A DNA stretch of 41,706 bases from Bacteroidota bacterium (GTDB lineage Bacteria > Bacteroidota > Bacteroidia > Bacteroidales > VadinHA17): the NCBI GenBank assembly GCA_025350595.1, contig JANXXP010000197.1:1-41706 (forward strand), read 5' to 3'. The position numbers were made by a program, and so were the translations under genes. Shown here piece after piece: positions 1-41,706 of this stretch (its first letter is position 1; each line of letters begins with the position of its first letter). The notes below the pieces were generated by a model. It ran no database searches, was not told the origin of the DNA, and saw nothing but the letters and a program-made list of their open reading frames with translations.

Positions 1-44
1 CTAGTGTCAGTAATGATGTGCAGGTTCGAGTCCTGTTCTGGGCA
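1..44 (+). tRNA. 3' part of a tRNA-Leu-like gene, cut by the window edge
   Basis: The fragment ends in a T arm (GCAGG-TTCGAGT-CCTGT) and a 3' acceptor strand TCTGGGC plus A, identical in the acceptor to the complete tRNA-Leu 12 bp downstream. The variable region before the T arm is about 14 nt long, the same length as in that neighbour, which indicates a class II tRNA and most likely a second leucine isoacceptor. The D arm and anticodon lie outside the window, so the anticodon is unknown. CCA is not encoded. Confidence 0.8.
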
Positions 45-56
45 CAAACCCATCTC

Positions 57-140
57 GCCCAGATGGTGAAATTGGTAGACACGCCAGCTTGAGGGGCTGG
101 TGCTCGCAAGGGTGTGCAAGTTCGAGTCTTGTTCTGGGCA
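57..140 (+). tRNA. tRNA-Leu (anticodon GAG)
   Basis: This is a complete 84-nt class II tRNA. The acceptor strands GCCCAGA (57-63) and TCTGGGC (133-139) pair perfectly, with A140 as discriminator. The D-loop has the TGGTAGAC core, the anticodon stem is CCAGC/GCTGG with loop TTGAGGG (anticodon GAG, leucine CUC/CUU), the long variable arm is TGCTCGCAAGGGTG, and the T arm is GCAAG-TTCGAGT-CTTGT. CCA is not encoded. It forms a tandem pair with the preceding tRNA fragment and is followed at once by a terminator. Confidence 0.96.
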
Positions 141-143
141 CTT

Positions 144-176
144 AAAACCAGATTGTAATTTACAGTCTGGTTTTTT
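144..176 (+). terminator. Intrinsic terminator after the tRNA-Leu pair
   Basis: AAAACCAGATTGTAA and TTACAGTCTGGTTTT form an almost perfect 15-bp stem (one G-T pair) with a 1-nt centre, followed by further T residues. It sits 4 nt after the tRNA. The stem is symmetric and could also stop leftward transcription from the glucosaminidase operon that ends at 201, but only four T residues follow on that strand. Confidence 0.85.
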
Positions 177-200
177 GCTTTCTGCTTTTTACCATCCACT

Positions 201-3152
201 TTATTTTTTTATTGAGTCGTAGATCGCCTGCAGTATCTCCGACCTGATATTAAGGTCAGATACCAGGTTATTATTCCTGGTTGGATAAACCCTGTTGCAT
301 AAGAAAACATATGAAATTTCCGATACCGGATCAACCCAGACAAATGTGCCGGTATATCCAGAGTGACCAAAACTTTGAGGTGATGCGCTTCTTGTTGGAT
401 AGGTGTCTTTTTGAGCAAGCTCAGAGTTATCCAGAAGTGGTTTATCGAAACCCAGACCTCTTCGATTTTTATTTTCCGGAAACTGAACCTTTGTATAGTC
501 TTCCATAACATTTCTTCCAATCAGCTGTTCCCCTCCATATTCTCCCATTCTGCGATATAGCTCCATCAGTTTCATCAGGTCGTTTGCTGTCGCGAAAAGT
601 CCTGCATGACCTGATATTCCACCTAACATAGCAGCACCTTCATCGTGAACAGTTCCATGCAAAAGCTGTTTTCTGAAGAGAGAATCATATTCAGTGGGAA
701 CAATTCTGCTTAACGGGTATTTCAGATATGGATTGAAACCGATATCATAAGCGCCGATCTTTTTATAAATACTGTCAGTAACAAAATTGTACCATTTCTG
801 TCCGGTCAGATTTTCAATTATTTGTGGTGCAATAATGAAGGTCAGATCTGAGTAAACATATTTCTTTTCACCCAAAGGACTCTTCTTAATCTCATTGAAC
901 ATCTTCTTCCTGTAATTCTTATTGATATAGAGCCCCTGCGCTACCTCAATAGGATATTTCTTTGTTAATTGATAATCAAATGTATTGCGTTTGAATTTTT
1001 TATCCTTCTTAATTGTCTCTTTCCAGAATGGGATGAATGGTGTAAGTCCTGCCTGATGGGTAAGGAAATCTTTCATTCCAATATTCCCCTTGTTCGTTTT
1101 TTTGAAATCAGGAAGATAAAACCCCAGAGTTTTGTCAGGTGAGAACTTTCCTTCTGTATTCAGAAGCATTAATCCGGCCAGAGTGGAAGATATCTTGGTA
1201 ACAGAGGCAAGATCATACAAATCATCCTCGTTTACCGCAATACGGTTATCATAGGTTTGATATCCATATGCTTTATGGAAAATTACAACCCCTTTCCTTG
1301 CTGCAACAACCACACACCCCGGGAATGCTTTATTTGTGAGACCTATGTTTACAATAGAGTCAATCTTTGTATTAAGCAGGTCTGATACCATACCTGCATT
1401 TTCAGGTAAACCATATTGAAGCCTGATATTCCCTGTGGTTGAGATCCCAAAATTATATGGCCATTTTTCATTTATTGTTACCGGAAGGGATCCCTGGGCG
1501 CCTATGCCTCCGAAAATCAGCTGAGCTGAAAGATCTTCAGTATAATTGTTCTCCTGATAGGCAAGGACAAGCCCATCAGTGTTCCTCAATGATTCAATCT
1601 TATCAATTCCATAGGGATTTCCAAACCAGACAATCAATGTTTTCTTATTACTCACAAGTTTGTCGATGAAATGAATTAATTCTGGTTCAATTCCGAACCC
1701 CATATTCGGTCGCTGATCCAAACCAAAAACTCCGGCAATGACAATATCATAATCTGAGAGTTTCTTCATTAATTTATGGCTGGCTGATGTATCTGAGGGA
1801 TTAAGAAAAAAGTTGTCAGCAGGATGATATTTGGAAATTCTTTCCTGAAAAAGAGAGATTTTATTTCTGTTCAGTGAAATGGTTGCAATCTTAATATTCT
1901 GAAAATATTTCAGTGGCAATATATTCTGCTTGTTATTCAGAACCGTCAGAGCATTTGCATATAACTCCCTTATAAGAGCCTGGGTAGCGAATGGTGATAA
2001 TTCTTTATCAATATTCTCTTTGTCAATAGCTTGAACCCTATTTAGTCCAGCCCAATATTTCAATGCAAGGATTTTTCTGCATTTTACTGAAATATCCTCC
2101 TTGGTCAGTCTTTTCGCTGCAATGTAAATTTTTGTTTCTCTGATGGCCGCATCCACGTCTTCAACAAATTCAACCACATCGTTCCCTGCAAGCAAGGCCC
2201 TCGCATCTGCTCCACCTGTAGGAAAAAACTTTGTAACTCCTTTCATCATCATAGCATCAGTAATAACTATTCCTTTAAATCTGAGTTCATTTTTAAGCAG
2301 CCCGTTGATAATTACAGGTGAAAGGGTGGAAGGAAGATTTGATGATGTGTCAAGTGAAGGGAGATTAAGGTGAGCGGTCATTATACTTCCGATACCTTCA
2401 CCAATGAGTTTTTTGAAGGGATAAAGTTCTATACTGTCAAGCCTCTGCCTGGAATGGGTGATTATTGGCAGATCAAGATGAGAGTCAGTTTTGGTATCTC
2501 CGTGACCTGGAAAATGTTTGGCAGTAGCAATAATGCCATTATCCTGCATCCCCTGCATGTACATGTGAGTTTTTATTGCAACTTTTTCTCTGTTCTCACC
2601 AAAAGAACGGTAATTAATGACCGGATTCTGTGGATTGATATTGATATCTGCAACAGGCGCAAGGTTCATTTGCATTCCAAGCCTTTTGAACTGCAAGGCA
2701 ACATCTTTGCCTAACTGATAAATCAATGAATCATATTTTATTGCACCAAGTGTCATCTGGTAAGGAAATTTTTCAACGTTATCCAGTCGCATACCAACTC
2801 CCCACTCCGCATCAAGGGTGAAGAGCAATGGAACCTTTGAGATTTTCTGGTAGTAGTTAATTAATTCAGACTCTTTTGCAGCTGTCCCCTGAAAGAATAC
2901 AATACCTCCAATCCCATATTTCCTTATAAGATCAGTTATCTCCACCTCATGAGATATATCTCTGTTTGAATAGCCGGCAACCCATATACATTGCGCAATC
3001 TGTTGATCTGTCGATAGAGTTTTCATCACTGAATCTACCCATGGGTGATTCATGTATTTCAGAAATGGAGGATCGATAGTTTGTGATTTTGCATTAATTG
3101 AAATAATGCTGAGAATAACAATAAGAATAGTTTTATTAAGCTTATGAAACAT
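201..3152 (-). CDS. nagZ: Exported NagZ-like beta-N-acetylglucosaminidase fused to a beta-lactamase-fold serine hydrolase
   Basis: This 983-residue two-domain protein begins with a signal peptide (about residues 1-23, ending AKSQ). Residues about 30-570 are a GH3 glucosaminidase. KHFPGHGDTKTDSH at 212-225 is the NagZ signature that carries the catalytic His, and D299 in VITDAMM matches the GH3 nucleophile. Residues about 590-983 have the class C beta-lactamase/DD-peptidase layout: SVTK (S650, K653), YSD (767-769) in place of YxN, and HSG (930-932) in place of KTG. The glucosaminidase would remove GlcNAc from muropeptides. The second domain could be a peptidase, amidase or esterase, and its substrate cannot be read from the sequence. 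It is the last gene of the leftward run, 11 nt after murQ. The exported location is inferred from the leader; E. coli NagZ is cytoplasmic. I do not call it antibiotic resistance. Confidence 0.93.
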   Translation of the reverse strand: MFHKLNKTILIVILSIISINAKSQTIDPPFLKYMNHPWVDSVMKTLSTDQQIAQCIWVAGYSNRDISHEVEITDLIRKYGIGGIVFFQGTAAKESELINYYQKISKVPLLFTLDAEWGVGMRLDNVEKFPYQMTLGAIKYDSLIYQLGKDVALQFKRLGMQMNLAPVADININPQNPVINYRSFGENREKVAIKTHMYMQGMQDNGIIATAKHFPGHGDTKTDSHLDLPIITHSRQRLDSIELYPFKKLIGEGIGSIMTAHLNLPSLDTSSNLPSTLSPVIINGLLKNELRFKGIVITDAMMMKGVTKFFPTGGADARALLAGNDVVEFVEDVDAAIRETKIYIAAKRLTKEDISVKCRKILALKYWAGLNRVQAIDKENIDKELSPFATQALIRELYANALTVLNNKQNILPLKYFQNIKIATISLNRNKISLFQERISKYHPADNFFLNPSDTSASHKLMKKLSDYDIVIAGVFGLDQRPNMGFGIEPELIHFIDKLVSNKKTLIVWFGNPYGIDKIESLRNTDGLVLAYQENNYTEDLSAQLIFGGIGAQGSLPVTINEKWPYNFGISTTGNIRLQYGLPENAGMVSDLLNTKIDSIVNIGLTNKAFPGCVVVAARKGVVIFHKAYGYQTYDNRIAVNEDDLYDLASVTKISSTLAGLMLLNTEGKFSPDKTLGFYLPDFKKTNKGNIGMKDFLTHQAGLTPFIPFWKETIKKDKKFKRNTFDYQLTKKYPIEVAQGLYINKNYRKKMFNEIKKSPLGEKKYVYSDLTFIIAPQIIENLTGQKWYNFVTDSIYKKIGAYDIGFNPYLKYPLSRIVPTEYDSLFRKQLLHGTVHDEGAAMLGGISGHAGLFATANDLMKLMELYRRMGEYGGEQLIGRNVMEDYTKVQFPENKNRRGLGFDKPLLDNSELAQKDTYPTRSASPQSFGHSGYTGTFVWVDPVSEISYVFLCNRVYPTRNNNLVSDLNIRSEILQAIYDSIKK

Positions 3153-3163
3153 ATCTTCTTAGT

Positions 3164-4027
3164 TTATTTTTTGAGATTTTCTTTATAATATTCAAGTGCC
3201 TTTTTAACAGAACCATGTTCAATTAGTAACGACCTTGCATCTTCCTTTGCAATGCTAAGTTCATCTACAATCATCCTGGTACCGCGTTCAATAAGCTTTT
3301 TATTTGTGAGCTGCATGTTGATCATCCTGTTTCCTTTAACCCTTCCAAGCTGTATCATCACAGTTGTGGTAATCATATTAAGAACCATTTTCTGAGCAGT
3401 TCCTGCTTTAAGTCTGGAACTTCCGGTCACGAACTCAGGACCAACTACAACCACTATGGGACAATCAGTTAATTCAATGATTTTCCCAACGGGGTTGCAA
3501 GTGATACAACCGGTTAGTATGCCGTTTTCCCCCGCTTTTTTAATACCTCCCAGTACATATGGAGTTGTTCCTGAAGCGGCTATTCCAATTACGGTATCGT
3601 TTGAGTTAATGTTAAATACTTCGAGTTCCTTCCAGGCTTTTTCAGGGTCATCTTCGGCAGCTTCGACAGATTTTCTGAGAGCTGTATCGCCGCCAGCTAT
3701 AAGTCCTATAACCATCGTCGCTGGTACACCGAACGTCGGAGGGACCTCAGAAGCATCAAGAACCCCAAGCCTTCCACTTGTGCCTGCGCCAAGATAGAAA
3801 ATACGTCCTCCTTTCTGCATTCGTTCAACTATTCCGGTTATCAGCTTTTCAATCTGCGGAAGAGCTTCTTTTACAGCTAAATGAACTTTTGAATCTTCCG
3901 TGTTAATATTGGTAAGTAGTTCTTTGACACTCATTTTCTCAAGATTGTCAAAATTCGATGATGACTCCGTAATACTTATGATCTGTTTATTCTTTTCAGA
4001 TTCGTTCATTATTTCTTTATTAGTCAT
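3164..4027 (-). CDS. murQ: N-acetylmuramic acid 6-phosphate etherase MurQ
   Basis: MurQ splits the lactyl ether of MurNAc-6-phosphate to give GlcNAc-6-phosphate and D-lactate in the cytoplasm. The 287-residue length is close to the usual size of about 300. The SIS-domain signature GAGTSGRLGVLDASE lies at about 80-94 and includes the conserved Glu (E94) before PPTFG; a second acidic stretch, EAAEDDPEKAW, follows near 122. The chosen ATG overlaps the end of the upstream kinase by 8 nt (ATGACTAATAAAG), which indicates translational coupling; a start six codons later (MNESEKN) is also possible. The kinase-MurQ pairing resembles the MurNAc catabolic operons described in Tannerella, as I recall them. 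Confidence 0.97.
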   Translation of the reverse strand: MTNKEIMNESEKNKQIISITESSSNFDNLEKMSVKELLTNINTEDSKVHLAVKEALPQIEKLITGIVERMQKGGRIFYLGAGTSGRLGVLDASEVPPTFGVPATMVIGLIAGGDTALRKSVEAAEDDPEKAWKELEVFNINSNDTVIGIAASGTTPYVLGGIKKAGENGILTGCITCNPVGKIIELTDCPIVVVVGPEFVTGSSRLKAGTAQKMVLNMITTTVMIQLGRVKGNRMINMQLTNKKLIERGTRMIVDELSIAKEDARSLLIEHGSVKKALEYYKENLKK

Positions 4028-4862
4028 TCGTCATGTGATAGCTGATCAGATGTTCCATAGGAGACTGGGTAATTTCTCCGGATTGTAGGTCGTGCCTTAG
4101 CAATAACTCTTCCAGGTATGGTCTGAAATGAAATGCGATGCTTCCAGTGAAATGAATTGGTAATTCTTTTGCCTCAGGATATTGCAGGATGTTCCTTTTA
4201 ATAAATTCATCAAAACTAGATGTGACTATATACTGTAGTTCAGGGATATCTATATTGTCAGAAATAAATTTTGCAAACTGACCAAGAAACCTGTTTGGGA
4301 AAGGCTTCAAATATACATTCTCAAGAATTTCTGAGGCAGTCAACTTATAGGTTTCAAAAAAGCTGTCTATTACTCTCTGTGGAACCTGCTTTTTCAATAC
4401 ACCGGAGACAAGTTTTCTGCCTAGTACTGCTCCGCCTCCTTCATCTCCCAGGATATAACCCAATGGGGCAACATTCGATTTGATAGCTTTTCCATTGTAA
4501 TAGCATGAGTTGGAACCGGTACCAATTATACAGGCTATCCCTGGTTTATTCTGGCATAGAGAACGGGCTGCTCCAAACAAATCACTTCCAATGAATATTT
4601 CTTCGGCTGAAAAAAAGCGTTTAAGAGCCTGCTTTACACTGTTCTTTTTAAAATCGCTGTTGCAGCCCGAACCATAAAAATATATTTTGCTAAACGAATA
4701 TCCCGACAATAAAATCAACTCGTTTTTCAGCAGACTATTGGTTTCCTCGACTGTAAGGAAATAAGGATTTATTCCGGAAGTGAATTTTGACTCACTGGCA
4801 ATTCCATCCTTTAATATCTGCCACTCTGTTTTAGTCGATCCGCTGTCAGCAATGAGTATCAT
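4020..4862 (-). CDS. BadF/BadG-family amino-sugar kinase (GlcNAc/MurNAc kinase, MurK-like)
   Basis: The 280-residue protein has the ASKHA-fold ATPase signatures of the BadF/BadG/BcrA/BcrD kinase group: ADSGSTKTEW at 5-14 (phosphate 1 loop), GSDLFGAAR around 92-100 with the likely catalytic Asp94, GTGSNS at 114-119 and GDEGGGAVLGRK at 139-150. Relatives phosphorylate GlcNAc or MurNAc at O-6. It heads the leftward run and overlaps murQ by 8 nt, so MurNAc is the natural guess, giving MurNAc-6-phosphate for MurQ. Whether it prefers MurNAc, GlcNAc or both cannot be read from the sequence. A TATTTTTG -7 box lies 19 nt before the start codon. Confidence 0.88.
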   Translation of the reverse strand: MILIADSGSTKTEWQILKDGIASESKFTSGINPYFLTVEETNSLLKNELILLSGYSFSKIYFYGSGCNSDFKKNSVKQALKRFFSAEEIFIGSDLFGAARSLCQNKPGIACIIGTGSNSCYYNGKAIKSNVAPLGYILGDEGGGAVLGRKLVSGVLKKQVPQRVIDSFFETYKLTASEILENVYLKPFPNRFLGQFAKFISDNIDIPELQYIVTSSFDEFIKRNILQYPEAKELPIHFTGSIAFHFRPYLEELLLRHDLQSGEITQSPMEHLISYHMTND

Positions 4863-4880
4863 GATCTTTTAAGTTGAGTA

Positions 4881-4888
4881 CAAAAATA
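4881..4888 (-). promoter_or_regulatory. Probable -7 box for the kinase-murQ-nagZ run
   Basis: The minus strand reads TATTTTTG, an exact match to the Bacteroidota TAnnTTTG -7 element. It would start the transcript roughly 10-15 nt before the ATG at 4862. I see no TTTG or TTG at the expected -33 distance, so support rests on the -7 box and its position. Confidence 0.5.
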
Positions 4889-4930
4889 AATATTAAGTAA
4901 CTAATCAGTAATTAAAGTGAGCTAAAGTTT

Positions 4931-5072
4931 AGAGTGCCTAAAGTTAAAGAATCAAGTGGTATTAACAATTTTCCCTTGATGTCAATGTTTTTTGTTTTGG
5001 TTTTGAGTTTTTTTTTGAAAAGTAACTCTAATAACTTAAGGCATTCTAGGCACTCTGGATACTTTAGGCACT
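4931..5072. repeat. Inverted AGTGCCTAAAGT repeat in the divergent spacer
   Basis: AGTGCCTAAAGT at 4933-4944 is perfectly inverted as ACTTTAGGCACT at 5061-5072. The overlapping AGAGTGCCTA at 4931-4940 is also inverted as TAGGCACTCT at 5047-5056, so the right side carries two offset copies. The centre is about 100 bp of T-rich sequence. It resembles low-complexity intergenic repeats rather than a protein-binding operator. Confidence 0.7.
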
Positions 5073-5120
5073 TTATTTATGATGTTTATTGAAATATGTC
5101 TGACAAATTTTAATATTCCG

Positions 5121-5128
5121 TATCTTTA
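5121..5128 (+). promoter_or_regulatory. Possible -7 box for the NagB-fusion operon
   Basis: TATCTTTA matches TAnnTTTG at all positions except the last and lies 85 nt before the start at 5214. No clear -33 TTG is present. An identical TATCTTTA occurs before the DHH phosphoesterase at 36144-36151. Confidence 0.35.
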
Positions 5129-5213
5129 CATCTTTGAGGGGGGCTGAGGTGGGTTTCTGAGTTATTAAATATTGAAGTTGAGATCTGTTTATAAGCTATA
5201 TTAATAATTAAAT

Positions 5214-7535
5214 ATGAATACCAACACGTTATCTAAAGTTGAAAAGGTGTATTTCTCTAACTCAGGAAGGAAGAGTTATTCCACGAAAATGCCTTACATC
5301 GTTGTTCAGAATTTTCCTGATCTGGGTTTACTTACTTCACTCAGATTCCTTGAATGGGTGGCAGAAAATCCGGAAGGGGTAATAAGTCTGCCTACTGGTA
5401 AAACACCTGAGTACTTTATTAAATGGACACAAAAACTACTTTCAGGTTGGGACAAGCCGGAGAATAGAAGCCTGATGGAAAAAAACGGACTCTTTATAGC
5501 TAAAAAACCATCATTAAAAGGATTGCATTTTGTTCAGATTGATGAGTTTTATCCAATAAATCCAAAGCAGCATAACAGTTTCTATGATTATGTAATAAAT
5601 TACTACATTAAGGGATTTGATCTTGACCCTTCCAGAGCTCTGCTCATAAATTGCGATGAGATTAGTTTGCCAAATGGAAGGCATTATTCCGAGGTTTTTC
5701 CTGACAGTATTATTGATCTATCTCTGAGAAACAGAGAGGCTGTAAGTCAGTTTGAAAAAAATCAGCAGGCATCTTTGTTCAGCATCGATAACTGGTGCTC
5801 GGATTATGAGAATAAGATCAGAGATATGGGAGGGATTGGTTTTTTTCTTGGAGGTATGGGCCCTGACGGGCATATTGCCTTTAATACACGGGGAAGCGAT
5901 CATAATTCAACTACACGTCTCACCGCAACCAATTTCGAAACCCAGGCTGCTGCTGCCGGTGACCTAGGAGGCATTGAAGTTTCAAGGACAAGACTTGTTA
6001 TTACTATCGGTCTCGGTACAATAACTCATAACAGGGATGGGGTCTCTATATTGTTTGCTGCAGGGGAAGCAAAAGCGCCCGTTGTAAGAAACGCTCTTGA
6101 AAATAAACCTGATAACATGTATCCGGCTACTGTACTTCAGCGACAGAAAAACTCAAGGTTTTATCTTACTGAAGGAGCTGCAGTTTTGCTTCATGACAGC
6201 ATTGAAAAGTACTACCGGGATGGAGACTGGTGTTTTGAAAAAACAGAAAAGGCGGTTTTTGATTTGTGTCAGAGAATTGACAAGTATGCACATAAGCTTG
6301 TAATTGAAGATTTGAAAAACGATAAGTACTGTTCACTAATACCCGATTTGAGCCTGGCGAGAGTGAATGAAGTTATTCAATCGACCCGGACAAAAATGGA
6401 GCTTGGTCTTAAAAAAGAGAGCGACCAGACATTTCTGCATACTGGTCCACATCACGACGACATTATGCTTGGTATATTTCCTTGCATAATACCAACACTT
6501 CGGGTTCAATCTAATAAGTTCCACTTCTCAGTTTTAACATCAGGCTTTACCGCAGTTACAAACATCATGCTGCAGAACCTTATGCAGGAGACTTTAAACC
6601 TTATTAACCAGGGGAAAATAGGAATGCTGAAATATCCTGATTTCTTTGAGCAGGGATATAAGTATAAATTTGATAAGGATGTAAGCCATTATCTCGATAA
6701 AATTGCTGCACGGGATGAACCCGGTAAATTAAGGGGAATCTGTCATAGAATGACACGTGTTATGGTAGACATCTATAATCTGAAATCAATACAGCAATTG
6801 ACAGATCAGATAGAAAAGAATATTGAGCTGCTGAAATCTAGCTACAGCGGAGAGAAAAATCCGCCCGATATTCAGAAGTTAAAAGGGATGCTCCGTGAGT
6901 TTGAGGAAGAACTGGTTTGGGCACACTATGGAGTAAAAGTGCAGAATATCGAACATCTTCGTTTAGGATTTTATACAGGCGATATCTTTACTCCGCAGCC
7001 TGAAAGAAACCGCGATGTTGAGCCGGTCTATGAGATGTTGAAACGAATTCAGCCTACTGTGATCAGTCTTGCTTTTGATCCGGAGGGGTCGGGTCCCGAT
7101 ACTCACTACAAAGTGCTTCAGGCAATTGCTGAAGCTTTGCGTAAATGGAGTAAAGAAAAGGACTTATCGGAAATCAGAATTATCGGATACAGAAATGTAT
7201 GGTATAAATTTCATCCTTCCGAAGCCAATGTATTTACTCCGGTATCACTGAATTCAATGGCTGTGCTTAACTGGTCATTCAAAAACTGTTATATAAGTCA
7301 GGTCGATGCTTCATTTCCAAGCTATGAGCTCGACGGACCATTCAGTGACTTGTCACAACAGATTTGGGTAGAGCAGTTTAAAAAGGTACAGCTTATTTTG
7401 GGAAAAGATTTCTTCTACGAAAATGATAGTCCAAAAATTCGTTGCACTCACGGAATGATATACCATAAAGAGATGAAACTTGATGAGTTCCTGTTACATG
7501 CACGCGAACTTGAAAAAAGTATGGAAGGGGTCTAG
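5214..7535 (+). CDS. nagB: NagB-like glucosamine-6-phosphate deaminase fused to a PIG-L/LmbE deacetylase domain
   Basis: This 773-residue fusion joins two enzymes of amino-sugar catabolism. Residues about 30-340 are a NagB isomerase/deaminase domain: SLPTGKTP at 58-65, VQIDEFYP around 107-114 (D110 corresponds to the E. coli NagB base) and GGMGPDGHIAFN at 213-224 (D218, H220). Residues about 400-770 are a PIG-L/LmbE zinc-deacetylase fold: TGPHHDDIMLG at 410-420 stands in for the usual AHPDDE, keeping one His and both Asp (H413, D415, D416), and SGPDTHY with H631 supplies the third metal ligand. An insertion of roughly 150 residues separates the two halves of the metal site. Known chemistry predicts GlcN-6-phosphate to fructose-6-phosphate plus ammonia for the first domain; the second may remove the N-acetyl group of GlcNAc-6-phosphate, replacing NagA. 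It heads the rightward salvage run. Confidence 0.9.
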   Translation: MNTNTLSKVEKVYFSNSGRKSYSTKMPYIVVQNFPDLGLLTSLRFLEWVAENPEGVISLPTGKTPEYFIKWTQKLLSGWDKPENRSLMEKNGLFIAKKPSLKGLHFVQIDEFYPINPKQHNSFYDYVINYYIKGFDLDPSRALLINCDEISLPNGRHYSEVFPDSIIDLSLRNREAVSQFEKNQQASLFSIDNWCSDYENKIRDMGGIGFFLGGMGPDGHIAFNTRGSDHNSTTRLTATNFETQAAAAGDLGGIEVSRTRLVITIGLGTITHNRDGVSILFAAGEAKAPVVRNALENKPDNMYPATVLQRQKNSRFYLTEGAAVLLHDSIEKYYRDGDWCFEKTEKAVFDLCQRIDKYAHKLVIEDLKNDKYCSLIPDLSLARVNEVIQSTRTKMELGLKKESDQTFLHTGPHHDDIMLGIFPCIIPTLRVQSNKFHFSVLTSGFTAVTNIMLQNLMQETLNLINQGKIGMLKYPDFFEQGYKYKFDKDVSHYLDKIAARDEPGKLRGICHRMTRVMVDIYNLKSIQQLTDQIEKNIELLKSSYSGEKNPPDIQKLKGMLREFEEELVWAHYGVKVQNIEHLRLGFYTGDIFTPQPERNRDVEPVYEMLKRIQPTVISLAFDPEGSGPDTHYKVLQAIAEALRKWSKEKDLSEIRIIGYRNVWYKFHPSEANVFTPVSLNSMAVLNWSFKNCYISQVDASFPSYELDGPFSDLSQQIWVEQFKKVQLILGKDFFYENDSPKIRCTHGMIYHKEMKLDEFLLHARELEKSMEGV

Positions 7536-7569
7536 ATACCAGGGAGCTAATTTATTCTTTAACAATAGT

Positions 7570-8751
7570 ATGAAATTTTGGATAGTCTTAATATCATCTC
7601 TTTTGATATCCGGGTGCAAACAGCCTGGAGTTCCCGTTTCCTTGCAGAACGGATTAGATTCAATAGCCGTCAAGTGGGTTCCTGATGAAAGAGAAGGAAT
7701 CTGCAGCTTCAACATTCAAATGGTATCGAAAGATCTGGTTTTACTTAAGGGTGAAACTAATTTGCCTGAGGCTAAGAAAGAATTCATAAAATACCTTGAC
7801 GGATCAGGGTTCAGCATCGCTGACAGTCTTAAAGTGATACCTGATCCCTTAAAAATCAAAAAAACATGGGGCTTAGTTACGGTTAGTGTCAGTAATATTA
7901 AGAAACTTCCATCTCATGCCAGCGAACTGGTATCTCAGGCTATTATGGGCACTCCGGTAAAAATATTAAAGAAGAAAGAGGACTGGTTACTTGTACAGAC
8001 TCCTGATTATTACATTGGATGGGTTGATGACAGTGGTATCAGCGAAATGACTGATGAACAAATTCTAGCATGGAAACAATCTGACCGAATTATTTACACA
8101 TATAAATCAGGCGATATTATCTCGGAAACAAATGAAAATGAGGTTGTTTCAGATATTGTCGCAGGGGCAATTTTGCAAACATTATCTCAAAAGGGAAACT
8201 ATTTCATCGTGGTGCTTCCAGATGGAAGACGGGGTAAGGTTGCAAAAAATGAAGCAGCCGGTTTTTTACAGTGGTGTTCATCAATCACTCCTCTGGCAGT
8301 GAAAATGACTGCCTTTGGAAGATCCTTTCTGGGTTCACCATATTTATGGGGCGGCACATCAACCAAAGCTCCTGACTGTAGTGGATTTGTAAAGACTGTT
8401 TATTTTACTGGGGGTATCATTCTCGCACGCGACGCCTCATTGCAATTCCTTCATGGACAACCCGTTGATATCTCAGGGTCATTTAATAAACTTGAGCCAG
8501 GAGATCTACTCTTCTTCGGTCATTACAGCAAGGGTGTGAAACGAATAACACATGTAGGTTTATATATCGGGAATTCGCAGATTATTCATTCATCAGGAAT
8601 GGTGAGAATAAACAGCCTTGACTCAATCAGGGCAGACTATAGCAGTCATCTAAAGGAAACAATTCTTGGTGCCAGAAGAATAATTGGAACAACTTCAGAA
8701 AAAGGGATTGAGCGTGTTTCAGTCAATAGTTGGTACAATGTTATTAATTGA
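7570..8751 (+). CDS. NlpC/P60 cysteine peptidase lipoprotein with SH3-like segments
   Basis: The start is set at the ATG at 7570, 34 nt after the previous stop, because it opens a lipoprotein signal peptide with lipobox LISGC (Cys16). A longer frame reaches back into nagB but has no sensible leader. The mature 378-residue protein has two bacterial SH3-like segments (about 100-155 and 170-230) and a C-terminal NlpC/P60 domain with the Cys-His-His triad: C270 in PDCSGF, H328 in THVGLYIG and H340 in QIIHSSG. This layout matches YkfC-type gamma-D-glutamyl-diamino acid endopeptidases, which free L-Ala-D-Glu from muropeptides. The dipeptide epimerase next door fits that product. Expected location: membrane-anchored, facing the periplasm. 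Confidence 0.93.
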   Translation: MKFWIVLISSLLISGCKQPGVPVSLQNGLDSIAVKWVPDEREGICSFNIQMVSKDLVLLKGETNLPEAKKEFIKYLDGSGFSIADSLKVIPDPLKIKKTWGLVTVSVSNIKKLPSHASELVSQAIMGTPVKILKKKEDWLLVQTPDYYIGWVDDSGISEMTDEQILAWKQSDRIIYTYKSGDIISETNENEVVSDIVAGAILQTLSQKGNYFIVVLPDGRRGKVAKNEAAGFLQWCSSITPLAVKMTAFGRSFLGSPYLWGGTSTKAPDCSGFVKTVYFTGGIILARDASLQFLHGQPVDISGSFNKLEPGDLLFFGHYSKGVKRITHVGLYIGNSQIIHSSGMVRINSLDSIRADYSSHLKETILGARRIIGTTSEKGIERVSVNSWYNVIN

Positions 8752-8810
8752 TTTTTAGCTTTTTTAGCACTGCGCCCTAAAGGGTAAAAGCCAAAAATCT
8801 ATACGATACA

Positions 8811-8843
8811 AAAGTCCCCATTAGGGGATTAGGGGCAAAAAAA
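8811..8843 (+). repeat. Copy 1 of a short intergenic hairpin repeat
   Basis: AAGTCCCCATTAGGGGATT followed by AGGGGCAAAA forms a TCCCC-ATTA-GGGGA hairpin and matches the copies near 14651, 14698, 33660 and 35567. A degenerate CCCTAAAGGG unit lies just before it at 8775-8784. Both fall in the 134-bp gap between the NlpC/P60 gene and the epimerase. Confidence 0.75.
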
Positions 8844-8885
8844 TACGGAGCTTGGTCTACTATTATTAATTTATGTCTTGAATTT

Positions 8886-10037
8886 ATGCATAAACGAGAA
8901 TTTATTAAATACGGAGGTCTTCTTGCTGGTGCCATGATTGCCGGAAATTCTAAAATATTTTCAAAGGGCACTGAAATAAAATCAAATCCCGTGAATCTGA
9001 AAGGAGCCACTATGAAGTTAAAATTTTTACCTTATGATCTCCAGTTGAAGCATGTATTTACCATCTCATCAAATTCACGTACCTCAACACCTGTAGTACT
9101 TACTGAAATAGAGTACGATGGTGTTAAAGGATATGGGGAAGCTTCAATGCCTCCTTACCTTGGTGAAAGTCATGAAACTGCTCTCAAATTTCTTGCTCAG
9201 GTCAATCTTGCTCAATTTAAAGATCCATTTCTGTTAGAGGATATTCTTCTCTATGTAGATAAAATCACACCGGGTAATTATGCAGCGAAAGCATCAGTTG
9301 ATATAGCTCTTCACGATTTGTCAGGGAAACTCATTGGGAAACCCTGGTATCAGCTTTGGGGACTTGATCCTGCAAAAACCCCAAATACCAGTTTTACAAT
9401 AGGTATTGATACGCCTGAAGTTGTAAGGCAGAAGGTAACTGAAGCTGCTCCATATAAAGTACTGAAGGTAAAACTTGGAAGTGCCGGTGATAAAGAGATG
9501 ATAAATACCATCAGAACAGTTTCTGATAAACCAATTTGTGTTGATGTAAATCAGGGCTGGAAAGATAAAAATTATGCACTTGAAATGGCAAACTGGCTGA
9601 AAGATAAAAATGTAGTTTTCATTGAACAACCAATGCCTAAAAAACAGACTGATGATATAGGATGGCTTACTCAGAACTCTCCTTTACCAATTATTGCGGA
9701 TGAGGCCATGCAAACAATAGAGGATTTGATGAATATAAAAGGTCTATATTCAGGTGTAAATATTAAACTTATGAAATGCGGTGGGATGAATGCTGCTTAT
9801 AAGATTGCTCAGATGGCTCTGGCAATGAATATGAAGGTTATGATTGGCTGTATGACTGAGACATCATGTGCAATTTCAGCAGCAGCTCAGCTTTCTCCTT
9901 TGGCAAAATGGGCCGACCTCGATGGTAATTTACTGATTACTAACGACTACTATGATGGCGTTACTGTGATGGATGGAAAGATCATTTTAAATGACAGGCC
10001 CGGAATTGGAATCAAAGAAAAAATAAAAGTATGGTAA
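8886..10037 (+). CDS. Dipeptide epimerase (L-Ala-D/L-Glu epimerase type, enolase superfamily) with a Tat-like leader
   Basis: The 383-residue protein has the full muconate-lactonising subgroup active site: KVK at 194-196 (catalytic K194/K196), metal ligands D220 (ICVD), E247 (FIEQP) and D272 (IADEA), and K294 (NIKLMK). L-Ala-D/L-Glu epimerases of this group convert the murein dipeptide L-Ala-D-Glu to L-Ala-L-Glu so that ordinary peptidases can use it. The adjacent NlpC/P60 peptidase would supply the substrate. The N-terminus KREFIKYGGLLAGAMIAG resembles a twin-arginine leader with Lys-Arg; the enzyme core begins near the second Met (MKLKFLPYD, residue 43). Either export or a cytoplasmic start at about 9012 is possible. 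The exact dipeptide preferred is inferred from context. Confidence 0.9.
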   Translation: MHKREFIKYGGLLAGAMIAGNSKIFSKGTEIKSNPVNLKGATMKLKFLPYDLQLKHVFTISSNSRTSTPVVLTEIEYDGVKGYGEASMPPYLGESHETALKFLAQVNLAQFKDPFLLEDILLYVDKITPGNYAAKASVDIALHDLSGKLIGKPWYQLWGLDPAKTPNTSFTIGIDTPEVVRQKVTEAAPYKVLKVKLGSAGDKEMINTIRTVSDKPICVDVNQGWKDKNYALEMANWLKDKNVVFIEQPMPKKQTDDIGWLTQNSPLPIIADEAMQTIEDLMNIKGLYSGVNIKLMKCGGMNAAYKIAQMALAMNMKVMIGCMTETSCAISAAAQLSPLAKWADLDGNLLITNDYYDGVTVMDGKIILNDRPGIGIKEKIKVW

Positions 10038-11143
10038 AAAACAGCAGTGGCAGGCTGGTTTCCCTCGATATCTTCAGGGGGCTGACAGTCGCTTTTATGA
10101 TAATTGTAAACACTCCCGGCAGCTGGAATTATATTTATCCTCCCCTGGAACATTCCAAATGGCACGGATGCACACCGACTGATTTAGTTTTTCCGTTTTT
10201 CCTGTTTATTGTTGGTGTTTCTATGTGGTTCTCTTTTAAAAAGTATGGACATGAAATAACCGGAGGATCTATCCTAAGGATACTTAGACGGATGGTTGCG
10301 ATATTTGCAGTAGGTATTTTCCTCGCCATTTTTCCTCTTTTCGGAAGAGATTATTCTACCCTTCGGATAATGGGTGTTCTTCAGCGAATTGCCCTGGCAT
10401 ATGGAATCGGTGCAATTCTTTGTCTTATTATTAGTCGTAGCTATTTATGGATTGTGATAGTATTTATCCTCCTGCTTTATTGGGCACTCCTTGCTTTTTT
10501 CGGTGGAGCCGACCCATACAGCCTTACCGGAAACCTTTCCCTTAAAGTCGATCCTGCAATCCTTGGTGCAAATCATCTTTACAAAGGTTTTGGAATTCCT
10601 TTTGATCCGGAAGGTTTGTTAAGCACTCTTCCTTCTATTGCTACAGTCATTATTGGATATTATATCGGGGAACTTGTAGGGAACGGGTCACCTTCAGGCA
10701 AGACTTTTGTGTTGCTTGTTTTGTTTGGTGCTGCCTCATTTGGTCTGGGATATTTGTGGGGTATGGTATTCCCGATAAATAAACCATTATGGACGAGCTC
10801 ATACGTTCTATATACTGCTGGTTTGGCTATGGGAGTTTTGGCATTTATCTATCTCCTGGCTGATTTATGGAAATTCAGCATCTGGGGTGTCTTTTTCCTT
10901 ATTTTTGGTACTAATGCAATATTCTCATATTTTTTATCCGGGATATGGACACGACTCATGCTATTCATAACTATTCCATCGGGAAGCAGTAAAATAACGC
11001 TCTATACCTGGATTTATGAAAAGATTTGTGTTCCGGTTGCTGGTAATCTGAATGGGAGCCTTATGTTTGCAATAATTCAGATGCTGTTGATTTGGGGAAT
11101 AGCACTGTTGCTGTATAGGAAGAAGATAATGATCAGGTTATAA
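10031..11143 (+). CDS. NagX/DUF5009-type multispan membrane protein (candidate amino-sugar transporter)
   Basis: The 370-residue protein has about ten hydrophobic segments and the family signature near its N-terminus: SLDIFRGLTVAFMI, then EHSKWHGCTPTDLVFPFFLF (residues 40-59), with conserved H41, H45 and D51. The family is related to the human lysosomal heparan-alpha-glucosaminide acetyltransferase. Bacterial relatives called NagX, and as I recall MurT of Tannerella, sit in GlcNAc or MurNAc operons and are proposed inner-membrane sugar importers. It overlaps the epimerase by 7 nt, so it is part of the salvage operon. Import of MurNAc/GlcNAc is the best guess; transmembrane acetylation is the alternative. 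Confidence 0.8.
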   Translation: MVKNSSGRLVSLDIFRGLTVAFMIIVNTPGSWNYIYPPLEHSKWHGCTPTDLVFPFFLFIVGVSMWFSFKKYGHEITGGSILRILRRMVAIFAVGIFLAIFPLFGRDYSTLRIMGVLQRIALAYGIGAILCLIISRSYLWIVIVFILLLYWALLAFFGGADPYSLTGNLSLKVDPAILGANHLYKGFGIPFDPEGLLSTLPSIATVIIGYYIGELVGNGSPSGKTFVLLVLFGAASFGLGYLWGMVFPINKPLWTSSYVLYTAGLAMGVLAFIYLLADLWKFSIWGVFFLIFGTNAIFSYFLSGIWTRLMLFITIPSGSSKITLYTWIYEKICVPVAGNLNGSLMFAIIQMLLIWGIALLLYRKKIMIRL

Positions 11144-11148
11144 GGTCT

Positions 11149-11234
11149 CTGCTGGCGCGGATTTGAAATCACTGCCTTAAGCAATTGTAATCCGAACTTT
11201 ATTATAGGCACCGATTACAAATTGGCGCCAGCGA
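11149..11234. repeat. REP-like imperfect palindrome with nested arms
   Basis: The outer arms GCTGGCGCGGATTTG (11151-11165) and CAAATTGGCGCCAGC (11218-11232) pair over 15 bp with two mismatches. An inner pair, CAATTGTAATC and GATTACAAATTG, is nested within and differs by one indel. The whole unit fills the gap between the transporter and amgK. It has the look of a REP-type or MITE-like element. I cannot see target-site duplications or a coding part. Confidence 0.7.
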
Positions 11235-11254
11235 AGGATGAAATTAAACAAATT

Positions 11255-11284
11255 ACCCCTCCCCTTGGGGGCTGGGAGGTAAAA
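11255..11284 (+). repeat. Hairpin repeat, GGGGG subtype
   Basis: CCCCTCCCCTTGGGGGCTGG followed by GAGGTAAAA closely matches the copy at 35639-35667. It lies 36 nt before the amgK start, right after the larger palindrome. Confidence 0.55.
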
Positions 11285-11320
11285 TTAAGGAAGAAAGATT
11301 AAATAATATAAGCATTTTTC

Positions 11321-12352
11321 ATGACTGAAATCGACATTGTATCAGCTGGATACAAAAATATATTTGGGGATTCGGATATTAAAATAGAGGCATTGCCTAA
11401 ATCAGGTTCCGACAGAATGTACTTTAGAATTTTCGATAGAAAAAAAACTGTTATTGGAGCTTTTAATGCAAATCTTGAAGAGAATGAAGCATTTGTTGGG
11501 TTTACAAAGCACTTTTTAAAACAGAGACTTCCTGTACCTGAGATTTTTGGCTATAAACCTGATGAATTTATCTATTTTCTTAAAGATCTTGGCGATAATA
11601 ATCTGTATACCTGGCTTCATAACAAGAAAGATATTTCATTATTCGATGCAGAAACCAAACGCCTTTACAGGAAGATTCTTGATAAATTAATTCTGTTTCA
11701 GATTAAAGGGATAGATGGTTTGAATCTCGATCTCTGCTACCCGCACAAAAGTTTCGACCGTCAATCGATGATGTGGGATATGAATTATTTCAAATATATG
11801 TTATTAAAACTTCTCGCTGTTCCATTCAGTGAAAGACAGCTTGAACGTGATTTCAATACCTTATGCGATTATTTGCTCGAAACCGGTCAGGATTATTTTC
11901 TCTACCGTGATTTCCAGACTGCTAACATAATGGTGGTCGGGGAGGAGCCGTGGTTCATTGATTATCAGGGAGGAAGAAAGGGTGCTCCTCAGTATGATGT
12001 TGCATCACTTTTATACGATGCAAAGATCCCAATGTCAGAAGTTGACAGGGAAGAACTTCTGGAGTATTATATTAATAGTTTCTGCTCAGTTTCACACGAA
12101 GATAAGCAGAAATTCAGGGGATATTATTCAGGATTCAGCATGATAAGGTTGATGCAGGCACTTGGAGCATTTGGATTCAGAGGATTATATGAACAAAAAC
12201 CAACTTTCACCGAAAGCATAGTGCCTGGGGTAAATATTCTTCTCCGGATAATAACATCAGCGGAAAGCCATATTAATATTCCGGAACTTTTCAAGACAAT
12301 CAGGGCAATTCCTGATTCTCCTAAGTTTATAGGACTCACTTTGAAAAAATAG
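11321..12352 (+). CDS. amgK: AmgK-like anomeric kinase for MurNAc/GlcNAc (aminoglycoside phosphotransferase fold)
   Basis: This 343-residue protein has the choline/aminoglycoside kinase fold. The catalytic loop YRDFQTANIM has D197 and N202 but Tyr where most members have His, and the metal site is WFIDYQGG with D214, followed by GAPQYDVASLLYD. That pattern (DYQG, QYDVASLL) is characteristic of AmgK-type enzymes, which phosphorylate MurNAc or GlcNAc at C-1. The length equals that of the Pseudomonas enzyme, from memory. The MurU-like gene follows 11 nt later, which is the diagnostic pairing and makes a true aminoglycoside resistance kinase unlikely. Together they would make UDP-MurNAc from salvaged MurNAc and bypass MurA/MurB. 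Confidence 0.88.
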   Translation: MTEIDIVSAGYKNIFGDSDIKIEALPKSGSDRMYFRIFDRKKTVIGAFNANLEENEAFVGFTKHFLKQRLPVPEIFGYKPDEFIYFLKDLGDNNLYTWLHNKKDISLFDAETKRLYRKILDKLILFQIKGIDGLNLDLCYPHKSFDRQSMMWDMNYFKYMLLKLLAVPFSERQLERDFNTLCDYLLETGQDYFLYRDFQTANIMVVGEEPWFIDYQGGRKGAPQYDVASLLYDAKIPMSEVDREELLEYYINSFCSVSHEDKQKFRGYYSGFSMIRLMQALGAFGFRGLYEQKPTFTESIVPGVNILLRIITSAESHINIPELFKTIRAIPDSPKFIGLTLKK

Positions 12353-12363
12353 AAAGCTGACTA

Positions 12364-13077
12364 ATGAAAGCAATGATTCTTGCAGCCGGAAAGGGAACCA
12401 GACTGGGTAAAATTACAGAAAGTATGCCAAAGGCGCTAGTTGAAGTCAATGGAAAAACAGCTCTTCACTATGCAGTTGAGAAATGTACCAAACATGGTTT
12501 TGACAACATTATAATAAACGTTCACCATTTTGCAGAAATGGTTGAAGAGGAGGTATCTAAACTCAAGAAAATGGGATTCAGGATTTCAGTTTCAGATGAA
12601 AGAGAAATGCTTTTAGAGACTGGAGGAGGATTATTCAAAGCCAGGGATTTTTTTGATAAAGAACCTTTTCTTGTTTACAATGTTGACATAGTAACTTCAC
12701 TTGATCTTTCAGAATTATACAGATACCACCTTGAAAAGAAAGGGCTTGCAACACTTGCTGTCAGAAAACGTCCCGGGAAGAGATTTTACCTTGTAAACAA
12801 TTCCGGAAGGTTGTGTGGATGGAGAAATATAGAAACAAAGGAAGAAATACTATCAGTAAAAACATCTGAAGATCTTCATGAAATAGCTTTTTCAAGTATG
12901 CACATATTGGAACCTGAGATTTTTAAATATATGAATGAAGGAATCTATACCATGACCGATCTTTATCTAAAACTGGCAGGTGATCACAATATTTTTACCT
13001 TCAGGGACGATTCAGGTTACTGGGGCGATATTGGTACTCCGGAGACATTGGAATATGTGAGGAACCTGTTTACTTAA
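12364..13077 (+). CDS. murU: MurU-like MurNAc-1-phosphate uridylyltransferase
   Basis: The 237-residue protein is a single-domain sugar-1-phosphate nucleotidyltransferase. The N-terminal signature AMILAAGKGTRL (3-14) followed by MPKALVEVNGK (about 21-31) is the nucleotide-binding loop and the PKxL/V motif. NVDIVTS (about 115) has the metal-binding Asp, and GYWGDIGTPETLEYV near the end is typical of the family. No hexapeptide acetyltransferase domain is attached, so it is not GlmU. Placed 11 nt after the AmgK-like kinase, it is best read as MurU, forming UDP-MurNAc. Its stop codon overlaps the convergent trkH stop in a shared TTAA. Confidence 0.9.
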   Translation: MKAMILAAGKGTRLGKITESMPKALVEVNGKTALHYAVEKCTKHGFDNIIINVHHFAEMVEEEVSKLKKMGFRISVSDEREMLLETGGGLFKARDFFDKEPFLVYNVDIVTSLDLSELYRYHLEKKGLATLAVRKRPGKRFYLVNNSGRLCGWRNIETKEEILSVKTSEDLHEIAFSSMHILEPEIFKYMNEGIYTMTDLYLKLAGDHNIFTFRDDSGYWGDIGTPETLEYVRNLFT

Positions 13078-14519
13078 AGTTTCCAGAAAGTTCTGGTAAA
13101 TATGGCGAAGACAGTAATAATCTCAAGCCTTCCCACGATCATCAGCAAACTCAAAACCAGCTTGGTGATCTCAGGTAAACCTGCAAATGTGCTCATCGGA
13201 CCGACGGTTCCTAATCCGGGACCTATACCGGCCATACATGTTGCCACAGAGCTTGCGGCGGAAACAGGATCGACACCTGTTATTACAACGATAATTGTAC
13301 CAAGTACAAAAAGGAACAGGTACAAAACAACAAATGAAAGAATCGAGATGTTGGTATTTTCACTGACACTCTTCCCATTTAATTTGATAAATGAAATTGA
13401 ATTTGGGTGATTAAGTTTTATGAAAACGTTCTTGATATTTTTAAGTATAATTAAATGTCTTCCCATCTTAATACCGCCGCTTGTTGAACCTGTACTTCCT
13501 CCTGCAAACATGACAAGAAATATTAGTAAGATGCCAGCCAGGGGCCAGGCTAAATAGTTTGATGATGCGTATCCGGTACAGGTAATTATTGATATTATCT
13601 GGAAAAAACCTTCACGAAACGATTCCTCAAATGATCTGGTTGAATTAACAAGAAGCACTATAGTTGCTATTGCTCCTGTAATCAATATCACAATAACATA
13701 GAACCACAATTCTTCATTTTGCTTTACCTTCTTGAAGTTAAATTTCACGATGTAGTAATAAATCACCTGACTTGTACCGGCCATGAACATAAATATCATA
13801 ACAATATATTGACTGTAAGCCGAGTAGGCCATCAGGTTGTTGTTTCTGGTTGAAAACCCTCCTGTAGCTACGGTTCCAAAAGAATGACAGACACTGTCAA
13901 ACAGATTCATATCGCCGATATTCAGAAGTACTATTTCGGCAAGAGTAAGGCCAAGGTAGATAAACAGAATCCTGAATACTATCGCTTTGGTTTTCGGATG
14001 GATCTTTTCTCTCAACGAAGATTCCAGACTGAATAATTGATATCCGGTTACCCTTAGAGTAGGCAGGATTATTAGAAGCAGAACTATGATCCCGATCCCC
14101 CCAATCCAATGTGTGAGACTCCGCCAGAAAAGTATTGAAAAAGGAAGTATTTCAACATTTTTTATGATCGTGGAACCAGTGGTGGAAAATCCGGATGTGG
14201 ATTCAAAAAATGCATCAGTAAATGATGGAATGGCATTACTTAACAGATAGGGCAAAGTTCCTATCAGCGAAAAGACAATCCATGATAGTGTGACTGCCAG
14301 ATATCCATCCCTGTTACTGAATTTTTCTTTATCAGCACCTATTGAAACTAAATAAAAAAGCCCTGATAACAATATAGTTGCAGCAGCGGACCATAAAAAT
14401 GGTGAAGGAGACTCGTTGTACATAAATACAACCGGAAGACAAAATAAAAACGAAAGTGTTTCTATAAGCAAAACAGTACTTAGTATCCGGAGAATTAACA
14501 AAGGATTTATCAGCTTCAT
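13074..14519 (-). CDS. trkH: TrkH/KtrB-type potassium uptake membrane subunit
   Basis: The 481-residue membrane protein shows the four pore-loop repeats of the Trk/Ktr family: GFSTTGSTI, ATGGFSTRN, TCTGYASSN and AGIGPGLGTVG, each with the filter glycine. The SGLFYLVSIGA-type N-terminal segments give two extra helices, as in TrkH rather than the shorter KtrB. It moves potassium across the inner membrane and normally needs a TrkA/KtrA cytoplasmic partner, which is not in this window. It is unrelated to the convergent murU. A TATATTTG box on the minus strand at 14546-14553 would start transcription about 20 nt before the ATG. Confidence 0.96.
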   Translation of the reverse strand: MKLINPLLILRILSTVLLIETLSFLFCLPVVFMYNESPSPFLWSAAATILLSGLFYLVSIGADKEKFSNRDGYLAVTLSWIVFSLIGTLPYLLSNAIPSFTDAFFESTSGFSTTGSTIIKNVEILPFSILFWRSLTHWIGGIGIIVLLLIILPTLRVTGYQLFSLESSLREKIHPKTKAIVFRILFIYLGLTLAEIVLLNIGDMNLFDSVCHSFGTVATGGFSTRNNNLMAYSAYSQYIVMIFMFMAGTSQVIYYYIVKFNFKKVKQNEELWFYVIVILITGAIATIVLLVNSTRSFEESFREGFFQIISIITCTGYASSNYLAWPLAGILLIFLVMFAGGSTGSTSGGIKMGRHLIILKNIKNVFIKLNHPNSISFIKLNGKSVSENTNISILSFVVLYLFLFVLGTIIVVITGVDPVSAASSVATCMAGIGPGLGTVGPMSTFAGLPEITKLVLSLLMIVGRLEIITVFAIFTRTFWKL

Positions 14520-14545
14520 ATTCAGGTTCAGGAAATTTACGGGTA

Positions 14546-14553
14546 CAAATATA
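14546..14553 (-). promoter_or_regulatory. Probable -7 box for trkH
   Basis: The minus strand reads TATATTTG, an exact TAnnTTTG match, 26 nt before the trkH ATG. I found no TTG at the expected -33 spacing. Confidence 0.55.
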
Positions 14554-14636
14554 AGTAGAATAAATTGGTTATGTTTTCATTTTAATCAGAAGTAGAATGC
14601 TTGAAATTTAGACTCTTTCCAAAAAGTATATTGCTT

Positions 14637-14688
14637 TGAATTTCAGTGTTTTTTGCCCTTATCCCTGAAGGGAAAACACTGAAATTCA
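14637..14688. repeat. Perfect 16-bp inverted repeat flanking a hairpin-repeat copy
   Basis: TGAATTTCAGTGTTTT (14637-14652) and AAAACACTGAAATTCA (14673-14688) are exact reverse complements. The 20-nt centre carries TCCCT-GA-AGGGA. Read on the minus strand, 14651-14676 is TTTTCCCTTCAGGGATAAGG followed by GCAAAA, a copy of the dispersed hairpin repeat in opposite orientation to the copy at 14698. Confidence 0.85.
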
Positions 14689-14697
14689 ATATAAATG

Positions 14698-14729
14698 AAA
14701 AGTTCCCTTTCGGGGATTTAGTGGCAAAA
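14698..14729 (+). repeat. Hairpin repeat copy
   Basis: AAAGTTCCCTTTCGGGGATT then TAGTGGCAAAA matches the family consensus with a TCCCTTTCGGGGA-type hairpin. It lies 9 bp after the perfect inverted repeat, which contains another copy on the opposite strand. Confidence 0.75.
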
Positions 14730-14770
14730 TGACTTTCATTTTGAACAGAGTTTTGACTGATAAAAGTTTA

Positions 14771-14800
14771 TTGACAGGTCAATTTTATGTCTTATATTTG
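14771..14800 (+). promoter_or_regulatory. Bacteroidota-type promoter of the polyamine pair
   Basis: TTGACA begins at 14771 and TATATTTG lies at 14793-14800, with 19 nt between TTG and TA. This matches the TTG/TTTG-N19-TAnnTTTG layout of the primary sigma factor in this phylum. The predicted leader before the ATG at 14849 is about 40 nt. Confidence 0.75.
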
Positions 14801-14848
14801 AACCACATTATTACTCTTATTATCTAAAATGTTAATATTTATTGATAT

Positions 14849-16042
14849 ATGGGAAAAGTATTAGTTATTGGTGCAGGTGGAGTCGGGACTGTGGTGGTTC
14901 ATAAAATGGCATCTCTTCCAACAGTTTTCACAGAAATTATGTTGGCAAGCCGCACAAAATCAAAATGCGATGCAATTGCCGCAAAAATCGGAAAGAATCA
15001 GGTAAAAACTGCCCAGGTAAATGCCGATAATGTACCTGAGTTGGTTAAACTTATCAGATCTTTCCATCCTGATCTGGTTGTGAACGTTGCTTTGCCTTAT
15101 CAGGACCTTCATATAATGGATGCATGTCTGGAAACAGATGTGTCATATATGGATACAGCTAATTATGAACCTCTCGATGAAGCAAAATATGAATACAGCT
15201 GGCAATGGGCTTATATGGACAGGTTTAAAAAAGCTGGTCTTACCGCGATTCTTGGTTGTGGATTCGACCCCGGGGTCACTTCAATTTATACTGCTTATGC
15301 TGCCAAACATCATTTTGATGAATTACATTACCTCGATATAGTTGATTGTAACGCAGGTGATCATCATAAAGCCTTTGCAACAAATTTCAATCCTGAGATC
15401 AATATCAGGGAAGTTACTCAGCTGGGAAAATATTACGAAAATGGTAAATGGATCATGACAAAGCCTCATGAAATTCATAAACCATTTAATTATCCTGAGA
15501 TTGGTCCAAAAGAATCATATCTTATTAATCATGAGGAGCTTGAATCACTTGTGAAGAATTACCCAACTCTTAAGAGGGCTCGGTTCTGGATGACTTTCGG
15601 ACAGGAGTATCTTACCCATCTTCGTGTGATTCAGAATATTGGAATGGCCGGCATTGAACCGATTATGTATGAGGGAAAAGAGATTGTACCCATCCAGTTC
15701 CTGAAGGCTGTATTGCCAGATCCGGGAGAACTTGGAGAAAATTATACAGGTATGACATCAATAGGATGCCGCATAAAAGGGATAAAGAACGGTAAGGAAA
15801 AAACTTACTATGTCTATAATAATTGTAGTCATGAAGCAGCTTATAAAGAGACCGGAGCACAGGGAGTCAGTTATACTACCGGGGTACCTGCCGCAATAGG
15901 CGCTATGATGTATCTTAAGGGCCTCTGGAAAAAGCCGGGAGTATTCAATGTTGAAGAGTTTGATCCGGATCCGTTCATGGCTGAACTCAATAAACTTGGA
16001 TTGCCGTGGGTGGAACTTCATGATGTTGATCTGGAGTTTTAA
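14849..16042 (+). CDS. Carboxynorspermidine/carboxyspermidine dehydrogenase (saccharopine dehydrogenase family)
   Basis: The 397-residue protein starts with a Rossmann motif (KVLVIGAGGVGTVV, 3-16) and continues with family stretches such as YMDTANYEP, GCGFDPGVTSIYTAYA and TGVPAAIGAMMYLKGLW. These match the Lys1-like subgroup that condenses a diamine (diaminopropane or putrescine) with aspartate semialdehyde and reduces the product with NADPH. The next gene, 25 nt downstream, is the matching decarboxylase, which strongly favours polyamine synthesis over lysine metabolism. The product may be spermidine or norspermidine; the sequence does not decide. A strong promoter precedes it. Confidence 0.92.
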   Translation: MGKVLVIGAGGVGTVVVHKMASLPTVFTEIMLASRTKSKCDAIAAKIGKNQVKTAQVNADNVPELVKLIRSFHPDLVVNVALPYQDLHIMDACLETDVSYMDTANYEPLDEAKYEYSWQWAYMDRFKKAGLTAILGCGFDPGVTSIYTAYAAKHHFDELHYLDIVDCNAGDHHKAFATNFNPEINIREVTQLGKYYENGKWIMTKPHEIHKPFNYPEIGPKESYLINHEELESLVKNYPTLKRARFWMTFGQEYLTHLRVIQNIGMAGIEPIMYEGKEIVPIQFLKAVLPDPGELGENYTGMTSIGCRIKGIKNGKEKTYYVYNNCSHEAAYKETGAQGVSYTTGVPAAIGAMMYLKGLWKKPGVFNVEEFDPDPFMAELNKLGLPWVELHDVDLEF

Positions 16043-16067
16043 CCTCACACCTCACTACACACACCTC

Positions 16068-17207
16068 ATGCCAATAAACTATAACATCTTGCCATCCCCG
16101 TGTTACGTTATCGATGAAGAACGATTCCGTAAAAATCTTTCATTAATAAGACACGTAGCAAATGAATCAGGAGCAGAGATTATCCTTGCCTTCAAAGGAT
16201 TCGCCATGTGGGGGGTGTTTCCTATACTTAGAGAATATGTTTCAGGAGCTGCTGCCAGCTCAGTTGATGAAGCACGTCTTTGTTTCGAAGAGATAGGTTC
16301 ACCGGCTCATACTTATTCTCCGGTTTATAAGGAAAGTTCCTTTTCTTCAATTCTGAAGTACAGTTCTCATGTTACATTCAATTCACTGAACCAGTTTCGA
16401 AAATATTCAAATGAGTTAAAAAATAACTCAAAATTTATATCTGCAGGACTGAGGATTAATCCTGAGTTTTCAGAGGTTAGTCACGGCTTGTATAATCCAT
16501 GCTCTCCGGGATCAAGACTGGGTGTAATCGCTGATGATCTGAAAGATGGTTTGCCCCAAGGTATTGAGGGACTTCATTTCCATGTTCTCTTTGAATCTGA
16601 CTCTTATGCACTTGAAAAAGTTCTGGAGATAGTTGAAGCTAAATTTGGTAAGTTTTTTCCTTATCTGAAATGGATAAATATGGGCGGAGGGCACTTAATG
16701 ACAAGGAGAGATTATAATTGTGAACATCTTATTAAAGTTCTTAAAAAATTCCATGAAAAATCAGGTCTGCATGTAATCCTTGAGCCCGGCAGTGCCTTTG
16801 CCTGGGAAACCGGAGAATTAGTTGCAACTATCGAAGATATAGTTGTAAATGAGGGTATTAAAACATTAATTCCTGATATTTCCTTTACAGCACATATGCC
16901 CGATTGCCTTGAAATGCCGTATAAACCAAAAATAGCAGGTGCAACTGACCCTATCAAGGGGAAACCTACTTACAGGATTGGTGGTAACTCATGTCTTTCA
17001 GGTGACGTAATGGGAGAGTGGTCATTTGAAAAGGAACTTAAGCCAGGTGACAGGCTGGTTTTTCTTGATATGATCCATTATACAATGGTAAAAACCTCAA
17101 CATTCAACGGAGTGCATCATCCCTCCATTGGCATCTGGACACTCGACGGCAACTTCAAACTGCTTAGAGAATTTGGCTACGAAGATTATAAAAACCGTTT
17201 GTCTTAA
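16068..17207 (+). CDS. nspC: Carboxynorspermidine/carboxyspermidine decarboxylase NspC
   Basis: The 379-residue PLP enzyme belongs to the alanine racemase-fold decarboxylases. LAFKGFAMWGVFP near 40-52 holds the PLP lysine, GLHFHVLFESD is the HxHxG-like phosphate region, NMGGGHLM the glycine loop, EPGSAFAWETGELV a cofactor-binding segment, and GNSCLSGDVMGEW carries the catalytic Cys. These are NspC-specific. The ATG at 16068 is chosen because MPINYNILPSPCYVID begins the conserved N-terminus; an upstream in-frame Met lies inside the dehydrogenase gene. It removes CO2 from carboxy(nor)spermidine and is cotranscribed with the dehydrogenase. Confidence 0.95.
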   Translation: MPINYNILPSPCYVIDEERFRKNLSLIRHVANESGAEIILAFKGFAMWGVFPILREYVSGAAASSVDEARLCFEEIGSPAHTYSPVYKESSFSSILKYSSHVTFNSLNQFRKYSNELKNNSKFISAGLRINPEFSEVSHGLYNPCSPGSRLGVIADDLKDGLPQGIEGLHFHVLFESDSYALEKVLEIVEAKFGKFFPYLKWINMGGGHLMTRRDYNCEHLIKVLKKFHEKSGLHVILEPGSAFAWETGELVATIEDIVVNEGIKTLIPDISFTAHMPDCLEMPYKPKIAGATDPIKGKPTYRIGGNSCLSGDVMGEWSFEKELKPGDRLVFLDMIHYTMVKTSTFNGVHHPSIGIWTLDGNFKLLREFGYEDYKNRLS

Positions 17208-17271
17208 TCTAAAGGTTAAAATGAACAAATGAATAACGAACAAAAGAATTAAGAATTTTTAACAGCCTGGG

Positions 17272-17327
17272 ACCTACTACCTACTACCTACTACCTACTA
17301 CCTACTACCTACTACCTACTACCTACT
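17272..17327. repeat. Perfect tandem array, eight copies of the heptamer ACCTACT
   Basis: Eight uninterrupted 7-bp units (56 bp) lie between the convergent nspC and short-chain dehydrogenase genes. The last unit supplies the TAG stop codon of the minus-strand gene (17323-17325). Perfect identity suggests a young array or one that changes by slippage. Confidence 0.97.
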
Positions 17328-18027
17328 TCTTTCTATTAATGGTGATATCCGTCACAAACATCTTATCAGTAACAATTACCGCATTCACGATCTTCTCGGC
17401 AACCTCTGCCGGATCCATGAAGCTGCTGATATTACGGTTTTGACCTGGGATTTTCCAGAAATCAGTTTTCATTCCCCCCGGGTAGACAGCAATAATATTC
17501 CGGTTTGTCCCCTTTAGTTCTGTTCTTAACGCCTCTGTGTAACCTCTGGCACCCCATTTTGCAGCACAATAAATTGTCTCTTCTGATCTGCCAACCAAGG
17601 CTGAGGTTGACATTATATTTACAATTGTGAGCTCTTCTTTTTCTGGTGTTAATCTTAGTATTTCAGAAGTAAGCAGAATCATTCCCTTCAGATTGGCCTC
17701 AAAAACTGTGTCTATCATCTCAGATGTAGAGGTATCAGCTTTTGTAAACAAACCCATTCCCGCATTATTGAAAAGGTAATTAACTGACAACTCATTTTTT
17801 GCAAGATATTCCCCCAACTTTTTAATATCTGCTTCCTTACCTATATTGCAGATAAGAGATTCAGCTGTAACATTTTTCAATGACTTTTTAAGTCTGGATG
17901 AAGCTTCGGCGATTTTTTCACTATTCCTGCTAAGGATCAATACATTTTTTCCCGATTTTACCAGAAGATCAGCTATTTCCAGTCCAAGTCCGCTTGACCC
18001 CCCGCTTATTACCGATATCTTTTTCAT
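17323..18027 (-). CDS. Short-chain dehydrogenase/reductase
   Basis: A 234-residue classical SDR. SGGSSGLGLEIA near the N-terminus is the NAD(P)-binding glycine motif, NNAGMG lies in the middle, and the active site is a Ser in MSTSALVG followed by YCAAK (Tyr and Lys). The sequence GYTEALRTELKGTNRNIIAVYPGGMKTDF is typical of DltE/YqjQ-like short forms. The start is placed at ATG 18027 (MKKISVISGG) because a TATATTTG -7 box at 18040-18047 overlaps the possible upstream TTG start at 18042. The substrate cannot be predicted. Its stop codon lies inside the heptamer array. Confidence 0.92.
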   Translation of the reverse strand: MKKISVISGGSSGLGLEIADLLVKSGKNVLILSRNSEKIAEASSRLKKSLKNVTAESLICNIGKEADIKKLGEYLAKNELSVNYLFNNAGMGLFTKADTSTSEMIDTVFEANLKGMILLTSEILRLTPEKEELTIVNIMSTSALVGRSEETIYCAAKWGARGYTEALRTELKGTNRNIIAVYPGGMKTDFWKIPGQNRNISSFMDPAEVAEKIVNAVIVTDKMFVTDITINRKK

Positions 18028-18039
18028 ATTTCTTTTTTT

Positions 18040-18047
18040 CAAATATA
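18040..18047 (-). promoter_or_regulatory. -7 box for the SDR gene, sets its start codon
   Basis: The minus strand reads TATATTTG (exact TAnnTTTG). Transcription would begin near 18034, leaving only a few nt before ATG 18027 and excluding the upstream TTG at 18042. Confidence 0.55.
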
Positions 18048-18115
18048 TCCATTATTACTGAATTTTACTTTTTGTTTGTCTGGCTGCTATCTATAATTGA
18101 TTGATGAATTTTGGC

Positions 18116-18145
18116 TTGTATGTATTCATGCTTTTGCTATTTTTG
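18116..18145 (+). promoter_or_regulatory. Promoter of the EamA-aminopeptidase pair
   Basis: TTG at 18116-18118, a 19-nt spacer and TATTTTTG at 18138-18145 match the phylum promoter layout. The transcript would start near 18150, so the ATG at 18163 is the first usable start and the in-frame TTG at 18097 is excluded. Confidence 0.65.
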
Positions 18146-18162
18146 CGACTCAAATTCTGAGT

Positions 18163-19062
18163 ATGCATAAGAGTAGGGTAAAAACCTGGGCACATCTTTC
18201 ACTGCTGGCAGCAAATATTATTTACGGACTTAACTTTTCTATTGCTAAGTCTGTAATGCCCGAAGCTATTAAACCATTTGCCCTGGTTTCACTCAGAAGC
18301 ATAAGCGCTGCTGCATTGTTCTGGGCTACGAGTCTGTTTATGCCGAAAGAACCGGTAAAGAATAAAGACTTATTATTCTTATTTGCTGTCTCATTTTTTG
18401 GAGTTGTAATAAACCAGACTCTCTTTCTTGTAGGTCTGGATATGACTTCCCCGATTAACTCGTCAATAATCCTCTCTACGAATCCTATTTTTGCCTTTAT
18501 TTTCGCTGCACTGATTCTAAGGGAAAGAATAACTTTTCTGAAGGGTACAGGATTGGCATTAGGGCTTTCAGGCGTATTACTTTTAATATTGCAGAACGGG
18601 ACTCCGGATCTGGCAAGTACAACTTTTTTAGGCGACATCTATACCCTGGTCAATACCATCAGTTGGGCATTTTATACTGTTATTATTAAAAGAATGCTTG
18701 AAAAATACCATCCCGTTACGGTGATGAAATGGACCTTCCTTTTCGGAATGATGACCAACATTCCTGTTGGGTATCACCAGTGGAGCACAATGGATTGGTC
18801 GGCAATTTCCTTTCATGCCTGGCTGGGAATTGCTTTTGTTGTGGTAGGTGCAACTTATCTGGGCTATCTTCTGATATTATTTGGTCTAAGACGTCTGAGT
18901 CCGACTATTGTAAGTACATATACCTACACCCAACCGGTTATTGCAGCCTATTTAGCTTCTATGATGGGACAGGATCATATCGATTTGGTAATGATTATCT
19001 CTGCTTTACTTATATTTGCAGGAGTCTTTGTTGTGAGCCGGCAAAAAAGTATCGAAGTATGA
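18163..19062 (+). CDS. EamA/DMT-family transporter
   Basis: The 299-residue protein has about ten hydrophobic helices in two EamA repeats, roughly 10-140 and 150-290. Family stretches include WAHLSLLAANIIYGLNFSIAKS at the start of the first helix, PINSSIILSTNPIFAFIFAALILRE at the end of repeat one and LRRLSPTIVSTYTYTQPVIAAYLA in repeat two (described here in pieces, with the conserved Pro and Glu positions). It is an inner-membrane exporter or importer of an unknown small molecule. The start at ATG 18163 is set by the promoter just upstream. Its stop overlaps the next start as ATGA. Confidence 0.93.
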   Translation: MHKSRVKTWAHLSLLAANIIYGLNFSIAKSVMPEAIKPFALVSLRSISAAALFWATSLFMPKEPVKNKDLLFLFAVSFFGVVINQTLFLVGLDMTSPINSSIILSTNPIFAFIFAALILRERITFLKGTGLALGLSGVLLLILQNGTPDLASTTFLGDIYTLVNTISWAFYTVIIKRMLEKYHPVTVMKWTFLFGMMTNIPVGYHQWSTMDWSAISFHAWLGIAFVVVGATYLGYLLILFGLRRLSPTIVSTYTYTQPVIAAYLASMMGQDHIDLVMIISALLIFAGVFVVSRQKSIEV

Positions 19063-20642
19063 GAAAACTCTTCTGTGTTTATCTGTTTTTATTAGTATTT
19101 CAATTTCTTTCAGCACATGATGGTTATCTTCGTAACAGCAAAGTTGATGTTCTTCATTATGAGTTTTCTGTTGCCCTGAATGACACAACTGACAGAATTG
19201 AAGGTAGGGCTTTGATTCAGATAAAAATCATTCAGCAGACTGATTCAATTTCATTTGATCTGATGAGTGTGAATAGCGATGGAAAGGGTATGGAGGTATC
19301 CGGCGTATTACTTCACTCTCATGAAATTAATTGGAAACAGGTGGCAGATCGTTTAACTCTCTTCTTTGGTAAGCCTTTAAAACAGAATGATACAGCGGAA
19401 GTTGTCATTAAATATGGTGGTGTCCCGTCTGACGGACTGATTATCTCCAAAAATAAATTCGGAAATCGTACTTTCTTTTCAGATAACTGGCCAAACAGAG
19501 CTCATTGTTATCTCCCATGTATCGACCATCCATATGATAAGGCGTCTGTCGATTTTATTATTACAGCACCTGATAAATACAAGATAGTCGCTAGCGGAAT
19601 ACTCATTGAGGAGTCCAACCTTCCCGGACCAACAACTCTTACTCATTGGAGCGAAACTGTACCTCTTGCAACAAAAGTAATGGCTTTTGGAGCTTCCGGG
19701 TTTGCAACACAATTAGCAGGGACAGTTAATAATGTTCCGGTTTGGACCTGGGTCTATCCTGAAAACAGGAAAGAAGGTTTTTTCGATTATTATATTGCAG
19801 TTAAACCATTGGCTTATTACAGTAAGTTAATTGGACCTTATCCATACAAAAAACTTGCAAATGTTCAGTCAAAAACCATTTATGGAGGACTCGAGAATGC
19901 AGCCACAATTTTCTATTCTGAGAGATCTGTTACCGGGCAGGGGAAGGCAGAGGGACTTATTGCCCACGAAATCGCCCATCAGTGGTTTGGAAACTGTGTA
20001 ACGGAAGCCGATTGGCATCATGTATGGCTAAGCGAAGGTTTTGCAACATATCTTACATCGCTTTATTTTGAGGCTCAACAGGGACGCGAAAGGCTTAATT
20101 CCGATATGAAATCAGCAAGGAACAGGGTGCTAAGGTATAATGAGAATAATCCAACACCTGTTGTCGATACTACTATAACCAGACTTATGGATCTTCTTAA
20201 TGCAAATTCCTATCAGAAAGGGGCCTGGGTGCTGCACATGCTCAGGCGTGAGATTGGAGATGATTTTTTCTTTAAAGGATTGAGATTGTACTATGTACGC
20301 TTTTATAATTCCAATGCCCTTTCAGGTGATTTTGAGAAAGTTATGGAGGATGTCAGTGGAAAAGACCTTCATAAATTCTTTCAGCAATGGCTTTTTACAC
20401 CAGGACAGCCAGAATTGAAGATAGGGCAGGTACAAAGTAAGAGAAATGGGATGATTGAAGTTTCAATTGAGCAGAAACAGAATACCTTGTTTGAATTTAA
20501 TCTTGAACTATTAATCAAAGATATTTCAGGAGAAAGAATTGTAAATGTTGCTGTAAAAGAAAAAATTACAAAAATAGAAGTTACAGCTGCCAGTGAAGTT
20601 CAGATAATCCCGGATCCTAACGTAAATCTCCTCTTTAAATAA
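19059..20642 (+). CDS. Exported M1-family zinc aminopeptidase
   Basis: The ATG at 19059 overlaps the EamA stop by 4 nt (ATGA) and opens a signal peptide (MRKLFCVYLFLLVFQFLSA), so a much longer in-frame upstream extension is rejected. The 527-residue protein has GGLENA at 276-281 (GAMEN exopeptidase motif) and HEIAHQWFGN at 303-312 with the second zinc Glu E326 in LSEGFATY, the complete HExxH-18-E gluzincin site. The size is that of the short bacterial M1 enzymes without the C-terminal HEAT domain. It would remove N-terminal residues from peptides in the periplasm or outside. Coupling to a DMT transporter could hint at amino-acid handling, which is only inference. Confidence 0.95.
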   Translation: MRKLFCVYLFLLVFQFLSAHDGYLRNSKVDVLHYEFSVALNDTTDRIEGRALIQIKIIQQTDSISFDLMSVNSDGKGMEVSGVLLHSHEINWKQVADRLTLFFGKPLKQNDTAEVVIKYGGVPSDGLIISKNKFGNRTFFSDNWPNRAHCYLPCIDHPYDKASVDFIITAPDKYKIVASGILIEESNLPGPTTLTHWSETVPLATKVMAFGASGFATQLAGTVNNVPVWTWVYPENRKEGFFDYYIAVKPLAYYSKLIGPYPYKKLANVQSKTIYGGLENAATIFYSERSVTGQGKAEGLIAHEIAHQWFGNCVTEADWHHVWLSEGFATYLTSLYFEAQQGRERLNSDMKSARNRVLRYNENNPTPVVDTTITRLMDLLNANSYQKGAWVLHMLRREIGDDFFFKGLRLYYVRFYNSNALSGDFEKVMEDVSGKDLHKFFQQWLFTPGQPELKIGQVQSKRNGMIEVSIEQKQNTLFEFNLELLIKDISGERIVNVAVKEKITKIEVTAASEVQIIPDPNVNLLFK

Positions 20643-20653
20643 CCAGGTAGCCT

Positions 20654-21853
20654 CTACTTATCTATCACCCCCGACCCTATAACTTCATCTTCCCTATACC
20701 ACGTCGCAAACTGTCCGGGGGCAACGCCTCTTTGTGGCTGATCAAATATTATATATATTCCTTTGTTCATGCAGAAAAGACGGGCCTTTTGTAAGATCTG
20801 GCGATATCTGATTCGTACTAGATAATCACGACTTTCCCCTTCTTTCATCATCAAGTCTCTTCTTATCCAGTGCGTCTCGTCTTTTCTGATAAACAGTCCT
20901 TTCCTGTTGAGCCCCGGATGAGCATGACCCTCGCCAACATAAACGATATTTTGTTCAACATCAGTACTTATCACAAACAATGGTTCTTTATGTCCACCGA
21001 CATTCATCCCTTTTCTCTGACCAATAGTAAAGAAATGTGCGCCGTTATGGGTTCCTATGATTTTCCCAAAAGAAGGTTCATATTTAAAAGGTTCAGTCAT
21101 CGACAACAGCAATTCTTCAGTTGCATCTTTTTCAGGAAGCCCTACATTAACTTCAGGGTACAACTTTATTTCTTTTATTTCAACTATATTTCCTTTTTTA
21201 GCCTGTAACTTTTGCTGAAGAAATGTCGGTAGGTCCACTTTTCCAACAAAACATATCCCCTGTGAATCTTTCCTTTGTGCTGTAGCAAGTCCGAGTTTTG
21301 CAGCAATTTTACGAACCTCCGGTTTTGTCAGATCACCTATCGGAAACAGAGCTGTTGAAAGCTGCTCCTGATTTACCTGGCATAAGAAGTAACTCTGATC
21401 TTTATTACTGTCTTTTCCTGAAAGTAGTCTGTATACAGTTTCATTCCCTGATATTATTTCTTCCTTCCTGCAGTAATGACCGGTTGCAACGAATTCGCCA
21501 CCCAGTTTTTTTGCTTCTTCAGCAAAAGAATCGAATTTTATTTCCCTGTTGCAAAGTACATCCGGGTTGGGAGTACGGCCCTTTTCATATTCTGCAAACA
21601 TGTAATCCACAACCCTTTTTCGATAAGGTACGCTCAGATCAACCTGGTGAAAAGGGATGTTCAGCTTTTTGGCAACCATCTCTGCAAACATCAGGTCATC
21701 TTCCCAGTGACAATCACTCTGGAGTAATCCTGTTGTGTCGTGCCAGTTCCTCATAAACAGACCGGTAACATCGTACCCCTGATCTTTAAGTACCCATGCT
21801 GCAACGCTCGAGTCAACACCTCCTGATAATCCGATTACTACTCTTTTTTTCAC
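20654..21853 (-). CDS. mnmA: tRNA-specific 2-thiouridylase MnmA
   Basis: MnmA adds sulfur to U34 of tRNAs for Lys, Glu and Gln. The 399-residue frame shows the PP-loop GLSGGVDSSVAAW, GLFMRNW, NPDVLCNREIKFD (catalytic Cys), ATGHYCR, KDSNKDQSYFL and KDSQGICFVG (second catalytic Cys), followed by the C-terminal tRNA-binding domain with FFTIGQRKG. The start is set at GTG 21853 (VKKRVVIGLSGG); an upstream ATG extension adds a foreign-looking segment and crosses the promoter. A TATCTTTG box at 21858-21865 lies directly before the GTG, so the message would have almost no leader. The 3' end is 11 bp from the convergent aminopeptidase stop. Confidence 0.96.
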   Translation of the reverse strand: MKKRVVIGLSGGVDSSVAAWVLKDQGYDVTGLFMRNWHDTTGLLQSDCHWEDDLMFAEMVAKKLNIPFHQVDLSVPYRKRVVDYMFAEYEKGRTPNPDVLCNREIKFDSFAEEAKKLGGEFVATGHYCRKEEIISGNETVYRLLSGKDSNKDQSYFLCQVNQEQLSTALFPIGDLTKPEVRKIAAKLGLATAQRKDSQGICFVGKVDLPTFLQQKLQAKKGNIVEIKEIKLYPEVNVGLPEKDATEELLLSMTEPFKYEPSFGKIIGTHNGAHFFTIGQRKGMNVGGHKEPLFVISTDVEQNIVYVGEGHAHPGLNRKGLFIRKDETHWIRRDLMMKEGESRDYLVRIRYRQILQKARLFCMNKGIYIIFDQPQRGVAPGQFATWYREDEVIGSGVIDK

Positions 21854-21857
21854 GGTG

Positions 21858-21865
21858 CAAAGATA
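21858..21865 (-). promoter_or_regulatory. -7 box directly upstream of mnmA
   Basis: The minus strand reads TATCTTTG, an exact TAnnTTTG, ending 4 nt before the GTG start. The predicted transcript start coincides with the start codon. No -33 TTG is visible. A weaker TAACTTTA for the divergent helicase gene lies at 21877-21884 in the same 38-bp gap. Confidence 0.5.
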
Positions 21866-21891
21866 TAGAAAAATGCTAACTTTAACCCACC

Positions 21892-24800
21892 ATGGGAGCA
21901 GGAACACTTACTTTATACAGCGCCTCAGCAGGTTCTGGCAAAACATACAAACTGACAGGTATTTATCTTACCAGCCTGTTTAAATCCAGATACAGTTACA
22001 GGAAAATCCTTGCTGTAACTTTTACTCACAAAGCTACAGCTGAGATGAAGTCAAGGATTCTTGATAATCTCCATAAACTTGCGGTTGGAGAAAAATCCGA
22101 GTATTTGCATGATCTTGTTGCAGATACCAATAAACCTGAGGTTTGGATAAGAAATGAGGCGAAGGAAATCCTTAATTCTATACTTCATGATTTTTCAAGA
22201 TTCTCTGTATCAACCATTGATAGTTTTTTTCAGAAGATTCTTCGTGCTTTTGCAAGAGAAGTCGGATTACATGCTGGATTTAATATTGAACTCGATCACA
22301 GCTCAATTCTTTCAGCTGCTATTGACGAAATGATTTCTTCTGCTTCATCCGATACACAACTCAAGAACTGGCTGACTTCCTACGCAATGTCAAATATCGA
22401 CGATGAGAAGAGCTGGAATCTGAAAACAGGTATTACTAAACTTGGACAAGAGTTATTCAATGAGAAATTTAAAATTCTCTCTATTGGTGAACGTACAAAT
22501 CTTGAGAATAAAGATTTTCTACTGAAGTATATCGAAAAAATAAAATCAATCTCTTTTTCGTTTGAGAAGCAATTAGTTGTTTATGGAAAAAAATGTGAAG
22601 AGATTTGCTCAATACTTGAATTGTCCGATGATATGTTTTACAGGAAGGGGCAAGGTGTACCAAGGTTCATCAGGTTGATGGCTTCAGGTGTTGTTACAGC
22701 TCCTAACAGCTATGTGCGTGAAGTAATGAATGATCCGCCAAGGTGGTCAACTGGTTTAGTAGTACCTCAGTTGCAGACTGCAATTGACAGCGGACTGGAA
22801 GATACACTGAAAGAAGCAATTAATTATTTTGATGAGAATATAGTATCTTATAATAGTGCAGAAGCTATTTTGGAAAATATTTATGCCCTCGGTATTCTAT
22901 CAGATGTTCTTCATAATGTTCATGTTATAACTAACTCTGAGAACAGTTTTCTCCTATCTGATGCAGGTGAGGTGCTTAACCTTATTACAAATGGGGAGCA
23001 GTCGCCTTTTATTTATGAAAAAGTAGGTAATAGCTTTGAAAATTTTATGATTGATGAGTTTCAGGATACCTCAATAATTCAATGGAATAACTTTCGGCCA
23101 TTAATTGAAAACAGTATGGCAGAGGGATTTGATAACCTGGTTGTGGGAGATATTAAACAATCAATCTACAGATGGAGAAACAGCGACTGGGAGATACTCG
23201 GCTCCGTACTGAATAAGATGGTTGATAATAAAAGAATTCTAAGCAAACCACTGACAACCAATTGGAGAAGCCGTTCAAATATTATTAAATTTAATAATTC
23301 ACTATTCTCTGTTATCCCTGGTCAGATCGATCAGACATTTTCAGAAGATTCACTCCCTGTAAGTTTCAAAAAGTTATATTCTGAAGCCGTTCAGACAGAT
23401 CCCGGGAAAAAAAATGGTGGTTATGTACATTTGGAGTTCATCGAAAATGATAAGGAGGCAAAGTGGCAGGAAGCTGTCCTTCAGAAACTGCCAGGCGTAA
23501 TTGAGTCTTTTCAGGACAAGGGCTTTAAAGCTTCAGATTTTGGAATTATTGTAAGGGACGGAAAAGAGGGTTCAATGGTTCTGAAAACCCTGATAGACTA
23601 CGGTAACAACTGTTCCCCTGACAAAAAATCGACTTATAATTTCAATGTGGTATCGAATGATTCTTTACTGCTTTCGAAATCACCTGTAATCAATTTTATT
23701 ATTGCTGCAATATCAGTTGTTAATGATCCGAAGGATATGATAAGCAGGGCAGTGATGCTGAGATTCTTTCTTCTTTCGAAAGGTGATGAAAAAGCTGAAA
23801 AAGCATCTCTTATAAACAATGAACTTATTAAAGTATCAGGAAGATATTTTCCTGAAGGATATGAAGATTTTCTTGAGAGGGTGAAGCAAATGCCCTTATT
23901 CGAAGCATCTGAAAGTATTATTAAGTTTTTTAGTCTTGGAGAATATTCCTGGAACGTAGCTTACCTTAATACTTTTCAGGATTATGTGGTAAGTTTTACC
24001 GAAAATAAGAATGCGGATCTACAGTCATTTCTCGATTGGTGGGAAGAAACCGGGATGCGCAAATCTGTAGTATTGCCAGGAAACCAGAAAGCTATGAGGA
24101 TTCTTACTATACATAAATCGAAAGGTCTCGAATTCAAGGTAGTAATACTTCCTTTCCTGGCATGGAATCTCGATCATATTCCGTCAAAATCTCCAATCCT
24201 CTGGGCGCACCCGGGTTTATCTCCTTTTAATGAACTGGGTATTCTACCTGTGAAATATGGGAAGGATCTTTCCGATACTATATTTGCAGATAATTATAGG
24301 GAAGAAAAATATTCGGTTTATCTGGATAATATTAACCTGTTATATGTTGCACTCACCAGGGCTAAAGATGCAATTTATGGCTTTTCAGTTGAGAACCCAA
24401 AATCAAAAAATTCAATAGCTGGTGTTCTGAAGAGTGCTCTAACTATGAATTTAAGTGCATCTGATCCTTCATTATTGAGCCTTAATGGGTTTTATTCAGA
24501 TCAGGACAGGGTATTTGAGTTTGGTGAGATGCCTGAAAACAGAAAAGATGTAACTGGTAGCATTAATCTAATCTCTTCAAAGTACTCAGTTAGCCGCGAG
24601 ATGGAATCCCTGAAGCTTAAACTGCATGGGGAAAACTATTTTTCCAGTGAAGCTGCAGAAGTAAGGAAGAAGATAAACTATGGAAAACTGATGCATGAGG
24701 TTTTTGAAGGTATAGAAACCCCGGCTGATATCTCACTTGCTGTACGTAAACTGGTACTGGAAGGCAAACTTCCTGACGAAGAATCTGCAGATATTGAAAA

Positions 24801-25089
24801 ACGGATAAATTTCCTGATAAACACTCCTCAGGTTTCAGAATGGTTTATGGCCGGTAATGAGGTAATGAAAGAGGCTGGTATACTTCTACCTGCAGGTAAT
24901 CTGCGTCGTCCCGACAGGGTTATTTTTAAGAATGGGAAAACAACAATTATCGATTTCAAGTTCGGTAATGAAAATCCTCATTATATTGAACAGGTAGAAC
25001 AATACCGCCACTTGCTTTTAGATATGGGATATGAAAGTATTGAAGGGTATATTTGGTATGTTGACAAGAATAAAATTGTATCCGCATGA
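21892..25089 (+). CDS. AddA-like UvrD-family helicase with C-terminal PD-(D/E)XK nuclease
   Basis: This 1065-residue superfamily 1 helicase-nuclease has Walker A SASAGSGKT at 10-18, FTHKATAEMKSRI (motif Ia), IDEFQDTS near 387-393 (Walker B), VGDIKQSIYRWR (motif III region), LTIHKSKGLEFKVV (motif V) and LLYVALTRAKD (motif VI). The C-terminal nuclease shows TTIIDFKFG near residue 1020 and QVEQYRHLL just after. AddAB-type complexes process double-strand breaks for RecA-mediated repair. The AddB-like partner is two genes downstream. The start lies in a 38-bp divergent gap with mnmA, and the stop overlaps the radical SAM start as ATGA. Confidence 0.93.
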   Translation: MGAGTLTLYSASAGSGKTYKLTGIYLTSLFKSRYSYRKILAVTFTHKATAEMKSRILDNLHKLAVGEKSEYLHDLVADTNKPEVWIRNEAKEILNSILHDFSRFSVSTIDSFFQKILRAFAREVGLHAGFNIELDHSSILSAAIDEMISSASSDTQLKNWLTSYAMSNIDDEKSWNLKTGITKLGQELFNEKFKILSIGERTNLENKDFLLKYIEKIKSISFSFEKQLVVYGKKCEEICSILELSDDMFYRKGQGVPRFIRLMASGVVTAPNSYVREVMNDPPRWSTGLVVPQLQTAIDSGLEDTLKEAINYFDENIVSYNSAEAILENIYALGILSDVLHNVHVITNSENSFLLSDAGEVLNLITNGEQSPFIYEKVGNSFENFMIDEFQDTSIIQWNNFRPLIENSMAEGFDNLVVGDIKQSIYRWRNSDWEILGSVLNKMVDNKRILSKPLTTNWRSRSNIIKFNNSLFSVIPGQIDQTFSEDSLPVSFKKLYSEAVQTDPGKKNGGYVHLEFIENDKEAKWQEAVLQKLPGVIESFQDKGFKASDFGIIVRDGKEGSMVLKTLIDYGNNCSPDKKSTYNFNVVSNDSLLLSKSPVINFIIAAISVVNDPKDMISRAVMLRFFLLSKGDEKAEKASLINNELIKVSGRYFPEGYEDFLERVKQMPLFEASESIIKFFSLGEYSWNVAYLNTFQDYVVSFTENKNADLQSFLDWWEETGMRKSVVLPGNQKAMRILTIHKSKGLEFKVVILPFLAWNLDHIPSKSPILWAHPGLSPFNELGILPVKYGKDLSDTIFADNYREEKYSVYLDNINLLYVALTRAKDAIYGFSVENPKSKNSIAGVLKSALTMNLSASDPSLLSLNGFYSDQDRVFEFGEMPENRKDVTGSINLISSKYSVSREMESLKLKLHGENYFSSEAAEVRKKINYGKLMHEVFEGIETPADISLAVRKLVLEGKLPDEESADIEKRINFLINTPQVSEWFMAGNEVMKEAGILLPAGNLRRPDRVIFKNGKTTIIDFKFGNENPHYIEQVEQYRHLLLDMGYESIEGYIWYVDKNKIVSA

Positions 25090-26063
25090 GCGCCGGAAAA
25101 AAAAATAGAGCTTATCCATGGGGCCATGATCGCAGGTTTAACGCCTACTCAAATTATTTCAGGAATCTTTATGGTGCGAGAGTTCAGAAGGTTTCCATCG
25201 ATGCAGGATTTTCCTGTCCAAACCGTGATGGAACGAAGGGAACTGGTGGTTGCACTTATTGCCTGAATGATGCATTCAATCCATCCTATTGTGTACCAAC
25301 TAAATCGGTGACAAAACAAATAGAGGAGGGGATTGAATTTCATAAATGGAGATATAGTGAAGCAGTTTCATATCTTGCTTATTTTCAGGCTTTTTCCAAT
25401 ACTTATGCTCCTCTTGATAAACTGAAAGAGCTTTATGAGGAAGCACTGAACTTCCCGGGTGTTGTTGGATTGATTATCGGAACCAGGCCTGACTGTGTCG
25501 ATGAAGAAAAACTGGCTTATATAAAAGAACTTTCGCAAAGATGCTATGTTGCTGTTGAATATGGCATAGAATCTTGTTATAACAAAACACTCAGACGTAT
25601 TAACCGCGGACATTCATTTGAAGATGCAGTACGAGCCGTTGAAAGAACATCTGAGCTGGGAATTAATACAGGGGCTCATTTTATTTTCGGACTACCAGGT
25701 GAATCACGAGAGGAGATGATGAATCAGGTAGATCTTATTTCCAGTCTTCCGGTTAAAACAGTGAAATTTCATCAGCTTCAAATTATAAAAGGTACATTAA
25801 TGGAGAAAGAATTCAGGAAAAAACCTGAAGATTTTAAACTATTTTCGTGGGAGGAATATCTTGATTTCTTTATCACTTTTCTCGAGAAACTTAATCCTGA
25901 AATTGTTGTTGAAAGATTCACAGGAGAGGCTCCGCCCCGTTTCTTAACAGGGGAGGGTTGGGGTAAAAAGCGCACAGACCAGATCGTCAGCCTCATTGAA
26001 AAACGTCTCGAAGAGCTCGATACATGGCAGGGCAAAAAGTATGTATTAAATAATATGAAGTAA
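25086..26063 (+). CDS. Radical SAM protein of the TIGR01212/YhcC-YtqA family
   Basis: The 325-residue protein has an unusual iron-sulfur motif, CPNRDGTKGTGGCTYC, with Cys44, Cys56 and Cys59 in place of the simple CxxxCxxC; this spacing is characteristic of the YhcC/YtqA family. GIESCYNKTLRRINRGHS and FGLPGESREEMMNQ are the usual SAM-binding and core strands of Elp3-like radical SAM proteins. The biochemical role of the family is not well defined in my knowledge. Start and upstream stop share ATGA, and the AddB-like gene follows 13 nt later, so it is cotranscribed with the recombination genes. Confidence 0.94.
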   Translation: MSAGKKNRAYPWGHDRRFNAYSNYFRNLYGARVQKVSIDAGFSCPNRDGTKGTGGCTYCLNDAFNPSYCVPTKSVTKQIEEGIEFHKWRYSEAVSYLAYFQAFSNTYAPLDKLKELYEEALNFPGVVGLIIGTRPDCVDEEKLAYIKELSQRCYVAVEYGIESCYNKTLRRINRGHSFEDAVRAVERTSELGINTGAHFIFGLPGESREEMMNQVDLISSLPVKTVKFHQLQIIKGTLMEKEFRKKPEDFKLFSWEEYLDFFITFLEKLNPEIVVERFTGEAPPRFLTGEGWGKKRTDQIVSLIEKRLEELDTWQGKKYVLNNMK

Positions 26064-26076
26064 GTAGTAAGAAAAA

Positions 26077-28971
26077 ATGGAATATTTCCTGGAGAATATA
26101 GCTCAATCACTAAATAAAGAATTTGGAAACGGATTGAACCGTCATTGCCTGGTTTTTCCTAACCGGAGAGCAGGACTATATTTTCTTAAATATCTGGCTG
26201 CAAGAATAGAGAAACCCGTATGGGCTCCTGCAATCATTACAATCAATGAATTATTCAGGTCATATTCAAATTTACAAGTAGCAGGTAACGAGATACTTCT
26301 TTTTGAACTCTATAAAGTTTACAGAAAGCTGAAGACCTTACCTGAAACTTTTAATGAGTTTTACTTTTGGGGCGATATGCTTCTTAATGATTTTGATGAT
26401 GTGGATAAATACATGGTCGATGCATCAATGCTATTCAGTAATATTCAGGATATTAAGAAAATAGATCAGCAATTTGGAGGATTAACTGCAGAACAAATTG
26501 ATGTTATTAAAAAATTCTGGATCAATTTTAATCCTGAAAAACCAACAAATGAGAAATCGGGGTTTTTAAGTATTTGGTCAATCCTTGACGATCTTTATTC
26601 CGAATTCAGAAACTCGTTGAAAGAACAAAGTCTCGCTTACGAAGGTATGATTTTCAGGGACCTTGCAGAAAACCCTGAAATGAACCAAACGTCCGGTTCC
26701 AATTTTGACTTGATTCATTTTATTGGTTTTAACGCATTGAATGAATGTGAGAAAACAATAATGGCAAGGTTTAAAAAAATAGGGAAAGCTAGGTTTTACT
26801 GGGACTATGATAATTCCTATATTAAGGAGGGTACCCTTAATTCTGCCGGATTTTTCTTACGTGATAATCTCAGGATCTTTGGTAATGATATGCCTTCCGG
26901 ATGGAGTTACAATACAATGGTATCAAGCGGAGCTGAAAAAGCAAGACGGCGTGTAATTGATACCTCTTCAGATGTGGCGCAGGTTAAGCTCATCTCACAA
27001 TTAATAGGAGAATTAACAGATCTTAATGAAGGTAATGCTCATCATACTGCTGTTGTTCTGGCAGATGAAAACCTCCTGATGCCCGTTCTTTCAAGTCTTC
27101 CTGAAAACATCGGAGATATTAATATTACAATGGGCCATCCGCTTAAACAGACCCTCGTTTATACTCTGGTGAAACATCTTATGGACCTCCAAAGAACTTC
27201 TATTGCTGATGGTGATTTACGTTTCAGCTACAGGGAAGTGATAAGTATCCTTAAGCACCCTTTGATGGCAGGCCTGATGAATGAGTCAGATAAAATGATT
27301 CTTGATGAGATCACTAAAATAAACCTGATTTGGGTCCCATATCTTCGTTTTGCTAAATCAGAACATCTCAAAAAAGTCTTTAGAAAGCCTGCAACTCCTG
27401 CTTCGCTATCGGAATATTTTAAAGAAATGCTGTCTTTGATAGCTGTGAATGAAGAAAAGCTAAGTGATCGGGAAGAGGTAAATCCTGTTGCGCAGAATAT
27501 AAGAAATGAATTTATTTACAGGATTGTTCTCTCAATAAACAGGCTGGAGAAAATAGTAAACAGCCCTGAAATTAGTTTCACAACTGATACCTATATCAGA
27601 ATTCTTGACCGAATGTTGAGAATGCAATCGGTACCTTTTTCCGGTGAACCATTGTCGGGAGTTCAAATAATGGGTATTCTTGAAACACGGGCGCTCGATT
27701 TTAAAAACCTTATTATACTTTCGGTTAATGAAGGTATTTTGCCTGCGGTTTCTTCAGGCTCTTCTTTTATTCCATTCAGTCTCAGGGATGCTTTCGGTCT
27801 GCCCTCAGTAAACCATCAGGAATCGATTTATGCTTATCATTTTTACCGGCTTCTTCAGAAAGCAGAAAATGTGACCTTTATTTATAATTCTAACTCTGAA
27901 GGATTAAGAAGCGGTGAGATGAGCAGGTTTTTGATTCAGATGAAGTATGATCCCTTGATGAAGCCTGAATTCACAGACCTCAGCTTTGAGATAAAAACTC
28001 ATGGATCAATAGAAGAGCGGATCGAAAGGACTGATGAACATATTTTTCAGCTGAATTCACAGTTTCTGGATAAATCAGGAAACAGGATATTATCTCCTTC
28101 CGCCATTAATACATGGCTCAATTGCAGGATGAAATTTTACTACCATTATATTAACCATTTAAAAGAACAGGATACTGTTTCAAAAGATATTGACCCTGCG
28201 ATGCTGGGGAATATTCTGCATGAGATGATGAGGAGGATATATTATGATTACATAGGTCAGATTATATCCAAAGAGAAACTTGATTCAATCACAAGGGATA
28301 AGGCTCTTCTTATAAAGGTCACCAATGAAGCGATAAATGAAAAATTCAATATTGGCAAAGACAGTATTGTAAGTGGAAATGAATTGATAGTCAGAGACGT
28401 ATTAATGGCTTACCTTACAAAGATTCTTTCTGCTGATAAATTTCTAGCACCCTTTTCTGTTCTTGATCTCGAAAAATCTTTTAGTTTCATGTTGTCTATT
28501 TTGTCGAACGGGGAAAATGTTGATATTAAAACAGGTGGCAATATTGATAGATTGGATATGGTAAACAATGTTACCAGGATAGTTGATTACAAAACAGGGA
28601 CGGTTGCTGAATCAATTAGTTCGACTGAAGATCTTTTTGCTGATGACAGAAAGAAGGATATTGACGGATGGCTTCAAACCTTACTTTACTGTGAAGCTTA
28701 TCTGACAAAAAATCCTGGAGTTATGATTCATCCGTCTGTTTATAAGATAAAGAAATTGACTGGTGGAATACTTGCTGACAAACTCAAGCTTAAAACTGGG
28801 GCTAAAAGTGAAATATTAATTGATGATTACAATTTAATCAGGAACGAATTTCTTTCCGGACTTAAGGGAATTGTAACGACAATTTTCAATAATGATGAGC
28901 CATTTTACATGACAACGGACATCAGAGGAAAATGTTCATATTGTCCATATAAACGACTTTGTGCACGTTAG
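26077..28971 (+). CDS. AddB-like PD-(D/E)XK nuclease with iron-sulfur cysteines
   Basis: The 964-residue protein starts with an inactivated helicase-like region (FPNRRAGLYFLKYLA near 28-42 in the Walker A position, without the GKT) and ends with a RecB-type nuclease: SAINTWLNCRMKFYY around residue 675-690 with the first cluster Cys, IVDYKTG near 834-840 with catalytic Asp and Lys, and CSYCPYKRLC at the C-terminus giving the other three Cys. One distal Cys plus a C-terminal triplet is the AddB-type 4Fe-4S arrangement. It should form the heterodimer with the AddA-like protein. Confidence 0.92.
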   Translation: MEYFLENIAQSLNKEFGNGLNRHCLVFPNRRAGLYFLKYLAARIEKPVWAPAIITINELFRSYSNLQVAGNEILLFELYKVYRKLKTLPETFNEFYFWGDMLLNDFDDVDKYMVDASMLFSNIQDIKKIDQQFGGLTAEQIDVIKKFWINFNPEKPTNEKSGFLSIWSILDDLYSEFRNSLKEQSLAYEGMIFRDLAENPEMNQTSGSNFDLIHFIGFNALNECEKTIMARFKKIGKARFYWDYDNSYIKEGTLNSAGFFLRDNLRIFGNDMPSGWSYNTMVSSGAEKARRRVIDTSSDVAQVKLISQLIGELTDLNEGNAHHTAVVLADENLLMPVLSSLPENIGDINITMGHPLKQTLVYTLVKHLMDLQRTSIADGDLRFSYREVISILKHPLMAGLMNESDKMILDEITKINLIWVPYLRFAKSEHLKKVFRKPATPASLSEYFKEMLSLIAVNEEKLSDREEVNPVAQNIRNEFIYRIVLSINRLEKIVNSPEISFTTDTYIRILDRMLRMQSVPFSGEPLSGVQIMGILETRALDFKNLIILSVNEGILPAVSSGSSFIPFSLRDAFGLPSVNHQESIYAYHFYRLLQKAENVTFIYNSNSEGLRSGEMSRFLIQMKYDPLMKPEFTDLSFEIKTHGSIEERIERTDEHIFQLNSQFLDKSGNRILSPSAINTWLNCRMKFYYHYINHLKEQDTVSKDIDPAMLGNILHEMMRRIYYDYIGQIISKEKLDSITRDKALLIKVTNEAINEKFNIGKDSIVSGNELIVRDVLMAYLTKILSADKFLAPFSVLDLEKSFSFMLSILSNGENVDIKTGGNIDRLDMVNNVTRIVDYKTGTVAESISSTEDLFADDRKKDIDGWLQTLLYCEAYLTKNPGVMIHPSVYKIKKLTGGILADKLKLKTGAKSEILIDDYNLIRNEFLSGLKGIVTTIFNNDEPFYMTTDIRGKCSYCPYKRLCAR

Positions 28972-29041
28972 GCAAGAGTAAAAATTAGTATGATTATCAT
29001 TTTTTATTCATAATTTAGCTTCTTTTTAAATAAAATTATAG

Positions 29042-30790
29042 ATGATTACAGGTTACACAAGCTACCGGGTGGAAGTAAAAAATGTTAAATTTATTGCTGA
29101 TGATGGTAGAACGTGCCCACGCACAGCTATTATTACTTTTCATGATGAAAAAGGTGAAGAGATAGGCAATGAATTGTTTGGAGCTGTTGATGTTAACCTG
29201 ATTTATAACCTTATCAAGGAGGGAAAAGATCTGAATCTTGACAATTTTTACATTTCTGAATTCTCTCTTTCTTCGTTTAGAAGATATAATGGTCTTGAGA
29301 AGAAAGCACTGGTTCAAATAAAAGGTTTTTCTGCTAAAAATGCATTTTTCGATGCAAAAATATCAACTGATTTTACTTTTTCTTCTTTTACTGATGGTGA
29401 GATCAGCTTTGAAGGTACTCATTTTGCAAAGGGGAAAGTTCTTTTTAACGGATCTGTATTTGGAAAAGGAAATGTGATATTCTCAAATACCCTGTTCAGG
29501 GATGGAAATGTTGAGTTTACAGGATCTGTTTTCGGCGACGGAGATTTCATGTTTAAAAACTCTGTTGTAAAAGATGGTATCAAAGATTTCCAGGATATGA
29601 AGTTTGGAAATGGAGAGGTTAGCTTTGCAAATACCGAGTTTAATTCCGGAGAACTTCTTTTTATAAATACTCACTTCAACAGTGGGCGATTTAATTTTAA
29701 AGTAACGAGGATAACGGGAGGAAAAGTAGATTTTCATTATTCAGTTTTTGGAGATTGTGAAATCATGTTTGAAAGAACTGAATTTGGAAATAGCCGGGTT
29801 GATTTTAGAACTGTTGACTTTGGTTCGGGACGAATAAATTTCAACAGGTCAGTATTTGGAAATGGAGAAGTAAATTTTGAAGGAGCTTCCTCCAGGGCTG
29901 GAAAGATTCAGTTTAAAAAAGCAGAGATGGGTTCTGGTCCCAAAAACTTCAATCTTATGGAGATGGTAGAAACTGACATCAGTTTCGAAAGGACCGAATT
30001 TGGGGATGGCGATGTAACTTTCTATGAATCAAAGTTTCATGTAATTTCACTTAAGTCCTGCCATCTTGATCATTATTTTGATCTTCGTCTTGCTAAAGCA
30101 GATCTTCTGGATATCTCCGATACAATTGTCCGCGATATTCTTGACCTTGAACCTTATGATTTTCCAATCGAAATCAGAACACTTGACTTATCAGGGATGC
30201 GGCTTATCGGCAAACTTTATATTGATTGGAGGCATAATAAGTGCAATGATTCAATTTTGAGTCAGGAAGGCACCACTTTACGACAAAAAGCCGATCAGTT
30301 CAGGATTCTTAAAGAAAATTTTAGTGGTACGGGTAAATATGAAGATGAAGATGAGGCTTACATTATGTTCAAAAGATATGAGGCTAAATCGACGCTGACT
30401 GAACAAAAAGAAAAAGGAGGGCTTTCAAAGATATTATGTTATATTCCTTATGGCTTTCAATGGCTCCTATTCGATAAGATTGGTCTGTATGCAACCTCTC
30501 CGGGAAGAGTACTTTTCAGTGTTGTATTCTTCTGGATTTTTTTCGGTTTTAGCTATTATTTTATGGAATTGACTGGCCTTGGAAAAATCATGTCTTCAGT
30601 AGGTAATCCTGATAATCTTTCTGTGCTGACGCAGTCATTCTACCATGCTGCAATAACCTTTTTCACAATTGGTTATGGTGATACTTTTCCTATGGGACTT
30701 TGTAGAGTGCTTGCTGGATTTGAGGGATTTATGGGAGTATTTATGATGTCCTATTTCACAGTAGCATTCGTAAGGAAAATACTCAGATAG
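29042..30790 (+). CDS. Potassium-channel-like protein with an eighteen-unit dodecapeptide repeat domain
   Basis: The 582-residue protein has three parts. Residues 1-115 are an unrecognised N-terminal region. Residues 116-331 are eighteen contiguous 12-residue repeats with consensus F-G-x-G-x-V-x-F-x-x-T/S-x, likely a beta-helix related to pentapeptide-repeat folds. Residues about 332-480 continue with leucine-rich pentapeptide-like sequence and an acidic helix (KYEDEDEAYIMFKRYEA). The C-terminus is a two-helix channel module: TM1 about 488-510, pore helix with the potassium selectivity filter TIGYGD (542-547) and TM2 about 553-577. It should be an inner-membrane channel with a large cytoplasmic sensor domain; the ligand is unknown. 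The stop is 2 bp from the convergent ribH stop. Confidence 0.88.
   Translation: MITGYTSYRVEVKNVKFIADDGRTCPRTAIITFHDEKGEEIGNELFGAVDVNLIYNLIKEGKDLNLDNFYISEFSLSSFRRYNGLEKKALVQIKGFSAKNAFFDAKISTDFTFSSFTDGEISFEGTHFAKGKVLFNGSVFGKGNVIFSNTLFRDGNVEFTGSVFGDGDFMFKNSVVKDGIKDFQDMKFGNGEVSFANTEFNSGELLFINTHFNSGRFNFKVTRITGGKVDFHYSVFGDCEIMFERTEFGNSRVDFRTVDFGSGRINFNRSVFGNGEVNFEGASSRAGKIQFKKAEMGSGPKNFNLMEMVETDISFERTEFGDGDVTFYESKFHVISLKSCHLDHYFDLRLAKADLLDISDTIVRDILDLEPYDFPIEIRTLDLSGMRLIGKLYIDWRHNKCNDSILSQEGTTLRQKADQFRILKENFSGTGKYEDEDEAYIMFKRYEAKSTLTEQKEKGGLSKILCYIPYGFQWLLFDKIGLYATSPGRVLFSVVFFWIFFGFSYYFMELTGLGKIMSSVGNPDNLSVLTQSFYHAAITFFTIGYGDTFPMGLCRVLAGFEGFMGVFMMSYFTVAFVRKILR
29387..30034 (+). repeat. In-frame 36-bp repeat block encoding eighteen 12-residue units
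   Basis: The block codes for residues 116-331 of the channel protein. Units such as FTDGEISFEGTH, FGNGEVSFANTE and FGDGDVTFYESK align without gaps. DNA identity between units is modest, so the array is old and maintained at protein level. Confidence 0.85.
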
Positions 30791-30792
30791 AA

Positions 30793-31281
30793 TTATTCCT
30801 CCATTCCTGCCTGAAGTGCGGCCATTTTTATTGCTGTAACGGCAGCTTCATCACCTTTGTTACCGTGTATTCCACCAGCCCTGTCAACAGCCTGCTGTTG
30901 GTTATTTGTGGTCAAAACGCCAAAAATAAACGGAATGTTATACTCCATATTTAACTGAGTAATTCCCTGCGTAACTCCCTGACAGATATATGCGAAATGG
31001 GGTGTTTCTCCCTGTATTACGCATCCAAGACAGATAATTGCATCAAGATCATCGTACTCCGCAAGAAATTGAGCTCCCAGTGTAAGTTCAAAACTTCCAG
31101 GCACATGTTTAACCACTATATTCTTATTGATTGCTCCAAACTTCTTCAGGGTATTCACAGCTCCATCAAGTAATAACCAGGTAACCTCTCTGTTCCAGTC
31201 TGAAACTACTATACCAAAACGCATTTCTTTTGCATTCGGAACGCTTTCCGGATCGTAAGCTGATAGATTATTTGTGCTCAT
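30793..31281 (-). CDS. ribH: 6,7-dimethyl-8-ribityllumazine synthase
   Basis: RibH makes lumazine from dihydroxybutanone phosphate and the pyrimidine intermediate in riboflavin synthesis. The 162-residue frame contains [13 protein letters not shown] (substrate site), [25 protein letters not shown] with the catalytic His, [15 protein letters not shown] and [17 protein letters not shown] (phosphate-binding Arg and loop). The start overlaps the TPR gene by 14 nt. No other riboflavin gene is in the window. Confidence 0.97.
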
Positions 31282-31960
31282 TCAGAAGTTTTACCCTTGC
31301 AATATACTTTTCTATTGTAGTTCCTTCAGTACTCTCGGGATATTTACTCTCTATTCTTTCGTAAACTTTTAATGCTTCGGAGTATTTTCCGGTTAATTCA
31401 TAAATCTCACCAGCCTTCATCAGAAACACTGGTGTGTTAAATGAATTATTTGCATAATCAGCTGCTTCAAGATACTTAGAAACACCTTTGTCAACATTGC
31501 CTAATTGAACATAAGCATCACCTGTTGCTCCAATTGCTAATGATCCAAGTACTTTATCTTTTTTAGAGTAATTGTTTAGAAAATCAATTGCTTCCTGATA
31601 ATTGCCAAGATGCAGATAGCAAATTCCGGCACTGTATTTTGCAAGATTACCTGAATTTGTGAACTTGTAGTCCTTGGCTATATCGATAAAACCCAGATAG
31701 TTACCGTCACCATTCAGCGCAAGTTTTAAAGAATCCATTTCGAGATATCTTTCGGCCTGATACATCTGCGACTGAGCATCATCGTTTCTTTTGCTTAGAT
31801 AAAGTTTGCCAAGCCAGCCAATTCCCACCAGGACAATTATTACACCTAATCCAATCAATAAACTTTTATAATTCTCTTCAAGAAATTGTTCTGTTCTGGT
31901 CAGGGTCTCTTCAACGCTTGAAATAGTCTGTGGATTTACATCCTTTTTATTCTTAGTCAT
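31268..31960 (-). CDS. Single-span membrane protein with tetratricopeptide repeats (YfgM-like)
   Basis: The 230-residue protein has a cytoplasmic N-terminus, one membrane helix (about 36-54, [20 protein letters not shown]) and a periplasmic domain with TPR-like units such as [21 protein letters not shown] and [21 protein letters not shown]. This layout matches YfgM-type proteins that help envelope protein folding. It overlaps ribH by 14 nt, a fixed order I associate with Bacteroidota. A TACTTTTG box at 31998-32005 would drive both. Confidence 0.85.
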
Positions 31961-31997
31961 AAGTGTATATACTGTTAAACTTTAAAATTTACCACCG

Positions 31998-32005
31998 CAA
32001 AAGTA
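31998..32005 (-). promoter_or_regulatory. Probable -7 box for the TPR-ribH pair
   Basis: The minus strand reads TACTTTTG (exact TAnnTTTG). A TTG (plus-strand CAA at 32029-32031) lies 23 nt further upstream, at the long end of the accepted range. The leader would be about 30 nt. Confidence 0.5.
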
Positions 32006-32165
32006 ATTTTTTTCAGGTAATTTTGAAACAATTAATTTAATGAATATCAGTTAGTCGGTAAAATAAATGTTATTTTATTGAATATCAGCTATTATATATT
32101 GGTTTTTATGTAGTGATTTTATTATTTTCTGTAAAGATTAAGTTCCTATCCTCCATATCTTTTCA

Positions 32166-32173
32166 TAACTTTG
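32166..32173 (+). promoter_or_regulatory. Probable -7 box for recF
   Basis: TAACTTTG is an exact TAnnTTTG match 60 nt before the recF ATG. No -33 TTG is seen at a standard distance. Confidence 0.45.
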
Positions 32174-32233
32174 AAACCTTAAACGATTATTTTCTTATAA
32201 TAACAAACTATTTACTACTTACTTCTTCATTCG

Positions 32234-33370
32234 ATGTACCTCAAGAGACTTGCACTTACCAATTTTAAGAACTATGAGCTTAATGAGCTTGAGTTTTCGC
32301 CAAAGATCAATTGTTTCGTTGGCAATAACGGAGTTGGGAAGACGAACATTCTCGATGCCATCCACTATTTATCACTTACAAAAAGTTTCTTTAACAACAT
32401 CGACAGTATAAGTATAAGGCATAGTGAAGATTACTTTATTATTCAGGGGACATTTACCAGAGATGGTGAAGAAGATCAGATATATTGTGCGTTTCAGAGA
32501 CAAAAGCAAAAATTGCTTAAACGAAATGGAAAAGAATATCAAAAACTTTCAGATCATGTCGGAAGATATCCTGTAGTTATGATCTCACCTGCTGATAGTG
32601 CCCTTATTACAGAAGGTAGTGAAGATAGACGAAAGTTCCTGAATAAAATTATTAGCCAGTATAATGCTGAATATCTCGATGCTGTACTCCGTTATCATAA
32701 GGCGCTTCAGCAACGAAACAAACTTCTGAAAGATTTTAAATCATCAGGCAAATTCGATATAGATGTTCTCTCGATTTGGGATGCGCAACTTGTTAAGTAT
32801 GGCAGTTATGTTTTCAAAGAAAGAGAAAATCTTGTTAATGAGCTTATTCCGGTTTTTCAGGAATATTATAATATGATCTCTTCAGGAAAGGAAGTGGTAA
32901 AACTCAAGTACCGTTCTCAGCTTTCCGAAGGCAATTTTCAGGAAACGCTTTCAAATTCTATAACCAAAGACAGATTTTTAGAGTACACAACAGTTGGAAT
33001 ACATAAAGATGATCTGTCTTTGGAAATGAATGATTATTCAGTGAAATCACTCGGTTCACAGGGACAACAGAAATCTTATCTGGTAGCTCTCAAACTGGCA
33101 AAGTTCGATTATATAAAAAGAAAAGCCGGCTTTTCACCTGTTTTGTTGCTTGATGATATCTTTGATAAATTTGATAGTGAACGTGTTGAACAAATAATCA
33201 GATTGGTAGGAAATGACCGGTTTGGACAAATATTTATTACTGATACTCACCAGAATCGTTTACAGGATATTTTAGCTTCCCATAAAACTGACTATAAGCT
33301 CTTCAAAATTGCAGATAATGAGGTGGTAGAGGTAAACGTCAAAACCCGGCACACGAATGAGGCGAAGTAA
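32234..33370 (+). CDS. recF: DNA replication and repair protein RecF
   Basis: RecF is an SMC-like ATPase that binds gapped DNA and helps load RecA. The 378-residue protein begins MYLKRLALTNFKNYE, followed by Walker A FVGNNGVGKTNILDAI near 30-45, YLSLTKSF, the signature loop LGSQGQQKSYLVALKLA and Walker B PVLLLDDIFDKFD with the D-loop Ser-Glu. Length and motifs are standard. The last 14 nt overlap the DUF721 gene. Confidence 0.97.
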   Translation: MYLKRLALTNFKNYELNELEFSPKINCFVGNNGVGKTNILDAIHYLSLTKSFFNNIDSISIRHSEDYFIIQGTFTRDGEEDQIYCAFQRQKQKLLKRNGKEYQKLSDHVGRYPVVMISPADSALITEGSEDRRKFLNKIISQYNAEYLDAVLRYHKALQQRNKLLKDFKSSGKFDIDVLSIWDAQLVKYGSYVFKERENLVNELIPVFQEYYNMISSGKEVVKLKYRSQLSEGNFQETLSNSITKDRFLEYTTVGIHKDDLSLEMNDYSVKSLGSQGQQKSYLVALKLAKFDYIKRKAGFSPVLLLDDIFDKFDSERVEQIIRLVGNDRFGQIFITDTHQNRLQDILASHKTDYKLFKIADNEVVEVNVKTRHTNEAK

Positions 33371-33647
33371 AACCATATCACTTGCTGACGCTGTAAAAGA
33401 CTACATCGATGAGATGAAAATTGGGGGAAAACTCAATGAGGTAGGCGTCATAAACTCCTGGGAAGAAATTGTTGGTAAGGCAATCAGCTCCAGAACTTCC
33501 AAGATTTACTTCAGGGATAATGTCTTATATGTCCATCTGAATTCATCAGTGGTAAGAAACGAATTACTTATGCTCAGACAGGTTCTAAGAGAAAAACTCA
33601 ATCAGAAAGCAGGTAGTGATGTAGTTAAGGATATTGTACTTCGTTAA
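33357..33647 (+). CDS. DUF721/DciA-like protein
   Basis: The 96-residue protein has the DUF721 core: LNEVGVINSWEEIVGKAISSRT, then LYVHLNSSVVRNELLMLRQVLREKLN (conserved Trp31-Glu and the VRNEL helix). DciA, the replicative helicase loader or operator of many bacteria, belongs to this family; the short form here has only the KH-like core. It overlaps recF by 14 nt, a frequent pairing, so a role in replication is likely but inferred. Confidence 0.85.
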   Translation: MRRSKTISLADAVKDYIDEMKIGGKLNEVGVINSWEEIVGKAISSRTSKIYFRDNVLYVHLNSSVVRNELLMLRQVLREKLNQKAGSDVVKDIVLR

Positions 33648-33659
33648 CAAGATAATTAT

Positions 33660-33688
33660 AAGTCCCTTTTAGGGGATTTAGGGGCAAA
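33660..33688 (+). repeat. Hairpin repeat copy between convergent genes
   Basis: AAGTCCCTTTTAGGGGATTT followed by AGGGGCAAA is close to the family consensus. It occupies the 64-bp gap between the DUF721 gene and the transglutaminase-like gene, where a terminator would be expected. Confidence 0.75.
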
Positions 33689-33711
33689 TATCAAGGGAAG
33701 TAGTCTTTAAT

Positions 33712-35460
33712 TTACTCAATCCGATACCCACTACCTGAAATACTAATTGATTTCTTCAGGTTCTTATTTGAAGTAAAATGAAAATCTTCTCCTTTACAGC
33801 TTAAATGAACTTTTTCGCCATTTATCACAATTGCAACCGACGAAGTACTATTATTATGAATCAAAAAATCAGCCAGCACCAGGGCTTTTTCGATTCCATC
33901 GCCGCGTCTGAAGTTCCAAACTTCGTCAGGTAATGCCAGTCTGCATCCATCGTAGATTGATTCCTCAGGCAAGTTAATAAGTATGTTATAAACTTCGGAA
34001 ATACTCTTTCCATTCAAATCGGTAAAACATACAGGATTTCGTTCGATAGCCGCTTTAATAAATGGCAACCACTCTATAATATCCATTTGCCTGTAAACAT
34101 AAAGTGATAACAAGGCAAGTTCAGAATTTTCTTTATGACTATTTATTAATTCAATGATTTGGGAACGTGTATTCTCATTAGTAATCTTAAGTCTTGGTGT
34201 AGTTATATAATTCTTTTTAAAATCAGGAATCTGTGGATTAATATAAATGAAATCCTTTAGATCCTTAAACATCTCTTGAATGATAGATTCAGAAACGATA
34301 CCTGCTGTTTTTATAAATTCATTTTCAATTTCTTCAAGGCTTTTTCCTGAGTGTTTAACTATTATATTTTCAATATCGTTCAGCATAATTTTTCCCTGAA
34401 TGGGACTAAGATGAAATTCATCTCCTTCAATTTCTTTAACAAGTGATTCGCGGGCTTCCATTGAAACATTGAATTTACTTGTGTGTTCATACTCAAACAT
34501 TTTTTCAAGAGAAATATATCTTTGTTTGCCTGAACATTCGCATCGGAATTGAAATAAATTCTTGTATTTTGATTTAAAACGGAGGAAGTTAATGAAAATC
34601 AGATTGGTAAGATCTGTAACCAGGAATTCTTTCAGTTTGATCGAGAAATATTTGTAAGAGTCAGGGTCAATCGAGGCTTCATTAAATAAAGTATGAATGT
34701 AACCTGAAATATGTGAAACAATAGTTACTTTCTCGTTTTCCATTGCCCTTCGAGCTTTCTCAGAAAGAGAGGTCCCATTGTACCACATATTTTTTGTAAC
34801 AATTCTTCGGTTATTGGTTATTAATCCGTCTTTTTCAATAATGAAGTTCTGCGAGTGAAGCGGTGTGGCAATCAAAAATATTTTTTCTAGTGGAACTCTT
34901 CCGACTACAAACATCGCAGCTGCATAAAGAGCAGATAATGAAACACATTCACCTGCTCCAGAAGTGAAATTTTCTTTATACCTGAAGGCTGTCATTGCCT
35001 CAATTGTTTCTGTCTTCCAAAAGGGTATTATGTCAGAATCATATTTATCCAGACCAAAATGTTTTCTAATGTCAATATCGAAATAGTATTTATCGCCTTC
35101 ATATCCAAACAAAGCATTGGATTGTCTGAGCATATCCATGTCGAAAAAATCACTGAATCTTGCTATTTCAGCTGTTTTCGAAGTCAGTCCCCATGTTGAA
35201 AGATCAAGATTGAAAACATAATTTTGAATAATGTATTGTTTAATCCTGTTCGCTTTACTAATGAAACTCTTTTTATCTATGTCAGCAAACCATGGATCCT
35301 CCCTCCAGGCCCATAATTGAGGAGACATAATATCTGCCAGAATAAGAGGGTAGAACAATTCAGGGAAAATGAAGATCTCCATATCTGAAAGAGTGAATGC
35401 AGATGAGTACTTTTCCAGCTCTTTCTTATCTGAAAAGTCTTTCTTTAAACGTGAGCCCAT
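33712..35460 (-). CDS. Unrecognised protein with a transglutaminase-like Cys-His core
   Basis: The 582-residue protein has no signal peptide or membrane helix. Around residues 165-212 it reads SGAGECVSLSALYAAAMFVV, then a short strand and ATPLHSQNFIIEKDG. A Cys (C172) at the start of a helix and a His (H202) on a following strand, with a nearby Asp (D211), fit the transglutaminase/papain-like core. The rest, including an N-terminal segment rich in aromatic residues and a C-terminal helical part, is not familiar. A lone Cys pair in FRCECSGKQ could bind metal but lacks partners. It stands alone, with no operon partner. I call the fold tentatively and give no function. Confidence 0.75.
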   Translation of the reverse strand: MGSRLKKDFSDKKELEKYSSAFTLSDMEIFIFPELFYPLILADIMSPQLWAWREDPWFADIDKKSFISKANRIKQYIIQNYVFNLDLSTWGLTSKTAEIARFSDFFDMDMLRQSNALFGYEGDKYYFDIDIRKHFGLDKYDSDIIPFWKTETIEAMTAFRYKENFTSGAGECVSLSALYAAAMFVVGRVPLEKIFLIATPLHSQNFIIEKDGLITNNRRIVTKNMWYNGTSLSEKARRAMENEKVTIVSHISGYIHTLFNEASIDPDSYKYFSIKLKEFLVTDLTNLIFINFLRFKSKYKNLFQFRCECSGKQRYISLEKMFEYEHTSKFNVSMEARESLVKEIEGDEFHLSPIQGKIMLNDIENIIVKHSGKSLEEIENEFIKTAGIVSESIIQEMFKDLKDFIYINPQIPDFKKNYITTPRLKITNENTRSQIIELINSHKENSELALLSLYVYRQMDIIEWLPFIKAAIERNPVCFTDLNGKSISEVYNILINLPEESIYDGCRLALPDEVWNFRRGDGIEKALVLADFLIHNNSTSSVAIVINGEKVHLSCKGEDFHFTSNKNLKKSISISGSGYRIE

Positions 35461-35566
35461 ATATATTTATAAAATCTATAATCTAATAACGTGAAATAGA
35501 AAGGAATGTTTAGAATGAATAATGGCAAATATGCTACCAGCACCCAAAAGCATCTTTTCATACCCC

Positions 35567-35599
35567 TTTTTTACCCCTAAATCCCCTATTGGGGACTTT
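35567..35599 (-). repeat. Hairpin repeat copy, minus orientation
   Basis: On the minus strand it reads AAAGTCCCCAATAGGGGATT then TAGGGGTAAAAAA, the best consensus copy, with a perfect TCCCC-AATA-GGGGA hairpin. It is one of two copies in the 209-bp space between the transglutaminase-like gene and ndk. Confidence 0.75.
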
Positions 35600-35638
35600 A
35601 AAAACACATAATAATCTGAATATAAGTAATATGTATTA

Positions 35639-35667
35639 ACCCTCCTTTAGGGGGGATGGGGGCAAAA
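35639..35667 (+). repeat. Hairpin repeat copy, GGGGG subtype
   Basis: ACCCTCCTTTAGGGGGGATG followed by GGGGCAAAA matches the variant at 11255-11284. It lies immediately beside the 3' end of ndk. Confidence 0.65.
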
Positions 35668-35669
35668 GC

Positions 35670-36092
35670 TTAAAAAAACCTTTCAATACCCGAAAAGAAA
35701 AAATTAGCCTCAAGAATTGCATTTTCATCACTGTCGGATCCATGAACAGCATTCATCTGTACAGATACGGCAAAAGTCTTTCTGATAGTACCCGGTTCTG
35801 CCTTAGCTGGATCTGTTGACCCTATAAGTTTTCTGAACTGATCAACAGCATTTTCATGCCTTAAAATCATTACAACGACAGGGCCGGATGTCATAAATTC
35901 TATCAGCCCTTCATAGAATGGCTTTCCTTTATGTACCGAATAAAATGATTCTGCCTGCGAAATGGTCATTTTTACCATGCGCATTGCAGCAATTTCAAAC
36001 CCACTTTCGTTAATCATGGAAAGAATTGGTCCTGTTTTACCAGTTCTTACTGCATTTGGCTTAATAATCGAAAAAGTAAAATCGCTGTACAT
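35670..36092 (-). CDS. ndk: Nucleoside diphosphate kinase
   Basis: Ndk balances nucleoside triphosphates by phosphotransfer through an active-site histidine. The 140-residue length is standard. FSIIKPNAV (K11) opens the fold, GPVVVMILRHENAV lies in the middle, and NAVHGSDSDENA contains the catalytic H117. A possible promoter is not obvious. The 64-bp gap separates it from the divergent DHH phosphoesterase. Confidence 0.97.
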   Translation of the reverse strand: MYSDFTFSIIKPNAVRTGKTGPILSMINESGFEIAAMRMVKMTISQAESFYSVHKGKPFYEGLIEFMTSGPVVVMILRHENAVDQFRKLIGSTDPAKAEPGTIRKTFAVSVQMNAVHGSDSDENAILEANFFFSGIERFF

Positions 36093-36122
36093 ATCTGCAA
36101 TTTTTGATATTTAATAATCGAA

Positions 36123-36151
36123 TTGGTCTTCAGGAATAATTTCTATCTTTA
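36123..36151 (+). promoter_or_regulatory. Possible promoter of the DHH phosphoesterase
   Basis: TTG at 36123-36125, 18 nt, then TATCTTTA at 36144-36151 (one mismatch to TAnnTTTG). It ends 5 nt before the proposed TTG start codon at 36157, so the transcript would be nearly leaderless. Confidence 0.45.
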
Positions 36152-36156
36152 ACCAC

Positions 36157-37203
36157 TTGAAAAACTCCGTAGCAAAAGTGATAGATTTATCTAAATATAC
36201 CAAGGAATTATCGAATCTTTTTTCATCGTCAAAGAATATACTACTCATTTGCCATATAAATCCTGACGGAGATGCAATCGGTTCACAATTAGCTTTATAT
36301 CAATTCCTTAAAGCGAAAGGAAACAATGTGAGTATGTTATCCCCAAATTTCCTTCAGGAGTTTTTACTTTGGATGGAAGGTATCGATGATATAACCATAT
36401 TTATTAAGGACAGGAAGAAAAGCAGGAAGATGATTGAAGAGGCTGACCTTATTGTCATGCTCGATTTTAATCAATCAAACAGACTTGGGGAGGCAGAAGA
36501 TTTTGTGAAAGCCTCTCATGCAAAAAGAGTAATAATCGATCACCACCTCGATCCTGGAACTTTTGCGGAATTAACGATTTCTGATCCTTCAAAATGTTCT
36601 ACATGTGAGCTGATTCATGAACTTTTATGTATCATTAACGGGGCCCAGTTTCTCAATAGACCTTACTCGGAAGCTCTTTACGTGGGAATTATTACTGATA
36701 CCGGTAACTTTGAACATGGTGCGTACTCTTCAAGAACATTCAGAATTGTAGCTGATCTGCTCGAAACAGGAATTGATAAGGTGAAAATACTAAACCTTAT
36801 TTATAATAATTTTTCGGCAGGCCGTTTACGACTTGAGGGTTTTGCATTAAATAAAAGAATGGTTGTTCTCCCTGAATACAAAACCGCTTACATCTATCTT
36901 TCAAAAGATGATCTGAAAGAATACAATTATGTTAAGGGCGATACAGAAGGATTTGTTAATCTCCCATTATCAATAAAAGGAATATATTTTACAGCTCTTT
37001 TTATTGAAAAGGATAATTTTATTAAACTTTCCTTTCGCTCAATAGGAAGCTTTCCTACTAATGAATTCGCATCACAATATTTTTCGGGAGGAGGGCATCT
37101 GAACGCTTCCGGAGGAGAATATTCAGATACCCTTTCAAACACCATTGAGTACTTTCTCAAAGCTCTGAAAGAGTATATCTGGAGATTTGAAGACAAACCA
37201 TAA
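36157..37203 (+). CDS. DHH-family phosphoesterase (NrnA-like oligoribonuclease/pAp phosphatase)
   Basis: The 348-residue protein has the DHH/DHHA1 layout: ICHINPDGDAIGS (H33, D37, D39), MLDFNQSNR (D103), the namesake DHH at 128-130 in VIIDHHLDPG, TDTGNF, and the C-terminal DHHA1 signature FSGGGHLNASGG. Such enzymes degrade nano-RNA and dephosphorylate pAp or cyclic-dinucleotide products. The start is a TTG because no earlier in-frame ATG exists and the next Met (near residue 60) would remove the first catalytic motif. Two FKBP lipoprotein genes follow in the same direction. Confidence 0.93.
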   Translation: MKNSVAKVIDLSKYTKELSNLFSSSKNILLICHINPDGDAIGSQLALYQFLKAKGNNVSMLSPNFLQEFLLWMEGIDDITIFIKDRKKSRKMIEEADLIVMLDFNQSNRLGEAEDFVKASHAKRVIIDHHLDPGTFAELTISDPSKCSTCELIHELLCIINGAQFLNRPYSEALYVGIITDTGNFEHGAYSSRTFRIVADLLETGIDKVKILNLIYNNFSAGRLRLEGFALNKRMVVLPEYKTAYIYLSKDDLKEYNYVKGDTEGFVNLPLSIKGIYFTALFIEKDNFIKLSFRSIGSFPTNEFASQYFSGGGHLNASGGEYSDTLSNTIEYFLKALKEYIWRFEDKP

Positions 37204-37207
37204 CATT

Positions 37208-37726
37208 ATGACAATTAGATATACAGGATGCATTCTGTTGTTAGTTGTATTTATTTCATGTAAAAATAGTTCTGAAAAAATTAGCCAGAACTCCCGTCCA
37301 GGAAAAAATGAAATGGCTGATTTGAATAAGTATTTTTTAAAGAAGGATAAAGAAAGAATTCAGAACTATATTGAACGGAAAAACCTAAGGATGACAGAGA
37401 CATCTTCAGGTCTATGGTATCAGATAATAAAAGAAGGTGACGGTCCCCGTTTTACAGAAAACAGCAAAGTTACCATGGAGTACGAATGCTCACTTCTTGA
37501 TGGAACCAGTTGTTATTCATCAAAAGATCTCGGACCAAAAGAACTTGTTTTAGGTAAGAGTGAAATGGAGCCGGGAATGAATGAGGGTCTCAGATTGTTG
37601 AGACCAGGTGCCCAGGCTATCTTGATTATTCCGCCTTTTTTGGGCTATGGACTAATTGGAGACAGAAAAAAGATCCCATCCAGGGCAATAATTGTTTATA
37701 ATGTTAATATCTTGCAGCCCCAATAA
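37208..37726 (+). CDS. FKBP-type peptidyl-prolyl isomerase lipoprotein (GldI-like)
   Basis: The 172-residue frame from ATG 37208 opens with a lipoprotein leader, MTIRYTGCILLLVVFISC (Cys18). An in-frame ATG seven codons earlier overlaps the DHH gene and adds a charged stretch before the leader, so the later start is preferred. The C-terminal half is FKBP-like: SSGLWYQIIKEGDGPRF, LDGTSCYSSKDLG, GMNEGLRLLRPGAQAILIIPP and GYGLIGD. Several aromatic pocket residues differ from active FKBPs, so activity is uncertain. Its size resembles GldI of gliding Bacteroidota. The start is 4 nt after the DHH stop. Confidence 0.88.
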   Translation: MTIRYTGCILLLVVFISCKNSSEKISQNSRPGKNEMADLNKYFLKKDKERIQNYIERKNLRMTETSSGLWYQIIKEGDGPRFTENSKVTMEYECSLLDGTSCYSSKDLGPKELVLGKSEMEPGMNEGLRLLRPGAQAILIIPPFLGYGLIGDRKKIPSRAIIVYNVNILQPQ

Positions 37727-37789
37727 TACAAAGATGTTTTTTGCGTTTATAACATATTAATTATATCAATACTTAAACCCTGATTCTTT

Positions 37790-38284
37790 ATGAAAAATAG
37801 TATCCGAACATTTTTATTCTCTGTCATCACAATTCTTTTGATCATGCTTGTTTCATGCAATCCTGCTGCAAAATATGAGAAAGCCGAAGCTTCAGAAATT
37901 CAGGATTATCTTAGTAAAAACTCGAATTTATTGTTTGTAAAGAAAACAAGCGGTTTATACTTTCTTGATGTTACAGTTGGTACAGGCAGAGTGCCTATTA
38001 ACAAAGATACTGTCTGGGTAAAATACACCGGGAAATTTCTGAACGGAACAACATTTGACACCAATGTTGGCACTTCTGATTCCCTTAAGTTTCCTGTTTA
38101 TCAGGGTTATATGATTTACGGAATTGAAGAGGGAATCTCCTATATGAAAGAAGGTGGAAAATCGATGCTGGTTATACCATCCAGCATGGCTTATGGCACA
38201 ATGGGCTTTAATATAATTCCTGGTTATACTCCTTTGTTATTTGAATTGGAACTTGTTAAAGTAAAAGCAGGCCCGGGAAAATAG
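37790..38284 (+). CDS. FKBP-type peptidyl-prolyl isomerase lipoprotein
   Basis: The 164-residue protein has a lipoprotein signal peptide (lipobox MLVSC, Cys23) and a single FKBP domain: SGLYFLDVTVGTGR, VWVKYTGKFLNGTTFDTN with the conserved Tyr and FD pocket, GIEEGISYMKEGGKSMLVIP and AYGTMGF. It would assist proline isomerisation of envelope proteins. It is a paralogue of the preceding gene, 63 nt downstream, and ends 2 bp from the convergent methyltransferase. Confidence 0.92.
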   Translation: MKNSIRTFLFSVITILLIMLVSCNPAAKYEKAEASEIQDYLSKNSNLLFVKKTSGLYFLDVTVGTGRVPINKDTVWVKYTGKFLNGTTFDTNVGTSDSLKFPVYQGYMIYGIEEGISYMKEGGKSMLVIPSSMAYGTMGFNIIPGYTPLLFELELVKVKAGPGK

Positions 38285-38286
38285 TG

Positions 38287-38985
38287 CTACTGCAAAACAA
38301 AAACAACCAACCTGTCCTTTAGTGTTGGTAAATCTCTTTTCCATTCTGAGATTTTCATAGTTCTAATTGATTCTGAGGCGAGGGAAATATCTGCAGCAAT
38401 ACATAGCTTTGTATCATTGTGGCATGTTTCAATAATCGATTCAAACATTTTCTGATTTCTGTACGGGGTTTCCATAAAGATCTGAGCGTAGCCTTCAGCT
38501 CCTTTTTTTTCCAGTTCCCTTAATTTTGAAGACCTTTCTGCCGGTTTAACAGGCAGATATCCATTAAAAGAGAAATTTTGTCCGTTTAATCCCGATGAGA
38601 TCAGGGCAAGAATTATTGAAGATGGACCTGATAGGGGAGTAATCGTGATTTTTTTCTGATGAGCAAGGGCAACTATACGGGCCCCTGGATCTGCAATGCC
38701 AGGAAGTCCGGCCTCACTAAGTAATCCGATATCAGACCCATTAAAAACAGGATCAAGATAATGTGCTATATCTGCTTCAACTGTGTGCTCATTTAATTCA
38801 AAGAATTCAGAGTCATTAATTGGAAACTCCCTGTCGATGAGCCTGAGGAACCTTCTTGCACTTCTGGTGTCTTCAACGATGAAAAACCGTAATTGTCTGG
38901 TCAGTTTAAGTACTTTTTCGGGGATGACTTTTGAAAAATCATCTCCGCCTAAAGTCACAGGTATAAGATAAATCCTGCCGTTCAC
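38287..38985 (-). CDS. RsmI-family SAM-dependent methyltransferase (tetrapyrrole methylase fold)
   Basis: The 232-residue protein starts GRIYLIPVTLGG and carries FIVEDTRSARRFL, IGLLSEAGLPGIADPGARIV (SAM-binding loop) and PLSGPSSIILALISSGL. These are hallmarks of RsmI-type 16S rRNA cytidine-2'-O-methyltransferases, but the protein is shorter than RsmI (about 280) and lacks the usual YVVxTPIGNL start. It belongs to the RsmI-like paralogue common in Bacteroidota. The RNA target is not known to me. It has an excellent promoter. Confidence 0.88.
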   Translation of the reverse strand: MNGRIYLIPVTLGGDDFSKVIPEKVLKLTRQLRFFIVEDTRSARRFLRLIDREFPINDSEFFELNEHTVEADIAHYLDPVFNGSDIGLLSEAGLPGIADPGARIVALAHQKKITITPLSGPSSIILALISSGLNGQNFSFNGYLPVKPAERSSKLRELEKKGAEGYAQIFMETPYRNQKMFESIIETCHNDTKLCIAADISLASESIRTMKISEWKRDLPTLKDRLVVFVLQ

Positions 38986-39014
38986 GTTATAATTTATATA
39001 ATTATGAAATCAGG

Positions 39015-39045
39015 CAAATATACATCTCCTGTGTAATATAACAAA
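39015..39045 (-). promoter_or_regulatory. Consensus promoter of the RsmI-like gene
   Basis: On the minus strand TTTG (plus 39042-39045), exactly 19 nt, and TATATTTG (plus 39015-39022) form a perfect TTTG-N19-TAnnTTTG promoter. The ATG at 38985 lies about 25 nt after the expected start point. Confidence 0.8.
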
Positions 39046-39058
39046 AAGGGTATTAATG

Positions 39059-39089
39059 TTGCCTTTTAGTGATTTTTAATATAGGTTTG
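39059..39089 (+). promoter_or_regulatory. Promoter of the metallo-hydrolase gene
   Basis: TTG at 39059-39061, 20 nt, then TAGGTTTG at 39082-39089, an exact TAnnTTTG. The GTG start at 39109 lies 19 nt downstream. Back to back with the RsmI-like promoter. Confidence 0.65.
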
Positions 39090-39108
39090 TCCTGAAATAT
39101 TTTGTAAA

Positions 39109-39876
39109 GTGAAAATAACTTTTCTCGGGACAGGAACATCACAGGGCGTGCCTGTAATTGCTTGTGAATGTAAGATATGTCAATCTTCTGATCCCTACGA
39201 CAAAAGACTTAGAACATCTCTTCTTCTCGAAACAGACGAGACTACGCTTCTATTTGATGCTGGTCCCGACTTCCGACAGCAGATGCTGCGTGAACATGTT
39301 ATGAAACTCGATTCAATTCTACTGACACACGAACACAAAGATCATATTTCAGGCATGGATGATGTGCGGGCTTTCAATTATAAAAGTCAGGACGCAATTG
39401 ACATTTATGCGGAGGAAAGAGTTCAGAAAGCAATAAAGGAAGAATATGCTTATGTCTTCTCTGAATATCAATATCCCGGAATTCCGAAGATGAGACTTTA
39501 TACTATTCCTGAGCATGCTTTCGATGTTAAGGGTGTACAAATCATACCCATCAGAGTTTTCCATTACCATCTGCCTGTATATGGCTTCAGAGTTGGAAAT
39601 TTTGCCTATATAACTGACGCCAATTATATACCTGAAGAAAGTAAAGAGAAATTGTTCGGAGTTAAGTACCTTGTTATAAATGCATTAAGAAAAGAGAAAC
39701 ATGTTTCTCATTTTAGTTTGCGGGAGGCTATCGATTTTATCAGAGAAATTTCGCCTAAAAAAGCATTTATTACTCATATTAGTCATCAGATGGGTTTTCA
39801 TGCAGAGGTTACTAAGGAACTTCCACCTGAGATTATGATGGCTTACGACGGGTTAAGTTTTTTATGCAATGAATGA
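39109..39876 (+). CDS. Metallo-beta-lactamase-fold hydrolase, PhnP-like
   Basis: The 255-residue protein starts at GTG and opens FLGTGTSQGVPVIACECKIC, with Cys19, Cys21 and Cys24 forming the small zinc site typical of PhnP. The metal site is THEHKDH (H74, H76, D78, H79), followed by the distal FHYHLPVYGF, TDANYI (Asp) and ITHISH. PhnP is a cyclic phosphodiesterase; members outside phosphonate operons are often annotated simply as phosphoribosyl or RNA-related hydrolases. No phosphonate gene is present, so the substrate is unknown. Confidence 0.93.
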   Translation: MKITFLGTGTSQGVPVIACECKICQSSDPYDKRLRTSLLLETDETTLLFDAGPDFRQQMLREHVMKLDSILLTHEHKDHISGMDDVRAFNYKSQDAIDIYAEERVQKAIKEEYAYVFSEYQYPGIPKMRLYTIPEHAFDVKGVQIIPIRVFHYHLPVYGFRVGNFAYITDANYIPEESKEKLFGVKYLVINALRKEKHVSHFSLREAIDFIREISPKKAFITHISHQMGFHAEVTKELPPEIMMAYDGLSFLCNE

Positions 39877-39893
39877 AAAAGGTAAAATACCTA

Positions 39894-40103
39894 TCACTTT
39901 TTATACTTCTTAGTCAGCTTATTCTGATAGCCAGGTGAAAAATAGAAGCTGTTTCTCCCTAATTGTGAAGCATTCACCTGAGAACCTTGCTTCCTCTTTG
40001 CAATGTAAGTATTCTTCTTCGCAGGAGCACATGCAGTCATTATCCCTATAAGAGAAAAGAAAATAATATAGCTTAGTATTTTACAAATTCCGGACATTTC
40101 CAC
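39894..40103 (-). CDS. Small lipoprotein of unknown function
   Basis: The 69-residue protein has an N-terminal hydrophobic leader (ILSYIIFFSLIGIMTAC, Cys25) and a basic tail (NTYIAKRKQGSQVNASQLG, then FYFSPGYQNKLTKKYKK). The start is GTG at 40103 or ATG at 40097. A lysine-rich, Tyr-rich tail suggests contact with nucleic acid or murein, which is only a guess. I recall similar tiny lipoproteins in related genomes but no function. Confidence 0.75.
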   Translation of the reverse strand: MEMSGICKILSYIIFFSLIGIMTACAPAKKNTYIAKRKQGSQVNASQLGRNSFYFSPGYQNKLTKKYKK

Positions 40104-40237
40104 ATCTGCTTTTGAATAACTCCTAAAAATACAACATATTTATCTAAAAAAAAAATTGACCTATTTATCTGGACAGCAACATTTTTTTTATGATCAGTAT
40201 GCTTTATCTTGCGTCTTCGAAAATCAATCTAGAGGTA

Positions 40238-41706
40238 ATGAAGAAGTCCATAAAATCAATATTATTTTTAAGTGCAATTTTGCTGATTTCGACACTTAAA
40301 GGGTACACACAAGAATTATTTAATGTTGTAGTTACAAATAAACCCGCCCTCTCAGTTGAAAAAATTGTACTGGCGGATAGCAGTACTTATACATTGCAAA
40401 AAAGCAAACCGCTTTACAGCTTTTTACTTAATGAGAAACATTTCAATTCATCGGATGTCAGTTCATTAAAGACTGAAGATCAATATTCTCAGACCTATGA
40501 TAATAGAATTAAAGTAACATTTAAAAATGCCCAACCATCTGTTGCAGGATGGAAAGGGGAAATAACTTTTGAAAATATTGGAAAGGATACTGTCTCAATA
40601 AGTAATGTTGTTCCATTTGGAGTGGAGGGATTAGTTTATATCACAGGGAAAGGGCCATCAGATCTTGCCAGAGCTTGTTTATTTCGTCCTGGTTATCGTC
40701 CCGTCAGGGTTATTCTTCCTGACAACGCCTGGGAATTGGGGTATTCCTCTTTTACTGCAGGGAAGGATATATCAGTCTGCGCACTTACCCGCAGGGTTAA
40801 AGTGGAAGGAGGACAAAAGCAGAGATACACCACTGTACTACCTCCGAATGCAAGAGTAACATATTCATTTTATGCTGATGTTTTCAGGGGAGAATGGCAG
40901 AATGGACTTCGCCTGATGTTCAGAGACCGATACTTGTACGATCTGGATAAGTTTGACAACACTATGTTTGAAAGACCTGATCTGTCATGGATAAAAGAGA
41001 GCTACCTGATAATTCTCCAAATGGCTTGGGACAGAGAATTTTATGACAGAACCACAGGAAAATATACCTATCTGGATGTACTAAAAAAAGAAACTGAACT
41101 TTTCGGAAATGTTGATGTGTTTGGAATATGGCCGACCTGGCCACGACTCGGTCTTGACCAGCGTAACCAATGGGACCTGTACAGAGATCTGCCTGGAGGA
41201 ACTGGACAGTTAAAAACCTTCTCCGGATTATCCCATCAATTAGGAACCCGCTTCTTTATTGCTTATAATCCATGGGATAACAGCACCAGAAAAGAAGATC
41301 ATTATAAAGGGATGGCTCAGCTTATCAGAGAAACAGATGCCGATGGTGTTGTGCTTGATACAAAAGGCAGCTCAAGTTTTGAGTTGCAGGCAGCTGCCGA
41401 TAGTGTAAAAAAGGGAGTGGTTATGTATTCTGAGGGAATGGCAATTACCAAAGATATGCCTGGTATAGTCTCTGGACGGGTTCATAATGCCATTTTCCTG
41501 AGCCCGGAACTAAATCTTAATAAGTTAATTAAACCTGATTTTTCTATTTTCAGAGTGTGTGATGTAGGGGAGGATCTGATTCATAGAGAAATAGCAGTAG
41601 CATTCTTTAATGGTTATGGAACTGAATTAAATATGTTCCGTCCGGGTGGACGTGATGAAAATTACAGGAATGATCTTGATTACCTTGCTAAAACTACCTT
41701 TATCCT
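40238..41706 (+). CDS. Start of a large exported protein, possibly a TIM-barrel glycoside hydrolase (partial)
   Basis: An open frame runs from ATG 40238 to the end of the window (at least 489 codons) without a stop. The N-terminus is a signal peptide (MKKSIKSILFLSAILLIST, cleaved near GYTQ). The first 240 residues look like a beta-sandwich. From about 250 the text reads as a barrel: FGIWPTWPRLGLDQRNQWD, then RFFIAYNPWDN, DADGVVLDTKGSS (possible catalytic Asp) and GVVMYSEGMA (possible catalytic Glu). Alternating strands with an Asp and a Glu at strand ends fit a retaining alpha-glycosidase-type fold. I do not recognise the family, and the C-terminus is missing. Confidence 0.8.
   Translation, partial: MKKSIKSILFLSAILLISTLKGYTQELFNVVVTNKPALSVEKIVLADSSTYTLQKSKPLYSFLLNEKHFNSSDVSSLKTEDQYSQTYDNRIKVTFKNAQPSVAGWKGEITFENIGKDTVSISNVVPFGVEGLVYITGKGPSDLARACLFRPGYRPVRVILPDNAWELGYSSFTAGKDISVCALTRRVKVEGGQKQRYTTVLPPNARVTYSFYADVFRGEWQNGLRLMFRDRYLYDLDKFDNTMFERPDLSWIKESYLIILQMAWDREFYDRTTGKYTYLDVLKKETELFGNVDVFGIWPTWPRLGLDQRNQWDLYRDLPGGTGQLKTFSGLSHQLGTRFFIAYNPWDNSTRKEDHYKGMAQLIRETDADGVVLDTKGSSSFELQAAADSVKKGVVMYSEGMAITKDMPGIVSGRVHNAIFLSPELNLNKLIKPDFSIFRVCDVGEDLIHREIAVAFFNGYGTELNMFRPGGRDENYRNDLDYLAKTTFI

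Follow-up and report, generated by a model that had tools for sequence, protein, structure and literature searches.

The window analysed here is a whole contig of 41,706 nucleotides from a Bacteroidota genome, and it carries a nine-gene divergent island next to its left end. An ORF check located the open reading frames where the preliminary description had placed them, and the proposed layout of two gene groups sharing a 351-bp spacer was confirmed. On the minus strand lie the genes for a NagZ-like GH3 glucosaminidase fused to a second domain (201..3152), the MurNAc-6-phosphate etherase MurQ (3164..4027) and a sugar 6-kinase (4020..4862), which overlaps murQ by 8 bp. The spacer measures exactly 351 bp (4863..5213), and the plus strand continues with a two-domain NagB-like protein (5214..7535), an NlpC/P60 endopeptidase (7570..8751), a dipeptide epimerase (8886..10037), a NagX-like membrane protein (10031..11143), an AmgK-like sugar 1-kinase (11321..12352) and a MurU-like uridylyltransferase (12364..13077). 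The NlpC/P60 start at 7570 is our choice, the mechanical ORF beginning at 7480. All nine genes are present in a congeneric genome (G307) at 62.6-80.6% identity, with the order kept in each half and about 14 kb between the two halves, which argues that the island is more than a chance assembly.

Three copies of TAGGCACT, one of them reversed, lie in the spacer; this word was picked after being seen, and resampling the spacer 2000 times gave 16 cases with any four-letter 8-mer present in triplicate. In seven stretches from congeners, taken upstream of MurK or NagB and set beside the 12 bp of locus L048, it was absent. Rfam searches over the window at gathering level returned tRNA only. The right neighbour of the island is TrkH (13074-14519) and the left flank ends at contig base 1; since the window is the whole contig, the earlier statement that no regulator is encoded beside the island holds for the right flank and covers nothing to the left of base 1.

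In the minus-strand group, the identity of MurQ is borne out by two curated models (TIGR00274, 303.5 bits against a cut-off of 302; PRK05441, 364.1 bits against 168). The kinase beside it has no Pfam match at an E-value of 0.001, and its closest solved structures are 1zbs (E 7.2e-83), 8oqw (E 6e-71) and 8ow9, a 'putative novel MurNAc kinase' (E 1.9e-70); by these matches it is of the MurK type, grouping with solved MurNAc kinases. In the accessible part of PMC10465942, the space for the lactyl group of MurNAc in Tannerella forsythia MurK is reported to be provided by residues T94, S133, P134 and L135. The corresponding residues here are S93, A132, P133 and L134, two identical and two small replacements, so that the window enzyme keeps the small pocket residues expected of a MurNAc kinase.

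The GH3 domain of the NagZ fusion is clear in Pfam (PF00933, E 3.2e-68, 230.9 bits against a cut-off of 27), and the protein stays below the curated NagZ-type model NF003740 (134.2 bits against 207). The fusion noted earlier is thus real, with the correction that its additional half has a beta-lactamase fold (PF00144, E 4.6e-42) of the AmiE/PBP4B-like kind, the best NCBIfam match being PBP4B (141.4 bits, cut-off 385). The protein contains the motifs KHFPGHG at 212, SVTK at 650, YSD at 767 and GHSG at 929, presumably the catalytic copies. A signal-like stretch at the N terminus makes it look secreted, in our reading.

Across the spacer, the first protein matches PRK02122 (E 5.2e-55), yet with 186.7 bits against a cut-off of 384. 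Of D72, D141, H143 and E148, which we take to be the catalytic residues of E. coli NagB, the first three are kept in the window protein; the Glu148 position is Thr in the window and in six relatives of the same type, so the NagB half lacks one residue of the catalytic set. The second half has no Pfam PIG-L match; its PIG-L relation comes from an hhalign match (98.0%, E 2e-13) between its profile and that of a paralogue family in which one protein passes Pfam PIG-L, and one relative of the window protein gives a weak PF02585 match (E 4.7e-4, 21.1 bits, cut-off 28.2). The label NagB-PIG-L therefore survives as an atypical NagB-like half joined to a PIG-L-like one. The predicted structure, from a two-row alignment, has a mean pLDDT of 33.3 and carries no information. 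A role of the PIG-L half as a NagA substitute was rejected: the genome encodes NagA on contig C3 (253.9 bits, cut-off 225.65) with an adjoining NagB-family gene, which by itself removes the need for such a substitute.

The endopeptidase carries NlpC/P60 (PF00877, E 4e-20) and SH3 (SH3_16, E 2.9e-13) domains behind an N terminus that we read as lipoprotein-like. The epimerase, an enolase-superfamily enzyme of the L-Ala-D/L-Glu type, matches the DgcA model (E 1.7e-66) and PRK15129 (E 1.1e-48), both under cut-off. The NagX-like protein scores 143.5 bits with NF046061 (cut-off 480) and contains a His41 that is invariant in 9/9 aligned sequences. NagX and the T. forsythia transporter TfMurT are stated to be distantly related in excerpts of PMC9007349, which makes the protein a candidate MurNAc importer or, alternatively, an amino-sugar acetyltransferase. 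Against this kinship counts the placement of T. forsythia MurT among either sodium symporters or MFS proteins, given in the portion of PMC5790795 consulted. For the AmpG-like MFS protein that congeners encode, no match was obtained in the window's own genome, which is 98.2% complete.

The last two genes are separated by 11 bp, and their best NCBIfam models are AmgK and MurU. The 1-kinase scores 47.8 bits with NF045759 (cut-off 550) and 38.9 with a second AmgK model (cut-off 500); R196, D197, N202 and D214 are invariant in 11/11 sequences and form an RD....N plus later D pattern, presumably the APH-type catalytic residues. Its sole strong solved relative is 3csv, a 'putative aminoglycoside phosphotransferase'. 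The uridylyltransferase scores 134.6 bits with NF045761 (cut-off 250) and 106.7 with a second MurU model (cut-off 370); its best PDB match is 4y7t (E 1.2e-21), which we take to be MurU, and the second, 8hhd, carries the MurU name. The AmgK-, MurU- and NagX-like genes of the preliminary description are hence recognisable, but all lie far below curated cut-offs; because AmgK, MurU, NagX, NagB and NagZ are under NCBIfam thresholds, we name them '-like'. A contig scan for AmgK relatives gave at least 592 stretches with at least 584 relatives, of which 80 stretches were kept. In 56 of 80 loci listed, MurU shares its strand with AmgK and lies no more than 1.5 kb away.

To place both routes in a wider frame, 296 genomes of the phylum were sampled, 30 of them with a strong AmgK. 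MurQ is also encoded in 17 of these 30, and the notion that the two routes usually occur in different organisms fails in this sample. A positive co-occurrence of AmgK and MurQ across the phylum was likewise rejected (Fisher odds ratio 0.48, p 0.085); the phylum and family statistics take no account of descent, and 64 of the 296 genomes come from one family (f18) with weaker AmgK-like matches, no strong MurQ and no RapZ C-terminal domain (RapZ_C). In the window genus AmgK is found in 13/13 genomes and strong MurQ in 5/13. In the window family the two genes share a contig in 18 of the 37 genomes having both, divergently in 18/18, with gaps from 154 bp to 21.6 kb; this divergent arrangement is new here. 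AmgK is linked to MurQ and NagZ in many genera, and in some genera MurQ stands next to AmgK with no MurK in the stretch retrieved. The co-occurrence in relatives that had been proposed for checking is thus common, and divergent in the family, but neither enriched nor genus-wide.

A second new observation is that a RapZ C-terminal domain is usual on AmgK relatives and mostly missing in the window genus. The domain was recognised by PF22740 (E 1.9e-35 to 9.4e-34 in three tested proteins) and by 5o5s (E 9.5e-15); the AmgK of Labilibaculum filiforme (L174) is one example of the fusion. It occurs in 28 of the 30 strong-AmgK genomes of the phylum sample, and all 35 sampled genomes with RapZ_C encode AmgK (26 fused, 7 as the next gene, 2 elsewhere). 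The window genome, with no RapZ_C on or beside AmgK, is one of the two exceptions among the 30, and 12 of the 13 sampled genomes of its genus lack the domain. The fused genus member (G322, L127) groups with L224, apart from the rest of its genus, in a tree without outgroup built from 97 of 139 different sequences (the window, loci below L149, all unfused ones and every third other contig-scan locus); three loci were scored as unfused although L078 is truncated at a contig end and L019 and L209 have the domain in another frame, which raises the number of changes counted. One family genome (G363) has RapZ_C and no AmgK match, its domain lying 38 bases from a contig end. Within the family MurQ is present in 31/35 genomes with RapZ_C versus 4/13 with a complete AmgK lacking it, an association resting mostly on one genus. 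No paper on AmgK together with RapZ came up in our literature search.

The C-terminal domain of E. coli RapZ binds GlcN6P and is known as a sugar-phosphate sensor. Its pocket is largely kept on the AmgK relatives: among 116 domains, drawn from 147 loci (146 with AmgK) that include some genes twice and near relatives and so are not independent, T248 is found in 102, G249 in 114, H252 in 113 and R253 in 114. The pocket His190 is not kept, being Gly in 100/116, and the basic RNA-binding tail is absent. The domain probably senses GlcN6P or a sugar phosphate resembling it. As the domain is usual on AmgK relatives and absent here, the switch may be built into AmgK elsewhere and have been lost in the window. 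The earlier suggestion that the switch may be metabolic, no regulator being encoded, agrees with this contig; it has to be set against a GntR/FCD gene between MurQ and NagZ in another congener (G296) and against RapZ_C itself.

Taken together, these data suggest that the island probably serves murein-sugar salvage by a pathway that forks at free MurNAc, whose arms are linked and divergent in many family genomes and whose 1-kinase carries a likely sensor domain in most relatives. Outside the cytoplasm the NagZ/beta-lactamase-fold protein would release the two amino sugars, GlcNAc and MurNAc, from muropeptides, the peptide part would fall to the NlpC/P60 enzyme and the epimerase, and MurNAc might enter through the NagX-like protein as a distant relative of the T. 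forsythia transporter. By analogy with their families and with T. forsythia, the MurK-type kinase and MurQ would convert MurNAc to GlcNAc-6-phosphate and D-lactate for growth, and the AmgK-like/MurU-like pair would convert it to UDP-MurNAc for new wall. In the window, lacking RapZ_C, how much MurNAc goes each way presumably depends on the amounts of the enzymes and their affinities. The C-6 versus C-1 branch first proposed fits the gene content (6-phosphate to MurQ, 1-phosphate to MurU) and the kinase pocket, but is not new, having been published for T. forsythia. The genome holds murA (437 bits, cut-off 392.7), and beside it the re-use branch would act as a bypass; a MurNAc auxotrophy as in T. 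forsythia was rejected on the presence of this gene, the one examined.

Several features speak against the branch: the AmgK, MurU and NagX scores, the missing AmpG-like MFS, the lack of phylum enrichment, the 8/13 genus genomes without strong MurQ and the absence of Glu148. The low scores and the 3csv relationship would also suit a pair acting on another sugar, such as GlcNAc-1-phosphate or a surface-glycan sugar, with no MurNAc branch. We regard this as unlikely given that AmgK and MurU are the best NCBIfam models, that the solved structures closest to the second protein are entries for MurU and that the pair is linked to MurQ and NagZ in many genera; moreover, E. coli expressing the T. forsythia AmgK and MurU has been used as a working control for labelling, according to an excerpt of PMC13041923. 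Equally improbable, in our estimate, is recycling of the cell's own wall only, with MurQ merely clearing excess MurNAc-6-phosphate and no feeding on foreign murein. The missing MFS protein and the lack of any SusC/D-type Pfam domain in the island proteins favour it, but the NagZ fusion looks secreted and the NlpC protein lipoprotein-like, and in congeners this gene set is accompanied by genes for SpoIID/LytB, GH18 or GH9, an amidase and an FAD/4Fe-4S oxidase, an arrangement resembling the T. forsythia muropeptide operon as far as its published description was available.

Starting from the salvage branch, we tentatively propose, at rather less than even confidence, that in Bacteroidota, and perhaps some other phyla, a GlcN6P-type sensor is built into the MurNAc 1-kinase. 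The hexosamine-phosphate pool, which the MurQ arm feeds in genomes that have it, would then control the share of MurNAc going into the wall, as an allosteric valve between consuming murein and re-using it, whose sensor would have been mostly lost in the window genus and goes with MurQ in the family. That RapZ_C is instead a dimer-forming or structural add-on without sensing is a serious possibility, only a little short of even. The E. coli domain dimerises through its YVFD strand, in the part of the description consulted, and Asp182 of this strand is kept in 116/116 domains; the replaced His190 points the same way, as do the 19/35 phylum genomes with RapZ_C and no strong MurQ, by which the domain does not need the MurQ arm. 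Against an add-on stand the four other, mostly kept pocket positions, the family association with MurQ and the lost basic tail, which leaves a metabolite role as the simpler one.

Whether MurNAc is burned or re-used affects how well a bacterium withstands blocks in wall synthesis, and we found no account of its enzyme-level control in the portions of the literature consulted. A sensor-like domain on the re-use kinase, often kept beside MurQ, offers a concrete, testable control point; lineages without RapZ_C are the matching control, and the few members that keep both arms without the sensor, like the window, a natural experiment. If the valve is real, the metabolite-binding half of RapZ would gain a role without RNA.

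The closest known system is that of the oral bacterium T. forsythia, in which the branch within one organism has been described and a murK mutant gains growth when MurNAc is scarce (PMC7670621 and PMC5790795, in excerpt). The window shares with it a MurK-type kinase with MurQ and the likely presence of both routes in one organism. In the window the routes are joined in one compact divergent island, and its genome differs in lacking the MFS protein and in holding murA, which T. forsythia lacks. The T. forsythia operon Tanf_08345-08385 reads xanthan lyase, gtf, gtf, lytB, ampG, ybbC, murT, murK, murQ in the excerpt available; its AmpG/LytB/glycosyltransferase block before MurK is not in the window island, and a similar block with SpoIID/LytB, an MFS permease, a glycosyltransferase and an amidase-type protein precedes MurK in G307. 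As in the AmgK-MurU route of Pseudomonas, the AmgK-like gene is directly followed by the MurU-like gene, but the window adds MurQ and its proteins lie far under curated cut-offs. Bacillus subtilis has a murQ-nagZ-amiE gene group; the window likewise has NagZ and an amidase-like partner of beta-lactamase fold beside murQ, but as one protein, and its island contains neither a regulator nor a PTS gene. Finally, AmgK relatives share their C-terminal domain with E. coli RapZ, and differ from it in having a 1-kinase in place of the RapZ N-terminal domain, no basic tail and a replaced His190, whereas the window AmgK lacks the domain altogether.

The island consists of two divergent gene runs, nine genes in all, flanking a 351-bp spacer, with the NagZ fusion, MurQ and a MurK-type kinase on the minus strand and the NagB/PIG-L-like, NlpC/P60, epimerase, NagX-like, AmgK-like and MurU-like genes on the plus strand. 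The ORF layout agrees with the preliminary description, which proved sound on this arrangement. Spacing within the runs ranges from an 8-bp overlap to a 177-bp gap, and a TrkH gene converges on the MurU-like gene with a 4-bp overlap. The spacer contains three copies of TAGGCACT (window 4933, 5047 and 5065), with one further copy outside the spacer (window 37990), and also a 15-nt inverted repeat pair (4930-4944 and 5061-5075). The window is the entire contig C122 of a 4.3 Mb assembly (396 contigs, 98.2% complete), where both murA and nagA were found. Among the matches listed, the nearest named AmgK relatives come from MAGs of Bacteroidales, and the isolate names of three contain 'fen'. Elsewhere in the window, consecutive genes encode a UvrD-type helicase, a radical SAM protein and a PD-(D/E)XK nuclease (21892-28971), perhaps an AddAB-like pair, and a saccharopine-dehydrogenase-like and a decarboxylase gene (14849-17207) may belong to a carboxynorspermidine pathway.

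MurQ is the sole island protein above its NCBIfam cut-off among the families listed (the best 25 families for NagZ and MurU). The motifs are kept in both re-use proteins, and the best solved relatives of the MurU-like protein are MurU entries; since both score far under the curated cut-offs, we name them AmgK-like and MurU-like. The solved relatives of the island kinase are a group made up of the Tannerella forsythia MurNAc kinases and two proteins from structural genomics. In T. forsythia MurK, residues T94, S133, P134 and L135 give the lactyl group its space (PMC10465942), and alignments place S93, A132, P133 and L134 of the island kinase at these positions. Given its solved relatives and the small residues kept at the lactyl pocket, the island kinase is likely a MurNAc 6-kinase.

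The NagB/PIG-L-like protein (window 5214-7535) is atypical, with the position of NagB Glu148 occupied by Thr, as it is in all six relatives of this type that were fetched. Other genera have paralogues of 630-667 aa, five of which were compared; these have Glu there, but Thr at the Asp141 position. In the congener G302 (locus L100) the D72 and H143 positions of the NagB-like half are changed too. Profile comparison indicates that the C-terminal half is PIG-L-like. The NagX-like protein is noteworthy because NagX and the T. forsythia MurNAc transporter TfMurT are reported as distant kin (PMC9007349). By this analogy it may be the importer otherwise missing from the island; the authors of that report favour an acetyltransferase for NagX, and MurT has been placed in a sodium symporter or MFS family (PMC5790795).

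The preliminary description suggested looking in related genomes for conserved co-occurrence of murQ with amgK-murU. In an even phylum sample of 296 genomes, own genome included, AmgK is matched at E 0.001 in 100, 30 of these below 1e-50 (strong AmgK), and MurQ below 1e-40 in 212; at E 0.001 MurQ is matched in 292, the weaker ones being other SIS-type matches. Both are present in 17 of the 30 strong-AmgK genomes, and no positive association was seen in this sample (odds ratio 0.48, p 0.085). Within the window's family (n=59), AmgK is present in 50 genomes, MurQ below 1e-60 in 40 and both in 37. The two share a contig in 18 family genomes and are divergent in 18/18, at distances of 154 bp to 21.6 kb (within 1.6 kb in 14/18); as the genomes are related, this is conservation and not 18 independent events. 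In several loci from other family genera (L129-L136, L138, L140, L141) MurQ is divergent from AmgK and no MurK is labelled in the fetched stretches, several of which are short. All 13 sampled genomes of the window's genus have AmgK and only five have strong MurQ (G000, G302, G307, G322, G341), therefore the re-use arm is steadier there than the MurQ arm. Congeners without a clear MurQ contain frames, about 520 aa long, that resemble MurQ weakly (identity 28-30%; G303:C63, G357:C11, G366:C13, G353:C22, G300:C235) and are perhaps double SIS proteins.

Congeners carry variants of the island. G322 has a compact form (MurU, AmgK, NagB/PIG-L, 153 bp, MurK, MurQ, NagZ) in which NlpC, epimerase and NagX are absent from the run. 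In G307 all nine genes are present, the halves lying about 14 kb apart, and the seven frames tested in the interval encode an FAD/4Fe-4S oxidase, an MFS permease, GH9 plus polysaccharide deacetylase, SpoIID/LytB, DUF4922, a glycosyltransferase and a Golvesin/amidase protein. MurQ releases D-lactate, to which we infer that the oxidase is linked. In G296, MurQ and NagZ are separated by genes for a GntR/FCD regulator and a GH18 enzyme (L046:14133-16384), where a lactate-type regulator would fit because of that product; two genes of similar size occupy this place in G304 and G341 (L048, L145). No match to the MFS was found in the own genome; of 21 genomes searched, the own one among them, 10 have a match at E 0.001, and in 8 it lies below 1e-45. 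The G307 interval resembles the T. forsythia operon, described in the order xanthan lyase, gtf, gtf, lytB, ampG (PMC5388701). Given these congener variants and the T. forsythia-like block, the window island is a reduced form of a known cluster type.

The AmgK frames of many relatives measure 474-524 aa, against 346 aa in the window. The additional length corresponds to the RapZ C-terminal domain (RapZ_C, PF22740) in three of the four relatives tested (E 1.9e-35, 9.4e-34 and 2.2e-34), the fourth (L064) being without it, and the solved relative of this domain is E. coli RapZ (E 9.5e-15). RapZ_C is present in 35/296 phylum genomes, all with AmgK, located in the AmgK frame in 26, in a short frame adjoining AmgK in 7 and elsewhere in 2; loci with the domain on or beside AmgK include L055, L062, L065 and L174 (Labilibaculum filiforme). 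Among the 30 strong-AmgK genomes 28 carry it, the window genome and G009 being without. In the family it is found in 36/59, in one long frame with AmgK in 34, and AmgK is present in 35 of the 36: in G340 and G363 RapZ_C is a short frame whose contig shows no match to AmgK, and in G363 the whole genome shows none. G322 is the only bearer among the 13 genomes of the window's genus. Eighty loci of named genomes, from at least 584 relatives listed, comprise 69 fused, 1 in another frame and 10 without RapZ_C, taking in MAGs labelled Elusimicrobia, Neomarinimicrobiota and Calditrichia that are possibly mis-binned. An unrooted tree of 97 AmgK domains places the window in a supported group where 20 rows are unfused and 10 are fused. 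The fused/unfused labels require 8 changes, of which well-supported branches force 6, some of the 8 being artefacts of scoring L078 (contig end) and L019 and L209 (domain in another frame) as unfused. On this unrooted tree, the pattern can be read as repeated loss of the domain, including a loss in the bulk of the window's genus.

The predicted structure of the fused L. filiforme protein is confident (mean pLDDT 91.8, pTM 0.71). Foldseek ranks APH-type kinases at the top (3csv, E 9.5e-13) and RapZ 44th (5o5q, E 9.9e-8), a match that backs the domain only roughly given its rmsd of 16.4 over 263 columns. The RapZ pocket has been described as H190, T248, G249, H252 and R253 (PMC5737377). Across 116 fused domains, conservation is 102 for T248, 114 for G249, 113 for H252 and 114 for R253, and the H190 position is Gly in 100. 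E. coli RapZ ends in a basic tail of 19 residues that binds RNA; this tail is missing here, since the fused tails extend 0-21 residues and hold on average about one Lys or Arg. We infer from these features that RapZ_C would equip the 1-kinase with a metabolite sensor. Because GlcN6P arises downstream of MurQ, and also from GlmS, it could signal the state of the catabolic arm to the anabolic arm through RapZ_C. Isolated E. coli RapZ-CTD binds GlcN6P with a KD of 10 nM by SPR, the in vitro response needed 1-2 mM, and the authors leave the high affinity unexplained (PMC7073468). Replacement of H190 leaves room for a different ligand. In the family, strong MurQ occurs in 31/35 AmgK genomes with RapZ_C versus 4/13 complete-AmgK genomes without it (Fisher p 2e-4), a count that excludes two genomes whose AmgK is truncated at a contig end. 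The p value takes no account of shared descent and a single genus supplies most of the signal, so the pattern is suggestive only. In the phylum sample just 16/35 RapZ_C genomes have strong MurQ, thus RapZ_C does not need MurQ. Our literature search returned no paper on AmgK with RapZ, and wider searches none on the link among the matches listed.

The proposed choice between C-6 and C-1 phosphorylation of MurNAc is likely the right reading of the island, and in outline it is already known. T. forsythia has both branches, AmgK and MurU leading to UDP-MurNAc and MurK and MurQ to GlcNAc-6-phosphate, and its murK mutant directs MurNAc to the wall (PMC7670621). The salvage route has been presumed for further Bacteroidetes (PMC5790795), the MurU route is reported in few organisms, T. 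forsythia among them (PMC13046382), and E. coli expressing the AmgK and MurU of T. forsythia has served as a labelling control (PMC13041923). Relative to this precedent, what is new here is that AmgK and MurQ are paired divergently in the family and that AmgK relatives carry a RapZ domain, mostly lost in the window's genus.
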